Source of the DNA: Bacteroidota bacterium
Lineage (GTDB): Bacteria > Bacteroidota > Bacteroidia > Bacteroidales > JACABE01
Length of the DNA: 64,000 nucleotides
Assembly (NCBI GenBank): GCA_013377005.1
Contig: JACABE010000001.1
Coordinates: 211,307 to 275,306, forward strand
Direction: 5' to 3'
Under the pieces are notes generated by a model. It searched no databases and had not been told where the DNA came from. It saw only the letters and a program-made list of their open reading frames with translations. The position numbers were made by a program, and so were the translations under genes. Of this stretch, positions 1-64,000 are shown in pieces. Every line of letters starts with the position of its first letter. Position 1 is the stretch's first letter.

Positions 1-611
1 GTATTATGGGTTATCCTGTTGGGATATTAGCCAATAATGGTGTATTGTTTTCAGAAACTGCATTGAAAGGCGCTCATTTTATCGAACTCTGTACGTCGCG
101 TAATACGCCCATATTGTTTTTGCAGAATATTACCGGATTTATTGTAGGTAAACAATACGAACATGGAGGTATAGCCCGCGATGGTGCTAAGTTTGTACAT
201 GCAGTTGCCAATGCCAATGTACCAAAGTTTACCGTAGTGTTCGGAGGTAGTTTCGGCGCAGGTAATTATGCTATGGCTGGCAGGGCATTCGATCCTCGCT
301 TGCTATTTATGTGGCCCAATGCCAAAATTTCGGTTATGGGCGGAGAACAGGCAGCTAATGTTTTGATTACGGTTAAAGAAGATCAACTGAAAGCCAAAGG
401 ACAAACGTTGTCAACGGAAGAAAGAGATAAGTTATATCAGAGCATCATTCAGAAATACGACGAAGAAGGTTCAGCTTATTACAGTACTTCAAGGCTTTGG
501 GACGATGGTATTATTGATCCGGTAAACACCCGTAAAATAATTGCCATGGGAATTGCCACCGCTTTAAATAAGAAAGATATGGAAACCAAATACGGTGTTT
601 TCAGAATGTAA
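1..611 (+). CDS. mccB: Methylcrotonyl-CoA carboxylase carboxyltransferase (beta) subunit, C-terminal part
   Basis: The gene is cut by the window start; the frame is open from base 3 and ends at a TAA at 609-611. About 200 residues of the C-terminal crotonase-like half of a biotin-dependent acyl-CoA carboxyltransferase are visible. Typical family segments are [22 protein letters not shown] and [19 protein letters not shown]. This subunit moves the carboxyl group from biotin to the acyl-CoA. A 3-methylcrotonyl-CoA substrate is inferred from the neighbours: a hydratase, a biotin-carrying alpha subunit and an acyl-CoA dehydrogenase follow on the same strand, and HMG-CoA lyase lies further on. A propionyl-CoA-type carboxylase is less likely given that context. 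Confidence 0.88.
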
Positions 612-674
612 GATATCAAAATGAGCTGATGACCCGAAGTCATCCACTCACTAAAATAATGAATAGCAATTAAT

Positions 675-1463
675 ATGAAGAAATATCAAACAATAGAACT
701 CGAAATTAAAGACAGAGTATGCCACATTTGGCTTAACAGACCATGGGTTCACAATGCTTTCGACAATGTGATGATTGCCGAACTTACTGATGTTTTTGAA
801 GCAGTAAATGAAATGAGTGAAATGATTGCTGTGGTTTTAAGAGGTAGGGAAAAATCATTTTGTGCAGGTGTTGATTTAAATTGGATGCGCGATGTTACAA
901 AAAATTCTTACCAGGAAAATCTGGATGAAAGCAAGAAGTTAGCTCAGTGTTTTCTGAAGATATATACCTGTAAAAAACCAACGATAGCCATGGTTCATGG
1001 CGTTGCATTGGGCGGTGCCAATGGTTTGCTTGCTGCTTGTGATATGGCATATTGCGACGATAATGCAACATTCTCATTAAGTGAAGTTAAAATCGGTATA
1101 GTACCTGCTTGTATTTCACCTTATGTTATCAAAAGAATAGGTGAATACGGAGCTAAGGATTTGATGCTTACCGGAAAAAGAATAAAGGGAAAGGAAGCTG
1201 AGGAATATAAACTTGTAAATAAATCATTGGAAACTTATGAGGAAATGGAAGAATATGTTCAATCCATTGTTGATTTATTAAAAACCAGCGGACCCAATGC
1301 AGTAACCCAATGCAAAGATTTAATTTACAACATATCAAATGTATTGCCTTTTGATGAAATGCATGATTATACCGCTAAAATGATAGCCGATATACGTGCT
1401 TCTGAAGAAGGACAGGAGGGAATGGCAGCATTTTTAGAAAAACGTAAACCAAACTGGATTTAA
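675..1463 (+). CDS. liuC: Methylglutaconyl-CoA hydratase (enoyl-CoA hydratase family)
   Basis: A 262-residue crotonase-fold protein of normal family length. The first oxyanion-hole segment is SFCAGVDLNWM (about residues 62-72) and the second is HGVALGGANGLLAACD (about 109-124), followed by SEVKIGIVPACISPYV. It should hydrate 3-methylglutaconyl-CoA to HMG-CoA in leucine breakdown. The specificity is inferred from its position between the two methylcrotonyl-CoA carboxylase subunit genes (63 nt after the beta subunit, 32 nt before the alpha subunit). By sequence alone it is a generic enoyl-CoA hydratase. Confidence 0.85.
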   Translation: MKKYQTIELEIKDRVCHIWLNRPWVHNAFDNVMIAELTDVFEAVNEMSEMIAVVLRGREKSFCAGVDLNWMRDVTKNSYQENLDESKKLAQCFLKIYTCKKPTIAMVHGVALGGANGLLAACDMAYCDDNATFSLSEVKIGIVPACISPYVIKRIGEYGAKDLMLTGKRIKGKEAEEYKLVNKSLETYEEMEEYVQSIVDLLKTSGPNAVTQCKDLIYNISNVLPFDEMHDYTAKMIADIRASEEGQEGMAAFLEKRKPNWI

Positions 1464-1495
1464 TAAAAGTACGAATTAATAATTAATACTTACGA

Positions 1496-3511
1496 ATGAA
1501 CATCATCAATAAAATATTAATTGCAAACCGTGGAGAGATTGCGGTAAGGGTAATGAAAACAGCCCAAAAGCTTGGTATAAAAACCGTGGCAGTTTATTCC
1601 GAAATAGATAAAGATTCCCTCCATGTTTCTTTTGCCGATGAATCGCATTGTATCGGAGATTCAGATCTTAGCGATACTTATCTGAATATTGAGAAAATTA
1701 TCGGAATTGCAAAAAAGGCTAATTGTGATGCTATTCATCCCGGTTATGGTTTTATGGCTGAAAATTCCCGTTTTGTAGATGCCTGCAACGAAGCCGGAAT
1801 TATATTTATCGGACCTACTACGAATTCGATGAAAGTAATGGGTAACAAGATAGAAGCCCGTGAATTTGTTAGTAAACTAGATATTCCGATGACCAAAGGC
1901 GTTACCGGAAACAAAGAAACACTGCTTGAAGCCAGCAAAAGTATCGCTTTCCCACTTTTGTTGAAAGCTGCTGCAGGTGGTGGTGGCAAAGGAATGCGTA
2001 TTGTCTACAATGAAGCTGATCTTGCCGAAGCTATTGAAGCTACCAGTCGTGAAGCTAAATCTTATTTTGGTGATGAAACCGTTTATATTGAGAAATACAT
2101 ACAGAACCCACGTCATATTGAAGTTCAGATTCTTGGTGATAATTTTGGAAATGTAATTCATCTTTTCGAACGTGAATGTTCTATTCAGCGTCGTTATCAG
2201 AAAATAATAGAAGAATCACCTTCTCCAACATTAACTCCTGAGTTGAGGATTAAGATGGGTGAAGCAGCCGTAAGAATCGGTAAGGAAATTAATTATAATA
2301 ATGCTGGTACCATTGAATTTCTGGTAGATGAAGACCTGAATTTCTATTTTCTGGAAATGAATACCCGCATACAGGTGGAACACCCGGTTACTGAAATGGT
2401 TTGTGGGATAGATATTGTTGAAGAACAAATTCACATAGCCGCTGGTAATCCATTAAGATATAATCAGCAAGATATAAAACAAAACGGTCATGCCATTGAA
2501 TGCCGTATTTATGCAGAAGATCCTGCAAATAATTTCCAGCCTTCACCAGGTAAAATGTTGCTCTTCAAAGAACCGGAAATGAATGATATCCGTATCGATA
2601 CAGGAATTACCAAAGATACAGAAATCAAGAGTTCATTCGATCCTATGATTTGTAAACTAATAGTGTGGAATAATAGCAGAGAAGAAGCTACCTATAAAAT
2701 GCTGCATGCCTTAAATGAGTTTGTTATACATGGCATCAATACCAATATCAGCTATTTAATGGCACTATTGCAAAATGAAGCTTTTGTTCATAATAAGATT
2801 TCTACCAAATTCTGTGATGAATTTACCCCACAGATTATTGTAAACCTGAATACAGAAAAAGCTAAAATCCCAACTTTTATTCCATTGATTGCATATACTT
2901 TATACAGTCTGAATAATAAGAGCATTCAGGAAAGAGTGCATTTTACAGATGAGCATAATATATGGAATGCAATTGGCTACTGGCGCGATTTAATGAAACT
3001 CAGGATATATCTATCTGAAAAAGAATTTATATTAGATATTGAGAATATTAAAAATAAAGAATATCAAATCAGATTAACAGGAGAGAAATATAACGTTAGT
3101 TTTAAATCAATTGAAAACAATAAGATAGAATTGTTTATCAATGATATTTTCTATACGGCTTATATTTCTGAAGACTTAAAATGTAATGCTTCATTGAGTT
3201 ATTCCGGTTTTATTTTTAGCTTGAGCCGTAAAGATATTTTACATAAGGATACCGCCACATTCAGAATTGAAGATTATATTGAAGCAACCAATAATGTCAA
3301 TTCACCTATGCCTGGAAGAGTAATAAAAATCAATGTATCAGAAGGTGACAAAGTAAAAAAAGGCGATGTTCTACTGATAATTGAAGCCATGAAAATGGAA
3401 AATAAAATAGTTTGTGCAAAAGAAACGGCTATAATTGAAACCATAAACGTAAAAATAGCTCAGATGGTTGATACCACTACAGCTTTAATATGTTTTAAAG
3501 AAATGAAATGA
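1496..3511 (+). CDS. mccA: Methylcrotonyl-CoA carboxylase biotin-carrying (alpha) subunit
   Basis: A 671-residue fusion of biotin carboxylase and biotin carboxyl carrier protein. The N-terminal half carries the ATP-grasp glycine loop AAAGGGGKGMRIV and the signature EMNTRIQVEHPVTEM. The last 75 residues form the biotinyl domain, with the lysine to be biotinylated in EAMKMEN (Lys633, codon at 3392). The enzyme carboxylates its biotin with ATP and bicarbonate and hands the carboxyl group to the carboxyltransferase encoded upstream. The size and fused layout fit methylcrotonyl- or propionyl-CoA carboxylase alpha subunits; context favours methylcrotonyl-CoA. Confidence 0.9.
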   Translation: MNIINKILIANRGEIAVRVMKTAQKLGIKTVAVYSEIDKDSLHVSFADESHCIGDSDLSDTYLNIEKIIGIAKKANCDAIHPGYGFMAENSRFVDACNEAGIIFIGPTTNSMKVMGNKIEAREFVSKLDIPMTKGVTGNKETLLEASKSIAFPLLLKAAAGGGGKGMRIVYNEADLAEAIEATSREAKSYFGDETVYIEKYIQNPRHIEVQILGDNFGNVIHLFERECSIQRRYQKIIEESPSPTLTPELRIKMGEAAVRIGKEINYNNAGTIEFLVDEDLNFYFLEMNTRIQVEHPVTEMVCGIDIVEEQIHIAAGNPLRYNQQDIKQNGHAIECRIYAEDPANNFQPSPGKMLLFKEPEMNDIRIDTGITKDTEIKSSFDPMICKLIVWNNSREEATYKMLHALNEFVIHGINTNISYLMALLQNEAFVHNKISTKFCDEFTPQIIVNLNTEKAKIPTFIPLIAYTLYSLNNKSIQERVHFTDEHNIWNAIGYWRDLMKLRIYLSEKEFILDIENIKNKEYQIRLTGEKYNVSFKSIENNKIELFINDIFYTAYISEDLKCNASLSYSGFIFSLSRKDILHKDTATFRIEDYIEATNNVNSPMPGRVIKINVSEGDKVKKGDVLLIIEAMKMENKIVCAKETAIIETINVKIAQMVDTTTALICFKEMK

Positions 3512-3539
3512 TTTTTAAACTAATTAAACAATTTTATAT

Positions 3540-4691
3540 ATGAATACTCCATATCTTAATGAACAACATCATCTTATCAGAAAATCAGTAAGAGATTTTG
3601 CAGAAAGAGAAATAAAACCTGTTGCCAAAGAACTGGATGCCAAGCAGGAGTTTTCTGTTGAATTAACCCATAAAATGGGTGAAATGGGTTTGTTTGGCAT
3701 GCTTGTTTCAACTGAATATGGCGGGCAGGGGCTCGATTATCTTTCCTATATCATTACTGTTGAGGAAATAGCTCGAATTGATAGTTCGCAGGCTGCAACG
3801 GTTGCTGCTGGTAATTCATTGGGGATTAATCCGATCTTTTATTTTGGCAATGAAGAACAAAAGCGAAAATATTTGCCTGTTTTATGTACGGGTAAAAAAC
3901 TCTGGGGATTTGGCTTAACTGAGCCAAATGCAGGTTCTGACAGCAGAAATACCAAAACCAATGCATATCTGGATGATGGAAAATGGATGATTAATGGCTC
4001 TAAAATATTTATTACTAATGCTTCTACTGAAATTACTTTAGGTTCGATAGTTCAGGTAGTTTCCAGAGAAAAAGATGGAGGAGAAAAAGAGTTTTCAACA
4101 ATTATTGTTGAAAACGGAACTCCGGGATTTATTGCCAAAACCATGCATGATAAAATGATGTGGAGGGCTTCTAATACTGCTGAATTATATTTTGATAATT
4201 GCATAGTTCCTGAATCCAATATTCTGGGTAAACAAGGGCAAGGCTCTAAAATTATGCTGAGTACGCTCGATTGTGGTCGCTTATCCATTGCAGCAATGGG
4301 GCTTGGTTTAGCACAAGGTGCTTATGAACTGGCATTAAAATATGCACAGGAAAGAGTTCAGTTTGGAAAACCTATTTGCAAACAACAGGCTATTGCTTTC
4401 AAACTAACCGATATGGCTTTAAAAATTGAATTGGCAAGGAACTTACTTTATAAAGCTTGTTGGTTGAAAGATAATGATTTTCCATTTGCCAAAGAAGCAG
4501 CCATGTCAAAACTATATTGCTCCGAAGTTGCCAAGGAAGTAGCTGACGAAGCCTTACAGATACATGGTGGTTATGGTTTGATGAAAGATTATGATATTGA
4601 ACGTTTTTACCGTGATCAGCGATTGTTGCAGATTGGCGAAGGAACTTCCGAAATTCAGCGATTAGTGATATCAAGATATATTGGGTGTTAA
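3540..4691 (+). CDS. Acyl-CoA dehydrogenase (isovaleryl-CoA or short-chain type)
   Basis: A 383-residue FAD-dependent acyl-CoA dehydrogenase of normal length. Family segments include GFGLTEPNAGSDSRNT, FITNA and the C-terminal IHGGYGLMKDYDIERFYRD. Its position in a leucine cluster, 29 nt after mccA, suggests isovaleryl-CoA dehydrogenase. However, the C-terminal motif is GEGTSEIQR, with Glu at the catalytic-base position used by short- and medium-chain acyl-CoA dehydrogenases. Classical isovaleryl-CoA dehydrogenases have Ala there and a base in another helix. The substrate is therefore left open. The last 150 bp of this gene recur twice downstream (5535-5644 and 7046-7195), next to accessory genes, so this 3' end may itself be an acquired replacement. 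Confidence 0.88.
   Translation: MNTPYLNEQHHLIRKSVRDFAEREIKPVAKELDAKQEFSVELTHKMGEMGLFGMLVSTEYGGQGLDYLSYIITVEEIARIDSSQAATVAAGNSLGINPIFYFGNEEQKRKYLPVLCTGKKLWGFGLTEPNAGSDSRNTKTNAYLDDGKWMINGSKIFITNASTEITLGSIVQVVSREKDGGEKEFSTIIVENGTPGFIAKTMHDKMMWRASNTAELYFDNCIVPESNILGKQGQGSKIMLSTLDCGRLSIAAMGLGLAQGAYELALKYAQERVQFGKPICKQQAIAFKLTDMALKIELARNLLYKACWLKDNDFPFAKEAAMSKLYCSEVAKEVADEALQIHGGYGLMKDYDIERFYRDQRLLQIGEGTSEIQRLVISRYIGC
4540..4691 (+). repeat. Repeat R1: 3' end of the acyl-CoA dehydrogenase gene
   Basis: First of three direct copies. It encodes the last 50 residues of the dehydrogenase, including the GEGTSEIQR active-site region, and stops with TAA. Bases 4540-4689 match R3 (7046-7195) with a single difference; bases 4582-4691 match R2 (5535-5644) with three differences. 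This is the only copy joined to a full-length gene. Confidence 0.97.
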
Positions 4692-4764
4692 AAATGAACG
4701 AGTACAATCTATGCTTTGTCAAGTTTTCAGATTAATATATTATTTCATTTTATGTTTTATCCAT

Positions 4765-4791
4765 AAAGTATCCGGTATAATTCAAGATTCA
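4765..4791 (-). repeat. Remnant of a fic 3' end
   Basis: These 27 bp are identical to 5691-5717, which encode (on the minus strand) residues near the C-terminus of the intact Fic protein. Only this tail survives here, 74 bp after R1, exactly where the full fic gene sits relative to R2. The pair R1 plus fic tail therefore repeats R2 plus fic tail, and the toxin-antitoxin pair lies between the two. Confidence 0.85.
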
Positions 4792-4826
4792 AATAAAAAA
4801 ATGTAGCACTTTAGTACAACTTTATT

Positions 4827-4834
4827 TATCTTTG
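4827..4834 (+). promoter_or_regulatory. Promoter -7 element of the higB/higA-like operon
   Basis: TATCTTTG fits the Bacteroidota -7 consensus TAnnTTTG and ends only 4 nt before the ATG at 4839. The transcript would begin at or next to the start codon, so the toxin mRNA may be leaderless or nearly so. No clear TTG was found at the usual -33 spacing. Confidence 0.55.
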
Positions 4835-4838
4835 CAAA

Positions 4839-5192
4839 ATGAAATCAACAAAAAAAGCCAGAAATATTGTTTTTTATAAAGACTATTTTGAAAATTTCTT
4901 TCTTAAACAACGTGATAAAGTTAAAGAGAAAATTATCTGGACTTTTGAATTGATAGAAGAATTACCTAAAGTGCCTGAAATTTATCTTAAACATATTGAA
5001 AATACAGATGGATTATACGAAATCAGGGTACAGCAAGGAAATGATATTTTCAGGATTTTTTGTTTTTTTGATAAAGGGCAATTGGTAATAATTGCAAATG
5101 GTTTTCAAAAGAAAACTCAAAAAACATTAAAGAAAGAAATTGAATTAGCATTAAAAATAAAAAAGGAGTACGAAAATGAAAACAACAAATAA
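4839..5192 (+). CDS. HigB-type toxin (phage Gp49-like family)
   Basis: A 117-residue basic protein of the RelE/HigB superfamily (PF05973 type). The conserved core runs from GLYEIRVQQGNDIFRIFCFF to ANGFQKKTQKTLKKEIELA. Known relatives are mRNA interferases that cleave ribosome-bound transcripts. The toxin comes first and overlaps the antitoxin gene by 17 nt, the order usual for higBA. It lies between R1 with a fic remnant and R2, in an insertion that interrupts the leucine cluster. Confidence 0.88.
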   Translation: MKSTKKARNIVFYKDYFENFFLKQRDKVKEKIIWTFELIEELPKVPEIYLKHIENTDGLYEIRVQQGNDIFRIFCFFDKGQLVIIANGFQKKTQKTLKKEIELALKIKKEYENENNK

Positions 5193-5478
5193 TATATTTA
5201 CACTTGATCAATTCAAAGACAAGCATTTTGGTGCTATTGGTACTGAAAAAAGAGACAATTTAGAATCTGGATACGAAGCTTTTAAAATAGGGGCATTAAT
5301 ACATGAAGCCCGTATTGAAAAAGGATTAACACAAGCAGAACTCGCCGAAAAAATAGGAACTACCAAATCTTATATTTCAAAGATAGAAAATAATGTCAAA
5401 GAAATTCGTTTTTCTACATTACAAAAAATTATAGAACTTGGATTAGGTGGAAAATTAGATTTATCAATAAAATTATAA
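5176..5478 (+). CDS. HigA-type antitoxin (XRE helix-turn-helix)
   Basis: A 100-residue protein with a Cro/C1-type helix-turn-helix at about residues 38-90 (EARIEKGLTQAELAEKIG, then SYISKIENN). The N-terminal part probably contacts the toxin. The ATG at 5176 is preceded by AAGGAG (5163-5168), a real Shine-Dalgarno sequence that is unusual in this window. It may ensure strong antitoxin translation from inside the toxin gene. It should neutralise the toxin and repress the shared promoter. Confidence 0.88.
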   Translation: MKTTNNIFTLDQFKDKHFGAIGTEKRDNLESGYEAFKIGALIHEARIEKGLTQAELAEKIGTTKSYISKIENNVKEIRFSTLQKIIELGLGGKLDLSIKL

Positions 5479-5534
5479 ATATTTCAAACTCTTATTCCTC
5501 ATATAAGTACTTTAAGTGATAATTATACTCAAAG

Positions 5535-5644
5535 TGAAAGATTATGATATCGAAAGTTTTTACCGTGATAAGCGATTGTTGCAGATTGGCGAAGGAACTT
5601 CCGAAATTCAGCGATTAGTGATATCAAGATATATTGGGTGTTAA
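5535..5644 (+). repeat. Repeat R2: second copy of the acyl-CoA dehydrogenase 3' end
   Basis: 110 bp matching 4582-4691 with three mismatches, ending with the same TAA. It has no upstream gene body and cannot encode an enzyme. It lies 56 bp after the antitoxin stop and 38 bp before the fic stop, and so separates the two cargo units. Confidence 0.95.
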
Positions 5645-5682
5645 GGTTAAACTGAATTTAATCTTTGGTTTAATATATACTT

Positions 5683-6813
5683 TTATTCTGAAAGTATCCG
5701 GTATAATTCAAGATTCAGATAGTAGTGATGACCTCCTATTTCTTTCTTTTCAAGAATTTGCATTTCGCATAATTTATTTAGATATTCTCGTGCTGTATTT
5801 TCTGCATAAATACCTGCATCTGTCAAATGCTTTACTTTTGTAAATGGTTGTGTAAACAAGGTTTCTATCAAACTTTCCGGTTTTCGGAATTTTCGGATAT
5901 CTTTCTTTAAATAATTCTGAATTGAATCTTTTACAGATATAATTTCATTAATTTTATTATAAGTAATAATAGATGTACTTTCAACAGCTCTCAACATAAA
6001 TAATATCCAATTCTTCCAGTCAGCTCTTTGAGAAACTCCCATCAAACTTGAATAATAATCATCTTTATGATCCAAAATATAGCGACTCAGGAATAATATG
6101 GGAACGTCAAGCAAACCTTTATTAGTCAGATAATGAATGTTTAACACCCTGCCAGCTCTACCATTTCCATCTCTGAAAGGATGAATAGCTTCAAACTGAA
6201 AATGTGCAATAGCCATTTTCAGTAAATGATCCATTTTAAATTCATCATCATCATTTATAAACATAATAAGGTTATCAAGTTTTTTTTTAATAATATCAGC
6301 ACCTTTAGGAGGAGTATAAATAACCTGTCCTGAATTAGGTCCGCTTCCTCCTGATTTTATACATGTATTTAAAAAATCAGGTCGGATTCCATCTTTTGTT
6401 TGCTTAATTTCCTGAAATATCCGAATAAGATAATCTAAATTAAACTTTTTTGATTCCTTAAGATAGTTGTAGCCCGTCCATAATGCCTCCCTATATCTTA
6501 ATACCTCTTTTGGGGCTCCACTAATTTCACTGTTCTGATCACTGAATGCTTTATATAGTTCATCATCAGTTGTGAAAATATTTTCAATGGCATTGGAAAT
6601 TTTTGCTTCCTGTAAACTAATAGAGTTAATTAATAATCCCTGATTAGGAATGATGGCACTTCTGCCATGAAGCCTTGCCAATGCTGCTTTTGCATCACCA
6701 AGTTTATTTAAAATTTCTATGGTTTGATATAATTCTTCATTAATCGGCAATAAAGGAAGGTTATTCCATGGAATATTCCGGTCAGGATTGATTTGATAAT
6801 ATTGTTTTTGCAT
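5683..6813 (-). CDS. fic: Fic family protein with N-terminal inhibitory helix and C-terminal winged helix
   Basis: The catalytic Fic motif HPFRDGNGRAGR is complete, so AMP transfer (AMPylation) activity is predicted. An N-terminal segment contains SNAIEN, which fits the inhibitory pattern [S/T]xxxE[G/N]; this suggests an autoinhibited class II Fic. The last 80 residues look like a winged helix-turn-helix. The ATG at 6813-6811 is chosen over the TTG codon just upstream. The gene opposes the leucine genes and lies between R2 and R3. The upstream region (6854-6912) has a -7 box and a palindrome that its own winged helix could bind. The cellular target is unknown. Confidence 0.92.
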   Translation of the reverse strand: MQKQYYQINPDRNIPWNNLPLLPINEELYQTIEILNKLGDAKAALARLHGRSAIIPNQGLLINSISLQEAKISNAIENIFTTDDELYKAFSDQNSEISGAPKEVLRYREALWTGYNYLKESKKFNLDYLIRIFQEIKQTKDGIRPDFLNTCIKSGGSGPNSGQVIYTPPKGADIIKKKLDNLIMFINDDDEFKMDHLLKMAIAHFQFEAIHPFRDGNGRAGRVLNIHYLTNKGLLDVPILFLSRYILDHKDDYYSSLMGVSQRADWKNWILFMLRAVESTSIITYNKINEIISVKDSIQNYLKKDIRKFRKPESLIETLFTQPFTKVKHLTDAGIYAENTAREYLNKLCEMQILEKKEIGGHHYYLNLELYRILSE

Positions 6814-6853
6814 CAATTAATCTCTTTTTTAATGTTTACTCAAATTCTGACCT

Positions 6854-6912
6854 CAAAAGTAATACATTTTTACTAATAAACATTAAAAAATGGGGAAAAT
6901 AATGTTTAGTAA
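6854..6912 (-). promoter_or_regulatory. fic promoter with palindromic operator
   Basis: Read on the minus strand, 6861-6854 is TACTTTTG (TAnnTTTG). Just upstream, 6870-6885 (TTACTAATAAACATTA) and 6900-6912 (TAATGTTTAGTAA) form an inverted repeat, and AATGTTTACT recurs at 6831-6840 in the leader. Copies of ATGTTTA on both sides of the -7 box suggest a repressor site, possibly for the Fic protein's own winged helix. Confidence 0.55.
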
Positions 6913-7045
6913 GATTTTGACATTAATTCAACTTGTATAATCGTATCTTTTTGAAAAAGAGTGAAATATTGAATTATAGTTTTAAGTTAACAGTCTAATT
7001 ATTAAAAACCCGAATCATTAAAGTCCCATGAAGTTGCAATGAAAA

Positions 7046-7195
7046 TAGCTGACGAAGCCTTACAGATACATGGTGGTTATGGTTTGATGAAAGATTATGA
7101 TATTGAACGTTTTTACCGTGATCAGCGATTGTTGCAGATTGGCGAAGGAACTTCCGAAATTCAACGATTAGTGATATCAAGATATATTGGGTGTT
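7046..7195 (+). repeat. Repeat R3: third copy of the acyl-CoA dehydrogenase 3' end
   Basis: 150 bp identical to 4540-4689 except for one base. The following codon is TGA instead of TAA. Weaker similarity extends back to 7030. R3 is followed by a good terminator (7321-7358), so it may be the original, displaced 3' end of the dehydrogenase gene. The stretch 6913-7045 before it shows nothing recognisable. Confidence 0.95.
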
Positions 7196-7320
7196 GATTA
7201 GAGATGGTTTATTTGTAAAACCTTACATTTAGACCATAAAAGCATAACTACTCCTGTTAAGTTTTTAATTAATTTCTTTAAAATTTATATTGAAATACTA
7301 AGATTAAAATAAAAAATTAA

Positions 7321-7358
7321 AAAGAAAATCAATGTTTCAAGCACTGATTTTCTTTTTT
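7321..7358 (+). terminator. Rho-independent terminator
   Basis: AAAGAAAATCA (7321-7331) pairs with TGATTTTCTTT (7345-7355) and continues into a T run. It may be the original terminator of the leucine operon upstream, now stranded 2.6 kb from the intact dehydrogenase gene. Because the A and T runs are symmetric it could also serve the membrane-protein pair read towards it from the minus strand. Confidence 0.7.
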
Positions 7359-7491
7359 TGTTATTTGAATACAGATTTGGTTTAGTAGCAAAGTGCTGAA
7401 CAAATCAAAAGAATATTATATGCAATAAGGGTTTCAGTGAGTATTTTATTCAATATAAATAACATAATTGATAAAATTTCTTTAAGTATTT

Positions 7492-7875
7492 TCATACTGA
7501 ATCAAGTTCTTCTTTTGGTATTAAAAATCCTATTATTGCACCGACCACTGTAGCAATATTTCTTGCAAAATCTAAGTTTCTACTTTCATTTAGGGTAACA
7601 AATATTCCATAGCCCATTAATAAGCAAGTAATTACTAAAAGGATTAATGCAGTTTGTTTTTTATATGATGGAGCAACCCACACTCCAGAATATATTACTG
7701 CAACACCTGAAGCAACAGAAGCTGTAACTGGAATTACATAAATTGCATACTTTGAATTTTCATCTGCATAAAATAATTGGGAGTAATTAACAATTAAGTA
7801 TACAATTGATGTCCCAATGGCTGCACACGGTAATACTGCAACCCACCTTAAAATATATATTGCTGTCTTTTTCAT
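7492..7875 (-). CDS. Small membrane protein, unknown function
   Basis: A 127-residue hydrophobic protein with about four predicted transmembrane segments (near residues 8-30, 43-65, 75-92 and 105-120). No family is recognised. Its ATG overlaps the stop codon of the upstream membrane-protein gene by one base (TAATG), so the two are translationally coupled. The pair lies in the accessory stretch between Fic and HepT/MntA, and may be cargo such as an immunity or phage-related function, but nothing in the sequence proves this. Confidence 0.6.
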   Translation of the reverse strand: MKKTAIYILRWVAVLPCAAIGTSIVYLIVNYSQLFYADENSKYAIYVIPVTASVASGVAVIYSGVWVAPSYKKQTALILLVITCLLMGYGIFVTLNESRNLDFARNIATVVGAIIGFLIPKEELDSV

Positions 7876-8321
7876 TATGAATATTCAACCCTTTCTTTTA
7901 ATTTATGACGATTAACGAAAATATAATTAATGGAAGAAACTAACAGACATAATACAATAAACTCAATGGTGGTTAAAAAAGTAAATGATGGTATTGAATC
8001 CCAAAGAATTTTTATGCTATAAGACAAGTTACTAATAAAAACAAGAATGGAGATAATAAGAGTAAACCAATTAGATGGGAACCAATAAAAAACTCCTGCA
8101 TTTATAAAAGCAAGACCTGTTCCTATTAAATCAAGAAACGAAAAAAAGATTGACGTTCCCATTACAAAAATTACAATTTCCCAAAAAACACTTATATGAT
8201 TATACCTGTTAATAATATTGAAAACAACATTGTTAAGTAACCAATATAAAGCATAATCAGTTAGTGTTACCATAATAAACAGAACTGCAACATAACATAG
8301 AGATAATAATAGTGTTTTCAT
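7875..8321 (-). CDS. Small membrane protein, unknown function
   Basis: A 148-residue protein dominated by hydrophobic segments (about residues 4-30, 45-68, 80-105 and 115-133), so probably a four-helix inner-membrane protein. It is the first gene of a two-gene operon with the downstream membrane protein, overlapping it by one base. No conserved motif is recognised. Confidence 0.6.
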   Translation of the reverse strand: MKTLLLSLCYVAVLFIMVTLTDYALYWLLNNVVFNIINRYNHISVFWEIVIFVMGTSIFFSFLDLIGTGLAFINAGVFYWFPSNWFTLIISILVFISNLSYSIKILWDSIPSFTFLTTIEFIVLCLLVSSINYIFVNRHKLKERVEYS

Positions 8322-8420
8322 ATCAAAAAATAATTAGAATTATTAAATTCAAGCATAAAAAATAATACTTTTTTCATTGTTATTGATATTTATTTTTTCT
8401 TCTTGCCCCTCGAAGAAATT

Positions 8421-8615
8421 ATTTTTTATGTATAATAAAAAAGCGTGGGAACTTAACTGTATTCGATTTAGAGGTTCTCGCGAAACCCACACAACAAATA
8501 AGTAAAGCCCACGCCATAGCGTGAGCGTTATTACTTATTATTCCTGTTGTGTTATAAATTTGCGAGATTTCTAAATCAGAAATAAAAGCTAACGCCTTTT
8601 TATGTTTTTATAATA
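8421..8615. repeat. About 195-bp imperfect long-hairpin element
   Basis: This intergenic segment folds back on itself around 8515-8518. Nested arms pair: GCCCACGC with GCGTGAGC; ACACAACA and AATAAGTAA with TTACTTATT and TGTTGT; CGATTTAGAGGTTCTCGCG with the complement at 8560-8579 (TGCGAGATTTCTAAATCA); and TTTTTATGTATAATAAAAAA with the complement at 8595-8615. No protein is encoded. It looks like a non-autonomous palindromic element (MITE or large REP type) or a structured RNA. No flanking target-site duplication was established. Confidence 0.75.
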
Positions 8616-8743
8616 GATTTTATGTCATATAATTATAATTTTTCATAAGTACAAAAATAATAAAAAATTAATGAACAAGCATTATTTTTTTTCATTGATT
8701 AAAGATATTGATTGAATGTGTTTTAAAAAAATTATAAAAAGAA

Positions 8744-8790
8744 TTTTCCGCCAATAAAAGTATCATATTGTTGTTTAATAAAAGACGGTT
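8744..8790. repeat. Direct repeat on the hepT side of the HepT/MntA module
   Basis: About 45 bp resembling 9601-9645, sharing GCCAA, ATATTGTTGTTTAATA and similar flanks with roughly seven mismatches. The two copies bracket the hepT-mntA operon. The partner at 9601 lies in the promoter region of the HMG-CoA lyase gene, so this copy looks like a displaced piece of that region. Confidence 0.65.
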
Positions 8791-8864
8791 CTTAATTCTG
8801 TAAGGATAATATAACAACTTGAAAGACATTAGTTATATTGCAAAGATGAGATGGATAAGGTTGG

Positions 8865-9200
8865 TTATTTTACCAATTCTTCTAAATCAGTTAGAAGTTG
8901 TGGTAAATGTTTTTTTATGATTTCAAAGACTTCTTCTTCATCAATACCAAAATAATCGTGAGCAATTATATTTCGGAAAGCATATATTTTCGTCCACTCT
9001 ATAGTTGAATGGTTATCTCTAAATTCATCACTTAATTTACCTACAGTTTCGCCTAATGCAACAAAGTTCATTAATGTTGCATCAAAGGTTTTGTAATCTG
9101 CACTAAAATCATCAGGATTTTCATAATTAGATGAATACTCAAAAATCCTTGCAATGGTTTGCAACATTTGCTTTACAAGTATAATATCTTTACTATACAT
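8865..9200 (-). CDS. hepT: HepT-type HEPN ribonuclease toxin (DUF86)
   Basis: A 111-residue helical protein. The HEPN catalytic Rx4-6H motif is present as RNIIAHDYFG near residue 77. It follows the nucleotidyltransferase gene with an 8-nt overlap, the typical arrangement of HepT/MntA pairs. In characterised pairs, HepT cleaves RNA and MntA inactivates it by adding AMP to a tyrosine near the HEPN motif (RxxxxHxY). The tyrosine in AHDY is present here, so the same mechanism is plausible. Confidence 0.9.
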   Translation of the reverse strand: MYSKDIILVKQMLQTIARIFEYSSNYENPDDFSADYKTFDATLMNFVALGETVGKLSDEFRDNHSTIEWTKIYAFRNIIAHDYFGIDEEEVFEIIKKHLPQLLTDLEELVK

Positions 9201-9492
9201 AAATTGTATCTTTTAATATCATTTCTTTGAACAAAGGTTTTATAGAACTTTCTCTGCAAATATCTATTTCCCTGTGAAATCGGGTTTTAAGAAATTCTCT
9301 TAAACCTTGTTTTTTCTCAAAAATATCTTCAGTTCCACGAGGCATTTCTATAATAATATCAATATCACTATTTTCAGTTTGTTCATTACGTGCATAAGAG
9401 CCAAATACACCAATTTTAGTAATACTGAACTGTTTGTAAAAAAAGTCAGTATTACTTGATAAATAGTTCAAAATCTCTTGCCTCTGTATCAT
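9193..9492 (-). CDS. mntA: MntA-type minimal nucleotidyltransferase antitoxin
   Basis: A 99-residue protein with the nucleotidyltransferase signature GSx10DxD (GSYARNEQTENSDIDI, about residues 31-46) and little else, the size expected of a minimal nucleotidyltransferase. It is first in the operon and overlaps hepT. It should AMPylate and silence the HEPN toxin. A -7 promoter element lies 55-62 nt upstream. Confidence 0.9.
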   Translation of the reverse strand: MIQRQEILNYLSSNTDFFYKQFSITKIGVFGSYARNEQTENSDIDIIIEMPRGTEDIFEKKQGLREFLKTRFHREIDICRESSIKPLFKEMILKDTIYV

Positions 9493-9546
9493 GTTTTTTA
9501 AATTTAAACTCCTAATTCTAAAACTAAAACCAGTATTTTCTTTTTA

Positions 9547-9554
9547 CAAAAGTA
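9547..9554 (-). promoter_or_regulatory. -7 element of the mntA-hepT operon
   Basis: On the minus strand this is TACTTTTG, matching TAnnTTTG and identical to the -7 box upstream of fic. The start codon is 54 nt downstream. Confidence 0.5.
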
Positions 9555-9600
9555 CAAATAATTATGAATTATTTTTTATATTTATAACTGAAGTATCAAT

Positions 9601-9645
9601 TTTTCAGCCAACAAAAATATAATATTGTTGTTTAATACAAAACAG
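9601..9645. repeat. Direct repeat on the mntA side of the HepT/MntA module
   Basis: Partner of 8744-8790. The copy lies 109 nt upstream of the mntA start and 36 nt upstream of the HMG-CoA lyase start, in that gene's promoter region. Confidence 0.65.
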
Positions 9646-9665
9646 TTTAACAACATCAGACAAAT

Positions 9666-9673
9666 TATATTTG
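9666..9673 (+). promoter_or_regulatory. -7 element of the HMG-CoA lyase operon
   Basis: TATATTTG lies just before the ATG at 9681, so the leader would be very short. This promoter could drive the second half of the leucine cluster independently, now that accessory DNA separates it from the first half. Confidence 0.5.
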
Positions 9674-9680
9674 TAAGTTA

Positions 9681-10532
9681 ATGATTAAAATAACCGAATG
9701 TCCGCGTGATGCCATGCAGGGAATTATTCCCTTTATTCCAACTGAAATAAAAGCGGAGTATATCAATACATTACTTAAAGTTGGTTTTGACATTATTGAC
9801 TTTGGAAGTTTTGTATCACCAAAAGCTATTCCACAATTAAGTGATACTGCTGAGGTTTTAAAAAAACTGGATTTATCAGAAACCAGATCAAAACTATTGG
9901 CGATAATTGGAAACACCAAAGGAGCTCAGAATACTGCTCCATTTGAAGAAATTACCTATTTGGGGTTTCCTTTTTCGTTATCTTCAACTTTTTTGCAGTT
10001 GAATATTAAATCAAATATTAATAAAGCATTGATTACTATTGAGGAGATTCAAAATTTATGTGTAAATAATAATAAGGAGTTACTGGTTTATTTATCAATG
10101 GTTTTTGATAATCCCTATGGAGATGTGGTTAGCTTCGAAACAGTTTATGAAACAGTTGAATTTATTAAGAATTTAGGTGTAAGTAAAATAAGTCTGGCTG
10201 ATACAGTGGGTGTTGGAAAAGCTGAAAAAATGAGCCAATATTTTGCTGCATTAATTCCTCAATTTCCTGAAATTGAATTTGGTTTACATTTGCATTCATC
10301 GCCTGATTCATGGCAAGAAAAAGTTGATGCAGCATATAGTGCTGGTTGTCGACAGTTTGATTCTGTGATTTTAGGCTTGGGTGGTTGTCCGATGTCAGCT
10401 AAAGAACTGGTTGGAAACCTGAAAACAGAAGATTTGGTTTACTATCTTGAAAAAAATAAGATATTACATAATTTAGATTTTACGAAGTTGAATATTTCAA
10501 CACAAAAAGCTGTTGAAGTGTTTAATCATTAA
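9681..10532 (+). CDS. mvaB: Hydroxymethylglutaryl-CoA lyase
   Basis: A 283-residue DRE-TIM metallolyase. The N-terminal ECPRDAMQG carries the conserved Arg-Asp pair. The HxH metal site is HLHSSPDS. The HMG-CoA lyase signature is LGLGGCPMSAKELVGNL (about residues 233-249), with the catalytic Cys present. It cleaves HMG-CoA to acetyl-CoA and acetoacetate, the last step of leucine breakdown, so its separation from the upstream leucine genes by 5 kb of accessory DNA is notable. Confidence 0.92.
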   Translation: MIKITECPRDAMQGIIPFIPTEIKAEYINTLLKVGFDIIDFGSFVSPKAIPQLSDTAEVLKKLDLSETRSKLLAIIGNTKGAQNTAPFEEITYLGFPFSLSSTFLQLNIKSNINKALITIEEIQNLCVNNNKELLVYLSMVFDNPYGDVVSFETVYETVEFIKNLGVSKISLADTVGVGKAEKMSQYFAALIPQFPEIEFGLHLHSSPDSWQEKVDAAYSAGCRQFDSVILGLGGCPMSAKELVGNLKTEDLVYYLEKNKILHNLDFTKLNISTQKAVEVFNH

Positions 10533-10553
10533 TATTTTATCAAAGAAATAAAT

Positions 10554-11249
10554 ATGAATAAAGTTGTAAAAAATGTTTACGAAGCTATTGAAGGAATAGC
10601 TGACAACATGACGCTTATGGTTGGAGGTTTTGGTTTGTGCGGCATTCCTGAAAATTCAATTCTGGCACTATCTAAAACAGGAATAAAAGGTCTGTGTTGT
10701 ATTTCTAATAATGCTGGTGTAGATGATTTTGGTTTGGGACTATTGCTGAAAAACAAACAAATCAGAAAGATGATTTCTTCTTATGTGGGTGAAAATGCTG
10801 AATTTGAACGCCAGTTGCTTAATGGAGAGCTGGAAGTGGAATTGATTCCTCAAGGAACTTTGGCAGAAAGAGTAAGGGCTGGTGGTGCTGGTATTCCTGC
10901 TTTTTTTGTGCCTGCAGGTTATGGAACTGAGGTAGCTGAAGGAAAAGAAGTTAGAGCGTTTGATGGTAAAATGCATTTGATGGAGACAGCTTTGAAAGCT
11001 GATTTTGCTATTGTAAAAGCCTGGAAAGGCGATACGAACGGGAATCTTATTTATAAATATACAGCCAATAACTTTAATGAAGTAATGGCAACTGCTGGCA
11101 AAATTACTATTGCAGAGGTTGAAGAGTTAGTTCCTGTCGGTGAACTGGATCCCAATTGTATCCATACTCCAGGCATTTATGTTCAACGTATTTTCAAAGG
11201 TGAAAACTACGAAAAACGAATAGAACAAAGAACTATAAAACATTCATAA
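10554..11249 (+). CDS. scoA: 3-oxoacid CoA-transferase subunit A
   Basis: A 231-residue class I CoA-transferase alpha subunit, with [13 protein letters not shown] near residue 24 and the typical segment [21 protein letters not shown]. With subunit B it should activate the acetoacetate released by HMG-CoA lyase to acetoacetyl-CoA, using succinyl-CoA or another acyl-CoA as donor. It starts 21 nt after the lyase gene. The exact donor cannot be read from the sequence. Confidence 0.9.
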
Positions 11250-11277
11250 TTTATCATTTATAATTCATAATTAAAAA

Positions 11278-11934
11278 ATGGCTTTAGATAAAAATCAAAT
11301 AGCACAGCGTATAGCACAGGAAATTAATGATGGTGATTACGTAAATCTTGGAATAGGAATTCCAACATTAGTTGCTAATTATATTCCTGAAAAAGTAAAT
11401 GTTATTCTTCAATCAGAAAACGGTTTGCTTGGTATTGGTCCATTTCCAACTGATGATAATGTGGATGCCGATTTAATAAATGCAGGTAAACAGACAATTA
11501 CGTATGTAAAAGGTGCGACATTTTTCGATTCATCACGTAGTTTTGCCATGATTCGCGGGGGACATGTGGATCTAACTATTTTGGGAGCTTTTGAAGTTTC
11601 TGAAACTGGTGATATTGCTAGTTGGAAAGTTCCCGGCAAAATGGTAAAAGGAATGGGTGGTGCCATGGATCTAGTTTCATCTGCAAAGAATATAATCGTT
11701 GCTATGCAACATACCAACAAAGGGCAATCAAAGATTTTGAAAAAATGTACATTACCTTTAACCGGAGTAAGTTGTGTAAAAAAAATAGTTACAGATATTG
11801 CTGTACTCGAAGTTACTGCAAATGGCTTTAAACTTCTGGAAAGAGCTCCCGGAGTAACTGTAGAAGAAATAGTAAACTCAACCGAAGGAAAGCTGATAGT
11901 TGAAGGCGAAATTCCTGAAATGAAACTCTATTAG
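11278..11934 (+). CDS. scoB: 3-oxoacid CoA-transferase subunit B
   Basis: A 218-residue class I CoA-transferase beta subunit. It carries the active-site glutamate motif SENGLLGIGPFP (near residue 43) and the segment RGGHVDLTILGAFEVS. Length and motifs are normal. It starts 28 nt after subunit A and forms the catalytic partner of the heterodimer. Confidence 0.92.
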   Translation: MALDKNQIAQRIAQEINDGDYVNLGIGIPTLVANYIPEKVNVILQSENGLLGIGPFPTDDNVDADLINAGKQTITYVKGATFFDSSRSFAMIRGGHVDLTILGAFEVSETGDIASWKVPGKMVKGMGGAMDLVSSAKNIIVAMQHTNKGQSKILKKCTLPLTGVSCVKKIVTDIAVLEVTANGFKLLERAPGVTVEEIVNSTEGKLIVEGEIPEMKLY

Positions 11935-11993
11935 TATTTAGAGTAAATTATTATTTAATATAGTTAATTTAAAAATCTGAAAAACAACATAAA

Positions 11994-13004
11994 ATGAATT
12001 ATCCAAAAAAAGTAACAATAGGTGATATTACTGTTAGAGATGGTTTTCAACACGAAAGTAAATATATTCCGATGGAAGCCAAATTATGGCTTGCAGAACA
12101 GCTAATACAGGCAGGTTTTAAGCATATTGAGGTTACCAATTTTGGCAATCCACAAGGAATGCCTCAGTTTAAAGATGCTGACAAATTAATGAAGGCTATT
12201 CATAGTAGTAAGAAAATAGCAGATTTATTAAATACGGTTTCGCTTACTTGCGTAACCATTCGCGAAAAAGCTATTGAAAGAGCTATTCAAGCAAGACAAG
12301 AGGGCTGGGGACCAAATAGAATTTTATTAATGGTATCTACCAGTGAATCACATCATGTTAAAAACTCAGGTTTGTCATTGAATGATTACTGGAAAATGGC
12401 TGAGAAATATATCAAATTGGCCAGAGATGCGGGATTAAAAGTGAACGGAACAGTTAGTACCATCTGGGGTTGCCCGATTGAAGGCCCAACCGAAATGAAA
12501 AAGGCAGTGGAATTTGCCAAACGTTGGTTTGATATTGGTGTCAGTGATGTAGAGCATGCAGATCATGATGGTTCGGCATCTCCAAACCGTGTGTATGACT
12601 ATTATTCTATGCTTTTAGATGCTTTTCAGAAGCCGGATAAACAGATTGTCCATTTTCATACAACCCGTGGCTGGGGATTGGCAAATGTGCTGGCAGCTTT
12701 ACAAGCAGGCATGACTAATTTTGAAGCTACCATGGGTGGTATTGGTGGGCAGCCTGCCAATTTTGTAGATGGAGTTCCGGTTTCAGGAACAGGAAAATAC
12801 TATTATGCTGATCCAAATATTACCGGTCTGGTTTGTACCGAAGATTTGGTAGTGATGATGGATGAAATGGGTATTGAGGTCTGTGTGGATGTTGATAAAG
12901 TACTAGAAATTGGCAAAATGGTTGAGCAAATAGTAGGAAGACCATTAAGATCGGAAAGTATAAAGTCAGGAAGAATTCCAAAATCTCTTACTGGAAGAGG
13001 CTAA
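11994..13004 (+). CDS. HMG-CoA lyase-like / pyruvate carboxyltransferase-family protein without the signature Cys
   Basis: A 336-residue DRE-TIM metallolyase relative. The start motif GDITVRDGFQHE and the metal-binding HFHTTRG are intact, so a divalent-metal lyase or aldolase activity is likely. Where true HMG-CoA lyases have GGLGGCP, this protein reads GGIGGQPANF, lacking the catalytic Cys. It therefore probably does not duplicate the lyase at 9681; a related C-C bond reaction on another acyl-CoA or oxo acid is more likely. It sits between the CoA-transferase and butyrate kinase genes. Substrate unknown. Confidence 0.75.
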   Translation: MNYPKKVTIGDITVRDGFQHESKYIPMEAKLWLAEQLIQAGFKHIEVTNFGNPQGMPQFKDADKLMKAIHSSKKIADLLNTVSLTCVTIREKAIERAIQARQEGWGPNRILLMVSTSESHHVKNSGLSLNDYWKMAEKYIKLARDAGLKVNGTVSTIWGCPIEGPTEMKKAVEFAKRWFDIGVSDVEHADHDGSASPNRVYDYYSMLLDAFQKPDKQIVHFHTTRGWGLANVLAALQAGMTNFEATMGGIGGQPANFVDGVPVSGTGKYYYADPNITGLVCTEDLVVMMDEMGIEVCVDVDKVLEIGKMVEQIVGRPLRSESIKSGRIPKSLTGRG

Positions 13005-13066
13005 AAAGTACTTAGCGATGAAAAGCAATTAATTCAAGATTATTACAAAATAAACAATTTAAATAA

Positions 13067-14131
13067 ATGAAAATATTAGTTATCAATCCGGGTTCAACTT
13101 CTACTAAAGTTGCAGTTTACGAATATACAAAGAATGTTTTTTTGACAAACATTCTTCATAGCTTTGATGAGGTTTTGAAGTTTGATAAAGTAGTTGAACA
13201 GTGTGAATTTAGAAAACAAAAAGTACTTGAAGTTTTATCTTCTGAAGGTTTTAACCTGAAAGAATTTAACATCGTAATTTCACGAGGAGGATTACTTAAA
13301 CCATTAGAAAGCGGTGTTTATCATGTAAATGATAATATGATCCGAGATATAAAAGCTCCTATGGCTGAGCATATTTCTAATATCGGAGGTTATATTGCTA
13401 AAGAGATTGCAGACATAATTGGTAACAACGTTGAAGCTTTCGTGGTTGATCCAAGTTGTGTAGATGAATTTGATGATATTGCCAGATTATCCGGCTTACC
13501 TGAACTTCCTCGTAAAAGTTTCCTCCATACATTAAATCAGAAAGCTGTTGCAAGAAAATATGCTACTGAATATCTTAAAAAATATGAAGATATGAATCTG
13601 ATTGTAGTTCATATGGGCAGTGGAATTACTGTTGGCGCTCATCAGAAAGGACGAATAATCGATGTTAATAATGGCTTGGATGGAGACGGCCCTTTTGCTG
13701 CTGAACGTGCAGGTACACTTCCTGCTGGACAATTGGTTGATTTGTGCTTTTCAGGGAAATATACTCGTTCAGAAATTCGAAAGTTATTGACAGGATACGG
13801 TGGAATGCAAGCCTATTTAGGAACCTGCGATGCTATTGAAGTAGAAAAAATGATACAGCAAGGCAATAAAAAGGCAGAATTGGTATATTCTGCTATGGCT
13901 TATCAGGTTGCACAAAGTATTGGTGCAATGGCTACTGTGCTTAAAGGTGATGTAGAAGCTATTCTGTTAACCGGAGGTTTGGCTCATGGAAAAATATTTA
14001 CCGATATGATTATCGAACGAGTTAGTTTTATTTCTAAAGTTCTTATTTATCCAGGTGAAGATGAAGTATATGCATTGGCAATGAATGGTTTGATGATATT
14101 AAAAAACGAAATTAAAGCAAAGGAATACTAA
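13067..14131 (+). CDS. buk: Butyrate / branched-chain fatty acid kinase
   Basis: A 354-residue acetokinase-family (ASKHA) kinase of butyrate kinase length. It begins with the phosphate-binding segment ILVINPGSTSTKVAVYE. It also carries VVHMGSGITVGAHQ and, near the C-terminus, LLTGGLAHGK. It interconverts acyl phosphate and acid with ATP/ADP. In this setting, isovalerate or another branched short-chain acid is a plausible substrate. No phosphotransbutyrylase gene is visible next to it, so the partner is elsewhere or missing. Confidence 0.9.
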   Translation: MKILVINPGSTSTKVAVYEYTKNVFLTNILHSFDEVLKFDKVVEQCEFRKQKVLEVLSSEGFNLKEFNIVISRGGLLKPLESGVYHVNDNMIRDIKAPMAEHISNIGGYIAKEIADIIGNNVEAFVVDPSCVDEFDDIARLSGLPELPRKSFLHTLNQKAVARKYATEYLKKYEDMNLIVVHMGSGITVGAHQKGRIIDVNNGLDGDGPFAAERAGTLPAGQLVDLCFSGKYTRSEIRKLLTGYGGMQAYLGTCDAIEVEKMIQQGNKKAELVYSAMAYQVAQSIGAMATVLKGDVEAILLTGGLAHGKIFTDMIIERVSFISKVLIYPGEDEVYALAMNGLMILKNEIKAKEY

Positions 14132-14226
14132 ATGGAGTATTTCAAGTGCCTTGAATGCTTAGATTTGAATGTATTTAATTTAAATCTTATTACGTATTTC
14201 AAGAATACAAATCAAAGAATGGGAAA

Positions 14227-15066
14227 ATGGAATTACATGTAATAAATACCGGAAATCTTAAACTTGACGGTGGTGCAATGTTTGGGGTTGTTCCAAAAGT
14301 GATGTGGCAGAAAGTTTATCCTGCAGATGAAAACAATCTTTGCAACTGGAGTATGCGCTGCCTGTTGGTCGTGGACGGCAACAGAAAAATACTTATTGAT
14401 TGTGGTATTGGAGACAAACAGGATCAAAGGTTTTTCAACAATATGCATCTTAACGGAGAGGATAATCTGCATGCATCATTAGCAGAATCAGGTTATACAG
14501 CCGATGATATTACTGATGTAGCACTCACTCATCTTCATTTTGATCATTGTGGTGGTGCCGTTAAGTATAATATTGACAGAAGTGGTTATGAACTTGTTTT
14601 TAAAAAAGCAATGCATTGGGTGGGTAAAGCACACTGGGAGTTAGCAAATAAACCCAATGCTCGCGAAAAAGCTTCTTTTCTCAAAGAAAATTTTGTTGCT
14701 TTAATGGAAGCAGGAGTGCTCAATCTGATTGACAAAGACACTACTATTTTTCCCGGATTTCATGTGAAAATATTTAACGGACATACAGCCGGACAAATCA
14801 TTCCGCATATTCAGTACAAAGGAAGAACTGTAGTTTATATGGGAGATTTAATGCCTGCTTCAGTACATATTCCATTAGCTTATGTTATCAGCTATGATAC
14901 ACAGCCGTTGGTATCACTTGCAGAAAAGGAAAGTTTCCTTAATGAAGCTTTAGCAAATGATTATGTTCTTTTCTTTGAACATGATATTTACCATGAATGC
15001 TGTGATCTACAGCAAACCGATAAAGGGGTAAGGGCAAAGAATTATTTTGCATTGAAAGAAATATAA
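14227..15066 (+). CDS. MBL-fold metallohydrolase
   Basis: A 279-residue metallo-beta-lactamase-fold protein. The metal-binding HxHxDH motif is THLHFDHCGG (about residues 98-107), followed by a distal histidine in NGHTAGQIIPH and an aspartate in YMGDLMPAS. The general shape resembles the N-acyl-homoserine-lactonase-like group, but the same layout serves many ester and thioester hydrolases. No signal peptide. It lies 95 nt after buk and may be the last gene of that unit. Substrate unknown. Confidence 0.8.
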   Translation: MELHVINTGNLKLDGGAMFGVVPKVMWQKVYPADENNLCNWSMRCLLVVDGNRKILIDCGIGDKQDQRFFNNMHLNGEDNLHASLAESGYTADDITDVALTHLHFDHCGGAVKYNIDRSGYELVFKKAMHWVGKAHWELANKPNAREKASFLKENFVALMEAGVLNLIDKDTTIFPGFHVKIFNGHTAGQIIPHIQYKGRTVVYMGDLMPASVHIPLAYVISYDTQPLVSLAEKESFLNEALANDYVLFFEHDIYHECCDLQQTDKGVRAKNYFALKEI

Positions 15067-15147
15067 AATAAATTTGTAATTATACTATATCTAGACAATA
15101 GTTTTTTGTTAAGTTTAGTCTTATTCAATGAAATTGGGAGAATTGCT

Positions 15148-15155
15148 TAACTTTG
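15148..15155 (+). promoter_or_regulatory. -7 element that decides the U32 gene start
   Basis: TAACTTTG fits TAnnTTTG. It lies inside the longest possible reading frame of the next gene (ATG at 15128), which argues for translation from the internal ATG at 15173, about 10 nt downstream of the expected transcription start. Confidence 0.55.
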
Positions 15156-15172
15156 CAAAAAATATAGAAAAG

Positions 15173-16423
15173 ATGACAAAATACGACATTGAAATCATGT
15201 CGCCGGTAGGTTCGTATGAGGCATTAATGGCTGCTATTCAGGGTGGAGCAGATGCTGTTTATTTCGGAGTCGGACAATTGAACATGAGGGCAAAGTCTTC
15301 CAATAATTTCAGTATTGACGACTTAATCCAAATCACTGATATCTGTAAAGAAAATAATGTAAAGACTTATTTAACTGTAAATACCATTATCTTTAATCAC
15401 GAAATAGAAGTGATGAAAGAAATTGTAGATGCGGCAAAAAAATATGGCATAACTGCAATTATAGCTTCTGACATGTCAGTAATTGGCTATGCCAGCAGTA
15501 TTGGTATGGAAATACACATCTCCACTCAATGTAATATCACAAATATAGAAGCCGTTAAGTTTTATGCAAAATTTGCTGACGTAATGGTTACTGCCCGCGA
15601 ATTAAGCTTGAAACAAATTGCTGATATCACTCAAACAATTGAAAAAGAACAAATCAAAGGACCCAATGGCGAACTGATTAAAATTGAAGTTTTTGCTCAT
15701 GGTGCATTGTGTATGGCTGTATCAGGAAAATGTTACCTGAGTTTGGATAATTTGAATACATCGGCTAACCGAGGCGCTTGTTTGCAGGTTTGTCGCCGCC
15801 CTTACCATGTTACCGATAAAGACGGAGGTGTAGAACTGGAAGTTGACAACGAATACATTATGTCGCCAAAAGATTTAAAAACCATTGGGTTTTTGGATAA
15901 AATTCTCAAAGCAGGTGTAAAAGTATTAAAAATTGAAGGCAGAGGCAGATCCCCTGAATATGTAAAAACAGTAACTCAATGCTACAGAGAAGCTGCAGAC
16001 GCAGTTTTCGACGGCACTTACAACGAAGAAAACATTGAACGCTGGACAGAAAAACTCACTACCGTTTACAATCGTGGATTTTGGGATGGTTATTATTTAG
16101 GAAGGGAAATGGGTGAATGGGCCAAGAGTCATGGTTCGCAGGCAACTAAAAAGAAAATATATATTGGTAAAATTACCAATTATTTTGCAAACCTAAAAGT
16201 AGCAGAAATTAAAATAGAAACCCACTCTTTACAATTGAACGACGAAATTCATATTATTGGTCCTACAACCGGAGTTTATGAGGATGTTGTTTCTGAAATT
16301 CGGGTTGAATTAAAAACTGTGAATGAAGCAGTAAAAGGTATCAGCTGTTCTATCCCCGTCAACGAAATTGTCAGAAGGCAAGATAAACTTTACAAAATTG
16401 TTGATAATACCGAGGAATTTTAA
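15173..16423 (+). CDS. Peptidase U32-family protein (TrhP/YegQ-like tRNA hydroxylation factor)
   Basis: Using the ATG at 15173 gives 416 residues beginning TKYDIEIMSPVGSYEAL, close to the usual LLAPAG start of this family. Diagnostic segments are GGADAVYFG, and the Cys-rich FAHGALCMAVSGKCYLS followed by NRGACLQVCRRPY. Those Cys residues form the conserved U32 core. Bacterial members of this length (TrhP) act in 5-hydroxyuridine formation at the tRNA wobble position; older annotations call them collagenase-like proteases. The tRNA role is more likely but is inferred from the family. Confidence 0.85.
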   Translation: MTKYDIEIMSPVGSYEALMAAIQGGADAVYFGVGQLNMRAKSSNNFSIDDLIQITDICKENNVKTYLTVNTIIFNHEIEVMKEIVDAAKKYGITAIIASDMSVIGYASSIGMEIHISTQCNITNIEAVKFYAKFADVMVTARELSLKQIADITQTIEKEQIKGPNGELIKIEVFAHGALCMAVSGKCYLSLDNLNTSANRGACLQVCRRPYHVTDKDGGVELEVDNEYIMSPKDLKTIGFLDKILKAGVKVLKIEGRGRSPEYVKTVTQCYREAADAVFDGTYNEENIERWTEKLTTVYNRGFWDGYYLGREMGEWAKSHGSQATKKKIYIGKITNYFANLKVAEIKIETHSLQLNDEIHIIGPTTGVYEDVVSEIRVELKTVNEAVKGISCSIPVNEIVRRQDKLYKIVDNTEEF

Positions 16424-16484
16424 TACAATTTATGATACTTCCACACTTCGGAATTTTGATTACATAATGAACTAAACAAACTTT

Positions 16485-17330
16485 ATGAACTTATTTAATT
16501 TTCACACACACACTTCATACTGTGACGGAAATTCAGAACCTGAAGCTTATGTTAAACAAGCCACTGCATTAGGTTTTCATTCACTTGGTTTTTCAGGGCA
16601 TGCCCCAATACCTTTAGAAAATGGATTTGCTATTAAAGATGAAGAATTACAAGCTTATTGCAATACTATCCGGAAATTAAAAGAAAAATATTCAGATGTT
16701 ATTCATATTTATCTTTCACTGGAAATAGACTATATCACAGGGATTACTAAAGATTTTCAGGATTTTAGAAATTCTTGCAATTTAGATTATACCATTGGTT
16801 CTGTTCATTTAGTGGTAAATCCCGAAAACAAGAATCAACTTTGGTTTATTGATGGCGGAAATATAGCCTCATACGATGAAGGCTTGCAAAAACTGTTCAA
16901 TGGAGATATTAAAAATGCAGTAAAAGCTTATTATCATCAGATAAATCAAATGATTATTACCCAAAAACCCGATATTATCGGACATTTTGATAAAATAAAA
17001 ATGAATAACAAAAATCGTTTTTTTACACAAACTGAGAATTGGTATAAAGATTTGGTAAATGAAACGATAAGTATTATAAAAGAACAAGAATCTATTGTTG
17101 AAGTTAATACCAGAGGATTATATAAAAAACGTTCTGATGAATTATTTCCTGGAATACCAATTCTTAAAGAACTGCATCGTTTAAAAATTCCTATAACTAT
17201 TAGTGCCGATGCACATAAACCCGAGGAATTAAATTTGTATTTCAATGAAACTGCTGATATTCTTAAAGAAATTGGATTCAACACTGTCATGCTATTCGAT
17301 GGGAAAAAATGGAAAGAAGAACAGATTTAA
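16485..17330 (+). CDS. PHP-domain histidinol-phosphatase-type hydrolase
   Basis: A 281-residue PHP-domain protein. Metal ligands are visible in FHTHTSYCDG at the start, GFSGHAP near residue 40, GSVHLV near residue 108, GHFDKIK, and ISADAHKPEEL near residue 245. The length and motif set match HisJ/HisK-type histidinol phosphatases. No other his genes are nearby, so a different phosphoester substrate remains possible. Confidence 0.82.
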   Translation: MNLFNFHTHTSYCDGNSEPEAYVKQATALGFHSLGFSGHAPIPLENGFAIKDEELQAYCNTIRKLKEKYSDVIHIYLSLEIDYITGITKDFQDFRNSCNLDYTIGSVHLVVNPENKNQLWFIDGGNIASYDEGLQKLFNGDIKNAVKAYYHQINQMIITQKPDIIGHFDKIKMNNKNRFFTQTENWYKDLVNETISIIKEQESIVEVNTRGLYKKRSDELFPGIPILKELHRLKIPITISADAHKPEELNLYFNETADILKEIGFNTVMLFDGKKWKEEQI

Positions 17331-17387
17331 ATTTTTATAAAATAATCTGAATAATGAGCAATATTATTCTTATTTGAATATTATTCT

Positions 17388-17395
17388 TATTTTTG
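17388..17395 (+). promoter_or_regulatory. Promoter -7 element of the B12 uptake locus
   Basis: TATTTTTG fits TAnnTTTG and lies just before the cobalamin riboswitch. Immediately upstream, AATATTATTCTTATTT occurs twice in tandem (17360-17375 and 17377-17392), the second copy overlapping the -7 element. Confidence 0.6.
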
Positions 17396-17401
17396 CAACT
17401 G

Positions 17402-17575
17402 AAAAGGTTTCCATAATTGGAATGAAAAGGGAAACGGGTGTAAATCCCGTACAGTTCCCGCTGCTGTAAGCTCTTAAGAACTTTTATGCATTCTTTGCCA
17501 CTGTCTTTAAAAATGATGGGAAGGCCGCATAAAAGAGAGTAAGTCAGAAGACCTGCCGATTCAAATCAAGAATTC
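17402..17575 (+). promoter_or_regulatory. Cobalamin (AdoCbl) riboswitch
   Basis: Core elements occur in the expected order: GGAAACGGGTGTAAATCCCG (17430-17449), CAGTTCCCGCTGCTGTAA (17452-17469), TTGCCACTG (near 17495), GATGGGAAGGCCGC (17515-17528), and the B12 box AAGTCAGAAGACCTGCC (17541-17557). Coenzyme B12 binding is expected to shut off expression of the uptake genes that follow. About 120 nt separate it from the first ATG (17695), room for an expression platform; I did not identify a definite terminator or sequestering stem there. Confidence 0.95.
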
Positions 17576-17694
17576 AAAGCTTTCGGGTAAAAAAGCACGA
17601 ATGAATCTGATAGTCAAATCTATTTTATTCAATCAACGATTTCCGGAGTTTTGAAGTTTATTATTAACCATTTAAAATTAAACTTTAAAACCAA

Positions 17695-18714
17695 ATGCAA
17701 AACAATTATTTTATTAAAATTCTGTCAATAATTTTATTGCTGAATATTTCACTTTTTGCTTATTCACAAAACATTGCTACCTACGATAATTTGACGCTTA
17801 ATCCAAATTCAGTCTGGTATGGCAGCGACAACAGCGGAGGATTTATCGATTCAGGCTTCTTTTTCCCAAATTCTTATACTGATTACGGTGGTGGAATGTT
17901 TGCCTGGTATGGATTTGCATATTCAAATAAAACTGACACTATTACAGCTGGTTATACCAATCAATTTTCAGCAATAACAGGAGAGGGAGCTTTAAATTCA
18001 GCTATTTATGCAGTTTCTTACGTTTATTATGATTGGATGAACAATTACCAGATGAAACCCAATGTTGTGCGTTTTTCTAATTCGTCTGTGATAAGCGGGT
18101 TTTATGCAACTAATTCTACTTACGCTTATTTATCAATGTTGAATGGTGATGGAGCTCTTGCCAAAAAGTTTGGTGGAACCAGTGGCAACGATCCTGATTG
18201 GTTAAAATTACAAATCAAAGGTTATCGTAATGGAAGTATGATTGATACAGTTAATTGTTTTTTAGCTGATTTCCGTTTTGCAAACAATACACAGGATTAT
18301 ATTTTAAAAACATGGAAATGGGTTGACTTATCAGTACTTGGAAATATTGACAGTCTTAGCTTTGGACTTACTTCTTCTGATAACGGAGCTTATGGTATGA
18401 ATACTCCGGGATATTTTTGTATGGATAATTTTAATGGAACAAATCCAAATGTAAATATTAATGAAATAAATAATAAGGATATCCAAGTAAGTATTTTTCC
18501 GAATCCATTTGTTGAAACCTTGAATATTAAATGCAATAAAGCTGATTGTCAATTGAACTTATCTATCTTTGATGTAAATGGAAGAGAAATCAAAAAACTC
18601 AGCAATATAACCCATAGACTTAGTATTAATGCAACGGAAATACAACAAGGTGTTTACATTGTGAAAATTTCAGGAAATAATTTCATTCATTATCAAAAAA
18701 TAATAAAGAAATAA
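17695..18714 (+). CDS. DUF4465 secreted protein with T9SS sorting domain
   Basis: 339 residues. A signal peptide ends at about residue 24 (SLFAYSQ). The middle part matches the DUF4465 pattern: VWYGSDNSGGFIDSG, FAWYGFAYSNKTD, SAITGEGALNSAIYAVSY and a terminal YFCMDNF. The last 75 residues (IFPNPFVETLNIK ... GVYIVKISG) form a type A Por/T9SS C-terminal sorting domain, so the protein is probably exported and anchored at the cell surface. DUF4465 proteins are recurrent in riboswitch-controlled B12 loci of Bacteroidota, and some surface proteins of such loci bind B12. Direct corrinoid binding here is inferred from position. Confidence 0.85.
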   Translation: MQNNYFIKILSIILLLNISLFAYSQNIATYDNLTLNPNSVWYGSDNSGGFIDSGFFFPNSYTDYGGGMFAWYGFAYSNKTDTITAGYTNQFSAITGEGALNSAIYAVSYVYYDWMNNYQMKPNVVRFSNSSVISGFYATNSTYAYLSMLNGDGALAKKFGGTSGNDPDWLKLQIKGYRNGSMIDTVNCFLADFRFANNTQDYILKTWKWVDLSVLGNIDSLSFGLTSSDNGAYGMNTPGYFCMDNFNGTNPNVNINEINNKDIQVSIFPNPFVETLNIKCNKADCQLNLSIFDVNGREIKKLSNITHRLSINATEIQQGVYIVKISGNNFIHYQKIIKK

Positions 18715-18717
18715 TTT

Positions 18718-19728
18718 ATGATAAAACATATATACCTTTTTATTTTCGCAGCACTTAGCTTTCAAAGTTTTGCACAATACCCACCAGCTGTCGGTCAAAT
18801 CGGGTCGACTGCTATCTACAAAGATTCTTCAATTTTTATAGATTGGGCGATAACATGCGATATCAAAAGAGGATATGTAGATATCAGTGATACAACTATC
18901 GAAGATCCTGCTTATCCAGGAACCAATAAAGCTTCTTACGGGGATAATACTGCTGCTTTTGGCAAAGCCGATAATAACACAATTAGTCTGGGAGATGGAG
19001 GTAGTGCCGTTTTAACTTTTAGTCATCCGATATCAAACGGACAAGGCTTCGATTTTGCTGTTTTTGAAAACTCATTTGATGATATCTTTCTGGAACTGGC
19101 TTATGTGGAAGTGAGCTCTGATGGAATTCATTTCGTACGTTTTCCTTCTGTTTCGCTTACGCAAACTACCACTCAGATTCAGGGATTCGGAACATTGGAT
19201 GCAACTCAAATTCATAATCTTGCCGGAAAATACAAGGTTTATTATGGTACTCCTTTTGATTTGAGTGAACTGCAGGATAGTACCGGAATTGACATAAACC
19301 ATATTATAGCTGTAAAAATCATAGATGTTGTTGGTAGTATTTCAGAACTATATAAAAATTATGATTCACAGGGACATATTATCAACGATCCTTTTCCCAC
19401 ACCTTTCGGGACGGGTGGTTTTGATCTGGATGCTGTGGGTGTGATTAATAATTCTACAAATACGGGAGTAACTTCTATATTTAATGCTGCTGAAACAATT
19501 AAAATCTTCCCTAATCCGGTAGCAGATTTTTTGAATATTGCTATCAATAATAGAAATTCATACAATATCCAACTCATCAATGCTTCGGGAAAGATTGTAA
19601 AACAAATCAATTCGGATAAAAACAGTAATATAAGTGTAATGGATGTTTTATCAGGAATTTATTTAGTAAAAGTATCGGATAATAATGGCAATGTTTTTAC
19701 TCAAAAAATAATTATAAATAAACTTTAA
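18718..19728 (+). CDS. Secreted T9SS-sorted surface protein of the B12 locus
   Basis: 336 residues starting 3 nt after the DUF4465 gene. A signal peptide ends near residue 19 (SFQSFAQYPPA). The central domain has FDFAVFENSFDDIFLELAYVE and GTGGFDLDAVGVIN, seen in uncharacterised cell-surface proteins next to B12 riboswitches. The C-terminal IFPNPVADFLNI ... GIYLVKVSDNNG is a type A T9SS sorting domain. A role in capturing corrinoids at the surface is suggested by the operon only. Confidence 0.8.
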   Translation: MIKHIYLFIFAALSFQSFAQYPPAVGQIGSTAIYKDSSIFIDWAITCDIKRGYVDISDTTIEDPAYPGTNKASYGDNTAAFGKADNNTISLGDGGSAVLTFSHPISNGQGFDFAVFENSFDDIFLELAYVEVSSDGIHFVRFPSVSLTQTTTQIQGFGTLDATQIHNLAGKYKVYYGTPFDLSELQDSTGIDINHIIAVKIIDVVGSISELYKNYDSQGHIINDPFPTPFGTGGFDLDAVGVINNSTNTGVTSIFNAAETIKIFPNPVADFLNIAINNRNSYNIQLINASGKIVKQINSDKNSNISVMDVLSGIYLVKVSDNNGNVFTQKIIINKL

Positions 19729-19733
19729 AGTCA

Positions 19734-21722
19734 ATGCAATTTAATTTTTTACAAAAAACTTTTGTAAATATCTTCATCATTATTTGTTTAATAACATCAA
19801 CAAATCAAACTCAAGCTCAAACCGATACCATAAACCTGAAAGAAACTGAAATTATGAGTTCCAGGGTATCTTCTCTTTATGGTGAATCTGCAAGGGTGCT
19901 TCAGATTATTTCCAGAGAAGAAATTTCAAAAGCTCCGGTACAGAGTTTACAGGAATTACTCGAATATGCTTTGAATGTAGATATTCGTCAGCGTGGCGAT
20001 TATGGAGTGCAGGCAGATGTGAGTATTCGTGGTGGCTCCTTTGAGCAATGCCTTATTTTGCTGAATGGTGTAAAGATGAACGATCCACAGACAGGACATC
20101 ACAATATGAATTTGCCTGTTGATTTGCAGGATATTGATAAAATAGAAATTTTGGAAGGTCCCGGAGCGAGAGTTTATGGTGCTAATGCTTTTACAGGAGC
20201 CATCAATATAATTACCGGCAGTAAAAAAGAAAATTGCTTAAAACTGTCTTCAGTAATTGGTGAAAACCAACTATACATAACAAATGCTTCATTATCATTG
20301 GCTAATCATAATAAGCAGCATTATTTTTCTGTTGGCAAAAAAGGATCTGATGGATATATTAATAATACTGATTTTGATATTGCAAATATTTTTTATCAGA
20401 ATAATTTACAATTTAAAAAAGGAAGTATTGGATTTCAAACAGGATACAATGATAAGCAGTTTGGAGCCAATAGTTTTTATTCAGCCAAATATCCGAATCA
20501 ATTTGAACAAACTAAGGTATTCTTTGCCAATGCAACTTATAAAAACCCTTACTTCTATAATCTTACAACCAATATTTACTACCGTCGTCATCAGGACAGA
20601 TTTGAATTATTCAGGAATAGCCCGCCAAGCTGGTATAAAACACATAATTATCATCTTACACAAACTTATGGAGCTGAAGCCAATCTGAATTTTAATAGCT
20701 GTATCGGGAAAACAGCCCTTGGTGCTGAGTTCCGTTCCGAAAATATTCTGAGTAATGTATTGGGCGAGCCCATGTCAGATAATATGGATGTTCCGGGTGA
20801 AGCTTTGGGCGTTTTTACCAAAAGCCACCATCGCGAAAATATAGGTTTATATGGCGAACAATCCTATAAATATCATCAATTCAGTATTTCGGGAGGATTG
20901 TATGTTAACTGGAATTCTGATTTCGACAGCAAAGTTAATGCCGGAATAGATATTAGTTATGATATATTGGGAAACTGGAAATGGTTTGCTTCCGTTAATC
21001 AATCAATGCGAATGCCTACTTATACTGATTTGTATTATGTAGGGCCAACCAATAAAGGAAATATCAATCTGAAACCGGAAGAAGCCATTGCTTATGAAAC
21101 AGGTGTGAAATTCTATTCAAATGCATTGAATGCTCATGTAGCAGTATTTCGCAGAGATGCAGATAATCTGATTGATTGGGTAAAGCTTCCTGATTCAACC
21201 AAATGGGAAAGTCGCAATTTAACCAATATCATTACCAATGGTTTTGAGTTTTCGTCGCAGATAAACTTGCAAACCCTGGCTTATAAAGGGTTTTTTATAA
21301 ACAAAATTCAGTTGTCGTATAGTTATTTAGATCTGGAAAAAAACAGCAATAATTATATTTCTTACTATGCATTGGATTACCTGAAACACAAATTTGTTGC
21401 CAGCCTTGAGCATAAGATTTACAAACGTTTAAGTGCTAACTGGGCTTTGTGTTACCAAAAAAGAATGGGAACTTATACTGATATAATCAGCAATATGGAA
21501 ACAGCTTATCCTTATTATCTGACCATTGATAGTCGTATCACTTATAGCGGTGATAACTGGAATTGTTTTATTGAGGCTGCTAATTTGCTCGATAAAAAAT
21601 ATCAGGATATCGGAAATATTCAGCAAGCGCGCAGATGGATAAGAGCAGGTGTAAATATCAGTCTTAATCTTGAAAAGAAAAAGATAGTATCAGAAAAAGA
21701 TGTTATTGAGATAATCAAATAA
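19734..21722 (+). CDS. TonB-dependent receptor, BtuB-like
   Basis: 662 residues with a signal peptide ending near residue 29 (NQTQAQT). The plug domain has the classical segments VSIRGGSFEQCLILLNGVKMND and IEILEGPGARVYGANAFTGAINI. The rest is a 22-strand-type barrel with the receptor motif PTYTDLYYVGPTNKGN and an aromatic-rich C-terminus. Starting 6 nt after a T9SS protein gene, under a cobalamin riboswitch, it is most simply a corrinoid outer-membrane transporter. Confidence 0.88.
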   Translation: MQFNFLQKTFVNIFIIICLITSTNQTQAQTDTINLKETEIMSSRVSSLYGESARVLQIISREEISKAPVQSLQELLEYALNVDIRQRGDYGVQADVSIRGGSFEQCLILLNGVKMNDPQTGHHNMNLPVDLQDIDKIEILEGPGARVYGANAFTGAINIITGSKKENCLKLSSVIGENQLYITNASLSLANHNKQHYFSVGKKGSDGYINNTDFDIANIFYQNNLQFKKGSIGFQTGYNDKQFGANSFYSAKYPNQFEQTKVFFANATYKNPYFYNLTTNIYYRRHQDRFELFRNSPPSWYKTHNYHLTQTYGAEANLNFNSCIGKTALGAEFRSENILSNVLGEPMSDNMDVPGEALGVFTKSHHRENIGLYGEQSYKYHQFSISGGLYVNWNSDFDSKVNAGIDISYDILGNWKWFASVNQSMRMPTYTDLYYVGPTNKGNINLKPEEAIAYETGVKFYSNALNAHVAVFRRDADNLIDWVKLPDSTKWESRNLTNIITNGFEFSSQINLQTLAYKGFFINKIQLSYSYLDLEKNSNNYISYYALDYLKHKFVASLEHKIYKRLSANWALCYQKRMGTYTDIISNMETAYPYYLTIDSRITYSGDNWNCFIEAANLLDKKYQDIGNIQQARRWIRAGVNISLNLEKKKIVSEKDVIEIIK

Positions 21723-21729
21723 AGAGATA

Positions 21730-21831
21730 GAACGCGGATGACACTAATCCCTGAAGGGAAACGCAGATAAAACGGATTTTAAAATCTTTAAAAATCCGCG
21801 TTTTCGGAACGAATCCGAGTAATCCGCGTTC
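21730..21831. repeat. 102-bp palindromic intergenic repeat, copy 1
   Basis: Bounded by inverted ends GAACGCGGAT (21730-21739) and ATCCGCGTTC (21822-21831). Internal AAAACGGATTTT and AAAATCCGCGTTTT add further symmetry. It starts 7 bp after the stop of the first TonB receptor gene. A relative of almost the same length lies at 23857-23959, so the two flank the second receptor gene. Confidence 0.85.
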
Positions 21832-21854
21832 AAAATTAATTTAAATAAGAATAT

Positions 21855-23801
21855 ATGAAGTATCGTTTAATATATGTATTTATTCTTTTTAATTTTCAGT
21901 TATTGCTGATGATACAGGAAGGATATTGCCAGAAATTAAAAGATACCATAACCATTAATGGCATAACGGTTTCAGAAAAGCGACTGAATCCTTTACTTGG
22001 ATTAAAAACATGCAGTATTGATTCCTTAACGCTTGAAAAAAATACAGGTGCATCATTATCTGATTTATTATCATCTCATACCTCTGTTTTTATGAAAACC
22101 TATGGACAGGGAGGGTTGGCAACCGCTTCTTTTAGGGGAACTTCTGCATCACATACGCCGGTATTGTGGAATGATGTAGCTATCAATTCACCCATGCTTA
22201 GTCAAATGGACTTTTCGATGTTACCTGTTTTCTTTATGGATGATATTAAACTGATGTATGGAGGAAGTTCGCTGATAAACAATAGTGGCGGATTGGGTGG
22301 CAGTATCAATATCGAAAATAAAAGCAGCAAGGAAAAGCTGAATATAAGTTATATACAGCAAATCGGAAGTTTTTCCACCTATGGATCTTATCTGGATGTG
22401 GGTGTTGGAAGCGGGAAGTTCCATAGCCGCAGCCGTTTGATGTTTCTGACATCTGCTAACGACTTTTCCTATAAAAACAATACTGTTGGAAATGATGAAT
22501 ATCCGGTTGAAATAAGAAAAGATGCTGCTTACAAACAATATGGCTGGCTACAGGAATTTTATTTTCAACCGAAAGTGACCGATGAACTGGGTGTAAAGCT
22601 CTGGTTTCAGAAAAATGAAAGAGATATACCTCAGCCATTGGTAGTTTTACCAATCGACCAAAACGAACAACAAAAAAACTCAGTCTTTAGAGGAACTGCC
22701 AATTGGAAACATTATCAGGGTAAAGGAAAACTGGAAACCAGCATTGCTTATATTTATGATTTTTTGAATTATTCCAATAAAATAGCTTTTATCAATTCTG
22801 ACAACCGGACGCATACTTTCGCTGTTAATGTAAAATATCGCTACAAATTTTCGGAGAAAACAACTTTAAATACCGGAATTACCAACGATTATTATCGTAT
22901 CAATTCCAATAATTATATGGATATTAAAACCCGCAATCAGTTATCGGCTTTTGTGGGGGCAACTTCCGAAATTACTCCACGATTGGCTGTAAATGCAGTG
23001 GTTCGTAAAGAAGTTAGCGATAAAGATTTTCAACCTTTTTTGCCTTCATTAGGAATTGATTATCATTTACTGAAAGATAATTCACTTTTGCTGAAAGCTC
23101 ATATTTCAAAGAATTATCACCTGCCTTCGCTCAACGATTTATACTGGTCACCGGGAGGAAATCCTGAACTGAAACCCGAAGATGGTTTTTCAACAGAAGG
23201 AGGTGTGGCTTATGAATTTAAAAAGAAAAGCCTTTTCAGTCTGATTACTGAAGTAACCTATTTTTATACCCATATTACCGATTGGATATTATGGCAACCC
23301 GATCCGGTGTTCAGATACTGGACACCTTTGAACCTGAAAGAAGTTAACACCCAAGGCTTGGAATGCAATGCTAATTTGGTTTATCAGTTGAAAACTATGG
23401 TTTTCCGATTGAATGCCATGTATTCCTACACTTCTGCAAGAAATCTAAAACCCATCAATCAAAACGATAATACTACCGACAAGCAATTGATTTATACGCC
23501 TGTGCATTCGTATAATGCAAGTTTGAGGGCTGAATGGAAAACGTATTTTTTATCTGTTGCTTCGCATTTTACAGGAAAGCGTTTTACCAATACTTCCAAT
23601 ACCCGCTATATGCCTGCTTATCAGTTGACAGATTTATCATTGGGAATGACATTTCCTTTTAAAAATATGAACCATAACAGTTTTTCGGTGCAACTGAATG
23701 TAAACAATCTGTTTGATATCGATTACCAGGCTATTGCATGGCAGCCTATGCCCGGCAGAAATATGGAAATTCAGCTTAAATATAATTTTAAAAATAAATA
23801 A
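21855..23801 (+). CDS. TonB-dependent receptor, second BtuB-like protein
   Basis: 648 residues, signal peptide ending near residue 25 (EGYCQ). The plug has TASFRGTSASHTPVLWNDVA and IKLMYGGSSLINNSGGLGGS. The barrel contains the YHLPSLNDLYWSPGGNPEL segment typical of BtuB/FepA-like receptors and ends in a C-terminal phenylalanine-rich strand. It differs clearly from the receptor encoded just upstream. The BtuG-like lipoprotein gene follows, as in known Bacteroidota BtuB-BtuG pairs, so this is the better candidate for the BtuG partner. It is flanked on both sides by about 100-bp palindromic repeats. Confidence 0.88.
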   Translation: MKYRLIYVFILFNFQLLLMIQEGYCQKLKDTITINGITVSEKRLNPLLGLKTCSIDSLTLEKNTGASLSDLLSSHTSVFMKTYGQGGLATASFRGTSASHTPVLWNDVAINSPMLSQMDFSMLPVFFMDDIKLMYGGSSLINNSGGLGGSINIENKSSKEKLNISYIQQIGSFSTYGSYLDVGVGSGKFHSRSRLMFLTSANDFSYKNNTVGNDEYPVEIRKDAAYKQYGWLQEFYFQPKVTDELGVKLWFQKNERDIPQPLVVLPIDQNEQQKNSVFRGTANWKHYQGKGKLETSIAYIYDFLNYSNKIAFINSDNRTHTFAVNVKYRYKFSEKTTLNTGITNDYYRINSNNYMDIKTRNQLSAFVGATSEITPRLAVNAVVRKEVSDKDFQPFLPSLGIDYHLLKDNSLLLKAHISKNYHLPSLNDLYWSPGGNPELKPEDGFSTEGGVAYEFKKKSLFSLITEVTYFYTHITDWILWQPDPVFRYWTPLNLKEVNTQGLECNANLVYQLKTMVFRLNAMYSYTSARNLKPINQNDNTTDKQLIYTPVHSYNASLRAEWKTYFLSVASHFTGKRFTNTSNTRYMPAYQLTDLSLGMTFPFKNMNHNSFSVQLNVNNLFDIDYQAIAWQPMPGRNMEIQLKYNFKNK

Positions 23802-23856
23802 AAATATAAACAGATGGAATGCAAAATATTTTAAGAAATAAAAGTTTAAATAAATT

Positions 23857-23959
23857 GAACGCTGTTGACACGGATTTCTGAAGAAAGACACAGATAAAAC
23901 GGATATAAAAAATCAGTGAAAATCCGCGTTTACGGAACGTATCCGTATTATCCGTGTTC
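23857..23959. repeat. 103-bp palindromic intergenic repeat, copy 2
   Basis: Related to 21730-21831, sharing CAGATAAAACGGAT, AAAATCCGCGTTT and CGGAACG in the same order. The right end is ATCCGTGTTC; the left end has GAAC and ACACGGAT, but with extra bases between. It lies 56 bp after the stop of the second TonB receptor gene. Confidence 0.82.
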
Positions 23960-24048
23960 CATTTAAGCAATAAAAATGAATTTTTAATTTTCTTATAATT
24001 AGTTCACAAATTTCAAACAAATGAATATCACTAAATAAATAGAGACAG

Positions 24049-25113
24049 ATGTATATCAGATTTAGTTTCATAGTAATGATTTTTACACTTTTGCTTTCGT
24101 GCAGCAAGGACAAAGAATTTGGTGAAGTAAATACCGAAAATACCGACTATATATACGGCAAGGGCGTATTCATTGTGAATGAAGGCAATTATACCAATGG
24201 CAATGGTTCTGTTTCTTTTTATAACTTTTACACCAACAAAATTTACAACGGAATATTCGATGCTGCCAACAAGCGACCCCTGGGCGATGTGCCTGTTTCC
24301 ATGGAAATAATGAATGGATTGCTGTATATAGTGGTAAATAATTCGGGTAAGATTGAAGTAGTGAATCCCGATGATTTTAAATGGATAAAAACCATCACCG
24401 GCTTGAGTTCTCCGCGTTTTATTATGCCTGTCAGCAGTAAAAAGGCTTATATTTCCGATCTCAGAAGTGCTTATATTTCAGTGCTCGATTTGCAAACCAA
24501 TTCCATAACTAAAAAAATCTATTGCGGCAAGTCCACCGACAGAATGCTGAAATACAATAACCGGGTTTTTGTGTGCAATTGGTCGGAGTATTATGTAAAA
24601 GTACCTAACAATACCGTGCAGGTGATTGATTGTGATAATGATTTGCTGATTGACTCTGTAAAAGTGGGAAAAGAACCCAACAGCATGGTGGTCGACAAGC
24701 AAAACCGCCTTTGGGTATTGAGCAGCGGAGGCTATAACAATGAAGAAATCCCTGAGCTCAACTGTATTAATATTAGCAATCTGCAGCCTGAAAAGAAAAT
24801 ACTGTTTGCTAGCAAATACCTATCGCCTGCGAGCCTTTGCACTAACCAAACCAAGGATAGTTTATGGTATATCAGCAATAATATTTATTGCATGAGTATC
24901 AACGATAATCAATTGCCGGCAACACCCATAATTAATAAACAACACCGCATGTTTTACAGCATGGAGGTTTCTGCTCCCAACAGCGAATTGTATGTTTCCG
25001 ATGCCATTGATTATAACCAGAATGGCTATATTTACCGTTTTACATCCAACGGCAGTGTTATCGACTCTCTGCATGCCGGAATTATACCGGGCTATTTCTG
25101 TTTTACGAAGTAG
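24049..25113 (+). CDS. btuG: BtuG-like surface lipoprotein (beta-propeller, DUF5074/YncE type)
   Basis: 354 residues with a lipoprotein signal (FTLLLSCSKDKE, lipidated Cys18). The acidic residues after the Cys resemble the Bacteroidota surface-export signal. The rest is a repetitive beta-propeller: FIVNEGNYTNGNGSVSFYN at the start, then blades with LYIVVNNSGKIEVVNP, AYISDLRSAYISVLDL and LWVLSSGGYNN. In Bacteroides, BtuG proteins of this type bind cobalamin very tightly and cap BtuB. Gene order (receptor then propeller) and the riboswitch support the same role here. Confidence 0.87.
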   Translation: MYIRFSFIVMIFTLLLSCSKDKEFGEVNTENTDYIYGKGVFIVNEGNYTNGNGSVSFYNFYTNKIYNGIFDAANKRPLGDVPVSMEIMNGLLYIVVNNSGKIEVVNPDDFKWIKTITGLSSPRFIMPVSSKKAYISDLRSAYISVLDLQTNSITKKIYCGKSTDRMLKYNNRVFVCNWSEYYVKVPNNTVQVIDCDNDLLIDSVKVGKEPNSMVVDKQNRLWVLSSGGYNNEEIPELNCINISNLQPEKKILFASKYLSPASLCTNQTKDSLWYISNNIYCMSINDNQLPATPIINKQHRMFYSMEVSAPNSELYVSDAIDYNQNGYIYRFTSNGSVIDSLHAGIIPGYFCFTK

Positions 25114-25978
25114 ATTTGGTGATTTGGTGATTTGATGATTTATTGATTTTGCTTTTTTCTTTGAGTTGCAAAGCAGATTTTGCATTTAAAGAGCTTACCA
25201 CCTTTTTACCGGTTTGTGCTTCCAGTTCCTTTCTGGCTACTTTTGCAACATTGCCTCCTTGTTTTGCCACCTTTTTACTGTCTTCAAAAGTTTCAGGATT
25301 TACAGCAGCAGAAATATCTTTGGTAGAAGCCTCTGCAAGCATATTTAAAATGAGTTCCGTATTGGTCATGTTATCCCTGAGATTTTCTTTTTTCAAACCT
25401 TTCAGAATCTTATATTCTTTGGTCGTTTTATCCGACCATGCTTTGGTAATTATATCAGTAAGTGTAGCAAATTGAACCCCTTCTTTTAGACCTCTTTTCT
25501 TCCATTCATCCGTTAATTCTTTACGAATCTCAATACTCTTTAGCCGTTGATTTATCCAGTTTTCAGAATAACCCAGTTGCAGATATTGCTCCAAAGCCCT
25601 GTCGATTGTTAGTTCGGGATCCTGCATTTCGTCTAATCTTTCGGAGGCAATTTTTGCCAGCCAAAGTTTAAATGGTTCTGCCTTTGGTGATGGAATACTT
25701 TGTATTAATCTGAATACTTGTTCAGTATCTGCTACATCGGTTAAATAATATTTTCCATCAGCTGATTGCATTTTCAGTTGTCCCATATCTTGGGACAACT
25801 GACTTCCTTCATCGGAAAGCTTCTTTTTTAAAGCATTCCAATATTTTCGTGCTCTTGGACTTTCAGTTAAAACTTCAATCACATCAACTATCGAAAAATA
25901 CCATTTTTCATGCTCCGCATCCCACAAAGTGCGAACTTTCTTTTCTTCAAATATTTTTATACGGTCCTGTTTTTCCAT
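25103..25978 (-). CDS. BRO-family (phage antirepressor-like) protein
   Basis: 291 residues. The N-terminal region (residues 8-110) matches the Bro-N domain: KVRTLWDAEHEKWYFSIVDV, then YLTDVADTEQVFRLIQSI and EPFKLWLA. Bro-N domains occur in phage and mobile-element antirepressors and probably bind DNA. The second half is helical, with NMTNTELILNMLAEASTK and a lysine-rich end. The last codons run into a simple repeat and overlap the 3' end of the convergent btuG-like gene by 11 bp. A -7 box lies 46 nt upstream of the start. No other phage genes are nearby. Confidence 0.85.
   Translation of the reverse strand: MEKQDRIKIFEEKKVRTLWDAEHEKWYFSIVDVIEVLTESPRARKYWNALKKKLSDEGSQLSQDMGQLKMQSADGKYYLTDVADTEQVFRLIQSIPSPKAEPFKLWLAKIASERLDEMQDPELTIDRALEQYLQLGYSENWINQRLKSIEIRKELTDEWKKRGLKEGVQFATLTDIITKAWSDKTTKEYKILKGLKKENLRDNMTNTELILNMLAEASTKDISAAVNPETFEDSKKVAKQGGNVAKVARKELEAQTGKKVVSSLNAKSALQLKEKSKINKSSNHQITKSTS
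25113..25150. repeat. Short degenerate repeat encoding the BRO protein tail
   Basis: GATTTGGT/GATTTGAT units repeat four to five times at 7-8 bp spacing. On the minus strand they encode the last residues of the BRO protein (NHQITKS-type). Simple repeats of this kind are common between genes in Bacteroidota, so the protein tail was probably created when its original stop codon was lost. Confidence 0.6.
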
Positions 25979-26023
25979 AAATACTAAGCTTTTACAAATG
26001 CTTTTACCTTGAAAATTACTTTA

Positions 26024-26031
26024 CAAATTTA
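26024..26031 (-). promoter_or_regulatory. -7 element of the BRO gene
   Basis: TAAATTTG on the minus strand fits TAnnTTTG, 46 nt before the start codon at 25978. Confidence 0.45.
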
Positions 26032-26142
26032 ATTATTTTTCTCTGGAAATACTGATAAAATGATTAAGTTTTTCCTGAATAGAAAGAAAGGCGGATTATA
26101 AAATAATACAATTGGGGAATATTAATATCTACTTCAATTTGG

Positions 26143-26352
26143 AAGTACCTCCTCCAATCTGTTGGAAGACCTACTTCAGTTTGCAAGTGCCTCCTCCAAT
26201 GCGTTGGAAGAGCAACATCAATTTGCAAGTACCTCCTCCAATGCGTTGGAAGAGCAACATCAATTTGCAAGTGCCTCTTCCAATCCGTTGGAGACGTAAC
26301 ATCAATTTGCAAGTGCCTCCTCCAATGCGTTGGAAAGGCAACATCAATTTGC
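26143..26352. repeat. Five exact-length 42-bp tandem repeats
   Basis: Units start at 26143, 26185, 26227, 26269 and 26311, each 42 bp, and a sixth breaks off after 26353. The inner units are nearly identical. Each contains the small inverted repeat TCCAATGCGTTGGA and the segment ATCAATTTGCAAGT. Both strands stay open across the array because 42 is a multiple of three, but no start signal or codon pattern supports a gene. The remainder of the gap (25979-26142 and 26354-26506) shows only the BRO promoter. Confidence 0.92.
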
Positions 26353-26506
26353 AAGTAATTCTATCAATAATCTGTAAGGCTTTTTTAAAGGAAGATTCTG
26401 CTATTTAGCTGATTAACTGAATGAGTATTTAAATTTGATATTGTGCAGCTATAATCCTGAAAGCACTGTTTTGTTTTGCCAAAGGATATTTTAAAAGAGC
26501 TCTGGA

Positions 26507-27292
26507 TTATTTTTTAAAGATGTTTTGATTATGAAAATTTAAAAACTCTTTTGAAGGAAGGAATTTGTCAGGAAGCGTAATTGGTTTATTTTCAAATGCA
26601 ATAAAATTGTAATCAATTGCCGATGTGATGGTTTTACTTTTTAATAAAGGCGATAATTTTATTGTATAATCATTTGGTGAAATTGTTATTAAACCAGTAT
26701 CAAAAGCTTTATCATGCAATGCATTTAAACAAAGTCCATTCATTGGATTAAGTCTGTTTTTCTCGTCTTTACTCCATGGAATTATATGGCTAGCAATTAA
26801 TAATTCAGAATTTTCGATACCTGTTATGCAACAACGATTGTTATAAGTTGCTAATATTATATTTCTAAAAATAGATTGATTTACTCTTGTCTTTACAATT
26901 CTTTCTTTCTCAATTCCATCTTTAGGTAAATTATCTAAATCAATATTATTAATCTTTTCAATTGAGGAATTATTCATATTGGCTAATAATTGCTCACTTT
27001 GAATCAGAGCTTTATCCCAATTTTGATAAAATTCATCCCAAATATCTTTATCAAGTTTACTGGCATTGGTTGTGCCTTTTATACCTCTTTCTTTTAAACT
27101 TGGGTCAAAACTTGCTAAATTCCCTAATTTAAAAGTAACAGAAGAGGGAGTTCTTCCAATAAGATTTGCAAATTCAATAATTAAGGGATTGCGATGATGC
27201 ATTTTTCCAAAAGGAATTTTACAATAAAGATTTATTGCTAAAATTAATTCTTCACGTGTCCAGAGTTTTTGACCTTGCTTCATTTTTATCAT
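26507..27292 (-). CDS. HNH endonuclease (restriction-like)
   Basis: 261 residues. The C-terminal half carries an HNH fold of the PF13391 type: Cys-Cys-x-Thr-Gly (NNRCCITGI), ASHIIPWSKD, and NGLCLNALHDKAFDTGLI. The N-terminal half starts LWTREELILAINLYCKIPFG and continues to GRTPSSVTFKLGNLASFDP, an arrangement common in uncharacterised HNH nucleases related to restriction enzymes. The first of two close ATGs is annotated. It overlaps the upstream zinc-finger gene by 41 bp. No methyltransferase lies nearby, so a modification-dependent nuclease or orphan defence enzyme is possible. Confidence 0.85.
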   Translation of the reverse strand: MIKMKQGQKLWTREELILAINLYCKIPFGKMHHRNPLIIEFANLIGRTPSSVTFKLGNLASFDPSLKERGIKGTTNASKLDKDIWDEFYQNWDKALIQSEQLLANMNNSSIEKINNIDLDNLPKDGIEKERIVKTRVNQSIFRNIILATYNNRCCITGIENSELLIASHIIPWSKDEKNRLNPMNGLCLNALHDKAFDTGLITISPNDYTIKLSPLLKSKTITSAIDYNFIAFENKPITLPDKFLPSKEFLNFHNQNIFKK

Positions 27293-27458
27293 CTTTTTGC
27301 ATTACAAACTCAAATTTGCACTTATCATTTAAGCATTTATGAAATTGTGTTTGCTCGATAGTATCATATAAATCCAAAATAATTTCAGTTCTTAATCCAC
27401 AAATAGGGCAATTTGTTGGCTGATCATTAAAAACAAATACTTCTATGAAATCTTTCAT
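27252..27458 (-). CDS. Small zinc-finger protein coupled to the HNH nuclease
   Basis: 68 residues with two Cys pairs (CPICG near residue 18 and CLNDKC near residue 42), a likely zinc ribbon. Its 3' end overlaps the start of the HNH nuclease gene by 41 bp in another frame, and a -7 box (27517-27524) lies upstream, so the two form one operon. A role as DNA- or protein-binding accessory to the nuclease is inferred only from coupling. Confidence 0.7.
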   Translation of the reverse strand: MKDFIEVFVFNDQPTNCPICGLRTEIILDLYDTIEQTQFHKCLNDKCKFEFVMQKDDKNEARSKTLDT

Positions 27459-27516
27459 ATTAATAATTGTCCCCTAATTTTGAAAATAATTACCTTAAAT
27501 GAATAAGTAAACAGCA

Positions 27517-27524
27517 CAAAAGTA
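27517..27524 (-). promoter_or_regulatory. -7 element of the zinc-finger/HNH operon
   Basis: TACTTTTG on the minus strand, 59 nt before the start codon at 27458. The rest of the 27459-27764 gap holds this and the thioredoxin promoter. Confidence 0.5.
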
Positions 27525-27696
27525 GCAATAATTTCATTCGTTTTATATTTTCAATCAGGAGTGCTTTCTGATAGTTTTTATAACTTTTATAAAATCAATG
27601 CTATAAAAATATAAAATCATCAAAAAACAAAAACCATTTTTCTGTGAATTTTGTAAGCATTCAAATTTTTTTAATAATTATTCTTCTACTTATGCA

Positions 27697-27725
27697 TTGA
27701 ACAATTAAAATTTGTTGTATGTTTG
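27697..27725 (+). promoter_or_regulatory. Promoter of trxA
   Basis: TTG (27697-27699), 18 nt spacer, then TATGTTTG (27718-27725): a good match to the Bacteroidota TTG/TAnnTTTG promoter, 40 nt before the thioredoxin ATG. Confidence 0.65.
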
Positions 27726-27764
27726 TAAAAGCAAAAACAATTAAACAATTTTAAAAATATTATT

Positions 27765-28082
27765 ATGACATTGGCAATTACAGATGGAAATTTCGAAGAA
27801 GTTGTCCTCAAATCAGACAAACCGGTAATTATTGATTTATGGGCCGAATGGTGCGGACCCTGCCGAATGCTCGGACCTATTGTGGAAGAAATTGCAAAAG
27901 AATTTGAAGGAAGAGCAATAGTAGGCAAGTTGGATGTTGATAGCAATCCGGCAACTACTTCGCGCTATGGAATCAGAAATATTCCTACCATTTTGTTTTT
28001 CAAAAATGGAGAAATAGTTGACAAACAAGTAGGCGCTGTTCCTAAAAATGTTATAATCAGCAAACTTGAGGCCCTTTTATAG
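27765..28082 (+). CDS. trxA: Thioredoxin
   Basis: 105 residues, the standard thioredoxin length. The redox-active motif is WAEWCGPCRMLGP (about residues 26-38), with the conserved NIPTILFFKNG carrying the cis-proline later. No signal peptide, so it is cytoplasmic. The DUF58 gene follows 14 nt after the stop, suggesting co-transcription. Confidence 0.96.
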   Translation: MTLAITDGNFEEVVLKSDKPVIIDLWAEWCGPCRMLGPIVEEIAKEFEGRAIVGKLDVDSNPATTSRYGIRNIPTILFFKNGEIVDKQVGAVPKNVIISKLEALL

Positions 28083-28096
28083 TCCTTACACCATTT

Positions 28097-29035
28097 ATGG
28101 TAGAAAAAAATATCGATCAAAGCCGGATAGAACAATTTGGCTCCTTAGAATTTATTGCCAGGCAAGTAGTTGAAGGTTTTATAACCGGGCTTCACAAAAG
28201 TCCGCTGCATGGCTTTTCTGTTGAATTTGCCGAACATCGCCTCTATAATACCGGCGAGTCGGTAAAACATGTTGATTGGAAACTATTCGGGCGAACAGAT
28301 AAACTTTTTGTAAAACGATTTGAAGAAGAAACAAATTTACGTTGTCAATTGGTAATCGACAACTCTTCGTCAATGTATTACCCGTTTAATCAGGATGTAA
28401 GTATAAGCAAACCGAATAAAATTTCTTTTTCGGTTTATGCTGTGGCAGCAATAATGTATATGTTGCGAAAACAAAGAGATGCCGTAGGTTTAAGTGTTTT
28501 TGCCGAAAAACTGGAAACACATACCCCATGCAAATCAACATTAACCCATCACAAACTTATTTACAATAAATTAGAAGAACTTCTAAGTCCTATTTCAACA
28601 GAATTACGAAGAAAAACTTCAGCCGCCGAAGCTTTGCATCTGATAGCAGAGAGTATTCATAAACGCTCGTTGATAGTTATTTTTAGTGATATGTTCGAAA
28701 ATACAAGCAAAACAGAAGATATGTTTCAGGCGCTTCAACATTTGAAATATAATAAACACGAAGTCATTCTTTTTCATGTTACCGATAAAAGCCGGGAATT
28801 AGACTTTGAATTTGAAAACCGCCCTTATAAGTTTATTGATGTTGAAAACAGCAAAGAACTCAAAATTAATCCATCAGAAGTAAGAGAAAATTATATCAAT
28901 TCTGTAAAAAGTTTTGAAAAAGAACTTAAAACCAAATGCGGACAATATAAAATTGATTTTATAGAAGCAGATATTAATCTCGGATTTAATCAGATATTGT
29001 ATCCTTATTTAAAAAAGAGAGAGAAATTATATTAG
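28097..29035 (+). CDS. DUF58 / von Willebrand-like domain protein
   Basis: 312 residues. The DUF58 signature is visible in EFAEHRLYNTGESVKHVDWKLF, followed by the vWA-like core LVIDNSSSMYY, whose DxSxS is a metal-ion-dependent adhesion site. No transmembrane segments. DUF58 proteins usually sit with a MoxR ATPase and Bat membrane proteins (aerotolerance operon); here none of those partners is present and the neighbour is thioredoxin. Molecular function remains unproven in the family. Confidence 0.85.
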   Translation: MVEKNIDQSRIEQFGSLEFIARQVVEGFITGLHKSPLHGFSVEFAEHRLYNTGESVKHVDWKLFGRTDKLFVKRFEEETNLRCQLVIDNSSSMYYPFNQDVSISKPNKISFSVYAVAAIMYMLRKQRDAVGLSVFAEKLETHTPCKSTLTHHKLIYNKLEELLSPISTELRRKTSAAEALHLIAESIHKRSLIVIFSDMFENTSKTEDMFQALQHLKYNKHEVILFHVTDKSRELDFEFENRPYKFIDVENSKELKINPSEVRENYINSVKSFEKELKTKCGQYKIDFIEADINLGFNQILYPYLKKREKLY

Positions 29036-29106
29036 TAAACGTTTTACTAACAATTATTTATTGAATAATTTTTTACATTAAATATTCAGAACTCATTTTT
29101 TTGTAT

Positions 29107-29114
29107 TACATTTG
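29107..29114 (+). promoter_or_regulatory. -7 element of the lipoprotein gene
   Basis: TACATTTG fits TAnnTTTG and lies 46 nt before the ATG at 29161. This position rules out the in-frame TTG at 29101 as a start codon. Confidence 0.55.
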
Positions 29115-29160
29115 CAAAAAAATTGACCTTATAATTATTAATATTTTAATTTATAATACT

Positions 29161-30966
29161 ATGAAAAACAAGAGTATTAAGCTTTTAACAGCCTTATTTT
29201 TAGTAAGTGTGTTGATTTCGGGGTGTAATAGCCTTAGCAAAATGGTTAAAAAATATGGAGAAGTTAAATATGAAGTTACTCCAAACCCATTAGAAGTACA
29301 TGGTGATAAAGTAGCTGTAACAATAAAAGGTAAAATACCTGCAGGTTATTTCAACAAAAAAGCAGGAGCTTATATTCAACCTGTATTAAAATATGAAGGC
29401 GGAAGTACAACGTTAAAATCTTTCTACCTTAAAGGCGAAAAAGTGGAAGGCGATGGAACAACTATTAACAGTAAAACAGGCGGTTCTTTTACATACTCTG
29501 ATGTAATTGATTACAAACCTGAAATGAACAAATCACAATTAGTGGTTAATCCTGTAGCTCACTTAGCTAAAGAACCTGTAAAAGAAAGCTCTTCCTTAGA
29601 AAATGTTAAAGTATTAAAGAAAGCTACAGAATTAGGCGAAACCAAATTAGCAGATGGTTTAATATATACCTCACAAAGAATTAAAACTTTAGGAACTACA
29701 GTTTTAGCACCTGATGCTTACGAAAAAGAAACTATTCTTAATAAAAAAGCTACTATTTACTTTTTAGTAAATATGTTTAACCTTAACCTTAAAATTGATT
29801 TGAACAAAACAGTAGAAGCTCAATCGGGCATTAAAGAATTAAACGATTACATTGCTAAAAACTGGGCTATCAAAAATATAGATATTACCGCATGGGCTTC
29901 ACCTGAAGGCGAAGAAAAAAAGAATGCAGGTCTTTCTGAAAACAGAGCAAAAACAGCTAATAAATTTACCGAAGAACAACTTGATAAATTCATTAACGAA
30001 ATAGCTAAAAAAACCAAAACCAAATTCAAAGATTTGAAAAAAGTTGTAACCTATAACTTAAAAGCAAATGGCGAAGATTGGGATGGTTTCCTTGCATCAT
30101 TGGAAAAATCTGATATCAAAGACAAAAACACCATGATTAATGTTATCAAAGCTCAGGTTGACAGAGATAAAAGAGAACAGGAAATGAGAAACATGACCGT
30201 AGTTTTCCAACAAGTAGAAGACAAAATTCTTCCTCCATTAAGAAGAGCCGAAATCTCAGTTAATTTCCTCGAACCTAAAAAAACTGACGAAAAAATTGCT
30301 TTATTATCTACTACAGCTCCTGATTCATTAGACAATAAAGAATTATTGTATGCTGCTACCTTAACCAAAGATTTAAACACACAATTAAAAATATACAAAG
30401 CTGCTACCACTGTTTATCCAAAAGATTGGAAAGGATACAACAATGCTGCTTATGTATCAATTGCACTTGGAAATGCCAATGATGCATCTTCTTTCCTGGA
30501 AAAAGCAAACACATTGTCGCCAAATAATTCTTCTGTTATCAATAATTTAGGTGTTGTTTCTTTAATGAAGAAAGATTATAAAGCTGCAAAATCATATTTC
30601 GAAACTGCTCAAAAATTAGGTGTTAATCAAAACTACAATTTAGGAGTTATTATGATAAAAGAAGGTAATTATGCCGGAGCAGTTAATTCTTTTGGAAAAA
30701 CATCCTGTGACTATAATGTTGCGTTAGCTGCATTATTAAATGGAAATGCTTCAGCTGCTGCAACTGCAGTAGAATGTGCAACTAAAGATGCTCAAACTTA
30801 TTATCTCACAGCAATTATTGCTGCAAGAAATAATAATGCAAATGTTGTTTATGATAATCTTAAAAAAGCAATAGCTTTAGATGCTTCATACAAAGCTCAG
30901 GCTAAAGAAGACTTGGAATTTGCAAAAATTGCAAAAACAGCTGAGTTCGAAAATGCTATAAAATAG
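29161..30966 (+). CDS. TPR lipoprotein with degenerate OmpA-like region
   Basis: About 601 residues from the ATG at 29161. A lipoprotein signal ends in VLISGC (Cys22). A beta-rich N-terminal domain follows (GDKVAVTIKGKIPAGYF). A central part resembles OmpA C-terminal domains (IDITAWASPEGEEKKNAGLSENRAKTANKF), which bind peptidoglycan. The C-terminal 180 residues are TPR-like (WKGYNNAAYVSIALGNAN, NNLGVVSLMKKDYKAAKSYF). It is probably an outer-membrane lipoprotein involved in envelope organisation. Some T9SS components combine TPR and OmpA domains, but I cannot assign it to that machine. Confidence 0.75.
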   Translation: MKNKSIKLLTALFLVSVLISGCNSLSKMVKKYGEVKYEVTPNPLEVHGDKVAVTIKGKIPAGYFNKKAGAYIQPVLKYEGGSTTLKSFYLKGEKVEGDGTTINSKTGGSFTYSDVIDYKPEMNKSQLVVNPVAHLAKEPVKESSSLENVKVLKKATELGETKLADGLIYTSQRIKTLGTTVLAPDAYEKETILNKKATIYFLVNMFNLNLKIDLNKTVEAQSGIKELNDYIAKNWAIKNIDITAWASPEGEEKKNAGLSENRAKTANKFTEEQLDKFINEIAKKTKTKFKDLKKVVTYNLKANGEDWDGFLASLEKSDIKDKNTMINVIKAQVDRDKREQEMRNMTVVFQQVEDKILPPLRRAEISVNFLEPKKTDEKIALLSTTAPDSLDNKELLYAATLTKDLNTQLKIYKAATTVYPKDWKGYNNAAYVSIALGNANDASSFLEKANTLSPNNSSVINNLGVVSLMKKDYKAAKSYFETAQKLGVNQNYNLGVIMIKEGNYAGAVNSFGKTSCDYNVALAALLNGNASAAATAVECATKDAQTYYLTAIIAARNNNANVVYDNLKKAIALDASYKAQAKEDLEFAKIAKTAEFENAIK

Positions 30967-30985
30967 TAATTAATATAAATTTGTT

Positions 30986-31025
30986 AAAAGAGACTGTTTC
31001 AAAATGAGGCAGTCTCTTTTTTGTT
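30986..31025 (+). terminator. Rho-independent terminator
   Basis: AAAAGAGACTG (30986-30996) pairs with CAGTCTCTTTT (31010-31020), then runs into T residues. It ends the lipoprotein transcript. Confidence 0.85.
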
Positions 31026-31102
31026 CTATAAAAAACTGATACTAAAACAGAAATACTATCTTTTAATAAATTTAAGTATTTTTCTTTTTCAAAAATTACT
31101 AT

Positions 31103-31110
31103 TAATTTTG
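31103..31110 (+). promoter_or_regulatory. -7 element of the fthC-lnt operon
   Basis: TAATTTTG, 19 nt before the ATG at 31130, after the terminator at 30986-31025. Confidence 0.5.
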
Positions 31111-31129
31111 AAGCAAATATCTTAAACCA

Positions 31130-31669
31130 ATGACAGATGAGCTTAAAAAACAGATTCGTAAAGAAATAAAGCAGCTAAAAGCTAACTTAAGCTTTGATAA
31201 AAAGTTAGAACGTTCTGCCCTTATTTTTTCAAAACTTGAAACCAATATTTTTTTTCAAAACGCTAAGAGTGTACTGCTTTACTGGTCAATGGAAGATGAA
31301 GTGCAAACCCATGATTTTGTAATTAAATGGGCTCATGAAAAAGAGATAATCCTTCCTTCAGTACAAAACGATATTTTGGTTCTTAAAAAATTTGAAGGGA
31401 TTCAAAATTTGAAAACAGGAGAGAAATATGCGATACAAGAACCCAATGGTGAAGAATTTGAGAATTTTGATAAAATAGATGTTGTGATAGTTCCCGGTAT
31501 TGCTTTCGACAGAGAGAAAAATCGCATGGGGCGAGGGAAAGCTTATTATGATAGACTTTTAATAAAACTGAATGCTTATAAAATAGCTGTATGCTTCGAT
31601 TTTCAAATAATAGATAGTGTGCCAATTGATGCACATGATATAAAAATGGATGAAATAATTTGTGGTTAA
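31130..31669 (+). CDS. fthC: 5-formyltetrahydrofolate cyclo-ligase
   Basis: 179 residues, normal length. The family signature is VVIVPGIAFDREKNRMGRGKAYYDRLL (written here as its start VVIVPGIAFDRE and end MGRGKAYYDRLL, about residues 118-144), plus LLYWSMEDEVQT earlier. It converts 5-formyl-THF to 5,10-methenyl-THF with ATP. The lnt start codon follows one base after its stop, so the genes are translationally coupled. Confidence 0.93.
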   Translation: MTDELKKQIRKEIKQLKANLSFDKKLERSALIFSKLETNIFFQNAKSVLLYWSMEDEVQTHDFVIKWAHEKEIILPSVQNDILVLKKFEGIQNLKTGEKYAIQEPNGEEFENFDKIDVVIVPGIAFDREKNRMGRGKAYYDRLLIKLNAYKIAVCFDFQIIDSVPIDAHDIKMDEIICG

Positions 31670-31670
31670 A

Positions 31671-33305
31671 ATGAAAAAATATCAACTTCTTTTACTTTCG
31701 CTGCTTTCCGGTTTATTATTGGCATTGGCTTGGCCTTTGAATGGGATTTCTTATCTTATCTTTTTTGCTTTTATTCCAATGCTTTGGGTGGAAGAAATTA
31801 TTATTCAAAATCCACTTAAATATGGTAAATTCAGCTTCTTCTTTATTGTTTTTATTGGTTTTTTTGTCTGGAATGTACTCACTACTTATTGGATTTGGAA
31901 TTCAACTGAAGCAGGTGCTGTTTTTGCATTTTTGCTTAACTCCTTGTTAATGACAATGGTTTTTAACTTTTACCATTATTCACGTAGGGTAGTTTTTAGA
32001 AAAAATAAAGCTTATTTTGCTTTGGTTTTGTATTGGATTGCATTTGAATATTTTCACATGGATTGGGATTTTTCATGGCCCTGGCTTACTTTAGGAAATG
32101 TTTTTGCAAATAATCCCAAACTTATTCAATGGTATGAATATACAGGTGCTTTTGGAGGAACATTATGGATTTTTCTTATTAATATTTTCTTTTTCGAAAT
32201 ATTTTTAAGTATTAAAAACAAAGAATCTTTTTCTTTTAATCTGAAAAATAAATTTTTTAAAACGAGCATTATATGCGTATTGGTACTTGTAATTCCTATT
32301 GTTTTTTCAGTGATAACATACAATCGTTATGAGGAAAAAGGGACCGAAGTAGAAGTTGTTGTTGTTCAACCAAATGTTGATCCATACACAGAACAGTACA
32401 TCACGCCTCCATTAGAAATTCTACAGCAGATGCTTGTACTTGCAGAAACCAAAACTGATAGTAATGTAGATTTTGTTTTGTTCCCTGAAAGTGCATTACA
32501 GGAAAATGTCTGGGAGGAAAAATTCGATTTTTCTCAGAGTGTAAATGTACTTCGGTGTTTTACTAAAAAATTTCCCAAATTGGCAGTAATTTCAGGTATA
32601 TCTACTCAGCGATTGTTAAAAGAAGACGAACCTATTACACCTGCTGCGAGGGAGTTTTCTGATGACAAAGGAAGATATTACGAACATTTGAATACTGCAT
32701 TGTTAGTTGATCATTCAGGTAATATACAACGGTATCATAAATCAAAATTAACTCCCGGTGTGGAAAAAATGCCATTTAAAAAAATATTTAAACCAATTGA
32801 AAAACTTGCTATTGATTTGGGTGGTACTGTTGGAAGTTTGGGTGTTGATATAGAACGCAAAGTATTTAATTGCCAAAATGGCGTAAAACTTAGTCCTGTA
32901 ATTTGTTATGAGTCTATTTACGGTGGATTTGTTTCTGAATTTGTTAAAAATGGAGCGGAACTTATTTTTATTATTACCAATGACGGATGGTGGGGAAATA
33001 CCGCCGGACATCGGCAGCATTTCAGTTATGCAGCTTTGCGGGCAATCGAATCTCGCAGAGATATCGCCAGATCAGCAAATACAGGTATTTCTTGTTTTGT
33101 AAATCAAAGGGGTGATATATTGAATCGCACTGATTATTGGGAGCCGGCTGCTATCCGTCAAAAGCTTCACACTAATAGTAAGTTAACGTTTTATGTAAAA
33201 TATGGCGATTATATAGGAAAAATTGCTTTGTACTCAGGATTCATTCTTTTATTATTAAGTTTTATAATGGGAATTAAACTAATTAATCGTAATAAAATGG
33301 ACTAA
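31671..33305 (+). CDS. lnt: Apolipoprotein N-acyltransferase
   Basis: About 544 residues from the ATG at 31671 (a GTG lies three codons upstream, inside the previous gene). The N-terminal half has about seven hydrophobic helices. The second half is a nitrilase-like domain with the Glu-Lys-Cys triad in FPESALQE, YHKSKLTPGVE and VICYESIYGG. A final transmembrane helix closes the protein. It adds the third acyl chain to lipoproteins on the periplasmic face of the inner membrane. Confidence 0.94.
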   Translation: MKKYQLLLLSLLSGLLLALAWPLNGISYLIFFAFIPMLWVEEIIIQNPLKYGKFSFFFIVFIGFFVWNVLTTYWIWNSTEAGAVFAFLLNSLLMTMVFNFYHYSRRVVFRKNKAYFALVLYWIAFEYFHMDWDFSWPWLTLGNVFANNPKLIQWYEYTGAFGGTLWIFLINIFFFEIFLSIKNKESFSFNLKNKFFKTSIICVLVLVIPIVFSVITYNRYEEKGTEVEVVVVQPNVDPYTEQYITPPLEILQQMLVLAETKTDSNVDFVLFPESALQENVWEEKFDFSQSVNVLRCFTKKFPKLAVISGISTQRLLKEDEPITPAAREFSDDKGRYYEHLNTALLVDHSGNIQRYHKSKLTPGVEKMPFKKIFKPIEKLAIDLGGTVGSLGVDIERKVFNCQNGVKLSPVICYESIYGGFVSEFVKNGAELIFIITNDGWWGNTAGHRQHFSYAALRAIESRRDIARSANTGISCFVNQRGDILNRTDYWEPAAIRQKLHTNSKLTFYVKYGDYIGKIALYSGFILLLLSFIMGIKLINRNKMD

Positions 33306-33450
33306 ATATTTATAATAAAAAACTTTTATAAAAAATAATTGTTATAGTAAAAAAAACACAATTCTTATTGATTTAGCTTACTAGAGTTTTACTTTTGAAC
33401 AATAATTAAGAAAAAACAAGTTTTTTTATACAGCATGATAAAATTTTATC

Positions 33451-33458
33451 TATATTTG
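33451..33458 (+). promoter_or_regulatory. -7 element of the OmpA-family gene
   Basis: TATATTTG, 79 nt before the ATG at 33538. The leader is longer than that of most genes in this window, which may matter for post-transcriptional control. Confidence 0.5.
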
Positions 33459-33537
33459 CAAATGTTAAAACTTCGTTAGTAGTATAAGTCGTTTTATATA
33501 TAAAAAGAAATTCAAATCATCTAATAATAATATCATT

Positions 33538-34884
33538 ATGAAAAAATTAATAGTACTTTTTGTATTAACTTTTCTTAGCTTACCTTATTTTGCTTCTAGT
33601 CAGGAAGTTGGTGGGAAAAATATTCTTGACAATTGGTCACTTAACGTAAACGGAGGTGCAAGTTTATTTTGGGGAGATTTAAGACAATATAAATTTTACC
33701 CTGTAACAAACTATACAAACGAATGGAATGCGGCCTATGGTTTCATTCTTACGAAAAAACTCAGTTCGACATTTGAACTAAGAGGTCAATTTATTAAAGG
33801 AGACTTAACCGGAACAAGAAGACCTTCCAAAACCTATTTTAAAGCTCAGTTTAATGAGTATAATATGAACATCACAATGAATTTTAGCAGATTGTTTTTA
33901 GGCGATGATCCTTGCAGAAGGCTAAATTTTTATGGTATAGCTGGTTTAGGGTTTATTGATTTCAGATCGGTTAAAAAGCTACTAGGTAGTGATAAATTTA
34001 TTGAAAGTCGTGGTTATTCTGCTAATGGAACTGTAGAAGAAAAAATGGAAACGGAATCTGTAGTTACTTTAGGGTTTGGTGCTAAATACAAACTGGATTC
34101 TAGATTTGAAATTAATTTAGAAAACATCTGGTCTGTTGTTAATTCAGATCTTATTGATGTTACTAAAGGTGGATTTAAATATGATATTTTATCATATACT
34201 TCAATAGGTTTAACGTATAAGTTTAACTTTAGAAATAATCCATCTGTATTTGCAGACTGTGGTGATCTTGTAAGTTCAAGAACAAGAAAAGGATCTCTTG
34301 GAGAAGGTGGTCATTATAGCGATGATGCATCTAAAGCAGAAAAAGATTCTCTTAATGCTAAGTTGAAACGATTAGAAGATAAACTTAACAACCAGGATAC
34401 TAAAATAAAAGATCTCGAAAATAAAATAAATGTTAAGCCTACTGCTCCTATTGCACCAGTAGCTCCAGCAGAAATTAATGTTGAAGAATTAAAAAGAAGT
34501 ATTTATAATTCAATTTTAGATACTTTAAAAAGAAATCCAACAACTACAATTGTTAACTCTGGATATATGCAATTTTCAATCTTTTTTGATGTTAATGCTT
34601 TTAATATTAAAAATGATCAATTAACTAAAATTGCTTCAATAGCTGAGTACATGAAAAGCGATAAGGAATTAAAGCTTAAAATTGTTGGAAATGCAGATCA
34701 AACAGGCTCTGTTGACTACAATAATTACCTTAGTAAAAAACGTGCTGAACAAGTTTATAATACTTTGACTAATAAATATGGAATTGATAAAGCAAGACTT
34801 TCTTTCGAAGGAAAAGGAAAAGCTGATATTTTCTCAAAAGAATACAAATTAATCAATAGAAGAGTTGATTTTATTAGAGAATAA
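33538..34884 (+). CDS. OmpA-family outer-membrane protein
   Basis: 448 residues. A signal peptide ends near residue 22 (YFASSQE). Residues 30-235 form a beta-barrel with alternating aromatic strands (LNVNGGASLFWGDLRQY, YTSIGLTYKFNF). A linker at about 270-320 holds a short coiled coil (LKRLEDKLNNQDTKIKDLEN) and a PTAPIAPVAPAE stretch. The C-terminal OmpA domain includes IVGNADQTGSVDYNNYLSKK and ending RRVDFIRE, expected to bind peptidoglycan. Confidence 0.9.
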   Translation: MKKLIVLFVLTFLSLPYFASSQEVGGKNILDNWSLNVNGGASLFWGDLRQYKFYPVTNYTNEWNAAYGFILTKKLSSTFELRGQFIKGDLTGTRRPSKTYFKAQFNEYNMNITMNFSRLFLGDDPCRRLNFYGIAGLGFIDFRSVKKLLGSDKFIESRGYSANGTVEEKMETESVVTLGFGAKYKLDSRFEINLENIWSVVNSDLIDVTKGGFKYDILSYTSIGLTYKFNFRNNPSVFADCGDLVSSRTRKGSLGEGGHYSDDASKAEKDSLNAKLKRLEDKLNNQDTKIKDLENKINVKPTAPIAPVAPAEINVEELKRSIYNSILDTLKRNPTTTIVNSGYMQFSIFFDVNAFNIKNDQLTKIASIAEYMKSDKELKLKIVGNADQTGSVDYNNYLSKKRAEQVYNTLTNKYGIDKARLSFEGKGKADIFSKEYKLINRRVDFIRE

Positions 34885-34896
34885 TTTGTTTTTAAA

Positions 34897-34937
34897 TAAA
34901 AAAAGAGTCGTATCATTAGTGATACGACTCTTTTTTT
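34897..34937. terminator. Bidirectional rho-independent terminator
   Basis: AGAGTCGTATCA (34904-34915) pairs perfectly with TGATACGACTCT (34920-34931) around a TTAG loop, with an A run before and a T run after. It serves the OmpA gene (+) and the convergent small gene ending at 34950 (-). Confidence 0.93.
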
Positions 34938-34949
34938 GTTTATATAGTA

Positions 34950-35357
34950 TCAGAATTTAATTTTGTACCAAAAGGTATTTTCTTTAGCCTGTAATTTTAA
35001 TAATGCATTGATTCTATTGGCTAGATAAACATAAATATGGAGTTTTCGTTTTTGCAACCAATTGATAGCGTCTTCATCACCACGGCAAGCCAAAGATAAT
35101 TGAAATAGTATTTCATTTTTTGAATTAATCAACCATTGAACAGCATTGGGCTCATTATCAATCGCATTGCTTAAAATAGCAAGTTTTGGAAAGCCATTAT
35201 TAAGTAGCCATTGCAAAGCCTCTTCGTCACCTCTAATTGCATTAGATAAGGCTGCAAGTTCAGGATAACCATTGTTTAATAGCCATGTAAAAAAATCTTT
35301 TCTCCCATCAACAGCTTTTCCAAAAGCTAATAATATTTTTATATCGTATTGATCCAT
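34950..35357 (-). CDS. Small repeat protein, unknown function
   Basis: 135 residues built from about four helical repeats of 30-34 residues; two read GDEEALQWLLNNGFPKLAIL and NEPNAVQWLINSKNEILFQL. The pattern (AxQWLxxxGxPxLAxLSNAI) resembles HEAT- or Sel1-like solenoids and suggests protein binding. No signal peptide or membrane segment. It lies 29 nt after the radical SAM gene on the same strand and is probably co-transcribed with it. Confidence 0.7.
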   Translation of the reverse strand: MDQYDIKILLAFGKAVDGRKDFFTWLLNNGYPELAALSNAIRGDEEALQWLLNNGFPKLAILSNAIDNEPNAVQWLINSKNEILFQLSLACRGDEDAINWLQKRKLHIYVYLANRINALLKLQAKENTFWYKIKF

Positions 35358-35386
35358 AATAAATATTTACTGTATTAATTTTACAA

Positions 35387-36166
35387 TTAGCCATATACTT
35401 TAGTGTCGATACCGATAGCATTGACTTTAGAAGCTATTTCTTCAAGTTTTTGCTTGCTGATTTTTTCTAAATTTTCCATAGGAGTTTCTCTGTCAATAGG
35501 ATAAATCATAACATACTTTGGCTTAATATCTTCAATATGTTTCAGCCAAACATTAACTTCATAGTCTGTAGTATTGTCAATAATATCTTCCTTATATTTA
35601 CCTTTCAAAAATAGAGTTTGTATAATTAAATTTCCGTCAAATTTTTTAAGATTTTCAACAATTTGTTTAATATTAATGTTTTCAGATCCTCTATTAATCA
35701 AATGATACATTCTATCAGTACCAGCATCCAACTTTAAAATATTATTATCTAACATAGTAAGAGCTTCAAAAATAGCTTGATTATTTAATAATCCGGCATT
35801 TGAAAGTACAGTAGTTTTCGCAAGTGGATAATAAATATTTCTTAGTTCAATAACATCTTCTACAATTTTGGTAAATTCGGGATGTAAACTAGGTTCTCCA
35901 TTTCCAGCAAATGTAATTGAATCTAATGTTTTATTCAATTTTTTCATCTGCTCTAACTTTTCTTTGAGTGCTATTTTTACGTTTGCTCTACTTGGGAGTT
36001 TTGTATCGTTTATTACATAATCTTTATTCCAGCCACATTCACAATAAATACAATTGTAGTTGCATATTTTTTTATGTGTAGGCAAAAGATTAATGCCAAG
36101 AGAAACACCTAATCTCCTGCTTTTTACAGGCCCAAATATTATTTCATTAAATAAAAATCCACTCAT
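35387..36166 (-). CDS. Radical SAM protein (COG0731 type)
   Basis: 259 residues. The iron-sulfur motif CxxxCxxC is CNYNCIYC (about residues 34-41), preceded by GPVKSRRLGVSLGINLL, typical of COG0731-type radical SAM enzymes (the TYW1/wyosine-related group). FAGNGEPSLHPEF is the glycine-rich SAM-binding strand. Catalysis by a 5'-deoxyadenosyl radical is expected; the substrate is unknown. Confidence 0.85.
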   Translation of the reverse strand: MSGFLFNEIIFGPVKSRRLGVSLGINLLPTHKKICNYNCIYCECGWNKDYVINDTKLPSRANVKIALKEKLEQMKKLNKTLDSITFAGNGEPSLHPEFTKIVEDVIELRNIYYPLAKTTVLSNAGLLNNQAIFEALTMLDNNILKLDAGTDRMYHLINRGSENINIKQIVENLKKFDGNLIIQTLFLKGKYKEDIIDNTTDYEVNVWLKHIEDIKPKYVMIYPIDRETPMENLEKISKQKLEEIASKVNAIGIDTKVYG

Positions 36167-36258
36167 ATTTTTCGGGTATTAATTTTATTGCAAAGGTCAA
36201 CAAATAACGTTAAATGACAAAAGAAAGTATAAAACGTTTTTTCTAATCAAATTTTCAT

Positions 36259-36266
36259 TAATTTTG
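36259..36266 (+). promoter_or_regulatory. -7 element of the polyprenyl synthase gene
   Basis: TAATTTTG, 17 nt before the ATG at 36284. Confidence 0.5.
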
Positions 36267-36283
36267 ATTTCTGAAAAAAAACA

Positions 36284-37258
36284 ATGATTTCACTAAACGA
36301 AATAAAAAAACCTATAAGCGAAAATATTGATATTTTTGAAAAAAAATTCAAATTATCGATGCAAAGCTCTGTGCCATTGCTTGATATAATTACTCGATAT
36401 ATTATAAAACGCAAAGGTAAGCAGATTAGGCCTATGTTTGTTTTTTTATCAGCAAAAATTTGTGGTGAAATAAATGAAAGCACTTATAGAGCAGCTTCGC
36501 TTATAGAGTTACTTCACACTGCCACACTGGTTCATGATGATGTAGTGGATGATTCGAATGAACGTAGAGGATTTTTTTCTATCAATGCACTTTGGAAAAA
36601 CAAAATTGCAGTTTTAGTTGGCGATTTTCTATTGTCAAAAGGTTTATTGTTAGCTGTTGACAACAATGATTTTCAGTTTTTAAAAATTGTTTCCAATGCT
36701 GTTAAAGAAATGAGTGAAGGCGAGTTATTGCAAATTGAAAAAGCTCGACATCTTGATATTAAAGAAGATATTTATTATGAAATTATTCGGAAAAAAACGG
36801 CTTCATTAATTGCTTCTTGTTGTGCATGTGGTGCTGCTTCTGCAACTGAAAATAATGATGTTGTAAGTAAAATGCAATTGTTTGGCGAATATGTAGGTAT
36901 TGCTTTTCAAATTAAAGATGATTTATTTGATTATGAAAAAAGCAGAGAAACAGGCAAACCTAATGGAATTGATATTAAAGAACAAAAAATGACATTGCCG
37001 CTTATTTATATGCTAAATAATGTTGATTATTTGGAGCGAAAAAAAGCAATAGGAATAGTAAAATATCATCATAACAAGCCGGATAAAGTAGCTGAACTTA
37101 TTGAAAGAGTTAATAATAGCGGTGGAATTGAATATGCAAGAAATAAGATGTTAGAATATAAAAATAAGGCTTTAATATTACTTTCAGAAGTACCCGATAG
37201 TGAAGCAAAAAAGTCAATGGAACAACTTGTTATGTTTACGATTGAAAGAAAAAAATAA
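36284..37258 (+). CDS. Polyprenyl diphosphate synthase
   Basis: 324 residues, typical for all-trans polyprenyl synthases. The first Asp-rich motif is LVHDDVVDDS (about residues 84-93), the second is IKDDLFDYEKS (about 212-222), with KRKGKQIRPMFVFLS near residue 46. It condenses isopentenyl diphosphate units, probably to make the menaquinone side chain. A MORN-type protein gene follows 15 nt later. Confidence 0.92.
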   Translation: MISLNEIKKPISENIDIFEKKFKLSMQSSVPLLDIITRYIIKRKGKQIRPMFVFLSAKICGEINESTYRAASLIELLHTATLVHDDVVDDSNERRGFFSINALWKNKIAVLVGDFLLSKGLLLAVDNNDFQFLKIVSNAVKEMSEGELLQIEKARHLDIKEDIYYEIIRKKTASLIASCCACGAASATENNDVVSKMQLFGEYVGIAFQIKDDLFDYEKSRETGKPNGIDIKEQKMTLPLIYMLNNVDYLERKKAIGIVKYHHNKPDKVAELIERVNNSGGIEYARNKMLEYKNKALILLSEVPDSEAKKSMEQLVMFTIERKK

Positions 37259-37273
37259 TTTAATTTTTAAAAA

Positions 37274-38575
37274 ATGAGATATCTGCTTATTTGTGTGTTT
37301 GTTACAATTTACTCAATTGGTTTTTCTCAAGAACAAAAAACAGATTTTTGGGAAAACGGTCAAAAAGTAAGAGAAGGAATTCTTAAGGATTCTCTTCGTG
37401 AGGGAAAGTGGACTTGGTGGTATAAAAATGGTAGACTTTGGAAAGAGGGCAATTACACAAAAGGTATAAAAACCGGGAAATGGGTTGCTTTTTTTGATGA
37501 TAGTACAAAGCAAAGTGAAGAATATTTTGAAAATGGGGCCAATGTTTTTTGGTATGCTAATGGGCAGAAAAAAAATGAAGTAAAAATAGTAGATGGAAAA
37601 TTTGAAGGCAAATGGACTGCTTGGCATGAAAATGGAAATATTCAAGAAGAAATTTATTATAATAAAGGATTAAAACAAGGAAAAACAATAACTTATTATA
37701 AAAATACCAACAAAAGTTTTGAAGGATTTTATATTGACGATAAATTAAACTGTTATGGAATTTGGTGGTATGATTCTACGGGCACAAAAGAAATGGAAGG
37801 AAGATTGAAGGATGATTTACAGGATAGTACATGGATTTTTTATCTTAAAAACGGGAAAATAGGGAGTAAGGGTAATTTTATTGAAGGCCAGCAAGATGGA
37901 CTTTGGGTGTTTTATTACGAAACTGGTGAGAAATGGAAAGAAGGAAAATTTGAGAAAGGTAAAAAGACAGGAAATTGGGTTGTTTGGTACGAAAGTGGTC
38001 AAAAATTCCATGAAGGACCTTTTGTAGAAGGGAAAGAAGAAGGAAATTGGAAACAATGGTATTCTGATGGTAAAATAGACTATATAGGAGGTTGGTATCA
38101 AAATGGTAAAAAGAAGTATGAAGCAAATTATTCTGAAAATTTAAAAAGCGGATCAGATATTTTTTGGTACGAAAACGGCGTAAAAAAGAGCGATGGATTT
38201 TATAAAAAAGGCAAAATAGATGGAAAATGGACAGAATGGAGCGAAAAAGGAATCATATTATCTCAAGGTAGTTACAAAGAAAATCAAAAAGATGGATTTT
38301 GGATATTTTATGATAAATATGGTGTAAAATATAAAGAAGAAGGTTTTATTAATGGACGTCTAAATGGTAAATGGGTAGAATATTATCAAAATGGCAAAAA
38401 ATCAGGAGAAGGCTCTTATAATCTTCAACTTAAAGATGATATTTGGCAATATTGGGATACGAAAGGAAACCTTATTTATAAAGTTTCTTACAGTAAAGGA
38501 AGAAAGTTAAAAGAAGAAAAACCGTTAGAAAACAAAAAAAACAAACAAGAAGGAAGTCCAATTTTTAGAGAATAG
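37274..38575 (+). CDS. MORN_2-repeat secreted protein
   Basis: 433 residues. A short signal peptide ends near residue 18 (YSIGFSQEQ). Almost all the rest consists of about 17 MORN_2-type repeats of 20-24 residues (for example GKWTWWYKNGRLWKEGNYTKG and GNWKQWYSDGKIDYIGGWY shortened). Such repeats form beta-hairpin stacks that bind lipids or proteins. Related proteins are sometimes labelled YwqK-family antitoxins, but no toxin gene is next to it, so that label is not supported here. Confidence 0.82.
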   Translation: MRYLLICVFVTIYSIGFSQEQKTDFWENGQKVREGILKDSLREGKWTWWYKNGRLWKEGNYTKGIKTGKWVAFFDDSTKQSEEYFENGANVFWYANGQKKNEVKIVDGKFEGKWTAWHENGNIQEEIYYNKGLKQGKTITYYKNTNKSFEGFYIDDKLNCYGIWWYDSTGTKEMEGRLKDDLQDSTWIFYLKNGKIGSKGNFIEGQQDGLWVFYYETGEKWKEGKFEKGKKTGNWVVWYESGQKFHEGPFVEGKEEGNWKQWYSDGKIDYIGGWYQNGKKKYEANYSENLKSGSDIFWYENGVKKSDGFYKKGKIDGKWTEWSEKGIILSQGSYKENQKDGFWIFYDKYGVKYKEEGFINGRLNGKWVEYYQNGKKSGEGSYNLQLKDDIWQYWDTKGNLIYKVSYSKGRKLKEEKPLENKKNKQEGSPIFRE

Positions 38576-38632
38576 AATATAATAATAAAATGAAACGAAT
38601 CACGAGAATGCTTTTATGTAATAAGGAATGAT

Positions 38633-38640
38633 TATTTTTG
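38633..38640 (+). promoter_or_regulatory. -7 element of the phosphofructokinase gene
   Basis: TATTTTTG fits TAnnTTTG, 41 nt before the ATG at 38682. Confidence 0.5.
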
Positions 38641-38681
38641 TGAGTTTCGTAAAACAATAAAATTAATTAAAAAATAATCAA

Positions 38682-39923
38682 ATGAAATCAGAACATAAAC
38701 TTTTTAAAGGGAAAACTTTAGCAATTTTGTCAGGTGGTGGAGATACGCCCGCAATTAATTCAAGTATAGAATCAATTCGTAACAGAGCATCAATGTTAGG
38801 TTATAAGGTATATGGTATCCGACAAGGATGGAAAGGTTTGTTAGGAGACGGCGATGTAATAGATTTGACGAATCAAGCTTATGATGGATGGTATGGAGGA
38901 ACTGCTTTGAGGTCAAGCCGTACAAATCCTTTTCCTTCAAAGAAAAATCCGGAAAATCGTGTTCCGCAAATTTTAAAAAATTTAAAAAGATATAAAATTG
39001 ACGTATTAGTTACTATTGGTGGTGATGATACCAATGGAGCAGCAAAACGTTTATACGAAACCGAAGGTATTCCAGTAATTGGATTTCCAAAAACGATAGA
39101 TAACGATTTAAAAACAGTGTCAATGCATAACTATAAAGGGTCAAACATTGAAGCTGTGTTATGCCCTGGCTTTCCTTCAGCTGCTAAGGCAATTGCAGAA
39201 TTTACGGGTAAACTTAAAACAACAGCAGAATCGCATTCTCGTATAATGATTTTGGAGGTAATGGGGCGTGATGCTGGATGGTTAACGGGTTCTGCTTTAT
39301 TTGGAGGTGCTGAATTAGCGTTAATTCCTGAATTTGAAATGACTAAAGAACGTAAAGAATTTTTCTTTGAAATTGTAAAAGAAACCTATCTACGATCACC
39401 AAAAAAAATGCTTATTATTCCCGTTTCGGAAGGTGTGAGATGGTATGACGAGAAATCAGGAAAAGTAGATGTAGTATATGCGAGTTCAGAGCTTGATGAA
39501 TATGGTCATCCAAGATTTGGAGGTATTAGTGGGGTAATCGCTTCCGATATTTCCCAAAAATTAGGTATTGATGCAAGAGCTCAAATTACAGGTTATTATG
39601 CTCGTAGTGGAAAATGTAGTCAGTATGATCGCCGTCTCACTACCACATTGGCTGATAAAGTGGTAGATTTATTATTAAGAGAAGAATACGGTCAAATGCC
39701 TACTATGACGAAAATTGTACCTTATCAGGAACTTGAAGAATTTAATACATCATCTATTGATATGGGAGCTATTGGGAATAAGCCTCTTTCGAAACCCTAT
39801 TACGACATTAATAAGTTTCAATTTACCGATGCCTATACAAATTTTCTAGGAAATATTTTAGAACATAAACATTATCAGGATTTTGATTATGATTTTCCTG
39901 TAGTAGTTCCTGAAAAAGAATAA
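38682..39923 (+). CDS. pfp: Diphosphate-type 6-phosphofructokinase
   Basis: 413 residues. The N-terminal LSGGGDTPAINSSI is the nucleotide-binding loop. Two diagnostic positions point to pyrophosphate as phosphoryl donor: GGDDTNGAA has Asp where ATP enzymes have Gly (GGDGS), and FPKTIDND has Lys where ATP enzymes have Gly (GTIDND). The catalytic TIDND aspartate is present. The enzyme would make glycolytic phosphorylation of fructose 6-phosphate reversible and PPi-driven. Confidence 0.9.
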   Translation: MKSEHKLFKGKTLAILSGGGDTPAINSSIESIRNRASMLGYKVYGIRQGWKGLLGDGDVIDLTNQAYDGWYGGTALRSSRTNPFPSKKNPENRVPQILKNLKRYKIDVLVTIGGDDTNGAAKRLYETEGIPVIGFPKTIDNDLKTVSMHNYKGSNIEAVLCPGFPSAAKAIAEFTGKLKTTAESHSRIMILEVMGRDAGWLTGSALFGGAELALIPEFEMTKERKEFFFEIVKETYLRSPKKMLIIPVSEGVRWYDEKSGKVDVVYASSELDEYGHPRFGGISGVIASDISQKLGIDARAQITGYYARSGKCSQYDRRLTTTLADKVVDLLLREEYGQMPTMTKIVPYQELEEFNTSSIDMGAIGNKPLSKPYYDINKFQFTDAYTNFLGNILEHKHYQDFDYDFPVVVPEKE

Positions 39924-39953
39924 ATATAAATTTTAATTTCAAATTTATATTTA

Positions 39954-39961
39954 TACATTTG
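39954..39961 (+). promoter_or_regulatory. -7 element of the WecA-like gene
   Basis: TACATTTG, 33 nt before the ATG at 39995. Confidence 0.5.
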
Positions 39962-39994
39962 CAGTAGATAAATTTTTGTTAAAACTTTATTTAT

Positions 39995-41110
39995 ATGAAA
40001 GTTTTTTTTATAACGCATTTTGTAACATTACTTATAAATTTTATTACAGCTTTTGTAATAAGCTTTTTATCAGTAAAGCCTATTGTGGAAATGACACATG
40101 CAAAGGGCTTGGCAGCATTGCCTAATGACAGAACTTCGCATAATAAACCTACTGCTACTTTAGGTGGCATTGCAATATTTGGTGGGTTTATTTTTGCTTC
40201 CTTATTGTTTCCTCCATTTGGATCGTTGATGGAAATGAGATATATTGTTGCAGGAGTTCTTCTAATGTTTTTCATTGGAATGAAAGATGATATTTTTGTT
40301 ATCGCACCATTAAGCAAATTAGGAGCGCAAATTGTTGCAGCAATTATAATTGTTGACTTTGCAAATATTAGATTAACAAGTTTGCATGGGTTTTTAGGTG
40401 TAACAGACCTTAATTATCATTGTAGTCTTTATCTTACTATTTTTGTAGTGGTAGTTATAGTTAATGCATTTAATTTAATTGATGGCATTGATGGATTGGC
40501 TGCAGGGATAGGTATTGTGTGTTCAGCTACTTTTGGAGTATGGTTCTATCTTTCAGGCCAATTTGAATTTGCTTTTTTAACTGCAGCTCTAGCTGGTTCA
40601 TTGGGAGGTTTTTTGTGGTTTAACCTTTTTGGTAAAAAGAATAAAATATTTATGGGGGATACCGGTTCATTGGTATTAGGGTTTTTGATAGCAGTATTTG
40701 CCATTCAGTTTAATCAAAGTAATTTAGAAATTTCTGGATATTATCATATTACGGCATCACCTGCTGTTTCTTTTGCAATTTTAATAATACCTTTATATGA
40801 TACAATAAGAGTTTTTATCATACGAATTTCTCGCAAACAATCTCCTTTTAAAGCCGATAAGACACACGTCCATCACAAATTATTGGAGTTAGGGTATTCT
40901 CATGCAAAAGCTACATTAATTCTTGTTTTAGCAAACATCTTTTTTGTTATTTTAGCTTTTTTACTTCATGGTTTAGGTATTATTATTTTAATGTTAATAG
41001 TTTTGTCATTAAGTACATTCTTTTCTGCTATTCCATTTCTTGTACTTCGAAAAAGGTATAAAAAATTATCAATATTAGAAAATGAGAATAAAAAAAAATC
41101 AAAGGTTTAA
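39995..41110 (+). CDS. Undecaprenyl-phosphate sugar-1-phosphate transferase (WecA/MraY family)
   Basis: 371 residues with about ten transmembrane helices. Family motifs on the cytoplasmic loops are GMKDDIFVI (the Asp pair), NAFNLIDGIDGLAAG, FMGDTGSLVLGF and the late KTHVHHKLLELG. It transfers a sugar 1-phosphate, probably N-acetylglucosamine or a relative, to undecaprenyl phosphate and so starts a surface polysaccharide. A Wzi-like gene follows and an UpxY antiterminator gene lies just beyond. Confidence 0.9.
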   Translation: MKVFFITHFVTLLINFITAFVISFLSVKPIVEMTHAKGLAALPNDRTSHNKPTATLGGIAIFGGFIFASLLFPPFGSLMEMRYIVAGVLLMFFIGMKDDIFVIAPLSKLGAQIVAAIIIVDFANIRLTSLHGFLGVTDLNYHCSLYLTIFVVVVIVNAFNLIDGIDGLAAGIGIVCSATFGVWFYLSGQFEFAFLTAALAGSLGGFLWFNLFGKKNKIFMGDTGSLVLGFLIAVFAIQFNQSNLEISGYYHITASPAVSFAILIIPLYDTIRVFIIRISRKQSPFKADKTHVHHKLLELGYSHAKATLILVLANIFFVILAFLLHGLGIIILMLIVLSLSTFFSAIPFLVLRKRYKKLSILENENKKKSKV

Positions 41111-41126
41111 ATATCAATCACATTTA

Positions 41127-42734
41127 ATGCGAAAAAGTGTATTTTTTTTATTTTTTTTATTCATTGTTGTGAGTTTACAGGGACAGCAGTTGAATTTTCC
41201 TTTAACCAATCCTTACTTTTATCAAATTGAGGAGAACTTATATGCTCCTGATAATTATTTTCATACAGCAGTAAAACCATGGTTAAAGCCTGAAATAGAT
41301 AAACTAATAAATACAGACTCACTTCAAAATGAATATATAATTAAACGAAATTTTAATAGAAAATTCCCTGATTTTTTATGGGACAAAATATTTAATGAAC
41401 ATCTTATTTCTATTAATAAAGATGGTTTTGTTGCCAATATTGATCCTGTTTTTAATTTTGAATTGGGAAAAGATTTGAATGGAGATAATAAAACAAAATA
41501 TGTAAATACCAGAGGATTTTTAGTAGAAGGTAGTATTGGAAAAGATTTTTCATTTTCAACTACTTTTTATGAAAATCAGGCTTCTTTTGTAGATTATCTT
41601 AGTAACAGTATTGCAAATACAAGTGTTGTTCCCGGGCAAGGTATGGTAAGAAGTTTTGGGAAAAGTGGGTTTGATTATTCCTGGGCGAGTGGATATATTT
41701 CCTATACACCATCTAAATACTTTAATATTCAGTTTGGGCATGGTAAAAATTTTATTGGTGATGGTTATCGTTCGCTCTTATTATCAGATAATTCCTTTAA
41801 CTACCCTTATTTAAAAATTACCACCAACGTATGGAGATTCAAATATACAAATTTATATGCTGAATTTCAGGATTTAAAAACACCTCATTCCTACGATTTG
41901 GGATTTCGGAAAAAATATGGAACGTTTCATTATTTAAGTTATGCTGTCAATAAAAGATTAAATGTTGGCTTATTTGAGTCAATTATATGGCAAGCTCAGG
42001 ATAGTAGCGGGTTTAGAGGATTTGACATTAATTATTTGAATCCTGTTATTTTCTTTCGTCCTGTTGAGTTTTCGCTTGGTTCCCCAGATAATGCTTTGTT
42101 AGGATTAAATATATCTTATGAATTAGCTGATAGGTATGTAATTTATGGCCAGTTATTATTAGATGAGTTCAAATTGCATGAAGTTCTTGCAGGAAATGGT
42201 TGGTGGGCAAATAAACAAGCCTTTCAACTAGGTGTAAAAGTATTTAATATATTCAATATAGAGTCTTTATATGTGCAGTCTGAATTTAATTTTGTAAGAC
42301 CTTATACATATTCCCATCGCTCTTCACTTCAGAATTACGGGCATTATAATCAGGCTTTAGCACATCCTATTGGTGCCAATTTCTGGGAATCGGTTTCGAT
42401 GGTTAAATATAAATACAAAAGATTATTTACTGAGTATAAATTGAATTATATAATTTATGGTGCGGATAGTTCTGGTTTTAATTTTGGGAAAGATATTTTC
42501 AGGTCGTATGAAGACCATCCTAAAGAATATAATAATTTTGTTGGACAAGGTTTAAGAACTAACGTTATTTACAATGACATAAGAATATCTTTCCTTATTA
42601 ATCCAAGAACCAATATGAATATTTCAATAGGCGTAACTGACAGACTTGAAATTACTGATTTTTCAAGAAAACATTCCAACTATTTTTATATCGGACTTCG
42701 CACCAGTTTGAATAATTTTTATTACGATTTTTAG
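41127..42734 (+). CDS. Wzi-like capsule assembly outer-membrane protein
   Basis: About 535 residues from the ATG at 41127; a longer frame from 41082 would overlap the previous gene and spoil the signal peptide. The signal is hydrophobic (SVFFLFFLFIVVSLQGQQ). The rest reads as a beta-barrel with a Wzi-like layout: ISYTPSKYFNIQFGHGKNFIGDGYRSLLLS, abbreviated here to FNIQFGHGKNFIGDGYRS, and GFDINYLNPVIFFRPVE. Wzi-type proteins retain capsule on the surface; a related gliding-associated protein in flavobacteria (RemB) has the same fold. Exact role not decidable. Confidence 0.78.
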   Translation: MRKSVFFLFFLFIVVSLQGQQLNFPLTNPYFYQIEENLYAPDNYFHTAVKPWLKPEIDKLINTDSLQNEYIIKRNFNRKFPDFLWDKIFNEHLISINKDGFVANIDPVFNFELGKDLNGDNKTKYVNTRGFLVEGSIGKDFSFSTTFYENQASFVDYLSNSIANTSVVPGQGMVRSFGKSGFDYSWASGYISYTPSKYFNIQFGHGKNFIGDGYRSLLLSDNSFNYPYLKITTNVWRFKYTNLYAEFQDLKTPHSYDLGFRKKYGTFHYLSYAVNKRLNVGLFESIIWQAQDSSGFRGFDINYLNPVIFFRPVEFSLGSPDNALLGLNISYELADRYVIYGQLLLDEFKLHEVLAGNGWWANKQAFQLGVKVFNIFNIESLYVQSEFNFVRPYTYSHRSSLQNYGHYNQALAHPIGANFWESVSMVKYKYKRLFTEYKLNYIIYGADSSGFNFGKDIFRSYEDHPKEYNNFVGQGLRTNVIYNDIRISFLINPRTNMNISIGVTDRLEITDFSRKHSNYFYIGLRTSLNNFYYDF

Positions 42735-42879
42735 TACTCATCTTTCTCTAAGTGGTTTTCTTCTAAATATTAAGAGTGTAAATGCTGCAGATTCTTTTTT
42801 TCTAAAAAATCATTCATTAAAATGAATATACAGGAAGCTAATCCTAAGCTTATTGAGAAATTCAAAAACAATTACAAGT

Positions 42880-43392
42880 TCATGGTTTTTTTACAGCATC
42901 TTTCATTTCAAGATCTGAAAGGGGTAAAGTAACGACCAATGAGTGTCCAATTTGATTAATACGAATTACGACTCTTTTTTTCCCCATATAGGTAATTAAT
43001 TCCCCATCAAAGCCAGCAAGAATACCAGACATAATACGAATAGCACATCCGGGGTTAAATTTTTTTGAACTGATTGTTATTTCATGGTCAGTTTCCATTA
43101 ATTTTTGCATGGCTTCAATCTGCCATTCGGGAATGGCAGCAGCTTTACCGGAAAAACTTATATATCTAACAGCTCCTTCAATATTCAAAATGTCATAATA
43201 TTCCAATTCACTTGCTTTTACAAAAACATAAGAGCGAATTAAAGGTTCTTCTATCCACTTTTTACGATCTTTCCATTGGCGAAGTTTTTTTTGAAGCGGC
43301 AAATAGGCTTCTATTCTTCTCTCTATAAGCCTTGAATAAACCTTTTTCTCAAACCTAGGAAAAGTATATAAAGCATACCAATTATATCCCAT
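42880..43392 (-). CDS. UpxY/NusG-type transcription antiterminator
   Basis: 170 residues. An N-terminal NGN domain starts WYALYTFPRFEKKVYSRL, and a C-terminal KOW segment includes GCAIRIMSGILAGFDGELI. This is the layout of the Bacteroidota UpxY family, specialised NusG paralogues that let polymerase read through long polysaccharide operons. UpxY genes normally start the operon they control; this one stands alone, convergent to the Wzi-like gene, with about 100 nt of leader. Its target operon is not obvious in the window. Confidence 0.85.
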   Translation of the reverse strand: MGYNWYALYTFPRFEKKVYSRLIERRIEAYLPLQKKLRQWKDRKKWIEEPLIRSYVFVKASELEYYDILNIEGAVRYISFSGKAAAIPEWQIEAMQKLMETDHEITISSKKFNPGCAIRIMSGILAGFDGELITYMGKKRVVIRINQIGHSLVVTLPLSDLEMKDAVKKP

Positions 43393-43492
43393 TATTTTTT
43401 ATTTATAATTTATTCGTTAATGCTTCAAGATTTATGGTTTCAATTACTTATTTAATATTTATGTAATCAAAATATAACTCTTTATATTGTTG

Positions 43493-43500
43493 CAAATTTA
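43493..43500 (-). promoter_or_regulatory. -7 element of the UpxY-like gene
   Basis: TAAATTTG on the minus strand, about 100 nt before the start codon at 43392, giving a long leader. Confidence 0.5.
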
Positions 43501-43539
43501 GTGAAAGAAAACGGAATGAGATGTATTGAGTTTAAATAA

Positions 43540-43575
43540 AAAACTGTAGTTTGATAATCTTATTTAACTACAAGG
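43540..43575 (-). terminator. Terminator of the AsmA-like gene
   Basis: On the minus strand TGTAGTT (43572-43566) pairs with AACTACA (43551-43545), followed by GTTTTTTATTT. It lies about 45 nt after the stop of the AsmA-like gene. Confidence 0.65.
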
Positions 43576-43615
43576 TTATTGCAATTCAAACATTTCCTGA
43601 TTAATGACATATTTA

Positions 43616-46267
43616 TCAATCGTCCCATTTTATTTTCATTTTGGATTGTGGAATTGAATCTGAAACAGTTTGTTTTTTTTGCTTTTCTTTGGTTTCTTCT
43701 TCCCAATTAATAATATACTTGCCTTTTTCTTGTACCTTAAAATGTTGCTGTTGAATAATATCTGCTGAATCGCGTTGTAGCCACTTAAATTCTTCTTTCA
43801 AAATATTATTTAAATTTCGTTTCTCATTTTTTAAATCAAGTATTAGTTTTTCTTTCAGTCCTTTGCTATCGTACTTAAAGATAGGATTGTCCATTGTTCC
43901 GGTTACTTTTAAAAAGAGTTTGGTTCGCCCTAAGCCATCATCTTCCTCATAACCAAATTCTTGCGTTGATTCTAGTCTCTGTTGTTTGCGTTGTTTGCGC
44001 TTTTTAGAGCTAAGTTCCGACAATAAAATGTTGATGCGATAATTAATGATATTATTAAAAGAATGTTCGCCAGAAATCCCAAGATTAATTGCACTTGATT
44101 GTATATCCATTGCGGGAATAATAATAGTTTCGTTGTTAATTAAAATTTGATTTTGTATGGTCTTAAAACTGACTTCTTTTAAATCATCCACATTAATGAA
44201 TCTTGATAATTTCATCAATGGTTGATAGTTTAAGAGTTTTCCGTTTTCAATCTTTAAATTTATTTTCGACCAAATACTTTTTTTGTCAACTTGCAAATAT
44301 GAATTAAAAAGAGAAGCAAACTGAATATTAGCTGTAATGTTTCCGTTGATATTATCAGAAGTCATATTGTTTTGTCCGAAATTATCAAACACATAAAAAA
44401 GTTGTTGTGCATTTACATTTGAAGTATTTACATCGCAACTAATCAGAAATTTCGTGTTTTTAGAGCCATTTATCATCATCGAACCATTTATATTTCCATC
44501 CATACTTTCCATGCTGAGTTGTTCTGCTTTAAAAAGATGATTAGTATAACTTATTTTCCCTTTTAAACTCTTAGCTTTAAATTTTTTGAATTTTATTTTA
44601 TTGGCAGCTATTGAAAGATTAAAAATATAATTGTCACTTAAACGAAATTCATTTGAGCCTGTTGGGGTTTGTTGGGTTCCTATAATTTCATCCAAATCTA
44701 TATTTTTTGAAGCTAAGTCTGCATTTACTTCTATTTTTTGATTTTCGAGAAACAGGAAGGGAATTACATTTCTGAAGTAGCCTTTTATGTTGACATCACT
44801 GCTCGAAATATTCCCGCATAATGTATTGATTTCAATATCATTATTTGTAAAACTAAAAGCTCCATTGAAGTTTGTATAATTGCGATGGTCGTTTTTTAAT
44901 TTTATCTGAAATTTACTAATAGAGGCTTGTCCGATAGTTTGACTATTGATAAAATCGGTAATTTTCAATGCATCTTTATTTATTTTTCCCTTAAAGTTAA
45001 AGTCAATAACTATGTTACCCTGCATAGTTGCAATATTATTGTTTTTTATAAATTGTTGTAAATCCTCTAAATTAAGATTGGCAGAGACACTACAACTTAT
45101 GCTAGGATTCTTGAAATTATAAATAACAAAGCTTGCATTTATTTTCCCGTTTTTCAGATTGCAGGAGAACTGATGGATATTAAGATAATTGTTTTCGGTT
45201 TTTTCATCCTGTCCATTAGAGTAGGAGCCCTGAAATGCCACATTGCTTAGGCGGGCTTTTGTTTTTGTATGGAAAATTTCTCCATTTCTAAAATTAAAAT
45301 TTGATGTAATCAGCGGTAAATGGTTACCACCATAGTACCCTTTTATTTCCATGCCGAAATCGAAAATACCTTTGCTTTCGTAATTGCAGAAATACAGTTG
45401 TTGTTCCTTGGGTAATTCTTTAATAAAGTTGTGTAATTGTATGTTTTTTCCCTTGATGTTGATTTCTAGCTTTTTGTTGGAAAAAGCATAATATATTTTC
45501 CCTTTTACATCAAAGTTTAAATCGTTGAGTAGTAAATCACCGTTTTGTATTTCAATAGACTCTTCTTGAGTATTGATGTTGCCGGCAAGAGAAATATCAG
45601 CTTTTTCGTTGCTAAAGTAAACTGCTTCCTCTGATTGAAAATGATTGATTTGTAGATTTCCTTGAAGTTTTATTGCTTGAATTTCGTTTGTAAAATCGCC
45701 TTTGGCAAGTGCTTTGTCTACAAAAAAATCGTAATATTGGAAAACAGCTTTGTTGATATATTTGACTCGAACATTTTTGAATTTAATCTTTTGAAGGCTG
45801 AATTCAAACTTTGAAGCACTTTGGTTTTCTGTAGATTTCCAGAAATGAAAATTGTCATTTCCTTGTTTGTCTACTTTTATATTTACAGTAGCATCATTAA
45901 GTTCTATGTTTTTAATATGATAGTGTTTATAATACAAATCCCATAGATTAAATTCAAGAAAAATATTTTTGGCAGTTAATAAAGTATCTCTTAGACTATC
46001 TTTAGTAGCATCTTTGGCAACGACTTCCTTAAAATTTATTGAAGCATTTGGAAATTTCTCGAATACAGAAAACTCAATATCTTTAACTGAAATTTCTGTT
46101 TGAAGCGATTTGTTAATTTCAGCAACAAAAAGCTGCTTGATTTTACTCTGATTGTAATAGATTGTTATAAATCCGCTTACTACTGCTAATAATATAAAAA
46201 TCAGCATGCCAAGAAGTGTTCTGATAAAATATTTTCTTAATTTTGGCTTAGCGGTAGTTGTTGTCAT
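43616..46267 (-). CDS. AsmA-family envelope protein
   Basis: 883 residues. One N-terminal membrane anchor (LLGMLIFILLAVVSGFITIYY, about residues 14-34) is followed by a long periplasmic region rich in beta strands. The AsmA start pattern is present: VKDIEFSVFEKFPNASINF (about residues 55-73), then KNIFLEFNLWDLYYKHYHIK. The C-terminal AsmA_2 part has LIENGKLLNYQPLMKLSRFI in modified form and MDIQSSAINLGISGEHSF. Family members are bridge-like lipid-transfer proteins between membranes; the exact cargo is unknown. The tail is strongly charged and coiled. Confidence 0.82.
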   Translation of the reverse strand: MTTTTAKPKLRKYFIRTLLGMLIFILLAVVSGFITIYYNQSKIKQLFVAEINKSLQTEISVKDIEFSVFEKFPNASINFKEVVAKDATKDSLRDTLLTAKNIFLEFNLWDLYYKHYHIKNIELNDATVNIKVDKQGNDNFHFWKSTENQSASKFEFSLQKIKFKNVRVKYINKAVFQYYDFFVDKALAKGDFTNEIQAIKLQGNLQINHFQSEEAVYFSNEKADISLAGNINTQEESIEIQNGDLLLNDLNFDVKGKIYYAFSNKKLEINIKGKNIQLHNFIKELPKEQQLYFCNYESKGIFDFGMEIKGYYGGNHLPLITSNFNFRNGEIFHTKTKARLSNVAFQGSYSNGQDEKTENNYLNIHQFSCNLKNGKINASFVIYNFKNPSISCSVSANLNLEDLQQFIKNNNIATMQGNIVIDFNFKGKINKDALKITDFINSQTIGQASISKFQIKLKNDHRNYTNFNGAFSFTNNDIEINTLCGNISSSDVNIKGYFRNVIPFLFLENQKIEVNADLASKNIDLDEIIGTQQTPTGSNEFRLSDNYIFNLSIAANKIKFKKFKAKSLKGKISYTNHLFKAEQLSMESMDGNINGSMMINGSKNTKFLISCDVNTSNVNAQQLFYVFDNFGQNNMTSDNINGNITANIQFASLFNSYLQVDKKSIWSKINLKIENGKLLNYQPLMKLSRFINVDDLKEVSFKTIQNQILINNETIIIPAMDIQSSAINLGISGEHSFNNIINYRINILLSELSSKKRKQRKQQRLESTQEFGYEEDDGLGRTKLFLKVTGTMDNPIFKYDSKGLKEKLILDLKNEKRNLNNILKEEFKWLQRDSADIIQQQHFKVQEKGKYIINWEEETKEKQKKQTVSDSIPQSKMKIKWDD

Positions 46268-46397
46268 AAAATAAGCTTGAAGTATTCAAAATACTGTATG
46301 TTTTACAAGTGCTTTATAATAACTCAATCATACTGTTTTTATTGTGGTTTCTGTCTTTTTTGTCATTGCAGATGAGAGTAAGAAATCTGTGTAAAAT

Positions 46398-46446
46398 AAA
46401 AAGAGATGCTTTCTTTGTCATCACGATAAAAGAAGCATCCCTTTTT
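46398..46446. terminator. Rho-independent terminator downstream of the pseudouridine synthase gene
   Basis: AAAAAGAGATGCTT (46398-46411) pairs with AAGCATCCCTTTTT (46433-46446). Flanking A and T runs allow function in both directions, but the gene that ends next to it (46464, minus strand) is the likely user. Confidence 0.8.
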
Positions 46447-46463
46447 ATATATTTTATACTCAC

Positions 46464-47954
46464 TTACTGCAACATTTTCAGGTAAGAAACTTCTTTTTCT
46501 GAAAGAAAACGCCACATTCCACGAGGAATATCTTTCTTGGTCAATCCTGCAAACATAGTTCTGTCGAGTTTTACAACTTCATAGCCCAATGTTTCGAAAA
46601 TGCGACGAATTACGCGGTTTTTTCCTGTATGAATTTCAATACCAATTTCCCTTTTGTTTTTCCCCTCGTCTATATAAGCTACATCATCCACTTTTACAAT
46701 ACCATCTTCTAATTCTACACCATCCCAAAGCTTTTCCATATCAGATTTTGATAAAGCACGATCCAATTCTACATGGTAGAGTTTTTTCACGCCATAACGA
46801 GGATGAGTAAGCTTCTTGGCTAAATCACCGTCATTAGTAAAAAGTAATAAGCCGGAAGTATTGCGATCGAGTCTGCCGACCGGGTACAAGCGTTCTTTGC
46901 AGGCATCTTTTACCAAAGCCATTACAGTACGGCGTTCCTGTGGGTCTTCAACAGTAGTGATATAGCCTTTGGGCTTGTTGAGCAACACATATTTCTTTTT
47001 TTCGCTTATCAAAGTTTCGCCACCATATTGAACAGAATCGGTAGGTAATACCTTCGTTCCCAATTCAGTAATAATTACTCCGTTGATTGAAACGGCACCA
47101 CTTACAATTAAATCATCAGCTTCGCGGCGTGAGCAAATTCCTGCATTGGCAATAAATTTGTTTAAGCGAACAGGTGCAAAGATATCAGGACGGTTAGTGC
47201 TTTTAAAGTTTTTTAATTCGAGTACATCGGCACGTTTCGGACGTTCGCGAACCGGTAAATCTATTTCAGAAGTTCTTCTGCGGGGTTTGTTTTTGTGAAG
47301 ATAGCGATCGTTAGAAGCATCATTATCATAGCTTCTTCTTTTTTCAGAAAAAGGTCTGTCATCTTTCACATATCCTTTTTTATAATCTCTGGTAGCGTTT
47401 GGATTTTCTCCAGCAACACCTTCTCTTCTGGGTTTAAAATCAGTTTTTTCACCTCTGTCACTATACGAAGGTTTGTTGTCTCTGTTTACAAACTTAGGTT
47501 TGAAAGATGATGCTTCTCTTTTTTCACCGTAATTAGGTTTGTCTTTTCGGTCTTGATAAGAAGGTCTTTCTGATGACTTATTATCTCCTTCACTGTATCT
47601 TGGCTTATTGTCTCTGTCATTGTAAGTAGATTTGTTGTCTCTGTCATTGTAAGTAGATTTGTTGTCTCTGTCATTGTAAGTAGATTTGTTGTCTCTGTCA
47701 GCAAATCTGGGTTTAAACGAACTTTCTTTTCTATCGCTGTAGTTCGGTTTATCACTTCTATCGCCATAAGATGTTTTGCTGTAAGGTTTTTCGTTATTAT
47801 TGAACTTAGGCTTAAATGAAGATGATGATCTTTCGGGTTTGGCTGAGGTGTCAGTTCTTTTTTTATAATCGGGTTTTGAAAAATTAGATGAACCTTCTGA
47901 GCGTCTGCTTCTTTCCGGTTTTCCAAAAGAGCGGTTATTATTATTTCTTTCCAT
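46464..47954 (-). CDS. RsuA/RluB-type rRNA pseudouridine synthase with long disordered N-terminus
   Basis: 496 residues. The first 250 or so are low-complexity and highly charged (Arg, Lys, Asp, Ser, Asn, Tyr), with YNDRDNKST repeated almost perfectly three times. An S4 RNA-binding domain follows (RLNKFIANAGICSRREADDL, about residues 260-280), then the synthase core with catalytic Asp in GRLDRNTSGLLLFTNDGDL. It isomerises a specific uridine in 23S or 16S rRNA. N-terminal extensions of this kind occur in Bacteroidota RluB-like proteins and probably bind RNA. The -7 box TACCTTTG (47984-47977) lies upstream. Confidence 0.9.
   Translation of the reverse strand: MERNNNNRSFGKPERSRRSEGSSNFSKPDYKKRTDTSAKPERSSSSFKPKFNNNEKPYSKTSYGDRSDKPNYSDRKESSFKPRFADRDNKSTYNDRDNKSTYNDRDNKSTYNDRDNKPRYSEGDNKSSERPSYQDRKDKPNYGEKREASSFKPKFVNRDNKPSYSDRGEKTDFKPRREGVAGENPNATRDYKKGYVKDDRPFSEKRRSYDNDASNDRYLHKNKPRRRTSEIDLPVRERPKRADVLELKNFKSTNRPDIFAPVRLNKFIANAGICSRREADDLIVSGAVSINGVIITELGTKVLPTDSVQYGGETLISEKKKYVLLNKPKGYITTVEDPQERRTVMALVKDACKERLYPVGRLDRNTSGLLLFTNDGDLAKKLTHPRYGVKKLYHVELDRALSKSDMEKLWDGVELEDGIVKVDDVAYIDEGKNKREIGIEIHTGKNRVIRRIFETLGYEVVKLDRTMFAGLTKKDIPRGMWRFLSEKEVSYLKMLQ
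47608..47698. repeat. 27-bp in-frame tandem repeat inside the pseudouridine synthase gene
   Basis: Three essentially identical 27-bp units start at 47608, 47635 and 47662, with a partial fourth. Each encodes nine residues (YNDRDNKST). Perfect repeats like this can change copy number by slippage without shifting the frame. Confidence 0.92.
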
Positions 47955-47976
47955 GATGTTATATAAAATACGACTG

Positions 47977-47984
47977 CAAAGGTA
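47977..47984 (-). promoter_or_regulatory. -7 element of the pseudouridine synthase gene
   Basis: TACCTTTG on the minus strand, 22 nt before the start codon at 47954. Confidence 0.55.
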
Positions 47985-48134
47985 CGTATAAACTTGGTAA
48001 TTTTCTAAATATAATTTAGTTAAGATAAGAGAATATCTGGTTAAAAACTTAATTAGTAAATGCGAATTTATTTAAAAAAGAATCTATTGGTATTATACGG
48101 AAAAAAACCATTACCCTTTTGAAATATTAATGTA

Positions 48135-48384
48135 ATAATAAAAAAATTGATTTTTATAAACTTATCCAAAATAAAAATTAGAAATCAATGAAGATTTAAT
48201 TATCTAATTATCTTGCTTAACAAATATATTTTTGTTTTTTATTTAGAATTAAATTTTCATACAACGACTCATCATATTCATTTTAAATAATTTAAAAAAC
48301 AAAAGATAAAGTATAAGAAAAAGTAAGCTTATTCAATTATAAAAACTTATGAAGAAAGTTAAAATATTTTTGGCTTCGTCGGCA
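48135..48384 (+). repeat. Duplicated promoter and first codons of the 51601 gene (left copy)
   Basis: This segment aligns along its full length with 51379-51636 at close to 90 percent identity by eye. It includes the leader, the ATG at 48349 and the first dozen codons (KKVKIFLASSA). Compared with the right copy it lacks 8 bp between the TTG and the -7 box, reducing the spacer from 19 to 11 and probably inactivating the promoter. Similarity stops abruptly after TCGGCA. The remainder of the 47955-48647 gap holds the TetR fragment and the ABC operon promoter. Confidence 0.88.
48349..48384 (+). pseudogene. Truncated start of a TIR/DUF4062-like gene
   Basis: Twelve codons identical in protein sequence to the start of the 51601 product (MKKVKIFLASSA). 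The frame then enters unrelated DNA that belongs to a TetR-type gene on the other strand. The rest of the gene is absent. Confidence 0.75.
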
Positions 48385-48482
48385 ATTTCCTGCATTAGGG
48401 CACTATCATAACCTTTTTTAAAAAAGATTTCTTTGGCTGAAATTAATATAATATGCTCATTATCAGTTTCTTTTAGGCTCAT
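48373..48482 (-). pseudogene. Truncated start of a TetR-family regulator
   Basis: Read from the ATG at 48482, the frame gives ILISAKEIFFKKGYDSALMQ then EIADEA, matching the first part of a TetR helix-turn-helix. It then breaks off exactly where the duplicated head of the 51601-type gene begins. Only about 35 codons remain, so it cannot encode a working regulator. Confidence 0.7.
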
Positions 48483-48572
48483 ATTAATTTTATTAAATGG
48501 TTTAATCAAATAGTTTACCAGATGGAAAAATCATATAAAAAAATAATATCTGCAATTTTTTTTTGTAAAAAC

Positions 48573-48627
48573 TTGTTTTTGTAAAATTCTGTTGTACATT
48601 TGCAGTGTATTATCATATTAGTACACT
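48573..48627 (+). promoter_or_regulatory. Promoter and operator of the ABC transporter/GntR operon
   Basis: TTG (48573-48575), 19-nt spacer, and TACATTTG (48595-48602) form a good Bacteroidota promoter. Directly downstream, AGTGTA (48604-48609) and TACACT (48622-48627) form the ends of a 24-bp imperfect palindrome over the start site. This placement suits repression by the GntR/YtrA-type regulator encoded in the same operon, whose relatives use similar GTGTA-type half-sites. Confidence 0.7.
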
Positions 48628-48647
48628 ACAACATTAAATATATTAAA

Positions 48648-49496
48648 ATGATAGAAATTAATAATTTAGCATTTAGCTACAAAAAGAAAAAGCAGCTATT
48701 CAATCATTTGAATATGCAACTGTCTGAAGGGCGAATTCATGGTTTGCTTGGAAAAAACGGAGCAGGAAAAACCACTTTACTCAAGTTGATTTCAGGATTA
48801 CTATTTCCTAATGATGGCAATATCAAAACATTAGGTTATGTTCCATCGAAACGCAAACCCAGTATGTTGCAGGATATTTATTTTCTTTTCGAGGAATTTA
48901 CTTTGCCAGATTTTAGTATTCAGAAATTTAAAGAAGTTTACTCAGGGTTTTATCCTAATTTTAATGAAAATCAATTTGCTGAATACTTAAGTGAATTTGA
49001 AATTCATGATAATGAAAAACTTAACAGCTTATCGTACGGACAAAAGAAAAAAGTTCTGATTGCTTTTGGTATAGCCACAAATACCAGACTTCTGATTATG
49101 GACGAACCTACTAATGGCTTGGATATTCCTTCAAAAAGTCAGTTTCGCAAGATTATGGCTGGAGCCGTTGACGAAAATAAATGTGTGATTATTTCTACTC
49201 ATCAGGTTCGCGATTTGGATAATCTGATAGATTCAATAACAATTCTCAATCAACAGGATATTATTTTGAGTGAACCTATTGAAAAAATAACCGAGAAACT
49301 TTGTTTTAAAGTGCTATCTCATAACGAAATAGAAGACAAAATTTTATTTTCCGAAAATAATTTACGAGGAAATTGGGCTGTAGCTGAAAACTATAAAAAC
49401 GAGGATAGTAAATTAGATATTGAAATGCTATTTAATGCATGTTTTAGCAATAAAAAAAGAATTCAGGAATTGTTTAACCATAATAATATTAGTTAG
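48648..49496 (+). CDS. ABC transporter ATP-binding protein
   Basis: 282 residues from the ATG at 48648; an in-frame TTG at 48600 lies inside the promoter and is rejected. Walker A is GLLGKNGAGKTTLLKLISG, the signature is LNSLSYGQKKKVLIAFG, and Walker B is LLIMDEPTNGLD. It is a single-domain ATPase of the YtrB type, working with the permease gene that starts 2 nt after its stop. Substrate unknown; in related operons the cargo is an envelope stress compound. Confidence 0.9.
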   Translation: MIEINNLAFSYKKKKQLFNHLNMQLSEGRIHGLLGKNGAGKTTLLKLISGLLFPNDGNIKTLGYVPSKRKPSMLQDIYFLFEEFTLPDFSIQKFKEVYSGFYPNFNENQFAEYLSEFEIHDNEKLNSLSYGQKKKVLIAFGIATNTRLLIMDEPTNGLDIPSKSQFRKIMAGAVDENKCVIISTHQVRDLDNLIDSITILNQQDIILSEPIEKITEKLCFKVLSHNEIEDKILFSENNLRGNWAVAENYKNEDSKLDIEMLFNACFSNKKRIQELFNHNNIS

Positions 49497-49498
49497 TT

Positions 49499-50242
49499 AT
49501 GAATGAAGTATTTAATTTAAAACGATTCGGACTTTTGTTCAAAGAACAAACTTCCAAAAATTTGAAATTATTTTTGATGGGTACAGTTTTAGTGTTTGCA
49601 GTTTTGTTTGTATTTAGTTTATTGTCTATATTATCAAATTATACTAATTGGCAAGCCTTTAATAATCGAATAGAATTATATAAAATAATTATTTTCCCAA
49701 CAAGCTGTTTGGTAAGTGGCATTTGGTTTACTCATTTAAGTAAAAGTACTCAAGGATCCGGAAATCTCATGTTACCTGTTTCTGCATTTGAAAGAATATT
49801 GATTGCTTTTATTATCAATATAATCGTTATTAATTTGATGAATTTATTAATCGTTTTATCAATAGAAGTTATTTTCTTTCAAAAAATATACATTTTACGT
49901 TTTGCAAAATATTTTTTTATAGATTATAGATTTTATAATTTATTGTTTTTGCTTCAAAGTTTATTCTTAATTGGTTCTTTAGTTTTTAAGAAAGTTTCAA
50001 TTCTTAAGACAGGAGTTACAATATTTATATTATTAATTATATTTCAGTTAATTAATGTCTTATCTATAAATATTGTATTTAGAGATATACCTAATTTAAA
50101 TTATAATGATGTTTTTTTTAACCAAAATAGTAATCTTGTTACTCCGAAGTATTATGATTTTTTAATGAGATGTATAAGTTACATTGGCTTTCCTTTAATT
50201 TGGGTAGCATCATATTTTAAATTAAAAGAAAAACAGGGTTAA
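49499..50242 (+). CDS. ABC transporter permease
   Basis: 247 residues with about six transmembrane segments (near 25-47, 60-80, 100-127, 145-165, 170-195 and 222-240). No known permease motif beyond general ABC-2-like hydrophobicity. It follows the ATPase by 2 nt and precedes the GntR regulator by 18 nt, so it is the membrane part of the same exporter. Confidence 0.8.
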   Translation: MNEVFNLKRFGLLFKEQTSKNLKLFLMGTVLVFAVLFVFSLLSILSNYTNWQAFNNRIELYKIIIFPTSCLVSGIWFTHLSKSTQGSGNLMLPVSAFERILIAFIINIIVINLMNLLIVLSIEVIFFQKIYILRFAKYFFIDYRFYNLLFLLQSLFLIGSLVFKKVSILKTGVTIFILLIIFQLINVLSINIVFRDIPNLNYNDVFFNQNSNLVTPKYYDFLMRCISYIGFPLIWVASYFKLKEKQG

Positions 50243-50260
50243 CGCAATAAAATAATCGTT

Positions 50261-50632
50261 ATGGAATTTAAAGAACAGCAAGCCATTTACCTGCAAATAG
50301 CAGAATATGTTTGCGAAAAAATATTGTTAGAAAACTGGAAACCTGATGAAAAGATTCTTTCTGTCCGCGAACTTGCTGTAGAACTGGAAGTTAACCCTAA
50401 TACAGCCATGCGGGCTTATGAGTTTTTGCAAAATCGGGAAATTATATATAATAAGCGTGGAATCGGCTTTTTTGTGGCATCTGATGCCAATAAAAAAGTC
50501 AGTACTTTTCGCAAACAACAGTTTTTAGAAAGTGAACTTCCTGTATTTCTGAAAAATATGCAGATATTAAACATCAGTATTCAGGAAATTGAAAGATACT
50601 ATACTAAATTTTTAAACAATAAAAAATCTTAA
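50261..50632 (+). CDS. GntR-family regulator, YtrA subfamily
   Basis: 123 residues. The winged helix occupies the first 75 (IYLQIAEYVCEKILLENW, then SVRELAVELEVNPNTAMRAYEFL). There is no large effector domain, as usual for the YtrA subfamily that controls ABC transporter operons. It probably represses its own operon through the palindrome at 48604-48627. Confidence 0.9.
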   Translation: MEFKEQQAIYLQIAEYVCEKILLENWKPDEKILSVRELAVELEVNPNTAMRAYEFLQNREIIYNKRGIGFFVASDANKKVSTFRKQQFLESELPVFLKNMQILNISIQEIERYYTKFLNNKKS

Positions 50633-50638
50633 AACAAC

Positions 50639-51325
50639 ATGAAAATCTTAAAAACAAGTAATTTAATCCTTTTTGCTTTTGGAATTTCAATAGTAATACT
50701 AATAATTGCTCAGGTAAAAAGTTCAATTTATCATAAGAATAGTGAAGAACAGGAAGCAATATATAAAGTGGTTAAAATTGATAGACTGCAACCATTTAAA
50801 TATTTAGTATTAGAAGCATATAGAAATGTAACTTTTGAACTTAACAATGGAAAACAATTTAAAATTGAAACAATTGTATCAGAAGAATATACCGATATTT
50901 GTAATGCCGAATTCAGAAATGACACCTTGTTTGTAAATGTTGAGATGCAAAATGAATATTCGTTCAGTTATCACGACCCTGTACTGAAAATTACTATTCC
51001 TACAATTTTTAATAAATTAATTTTCAAAATAAATGAATGTACTATTAATAATTTTCAACAGGATACGCTTATAATTGAGAGCTCTTCTGATAATGCAAGT
51101 ATTAATATTAATGGATGTTCTTTTAAAACTTTGAATTTTAGCGGAGAAAATTTAAGTCTAAGTTTAAATCAATCAGATATAATTGAAGAATTGAATTTTG
51201 TTTCTAAAGGGAGTCATTCAAAACTTGATGTAAATGATTTGATAATTAAAAAACTCAATGTAAATCAGGATTCTACCGAAGTTATTCTAAATGGTAAATC
51301 TATAAACTATTATTTAAACAGATGA
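50639..51325 (+). CDS. Membrane-anchored DUF2807-like beta-helix protein
   Basis: 228 residues: one N-terminal membrane segment (LILFAFGISIVILIIAQV, about residues 10-27) then repeated beta strands such as FKYLVLEAYRNVTFELNNG and NINGCSFKTLNFSGENLSL. This resembles putative auto-transporter adhesin head (GIN/DUF2807) domains that are common in Bacteroidota. Fourth gene of the ABC/GntR operon, 6 nt after the regulator gene; possibly an envelope-stress or substrate sensor. Confidence 0.65.
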   Translation: MKILKTSNLILFAFGISIVILIIAQVKSSIYHKNSEEQEAIYKVVKIDRLQPFKYLVLEAYRNVTFELNNGKQFKIETIVSEEYTDICNAEFRNDTLFVNVEMQNEYSFSYHDPVLKITIPTIFNKLIFKINECTINNFQQDTLIIESSSDNASININGCSFKTLNFSGENLSLSLNQSDIIEELNFVSKGSHSKLDVNDLIIKKLNVNQDSTEVILNGKSINYYLNR

Positions 51326-51378
51326 TTTATCTATACTTTAGATTTAAAAAGAAAAATACAGTATTATTGAAAATGCTG

Positions 51379-51636
51379 ATAATAAAAATTTGATTTTTAT
51401 AAAGTTAACCCAAATAAAAATTTGAAATTAATAAAAATTTAATTATCTAATTATCTTGCTTAACAAATATATTTTTATATTTTTGTTCTTTATTTAGAGT
51501 TAAATTTTCATACAACTACTCATCATATTCATTTTTAATAATTTAAGAAACAACAGATAACGTATGGGATAAAGTAAGCTCATTAAATTATAAAAAAATT
51601 ATGAAGAAAGTTAAAATATTTTTAGCCTCATCGGCA
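51379..51636 (+). repeat. Duplicated promoter and first codons of the 51601 gene (right, intact copy)
   Basis: Matches 48135-48384. Together the copies are 250-bp direct repeats flanking the ABC/GntR operon (48385-51378). This copy leads into the complete 51601 gene. The 51326-51600 gap holds nothing else except the promoter noted separately. Confidence 0.88.
51456..51485 (+). promoter_or_regulatory. Promoter of the nine-gene TIR-like/TPR/RyR operon
   Basis: TTG (51456-51458), 19-nt spacer, TATTTTTG (51478-51485): a close fit to the Bacteroidota promoter. The leader before the ATG at 51601 is about 110 nt. No comparable promoter was seen at the short gaps further down the operon, except that the 92-nt gap at 56401-56492 could hold a weak one. 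Confidence 0.7.
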
Positions 51637-52734
51637 GAATTAGATGATGATAAAGAAAAGTTTGAACTATTTATCAGTAAGAAGAATAAAGATTTATTTG
51701 AAAAACGTATCTTTCTTGAACTGAACACTTGGAAAGATTTTATAAGTTCAATTCAGGAAGTACGCACTCAGGATGAATACAATCTCTATATCAGAAAAAG
51801 TGATATATCTGTATTTTTATTTCATACAAAAATAGGACGATTTACACGTGAAGAATTTGATAATGCTCACAAGGCATTTCTTTCTTGTAAACATAATTTT
51901 TCTTGTAAACATAAAAATAAAACACCCCGAATATATACTTATTTCAAAAATAATAAAGAAGAAACTGCTGAGATAAGCAATTTCAGAGACCATATTGACT
52001 CATTAGATCATTTTTACGATTCATATGATGATTTGAATGATTTGTTTGTAAAATTTGGTCATCAACTCGACAAGTTAGAGAATGAAGGTAGAATCATAAA
52101 ACCAGATTCAATTGATTCTGGAAAAATTATAAAATACACTATATATTATTTTCTTCTGCCTCTTTTAGTTATGAGTGGTGTTTTCTTTTCAAATTACTAT
52201 TTTCAGACAACTAGTTTGACTGTGAAAACTTTCGAAGTACCGACTTATTCCATTCAAGGTTTACCATTAAAAGAAGCAAAAGTCACCATTATGTATGGAG
52301 AAAAGTCAGAAACAAAGTCTTTCAATGAAAAAGATGGTTTTGCTCCTTTTACTCAAATACCTTCACAATATAAGGGAGATTTCGTGAAACTTCATTTTGA
52401 AGCAAAAGAATATGTATCAATAGACACCTCAATTGATCTGAATCGTTTCCAAAATAGTGTAATTACCCTACCAGTCAAAAGAGACAATTCATTAGGTTTT
52501 ATTTCTGGAATTGTGAGAGATGAAGATGGGATTCCAATAAAAGACGTTTCTATTTCTGTCAATAATATTGAAGTAATATCAGATGGCAATGGAAAATTTG
52601 AAATTTCTATACCTTTCAAAAAACAAGCCGAGCAACAAAGAATTAGAGCATTCAAAGTTGGTTACAAAATGGTTACTTACGATATTCCTGTAATTCCAAA
52701 TGTTGAAGTACCTATTAAACTTAGAAAACAATAA
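51601..52734 (+). CDS. TIR/DUF4062-like domain, membrane helix and extracytoplasmic beta-sandwich protein
   Basis: 377 residues in three parts. Residues 1-150 form a Rossmann-like domain starting KKVKIFLASSAELDDDKEKF, with later SDISVFLFHTKIGRFTREEF and RIYTYFK; the layout resembles TIR- or DUF4062-type domains in prokaryotic conflict proteins. A membrane helix follows (YTIYYFLLPLLVMSGVFFSN, about 182-201). The rest holds two beta-sandwich segments, the second (GFISGIVRDEDGIPIKDVSI) a carboxypeptidase-regulatory-like domain. The predicted topology places the Rossmann domain in the cytoplasm and the sandwiches outside. First gene of the operon; enzymatic activity not established. Confidence 0.72.
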   Translation: MKKVKIFLASSAELDDDKEKFELFISKKNKDLFEKRIFLELNTWKDFISSIQEVRTQDEYNLYIRKSDISVFLFHTKIGRFTREEFDNAHKAFLSCKHNFSCKHKNKTPRIYTYFKNNKEETAEISNFRDHIDSLDHFYDSYDDLNDLFVKFGHQLDKLENEGRIIKPDSIDSGKIIKYTIYYFLLPLLVMSGVFFSNYYFQTTSLTVKTFEVPTYSIQGLPLKEAKVTIMYGEKSETKSFNEKDGFAPFTQIPSQYKGDFVKLHFEAKEYVSIDTSIDLNRFQNSVITLPVKRDNSLGFISGIVRDEDGIPIKDVSISVNNIEVISDGNGKFEISIPFKKQAEQQRIRAFKVGYKMVTYDIPVIPNVEVPIKLRKQ

Positions 52735-52741
52735 AATAACT

Positions 52742-53764
52742 ATGAAAATTAAGAAACAATTAATTGTCTTTATTTGGGGATTATGTCCATTAATCCTTAT
52801 CGCACAAGATTACCAATCAGGATATGTTTTTGAGATTAACTCAGATAATAAACCCATACCAAATGTAGAGATTATCGCACTTAAATCATCAATCGCGAAT
52901 AGCGATGATGATGGACATTTTAGATTAGCTTTTAGAAATAAAAAAGGGGGAGAACCAATATTAATTGATCAGATCAATAAAAAAGGGTACGAGTTAGTAA
53001 ATAAGGAAGATGTTCAAAACTGGGTATTTTCAATGAAATATCCAGTTAAAATCATAATGTGTAAGGAGGGGCTTTTAGCCGAAAGTAAAAGAAAATACTA
53101 TAATATCGGAAGCGATTATTACAAAAAAAGATACGAAGAAAGTATTGCTGCGAAAAAAAAGCAGCTCCAAAAGAATAATATTACTCAACAAGACTATTTG
53201 AAAGCAATAGATGATGCAAATCAAGAATTGAAAAAGAGCCAGGAAAATCTAAATTTTTATGTAGATAAATTTTCTCGGATCAATAAAGACGAACTTTATG
53301 GAACAGATAAGCTTGCCATTCAGCTATTAGAAGAGGGAAAAATAGATGAAGCAATAATAGTTTATGAAGATTCAAAAATACTGGAAACATTCATAGAAAA
53401 ACTAAAGCAAAGAGATAATGCAAGTTATAATCTAAGAGTTATGGCTCCTCTTTTATTTAATCAAGTAGATTTACTTATTCAAAAAAATGACATGTATTCT
53501 CACATGAAAGCTGACTCTATCTTACATGCAATTGCAAAATCTGATACACTTAACACTACTTACACGAATAAATATGCTTTGTTTCTAATGAAAGAGGAAA
53601 ACTATTCAGAATCTTTTCTCTGGTACAAAACAACACTTCTTTCAGCCAAAACAGAAGAACAAAAAAAACAAATACTGAATGATTTGAATACTCTTTATTC
53701 AAAAATTGAAGACAATGGTTTAATTGAAAAATATAAATATCAGATTGATAATCTAATGAAATAA
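52742..53764 (+). CDS. Exported protein: carboxypeptidase-regulatory-like domain plus helical repeats
   Basis: About 340 residues from the ATG at 52742 (an ATG at 52700 lies inside the upstream gene). Signal peptide up to LCPLILIAQ. The beta-sandwich (residues 22-95) includes PNVEIIALKSSIANSDDDGHF and ends IIMCKEGLLAESKRKYYNIG. A coiled, Lys/Gln-rich stretch and TPR-like helices follow (GKIDEAIIVYEDSKIL). It shares its order of parts with the two larger proteins downstream and looks like a shortened paralogue. It starts 7 nt after the TIR-like gene. Confidence 0.75.
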   Translation: MKIKKQLIVFIWGLCPLILIAQDYQSGYVFEINSDNKPIPNVEIIALKSSIANSDDDGHFRLAFRNKKGGEPILIDQINKKGYELVNKEDVQNWVFSMKYPVKIIMCKEGLLAESKRKYYNIGSDYYKKRYEESIAAKKKQLQKNNITQQDYLKAIDDANQELKKSQENLNFYVDKFSRINKDELYGTDKLAIQLLEEGKIDEAIIVYEDSKILETFIEKLKQRDNASYNLRVMAPLLFNQVDLLIQKNDMYSHMKADSILHAIAKSDTLNTTYTNKYALFLMKEENYSESFLWYKTTLLSAKTEEQKKQILNDLNTLYSKIEDNGLIEKYKYQIDNLMK

Positions 53765-53775
53765 ACTTCTCCAAT

Positions 53776-56400
53776 ATGAAAATTTCAATTATTATATTTG
53801 CTATTTTTCTTTCAGTTGTTTGTCATTCACAAACAGCACAAAAAGGACGTGTATTGGAAAAAGATTCACATGGAACTCCAATTGAAAATGCAGAAATAGT
53901 TGTTAAGAATGCTGTGCCTGCTGTTAGTGGAACAGATGGTAAATACAAATTGGTGTTTAAAAATAAAGCAGCGGGTGAAATGATTTTTGTAGATTCAATC
54001 AGTAAAAAGGGATACGAATTAGTAAACGAACCTCAAATCAAGGATTGGATTCTGTCAGACAATAAAGATTTCAATATTATTCTTTGTAAAAAAGGATTAT
54101 TAAAGAAGAACCGAGAAATTTTTTACAAAATAGGGAAATCTCGATATGAAAGGGAATACAAACTTAAACAAACAGAAATAGAATCATTAAAGCAAACCAA
54201 TAAATTAAACGAATCAGAATATAATAAAAAGCTGAATGAGATATACAATGAGCGGCAGAAAGCATTTGACTTGCTTGATTATTATACTGATTTGTTTTCA
54301 CGGATTAACAAAGATGATTTATCTGATATAGAACGAAAAGCGTTTGATTTTTCTGAACAAGGAAAAGTAGATGAAGCAATTAAAGTTTATGAAAATGAAA
54401 AACTACTAACAAAGTTCATTAAAAATGATTCTTTGAAACAACAAGTTAATACAGATTTAGAGAAAATGGTTCCTTCTCTTAGAATGTATGCAGAGTTATG
54501 TGTATTTGCTGGAGGTGAAGAAAATTATGAAAAAGCTGGAAGGTGCTATAAAGCAATTGTAACAAGTGATACTAATAATTATAAAAATGTATTTGATTAT
54601 GCAGTATTTTTAGATGTTATTGCTCAATATAAAGAAGCTTTGTGCTATTTTAATCTAGCTTTAAAAATTAGTAGTAATAAATTCGGATTGAAAAGTTTTG
54701 AGGTTGCATCAACATCCAATAGCATAGGGATTTTATATAAACATTTGGGAGACTATACAAAAGCATTGGGATACCTTTTTGAAGCATTAACAATTAGTGA
54801 AAAAATATTTGAACAAGAACATTCTGTTGTTGCTTCTATGTTTAGCAACATTGGTTGTGTTTATGATGAGCAAGGAGACTATACAAAAGCATTGGAATAC
54901 TACTTCAAAGCTATAGCAATCCAAGAAAAAGTATTTGGAAAAGAACATACTGATTTAGCAGTTTCATACAATAACATTGGGAGAGTTTGTGATGAGCAAG
55001 GAGACTATACAAAAGCATTGGAATACCACTTCAAAGCATTAATAATTTTCGAAAAAGTATTGGGAAAAGAACATCCTGATGTAGCAACTTCTTATAACAA
55101 CATTGGTAGTGTTTATCATGAACAAGGAAGCTATCCCAAAGCATTGGAATACTACTTCAAAGCCTTATCAATCCAAGAAAAAGTATTTGGAAATGAACAT
55201 CTTGATGTGGCGGCTTCTTACAATAATATTGGTGGTATTTATGAAATTCAAGGAGATTATTCAAAAGCTTTAGAATATTACTCAAAAGCTTTAACTATTA
55301 AAGAAAAAGTATTGGGAAAAGAACATCCTGATGTAGCAACTTCTTATAACAACATTGGTAGTGTTTATCATGAACAAGGAAGCTATCCCAAAGCATTGGA
55401 ATACTACTTCAAAGCCTTATCAATCCAAGAAAAAGTTTTTGGAAATGAACATCCTGATGTAGCGAAATCTTATAATAATATTGGTGTCGTTTATGAGAAG
55501 TATGGTGAATATGAAAAAGCATTGGAATATTATTTTAAAGCTTTAGTTATCGATGAAAAAGTATTAGGAAAAAAACATCCTGAAGTAGCAACTCTATATA
55601 ATAACATTGGTTATATTTATGAAAATCAAGGAGACTATTCAAAATCAATGGAATATCACTTGAAAGCGTTAGCTATAAATGAAGTATTATTTGGAAATGA
55701 ACATACTAATGTTGCAATTTCTTATAACAATATTGGAAATGTGTACGATAAACTAAGAAACTATCAAAAAGCATTGGAATACTACTTTAAAGCGTTAGCT
55801 ATCAGAGAAAAAATATTTAGGAATGAGCATCCTTATTTAGCGGAATCATATAACAATATTGCTATTATTTATTATTACCAAGGAGATTATCCAAAAGCAT
55901 TGGAATACCACTTTAAAGCTTTAGTTATTAGAGAAAAATTATTTGGAAATGAACATCCTGATGTGGCAACTTCATACAATAATATCGGGAGTGTTTATAA
56001 TAAGCAAAGAGACTATCCTAAAGCATTGGAATACCAATTCAAATCCTTAGCAATCCGAGAAAAGGTTTTAGGGAAAGAACATTTTGAGGTAGCAACTTCT
56101 TACAATAATATTGGTATTATTTATTATTATCAAGGAGACTACACAAAGGCATTAGAATATTATTTCAAAGTATTGAAAATATTGAAAAAAGCATTTGGAA
56201 AAGAAAACCATCCAAATATAGCAACTTCATATAGTAATATTGGTTTCGTATACTTAGAGCAAAAAGACTATCCAAAAGCATTGGAAAACTATAACAAAGC
56301 TCAAGAAATTTCAGAAAAGGAATTAGGGAAAGATCACCCATTTACAAAAGAAGTAAACGATAAAATAAAAGCGATAAAAGCACTAATAGTATCTCATTAA
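53776..56400 (+). CDS. Exported protein: carboxypeptidase-regulatory-like domain plus 13-14 TPRs
   Basis: 874 residues. Signal peptide to about VVCHSQ (residue 19). The beta-sandwich (20-110) begins KGRVLEKDSHGTPIENAEIV and ends IILCKKGLLKKNREIFYKIG. A coiled-coil stretch follows, then from about residue 310 an array of 42-residue kinesin-light-chain-type TPRs with the consensus HPDVATSYNNIGxVY and DYxKALEYYFKALxIxEKV. I count 13 to 14 units, several almost identical at DNA level. Such arrays bind other proteins; export suggests a periplasmic sensing or scaffolding role next to the outer part of the TIR-like protein. Confidence 0.85.
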   Translation: MKISIIIFAIFLSVVCHSQTAQKGRVLEKDSHGTPIENAEIVVKNAVPAVSGTDGKYKLVFKNKAAGEMIFVDSISKKGYELVNEPQIKDWILSDNKDFNIILCKKGLLKKNREIFYKIGKSRYEREYKLKQTEIESLKQTNKLNESEYNKKLNEIYNERQKAFDLLDYYTDLFSRINKDDLSDIERKAFDFSEQGKVDEAIKVYENEKLLTKFIKNDSLKQQVNTDLEKMVPSLRMYAELCVFAGGEENYEKAGRCYKAIVTSDTNNYKNVFDYAVFLDVIAQYKEALCYFNLALKISSNKFGLKSFEVASTSNSIGILYKHLGDYTKALGYLFEALTISEKIFEQEHSVVASMFSNIGCVYDEQGDYTKALEYYFKAIAIQEKVFGKEHTDLAVSYNNIGRVCDEQGDYTKALEYHFKALIIFEKVLGKEHPDVATSYNNIGSVYHEQGSYPKALEYYFKALSIQEKVFGNEHLDVAASYNNIGGIYEIQGDYSKALEYYSKALTIKEKVLGKEHPDVATSYNNIGSVYHEQGSYPKALEYYFKALSIQEKVFGNEHPDVAKSYNNIGVVYEKYGEYEKALEYYFKALVIDEKVLGKKHPEVATLYNNIGYIYENQGDYSKSMEYHLKALAINEVLFGNEHTNVAISYNNIGNVYDKLRNYQKALEYYFKALAIREKIFRNEHPYLAESYNNIAIIYYYQGDYPKALEYHFKALVIREKLFGNEHPDVATSYNNIGSVYNKQRDYPKALEYQFKSLAIREKVLGKEHFEVATSYNNIGIIYYYQGDYTKALEYYFKVLKILKKAFGKENHPNIATSYSNIGFVYLEQKDYPKALENYNKAQEISEKELGKDHPFTKEVNDKIKAIKALIVSH
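55051..55185 (+). repeat. TPR-encoding duplication, unit A
   Basis: About 135 bp virtually identical to 55303-55437, exactly 252 bp (two TPR units, 84 codons) further on. Such near-identity among otherwise diverged repeats points to recent duplication or gene conversion inside the array. Confidence 0.9.
55303..55437 (+). repeat. TPR-encoding duplication, unit B
   Basis: Second copy of the 55051-55185 segment, in the same frame of the TPR array. Confidence 0.9.
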
Positions 56401-56492
56401 TTATTAAAGTATAAAAGATAATAATATAATAAAATTTAATTTTAAAATAATGTATAACAAATACAGACTAAAAACAATAAAAATCATATTAA

Positions 56493-59198
56493 ATGAATTA
56501 TAAACTACTTCTTCTAATTCTTCTTTTTTTTCAAATAACGATAAATAGCTATTCACAAACTATACAGAAGGGTCGTGTACTTGAAAAAGATTCACATAGA
56601 ACTCCAATTGAAAATGCTGAAATTGTGGTTAAAAATGCTGCACCTGCTAATAGTGGAACTGATGGAAAATACAAATTGGTGTTTAAAAGAAAAACACAGG
56701 GAGAAATAATTTTTGTAGACTCAATTTGCAAAAAAGGATATGAATTAGTAAACGAGACACAAATAAAAGATTGGATTCTGTCAGACATAAAAGATTTTGA
56801 TATTATTCTATGCAAAGAAGGTTTATTAAAGGAAAGTCGAGAACATTTCTATCATATAGGTAAATCGCACTATGAGGATGAATTTAAGCGGAAGAGCTCT
56901 GAAATAGTATCGTTAAAACTTGCAAATAAAATATCAGAAAATGAGTATAACAAAAAACTAAAAGAAATATTAGATGAAAAGCAAAAATCAATCGAACAGT
57001 TGAATTATTATTCTGATTTACTTTCCCGCTACAATACAGATGACTTATCTGAAATAGAGCAAAAGGCTTATCAATTTTCAAAAGATGGAAGAATTGATGA
57101 AGCTATTCAAGTTTATGAAAATGAAAAACTACTAACAAAGTTCATTAAGAATGAATCTTTGAAACAACAATTTAATACTGATTTAGAAAGTATGGTGCCT
57201 TCGATTAGGCGGTACGCAGAGTTATGCGCATTTGCTGGAGGGTATAATAACTATGACAAAGCAAGTGAATGCTATAAAGCAATTGCATTAAGTGATACGA
57301 CAAATTTCGATTATGTTTTTGATTTTGCATTATTTTTAAGTACAGAATGGAACCATAATGATGCAATAAAGTGGTATAAAATAGCATTGAGGTATGTTAA
57401 AAATAATTATCAAGATGCTAATGTGTTAAATTTATTGGCAGTGTCAGAGTATTATATGAAGTTATATAGTGACGCTCAAAAAAATTACATTTTATCATTA
57501 GAATTAAGTAAAAATACTAAATGGATTAATAATATTTCTCTTAAAGCACGAACTCTTGACAATTTAGGAGTATTATATCAAACATTGGAACAATACGACA
57601 AAGCAGAAATGTATCATTCCGAAGCTTTAGGAAATTATAAAAAAATAGTTCAAAGTAATCCTACTTTATCAAATAAATATGATTTGGCTAAATGCTTAAA
57701 TAATTTTGCAACATACTATCATAAAATAGAACAATATAAATATGCTGAGGATAATTTTATTAAATCTATTAACATTTACAAAGAATTGGCAGATTCTTTA
57801 CCAGACACATACTGTGGAGATTTAGCAGATGCTTACCACAGCTATGCTTTTCTTTTACAAGATACAAAACAATACGAGAAAGCTGAAAATAATCTCTTAA
57901 TTTCATTAAATTTATTTAGTAGTTTATGTATTAAAGATGATCATAATTTTCGTAATGTTGCTCTTTCTTATAAAGATTTAGCAGAATTATATATTAATAT
58001 TGGTCAATATGATAAAGCCGAATTAAAACTACAATTTATTACTGATAATTATAAAAAGTGGTGCAGTGATGGTGATTTGGCAATTATATATAATTTAATG
58101 GGAATTGCGAAAAAAAAATTGGGAAAATACAATGAAGCCTTATTTAATTACAATGAATCTTTAATACTTAAAAAAGAATGGCGCAATTCAATTGATAATG
58201 AAGAAAAATACAATTATTCAGTAACTGTTAATAATCTTGGTGTTCTTCTATATGAAATACAAAATTATGATAGTGCTGATATTAACCTAATTGAGGCACT
58301 TAATATTCGAACAGAATTAGAAAAAGCTAACAAGGCAAAATATGTAACTTCTATTCTTGAGACTCTTAGCGATATTATTTCATTAAAGATGAGAGTTAAT
58401 CAATACAAACAGGCTGAAATTTATATTGACAAAGAACTCGATATTTACAGAGAATTATCAAAAATATATCCCTCAAAATATAAATCAATTTTTGCAAGCA
58501 TACTTTTTAATGCATCTACTAATTATTTTGAGATGCAGTTTTATGAAAAAACTATTGAGGTTTTAAATGAAGACTTAGGAATAGTTAAACAACTGGCGAA
58601 AAATAACCCTGAAAACTATAATGAAGATATACCAATGATATTAATCAATATTGCAAATCTGAGATATTCTTTAAGACAATTTGACCAAGCACAAAAAACT
58701 TACATAGAAGCTTTAGATAATTATAAAAGTTTTGCCAAAACTGATCCAATTAAATATGATACATTAATAGCTGAATTATTAAATACTATGGCATGGATTT
58801 TTTATAAAAACAACCTTCCTAAAGCCATTTCTAATGCACTTGAGGCTATTAAATTATATAATAGCTTAATTCTAAATAATCCAGATTTAAAATCTAAATT
58901 ATCAATATGCATGGCGAGGATGTCTCGTTATATGATAATTAACCATCAGTTTTCTGAAGGAGAAAGATATGCAAATAAGTCAATTGAAACTAATAATACA
59001 ATTAATTCCAGTTATAAGAATCTTGCTCATTCATTATTGTATCAAGGAAAATATCAAGATGCCTTAAATCTTTATACTAAAATTAAAAGTGACGTTTCAT
59101 TAAAAACTCAAATTTTATCTGATTTTGATGAATTTGAAAAAGCCGGAATTACCCATCCAGATGTTCTAAAGATAAGAGAAATATTAAACAATAAATAA
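56493..59198 (+). CDS. Exported protein: carboxypeptidase-regulatory-like domain plus diverged TPR array
   Basis: 901 residues. Signal peptide to about ITINSYSQ (residue 22). The first 230 residues closely follow the upstream 874-residue protein: KGRVLEKDSHRTPIENAEIV, GYELVNETQIKDWILSD, and NEKLLTKFIKNESLKQQ. The remaining 600 residues are TPR-like, but far more diverged (LDNLGVLYQTLEQYDKAEMY, INIANLRYSLRQFDQAQKTY). The conserved N-terminus and free C-terminal array suggest paralogues with a common docking part and different ligand sets. A 92-nt gap precedes the gene. Confidence 0.83.
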   Translation: MNYKLLLLILLFFQITINSYSQTIQKGRVLEKDSHRTPIENAEIVVKNAAPANSGTDGKYKLVFKRKTQGEIIFVDSICKKGYELVNETQIKDWILSDIKDFDIILCKEGLLKESREHFYHIGKSHYEDEFKRKSSEIVSLKLANKISENEYNKKLKEILDEKQKSIEQLNYYSDLLSRYNTDDLSEIEQKAYQFSKDGRIDEAIQVYENEKLLTKFIKNESLKQQFNTDLESMVPSIRRYAELCAFAGGYNNYDKASECYKAIALSDTTNFDYVFDFALFLSTEWNHNDAIKWYKIALRYVKNNYQDANVLNLLAVSEYYMKLYSDAQKNYILSLELSKNTKWINNISLKARTLDNLGVLYQTLEQYDKAEMYHSEALGNYKKIVQSNPTLSNKYDLAKCLNNFATYYHKIEQYKYAEDNFIKSINIYKELADSLPDTYCGDLADAYHSYAFLLQDTKQYEKAENNLLISLNLFSSLCIKDDHNFRNVALSYKDLAELYINIGQYDKAELKLQFITDNYKKWCSDGDLAIIYNLMGIAKKKLGKYNEALFNYNESLILKKEWRNSIDNEEKYNYSVTVNNLGVLLYEIQNYDSADINLIEALNIRTELEKANKAKYVTSILETLSDIISLKMRVNQYKQAEIYIDKELDIYRELSKIYPSKYKSIFASILFNASTNYFEMQFYEKTIEVLNEDLGIVKQLAKNNPENYNEDIPMILINIANLRYSLRQFDQAQKTYIEALDNYKSFAKTDPIKYDTLIAELLNTMAWIFYKNNLPKAISNALEAIKLYNSLILNNPDLKSKLSICMARMSRYMIINHQFSEGERYANKSIETNNTINSSYKNLAHSLLYQGKYQDALNLYTKIKSDVSLKTQILSDFDEFEKAGITHPDVLKIREILNNK

Positions 59199-59200
59199 CC

Positions 59201-60079
59201 ATGCTCAACTCCCAAGACTTTATCCACCCCGAAGACGAAGCTGCACGTCGGAATATGGAAGCTATTCCAGGTTTTAGTTCAGTAGTTAAAGCATTCTTAA
59301 AGTTGGGAATGGAGCAATATTTTCATGGTGTAAATATGGCTTCAAAGATAAGATTATCCGAGAAACAACTACCTGAAATATATTTTAAGCTGCAACCAAT
59401 TTGTAAAGTGCTAGGAATTGAAGAACCTGAATTTTATTTAGAAATGAATCCAATGCCCAATGCATATACATTTGGAGATTCACGTATATTTTTAACTATC
59501 ACTTCTGGCTTGGTAGAATATCTGGAAGAAGACGAATTAAATGCGGTAATAGCTCACGAATGCGGTCACATATTATGCAGGCATGTTTTGTATCATACCA
59601 TGGCTAACTTACTAAAATCGGGAGCAGATTTTATAGGTTTATTGGGTGCATTAACTACTCCAGTACAGTTGGGATTGTTATATTGGAGTCGTAAAAGTGA
59701 ACTTTCAGCCGATAGAGCTGCTGCTGTTATAATGGGTTCACCCAAACCGGTTGTCGAAACAATGATTCGTCTTTCAGGAGGTCCAAAAAGCATTACCGGA
59801 GAAGTCAATATCGAAGAATATGCGGCACAGGCACAAGCCTATCAGGATTTGCAGGAAACAAAATGGGATAAAGCTTTACAAACTTTAGCTATTGCTTATC
59901 AGGATCATCCATTCTCTGCTGTACGTGCAAAGAATATTCTTGAATGGTGTAAAACGGATCATTTTGCATTATTAATAAAAAATCTAAATAATACTGAATC
60001 AAGAAATCAATGTCCATATTGCCAAGAAACTATTCTAAAAGAATGGAAATTTTGCAAATATTGTGGAGAGAAAATCTAA
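59201..60079 (+). CDS. M48-family metallopeptidase with C-terminal zinc ribbon
   Basis: 292 residues starting 2 nt after the TPR gene. The zinc-protease motif HExxH is in AVIAHECGHILCRHVL (about residues 115-130), and the third ligand Glu is in SRKSELSADRAAAV. A hydrophobic stretch (residues 140-165) may insert into the membrane. The end (CPYCQETILKEWKFCKYCGE) is a four-Cys zinc ribbon, unusual for secreted M48 proteases and suggesting cytoplasmic location or partner binding. No signal peptide. It may process other operon products. Confidence 0.88.
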   Translation: MLNSQDFIHPEDEAARRNMEAIPGFSSVVKAFLKLGMEQYFHGVNMASKIRLSEKQLPEIYFKLQPICKVLGIEEPEFYLEMNPMPNAYTFGDSRIFLTITSGLVEYLEEDELNAVIAHECGHILCRHVLYHTMANLLKSGADFIGLLGALTTPVQLGLLYWSRKSELSADRAAAVIMGSPKPVVETMIRLSGGPKSITGEVNIEEYAAQAQAYQDLQETKWDKALQTLAIAYQDHPFSAVRAKNILEWCKTDHFALLIKNLNNTESRNQCPYCQETILKEWKFCKYCGEKI

Positions 60080-60124
60080 CTATAAGTTATCAAAAAAATA
60101 TTTATTCAAAACTAAGTAAAAGCT

Positions 60125-60619
60125 ATGGGAGTATTTAAGAGTTCAAAAACATTTTACTATTCAACTTCAATAATAGGTGGAATAGTTAGATATCTGAATG
60201 AAGAGTTAATCAAAGAAGGTTATGAAGTAAGTATTCATAATCTTTTATCTGGTGGAGCAGATATTTCAATTACCAAAGGCAATATCTTTAAAGCTATTGT
60301 AGGTATGAGAACAGCACTAAAAATTGTTATCCAGCCAATAGACAATCGGTCGTTTACTGTAGAAGCAGGAGTTGGAATATTTGGGCAGCAAGCTATTCCA
60401 ACAACTCTTACTTTATTGGTTGCATGGCCTGTGTTAATTCCTCAAATATGGGGTATGATACAACAATCGAAACTTGATGAGCATATACTTGAATTAGTTC
60501 AAAAAGCTATTGATATTCATAAGTCAGATTCAAATAAAACCACACAATTTTGTCCTCAATGTGGATATGCAATGAATGAAGGAGCTAAGTTTTGTGGGGA
60601 ATGTGGGGTGAGACTATAA
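60125..60619 (+). CDS. Zinc-ribbon protein
   Basis: 164 residues. A compact N-terminal alpha/beta part is followed by a hydrophobic segment (IPTTLTLLVAWPVLIPQIWG, about residues 88-107) and a C-terminal zinc ribbon CPQCGYAMNEGAKFCGECG. The ribbon closely resembles that of the metallopeptidase encoded just upstream, which suggests both bind the same partner. No further family assigned. Confidence 0.75.
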   Translation: MGVFKSSKTFYYSTSIIGGIVRYLNEELIKEGYEVSIHNLLSGGADISITKGNIFKAIVGMRTALKIVIQPIDNRSFTVEAGVGIFGQQAIPTTLTLLVAWPVLIPQIWGMIQQSKLDEHILELVQKAIDIHKSDSNKTTQFCPQCGYAMNEGAKFCGECGVRL

Positions 60620-60649
60620 TCTAAAACTAAAAACAGAAAATATATAGCA

Positions 60650-60988
60650 ATGAACAACAAATCCAATTGGAACTATCAGGAATTTAAAATTTATCTTCTT
60701 TTATATGCATGTTATGCAGATTTTGAATTAAAAGAAGAAGAAAGACAACTTATTCTTACAAATACATCCAATGAAGAATACAATCATATACACAAAGTGT
60801 TTAAGAATGATTCTGACTTTGAAAAGATTGAAAGTATTCAATCTTTCAGAGAAAGGTTTTTCTCAACTCAAAAGGATGTAGATATGCTTTTAAAAGACAT
60901 AAGTGTAATTTTGAACATAGATGATGATTTCAATCTATTGGAAAAGAATTTTTTCAGAATGCTTTGTAAAATACTTCAAAATAGATAA
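60650..60988 (+). CDS. TerB-like small helical protein
   Basis: 112 residues, all predicted helix. The N-terminus (YLLLYACYADFELKEEERQLI) resembles the first helices of TerB-like domains, where acidic residues often bind metal, and the end is FFRMLCKILQ. Similarity is by pattern only; it might instead be an unrelated helical protein. It lies in the middle of the operon with gaps of 30 and 54 nt. Confidence 0.55.
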   Translation: MNNKSNWNYQEFKIYLLLYACYADFELKEEERQLILTNTSNEEYNHIHKVFKNDSDFEKIESIQSFRERFFSTQKDVDMLLKDISVILNIDDDFNLLEKNFFRMLCKILQNR

Positions 60989-61042
60989 ATTATTTAGGTT
61001 TATAAATAACAAAAAAGTCATCAAATAAATAAATTTTAGGTT

Positions 61043-63022
61043 ATGGAAATATGTCAATTTTGGGAAATCTATCTACCCATTCTTTATGGTTTAATGCTGT
61101 TTTCTATTTACTATTTTCTGTTTTTACGAAAAGGGAAAAGGTTTATAAGTTTTGTGAAGTTTCCATTGGCACTTTTCACATTTGTTATTGGTTTTGTAGT
61201 ATATTATATTGGACATTCAGAATTTGAGCATGCTCATAAACTAATAACGAATGTATTATTGGCGTTTTTTTCAACTTGCCGTTTATTTGTGTTAGGTAAC
61301 GATTTAGTAGAAATGAAGGATACTGTTAAAAGTTGTCCTGCATTTATGATATGGTTTTCAATTGCTGCCTCATCTGCAGCTATCGTTTTTCTTTCATTCT
61401 TGCTTAATATATTTGGAAAGGGAATACTTACTTTTTTTAAAATCAAGTGGAACCGTTCTAAAGAGAATTATATATTCTTTGGGGTGAATGAAGCCTCTGT
61501 TTCATTGGCTGAAGATATGATTAAGACAAAAGCCTCCCGTTTGATTGTTTTTGTAAAACATATAGATGTAAATGAGAATGAGTCATTGTATGATAGAGCC
61601 GAATTGACAGGAGCTTTGCTGAAAAGCAGAAAATCTATATTAGATTATTTATTGGTGAAAAATGAAGAAAGTATTATCCATCCACATATTGAGGACACTA
61701 CTTCTGCTAAAAAGATTTTTATCAATAGTGATTATTTGAGCAAGTTGAAATTACTTAAAAAACTAAGATTGCGAACTTCTCACATGTTCTTTCTGACAGA
61801 AAATGAAGATATAAATATAAGATCAGCTAGATCGGTGATAAATGAACTCAATGGATTGAATCTTCAGGAAGATATTACAATACATATACGGACTTTATTG
61901 GAAGATGTAGAAAATTTATATTTTGATAGTTTTACAAAAACTTCACCTAAAATTGCTATACGATTTTTGAATGATTCTGATATAGTCGCACGACAGTTAG
62001 TCAATGCACATAATCCTGTTGATGATAATTGGATTAAAAAAGATGTTGACAAAGGAATTGCAACCTCTGACTTTAATATAATGCTTATTGGATTTGGGCA
62101 AACCGGAATTTCAGTTTTAAAAAGACTTGTTGAATTTGGTCAGTTTGTAGGTTCTGAATTTAATGCAATTATCATCGATAAAGCCATGAATTCTAAAACC
62201 GGTAGTTTTAATAACCGTTATCCAGGTTTAATTTCAAATTATAATTTCGACTTTGTAGAAACAGAAGTAGGGAAAGTAGAATATTATGAATTAATAAAGA
62301 AAAATCTTAATGAACTTGACTACTTAATAATTACATTGGGTAATGATGCTCTGAATGTTCAGGCCGCATTTGATATTCAGCAATTGGCAAGAAAAATATC
62401 AGATAGACCCTTGAAAATACTGGTTCGTTTGAATGATAGTTACGCTTATGACAATCTGTTTCAATCAACTGAAAATATTTCTATTGAAATTTTTGGCAGA
62501 GAAAAAGATGTATTTACTGAAGATATAATAATTCGTGCCAGTCTTGAAAAAACAGCAAGAAAAATACATACTTATTACAATGCACAGTCTGATCCATTAA
62601 AACGTCAATCATGGGATCAACTATCCAGAATTAAGCAATTGTCGAATATATCTGTTGCAGAACATATTCACACAAAACTGGCTCTTGCAGGACTGACGAT
62701 AGCAGATGTAAAACAAATTGGAAATAAAGAACAATTCATTCTAAAAATAGGAGAAGAACGATTGTTAAACATTGCTAAAGGAGAACATCTTAGATGGAAT
62801 GCACATCTTTTTGCCAATGGTTGGGTTGAATATAAACTAAACGAAATTCCTGATAAAGCAACATCGAACAAAAACGAAATTAAGAAACTTCATGCATGTC
62901 TTGTAAGTTGGGATCAACTTTCAAAAGTCAATAAGCGTTTTAATGAAGATTATTATAAATACGACAGGGAAAATGTCACCAATATTTTCGAATTGATAAA
63001 GAATGGAATATATACAGAGTAA
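61043..63022 (+). CDS. Membrane protein with TrkA-N-like and RyR-like domains
   Basis: 659 residues. Four hydrophobic segments lie in the first 135 residues (near 8-27, 36-58, 68-88 and 103-127). Two Rossmann-like segments follow: YIFFGVNEASVSLAEDMI (about 147) and IMLIGFGQTGISVLKRLVEF (about 350), the latter like the TrkA-N/RCK NAD-binding fold. The C-terminal 90 residues (NIAKGEHLRWNAHLFANGW ... LVSWDQLSKVNKRFNEDYY) fit the RyR domain pattern. The shape is that of a ligand-gated membrane protein, possibly a channel, but no selectivity filter is recognised. Confidence 0.75.
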   Translation: MEICQFWEIYLPILYGLMLFSIYYFLFLRKGKRFISFVKFPLALFTFVIGFVVYYIGHSEFEHAHKLITNVLLAFFSTCRLFVLGNDLVEMKDTVKSCPAFMIWFSIAASSAAIVFLSFLLNIFGKGILTFFKIKWNRSKENYIFFGVNEASVSLAEDMIKTKASRLIVFVKHIDVNENESLYDRAELTGALLKSRKSILDYLLVKNEESIIHPHIEDTTSAKKIFINSDYLSKLKLLKKLRLRTSHMFFLTENEDINIRSARSVINELNGLNLQEDITIHIRTLLEDVENLYFDSFTKTSPKIAIRFLNDSDIVARQLVNAHNPVDDNWIKKDVDKGIATSDFNIMLIGFGQTGISVLKRLVEFGQFVGSEFNAIIIDKAMNSKTGSFNNRYPGLISNYNFDFVETEVGKVEYYELIKKNLNELDYLIITLGNDALNVQAAFDIQQLARKISDRPLKILVRLNDSYAYDNLFQSTENISIEIFGREKDVFTEDIIIRASLEKTARKIHTYYNAQSDPLKRQSWDQLSRIKQLSNISVAEHIHTKLALAGLTIADVKQIGNKEQFILKIGEERLLNIAKGEHLRWNAHLFANGWVEYKLNEIPDKATSNKNEIKKLHACLVSWDQLSKVNKRFNEDYYKYDRENVTNIFELIKNGIYTE

Positions 63023-63032
63023 TAAATTAAAA

Positions 63033-63323
63033 ATGAAATTAAGCTATAAACCGCTACCAGTTATTTTGTCAATGCAAAGTATTCCAAAAGAACTCTATGA
63101 GCTGATTGAGAAAATGGCTCAAAATGTTCATGAAGAGTGGGCAGAAGGAAGAATTCGGGAAGGATGGAAATACGGCAAAAAACGTAATGATATCAAAAAA
63201 GAAAATCCCTCACTTGTTCCGTATAAAGAACTTTCTGAATCTGAGAAAGAATATGACAGAAGAACAGTAATTGCTTCAATAAGTTATTTGATTGATAATG
63301 GATTTGAAATCAAAAAAGTATAA
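63033..63323 (+). CDS. Stand-alone RyR domain protein
   Basis: About 96 residues from the ATG at 63033, 10 nt after the stop of the previous gene (an ATG at 63003 would overlap it). Nearly the whole protein is one RyR domain (PF02026 type): MAQNVHEEWAEGRIREGWKY, then PSLVPYKELSESEKEYDRRT. The match to eukaryotic ryanodine-receptor repeats is strong. The function of bacterial RyR domains is unknown; ligand binding is suspected. Last gene of the nine-gene operon. Confidence 0.88.
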   Translation: MKLSYKPLPVILSMQSIPKELYELIEKMAQNVHEEWAEGRIREGWKYGKKRNDIKKENPSLVPYKELSESEKEYDRRTVIASISYLIDNGFEIKKV

Positions 63324-63425
63324 TATCTGATTTCTTGTGACTTTTAATCTCATTTAGATTAATTTCCTCATAGCTTTGCTGTTAAAGAATTTATTGTTAA
63401 TAAAATACCTCAAAATATCAATACC

Positions 63426-64000
63426 TTATTTTTCATTTTCCACCAAAACAAAATCCATTTGTTTTTTAGCAATATCTACTCTGATAATCTTTACTTTAAT
63501 TCGGTCGCCCAATTTATATTTGTTTCCGTATCGCTGACCTATTACCTGATAATTATCTTCATCTAAGTAATAAAAATCGTCTGCCATTTGCTTTAAAGAA
63601 ACCATACCTTCGCATTTGTTACCCTCTAATTCCACAAATAGTCCCCATTTGCTTACTCCTGAAATTAAACCAAAGAAAGTTTGTCCTATTTTATCTTGCA
63701 AGTATTCGGCTTGCTTGTACTTGATAGAAGCTCTTTCGGCTTCAGCAGCCTTTTTTTCCATCAATGAGGAATGTTCGCAACTTTCCTCATATTCTTTTTT
63801 GTTTACAGAAGGCTTGCCTTCCATATACATTTCAAGTAATCGATGCACCATTAAATCGGGATAACGACGGATGGGAGATGTAAAATGTGAATAATAAGGA
63901 AAAGCGAGTCCATAATGTCCGATATTATCTGTTGAATAATATGCTTTTGCCATGGTACGAATGGCGATGGTTTCTATCATATTTTCTTCACCTTTGCCTT
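63426..64000 (-). CDS. rnr: Ribonuclease R, C-terminal part
   Basis: The gene runs off the window end; the frame stays open to base 64000. Visible are the end of the RNB catalytic domain (IRTMAKAYYSTDNIGHYGLA, then HFTSPIRRYPDLMVHRLL) and a C-terminal S1 RNA-binding domain (GVSKWGLFVELEGNKCEGMV). RNase R is a processive 3'-5' exonuclease acting on structured RNA. It converges with the RyR operon; the 100-bp gap between them shows no clear terminator. Confidence 0.93.
   Translation of the reverse strand, partial: GKGEENMIETIAIRTMAKAYYSTDNIGHYGLAFPYYSHFTSPIRRYPDLMVHRLLEMYMEGKPSVNKKEYEESCEHSSLMEKKAAEAERASIKYKQAEYLQDKIGQTFFGLISGVSKWGLFVELEGNKCEGMVSLKQMADDFYYLDEDNYQVIGQRYGNKYKLGDRIKVKIIRVDIAKKQMDFVLVENEK

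Follow-up and report, generated by a model that had tools for sequence, protein, structure and literature searches.

A candidate transmembrane NADase signalling operon with variable TPR proteins in a genome of the Bacteroidales

In Thoeris defence, a TIR enzyme makes a signal of the cADPR type, which is read by an effector. We know of no Thoeris system that has a membrane tail, TPR sensors or a RyR/TrkA_N protein. Another family, the DUF4062 proteins, has been described as TIR-like NADases with an anti-phage function (PMC13174449). Swarozyc, as presented in that report, consists of one protein, in which an auxiliary domain binds a phage portal, and the terms TPR, transmembrane, periplasm and RyR are absent from the report's main text. 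Phage RyR domains are described as binding or cleaving the 2' and 3'cADPR immune signals; RyDEP serves there in counter-defence as a glycosidase or sponge, and the residues surrounding its ligand are His, Trp, His and Asp (PMC13232231). The diversifying NTP-dependent conflict systems, as outlined in PMC7159879, have NTPase cores and combine a constant core with rapidly varying parts, including TPR and TIR domains.

The operon compared here with these systems lies in a window of 64,000 nucleotides from a Bacteroidota draft genome (contig JACABE010000001.1). Nine genes follow each other on the plus strand at 51601-63323, with intergenic spacing of -20 to 92 bases if the second gene starts at 52742, and the limits of the operon were set by this spacing. 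Promoter-like sites numbered 88 against 75.3 (sd 7.2) in shuffles, and terminator-like sites 4 against 2.9 (sd 2.2). The first gene codes for a membrane effector of 377 aa with a DUF4062-family N-domain, a TM segment at about 176-194 and a beta-rich C-terminal tail (51601..52734). Three paralogues with a common N-terminal head come next: a protein of 354 aa nearly without a TPR array (52742..53764; the listed ORF begins at 52700, and the internal ATG at 52742 is the chosen start), one of 874 aa with an array of 42-aa KLC-type TPRs (53776..56400), and one of 901 aa with a diverged array of the 46-aa type (56493..59198). They are followed by an M48 family peptidase with a C-terminal zinc ribbon (59201..60079), a 164-aa protein also ending in a zinc ribbon (60125..60619), and a 112-aa protein (60650..60988) that is TerB-like by eye only and has a relative in the TIR-type cassette L121 (27%, E 1.7e-11). 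The last two genes code for a membrane protein of 659 aa that combines a TrkA_N-type domain with a RyR-like domain at its C-terminus (61043..63022) and for a small RyR-domain protein (PF02026; 63003..63323). Ordinary genes flank the operon directly in the window. The two TPR genes, whose lengths and coordinates in the initial annotation agree with the ORF list, belong to a conserved multi-gene cassette, of which that annotation made no mention.

The DUF4062 domain family and a C-terminal auxiliary part are common to the effector and to Swarozyc (PMC13174449). Unlike Swarozyc, the DUF4062 domain here is carried on a one-TM protein with a tail and is accompanied by separate TPR proteins and a RyR/TrkA_N arm. 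Glu85, invariant in all five DUF4062-type effectors, is a candidate counterpart of E97, the conserved Glu proposed as catalytic in KpSwz (PMC13174449). The operon resembles Thoeris in having a TIR or TIR-like enzyme together with a domain of an ADPR-ligand family. With the diversifying NTP-dependent conflict systems it shares the constant core and the rapidly varying parts; the NTPase, however, was absent from all nine operon proteins at E 0.01. At the same threshold no PADLOC model marked the operon as a known defence system: the matches were a generic TPR model (PDLC01169, E 1.8e-41 to the array of the 874-aa protein) and weak ones, and those to the 901-aa, 659-aa and small RyR proteins were absent or marginal. 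PADLOC also found no ThsA-type effector in the nine window proteins (E 0.01) or in four downstream proteins of L120, L132, L121 and L021, and the TIR relatives of the effector match ThsB models weakly, over short TIR stretches only.

When the effector N-domain was compared with DUF4062 by profile-profile search, the match had a probability of 95.8 (E 6.6e-9), while controls reached at most 0.3; the DUF4062 profile consisted of 8 PF13271 sequences, as 8 of 15 fetched loci were usable and the rest had stops or were too short. Against the Pfam DUF4062 model the N-domain lies under the cut-off, being unlisted for the window protein and at E 0.2 for L119. The structural model of the effector (mean pLDDT 69, pTM 0.37) gave mixed fold matches, namely a nucleosidase, GTPases, flavodoxins and a SEFIR domain (Z 8.2), and no TIR domain was among the best 50 Foldseek matches. 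Because these are unrelated folds, the DUF4062 assignment rests on the profile-profile match. Pfam found no TIR match in the effector either, and since its profile does not match the TIR profile, homology between the DUF4062 and TIR outputs is not established here.

It is the tail that connects these different outputs. Sixteen tails align with each other, and the domains they carry are DUF4062 in five proteins, TIR in nine, a C39-peptidase-like domain in one and an unidentified short domain in one. The TIR glutamate was seen by eye in 9/9 TIR forms. In the fold search the last tail domain matched carboxypeptidase D and SusC NTE domains with Z of about 12. K and R are more numerous before the TM segment than after it, both in the window effector and in 13/16 tail proteins; the N-domain would be cytosolic and the tail periplasmic. 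The tail protein of L122 has a C39-like peptidase at its N-terminus according to Pfam, and sigma-70 region 4 is found in the next gene. An anti-sigma label for this N-terminus was dropped in view of the Pfam result.

The downstream arm was examined in the same way. The small RyR protein matches PF02026 with 97.6 bits against a gathering score of 27.4. The C-terminus of the 659-aa protein has 12.6 bits by Pfam RyR alone, under the cut-off of 27.4, but reached a probability of 82.8 (E 9.4e-6) in the profile-profile comparison, or 84.3 on a slightly different set. Its TrkA_N match by Pfam is 21.3 bits against a cut-off of 23.8 (E 3.5e-4). No PDB channel was matched by sequence, and the AF2 model of low confidence (pLDDT 43.7), in which helices stand at the N-terminus, was kept out of the fold search. 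The model being poor, the putative pore and its gating are read from sequence. The RyDEP ligand residues align to H582, W585, H617 and D641, which are invariant in all five channel-like proteins. The small RyR protein of the window keeps three of these four residues, and Asn replaces one His present in the other three small RyRs. The small RyR protein has the PF02026 family in common with RyDEP, and the RyR-like domain of the 659-aa protein has the His, Trp, His and Asp residues (PMC13232231). In contrast to the phage proteins, both are encoded by bacteria, in operons that also code for a protein of an NADase family, and one of the two domains is joined to a membrane protein of the TrkA_N type.

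A profile of the 659-aa protein, built from three of the five DUF4062-type genomes (G466 and G483 were not in it), matched in 7/16 genomes searched. The match was strong in all five DUF4062-type genomes, and the weak relatives belonged to G537 and G635. No close homologue was found in the TIR-type cassettes of these 16 genomes; some of them have distant relatives of the 659-aa protein or an MscS-type channel. RyR-like C-termini are not claimed for the neighbours in TIR-type cassettes, where the probability was 2.5 against RyR and 18.8 against the ends of window-type channels. In a sample of 295 genomes of the order, own genome included, RyR genes were present in 24, namely in 6/12 genomes with the tail against 18/283 others (p 1e-4). 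The RyR gene stands beside the cassette in five of these six tail genomes and on another contig in G602; neither G466 nor G483 belongs to the 24. A TrkA_N-type relative lies within two genes of 12 of the 18 full-length RyR matches (16 genomes). Other neighbours are an MscS-type channel by Pfam in G595 and a gene resembling this type by eye in G007.

How closely are the heads tied to the tail across the order? The head profile detected 11 of the 295 genomes at E 1e-10. The query with a TIR-type effector detected 15; in 12 of them the match extends over the tail, and in the other 3 it is confined to the TIR part. Every one of the 11 head genomes is also a tail genome (Fisher p 4e-19; 8/8 and p 8e-15 without the three query genomes), where the p values are to be read with the genomes as non-independent draws, G506 and G685 for example sharing a genus. 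In the twelfth tail genome, G602, the gene adjoining the effector is a weak match to the head (24%, E 1.9e-7). A head gene is adjacent to the tail gene or one gene from it in 14 of 16 cases; the two tail genes with no head beside them are L124, at a contig end, and L132, beside a gene weakly similar to the 659-aa protein. Six head genes of G506 and G685 (L128, L129, L131, L133, L134 and L136) have no effector in the stretch fetched. The gene order is shared too. In G004 a DUF4062 protein, a head-TPR gene, a TrkA_N/RyR protein and a small RyR follow in the same order as in the window, and in G466 and G483 the DUF4062 protein is followed by three and four heads, respectively, and then by a channel-like protein. 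The cassette of G001 is split over three contigs, and its order is partly assumed.

A survey of the phylum with the head profile at E 1e-3 (226/395 genomes) was dropped, as it collected SusC-type receptor-like matches; most of those listed extend over no more than the first part of the head, in frames of about 700-1100 aa. With the Ig-like part removed, the profile matched 7/395 genomes including the own one, the other six at E 1.6e-5 or weaker. A first contig scan with the head as query found no relative, and a second one with the effector alignment found five loci, two of them not independent of G004:C274 and G001:C75. As to mobility, the viral contigs contained no relative; phage records gave four matches at 24-28% identity (three Wolbachia phages and one unannotated), and eight plasmid records matched the TIR-type effector over at most 58% of the query, mainly in the TIR part.

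Over residues 6-228, the heads of the 874- and 901-aa proteins have an identity of 72%. The initial annotation had put their common part at about 230 N-terminal residues; a conserved head is indeed there, but its extent is nearer 280 residues, identity per 20 residues being 0.55-0.90 over residues 21-280 and 0.15-0.45 thereafter. By profile the heads are weak relatives of the carboxypeptidase-D-like fold, the same kind of fold as in the last tail domain, and the window operon, unlike the carboxypeptidase-D and SusC settings of such domains, has neither a carboxypeptidase nor a TonB-dependent transporter. The head-TPR proteins are probably exported, judging by N-terminal hydrophobic segments read by eye. 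In the tree of heads, read without the mistranslated row G466c, the three heads of the window group in one clade (support 0.988) and the four heads of G483 in another (0.983), so that within a lineage heads are either multiplied or homogenised.

Behind the heads, the arrays of the two proteins are different, as had been proposed, with a best lag of 42 aa in the first and 46 aa in the second. TPR_12 and TPR_10 repeats are present, TPR_12 with E 4.7e-185 in the 874-aa and 1.3e-34 in the 901-aa protein. The lag of 46 aa is also the best one in 12/13 head genes of the other DUF4062-type genomes (G001, G004, G466 and G483), uncertain in some of them where self-identity falls to 0.10. The two arrays therefore differ in kind as well as in age. 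An orthologue of the 874-aa array was found neither among 59 related genomes nor in the 295 genomes of the order. The head itself matched in 5/59 related genomes, the own one included and G006 only in receptor-sized frames, and two of three congeners gave no head match.

In the 874-aa gene, 12-13 copies of a 126-bp unit, the count depending on the family reported, follow each other in register between 54595 and about 56340. The near-perfect duplication of 135 bp noticed at the outset proved to be an exact tract of 134 bp (55051..55184 and 55303..55436, plus strand) at a lag of 252 bp, or two units; it lengthens to 151 bp with one mismatch and to 158 bp with two. Windows of 21 bp outside the tract are mostly 0.6-0.9 identical at the same lag (range 0.48-1.00, one at 1.00), which makes the copied tract a bounded one. 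Gene conversion, or a two-unit duplication partly eroded afterwards, would explain it better than a recent and intact duplication, after which 252 bases should be identical instead of 134. A donor search in the own genome with the array gave, besides the array, a stretch next to it within the 874-aa gene and a single place of 53 bp. Among 39 head-bearing genes from 28 loci, none has an exact internal repeat as long as this one of 134 bp; in the other 38, some of them truncated by contig ends, the maximum is 8-33 bp. Recent copying is thus exceptional in the head family, and the view that repeats are still being added or converted stands for one recent tract in one of 39 genes, such copying being rare. 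It is very improbable that the perfect repeat is an artefact of assembly, as both copies are set in differing unit sequence and the frame of 874 codons is intact. Still, the genome is a draft of 92 contigs, and an exact repeat of 134 bp is close to the size that short-read assembly may collapse, so the true number of units may differ.

Does the array vary as a recognition surface would? The 55 pairs of 11 units have a median identity of 0.754, pS 0.45, pN 0.18 and dN/dS 0.32. At unit positions 39, 42, 4, 7 and 8, which we take to be the concave TPR positions (canonical 2, 5, 9, 12 and 13), mean entropy is 2.08 against 0.94 overall (permutation p 0.0006), this class following the TPR literature and having been applied once the entropies had been seen. 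The pN/pS ratio is 0.82 at these positions and 0.26 at the remaining ones; a further class, 'other hypervariable' (1.43), was picked from the data itself and is circular. Concave positions vary in TPRs generally, and their variation here fits recognition surfaces and relaxed constraint equally. We give only slightly less than even weight to a neutral origin, in which recombination between near-identical 126-bp repeats is a matter of chance, the TPR fold is maintained by purifying selection and variation falls on surface that is free of constraint. The low array-wide dN/dS, the single case of copying among the head genes and the general variability of concave positions agree with it. The strong enrichment of variation at these positions, with a pN/pS near the unconstrained level, and the different arrays borne by head paralogues inside one genome speak against it. 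The diversifying recognition surfaces of the initial annotation are only suggestive, the enrichment being in their favour and the median dN/dS and general TPR variability against them. The idea of a sensor gains strength from its context of a shared tail and an NADase-family output.

Since DUF4062 and RyR families and array-bearing proteins meet in one operon, we propose, as a reading with its chances evenly balanced, that 51601-63323 is a transmembrane NADase signalling operon with the two TPR genes as variable sensor subunits and the RyR/TrkA_N arm as the responder. The head-TPR proteins would be exported, and their arrays would bind a trigger on the envelope side. Their carboxypeptidase-D-like heads would then contact the DUF4062 membrane protein at its periplasmic tail, and clustering would activate the cytosolic TIR-like domain, which would cleave NAD+ to an ADP-ribose-type product. 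This product, or the loss of NAD+, may be read by RyR domains, upon which the TrkA_N/RyR membrane protein would open; the small RyR protein may act aside as a buffer or hydrolase. Growth arrest would follow, probably as abortive defence.

Two rival explanations use the same genes differently. It is somewhat unlikely, in our view, that the cassette kills directly with no second messenger. The DUF4062 protein would then deplete NAD+ in the manner of Swarozyc, and the part of the RyR and TrkA_N proteins would be limited to guarding or restoring homeostasis. KpSwz does deplete NAD+ and yield ADP-ribose (PMC13174449), and RyR proteins of phages are able to break down or sequester signals (PMC13232231), but a mere guard is at odds with the RyR-like domain inside a conserved membrane protein in 5/5 DUF4062-type cassettes and with RyR genes so often adjoining TrkA_N-type genes (12/18 full-length cases). 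We regard as unlikely a role outside immunity, where the cassette would sense envelope stress, contact or a nutrient through its TPR proteins and adjust metabolism or transcription in response, NAD chemistry serving as a second messenger of the usual sort. DUF4062, TIR and RyR families are linked to phage conflict (PMC13174449, PMC13232231), the distribution is patchy (12/295 genomes) and one array was recently copied, all of which argue against such housekeeping; the tail relative with a C39-peptidase-like domain beside a sigma-70 region 4 gene, the ordinary neighbours in the window and the lack of a specific defence model for the window operon are in its favour.

The NADase signalling operon could also be a member of something wider, an outside-in class of bacterial innate immune receptors, which we consider quite improbable at present. 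Swappable exported TPR arrays would sense envelope invaders and report through one shared periplasmic tail to swappable cytosolic outputs (DUF4062, TIR or peptidase-like), and unit copying would renew specificity. In the NADase form, the nucleotide product would open an ion channel by way of the RyR domain that the channel itself carries; this would be the equivalent, in bacteria, of the cADPR-ryanodine-receptor axis.

The individual parts of the cassette are of known kinds. Their assembly, with one tail, exchangeable outputs, TPR sensors and a TrkA_N/RyR arm, was not found in the literature searched; a 2025 preprint on TIR systems (doi 10.64898/2025.12.03.692087), outside its scope, may overlap. 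In DUF4062 defence as described so far, in KpSwz, a phage portal protein is recognised by a fused auxiliary domain (PMC13174449). A membrane-anchored DUF4062 relative whose separate sensors lie beyond the inner membrane could respond when the genome enters, or earlier. Because the tail is common to different output domains, the putative head-tail contact would become a testable signalling standard. It is an old question whether channels can respond to nucleotides of the cyclic ADP-ribose type by means of RyR domains, and the TrkA_N/RyR protein would allow it to be tested directly in bacteria.

The conserved tail, the beta-rich C-terminal part of the one-TM effector, is found with other outputs as well. 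In genome G543 it bears a C39-peptidase-like domain (locus L122, 849-2967) and the neighboring gene contains sigma-70 region 4, both identified by Pfam, as if proteolysis or transcription were driven by the same sensor. In the tail protein of genome G481 (L124, 2663-3478), only about 85 residues precede the TM segment, and a Pfam search of this part at E 0.01 gave no match. The window's own genome has a canonical DUF4062 match (PF13271) outside the window, on contig C6 at 43983-44243 (L166).

The genes of the M48 family peptidase and the 164-aa protein (window 59201-60619) possibly form a separate module. By eye, an apparent second occurrence of this pair was detected in genome G601 (L186, 7044-8755), where its neighbors are an RyR fusion and a large protein resembling an ATPase.

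Small RyR-domain genes are also present outside the cassette, where TrkA_N/RCK-like membrane proteins lie close to them in many contexts (L176-L179, L182, L183, L185, L187-L189). A different TIR-like protein adjoins the small RyR-domain gene in L177 and L187. In L188 and L189 a longer protein ends in RyR, and its gene follows a short one that, by eye, resembles a sigma-factor gene.

Two further tandem repeats lie in the window. A 27-bp unit is repeated perfectly in 3.4 copies (47608-47700) within the ORF 46464-47954, and a 42-bp unit occurs in 5.3 copies (26134-26356) between the ORFs 25103-25978 and 26507-27292.

Locus L137 (3758-5812), in a genome that belongs to the window's order, codes for a TIR protein of 684 aa that also carries a long array of leucine-rich repeats, a combination resembling that of NLRs.
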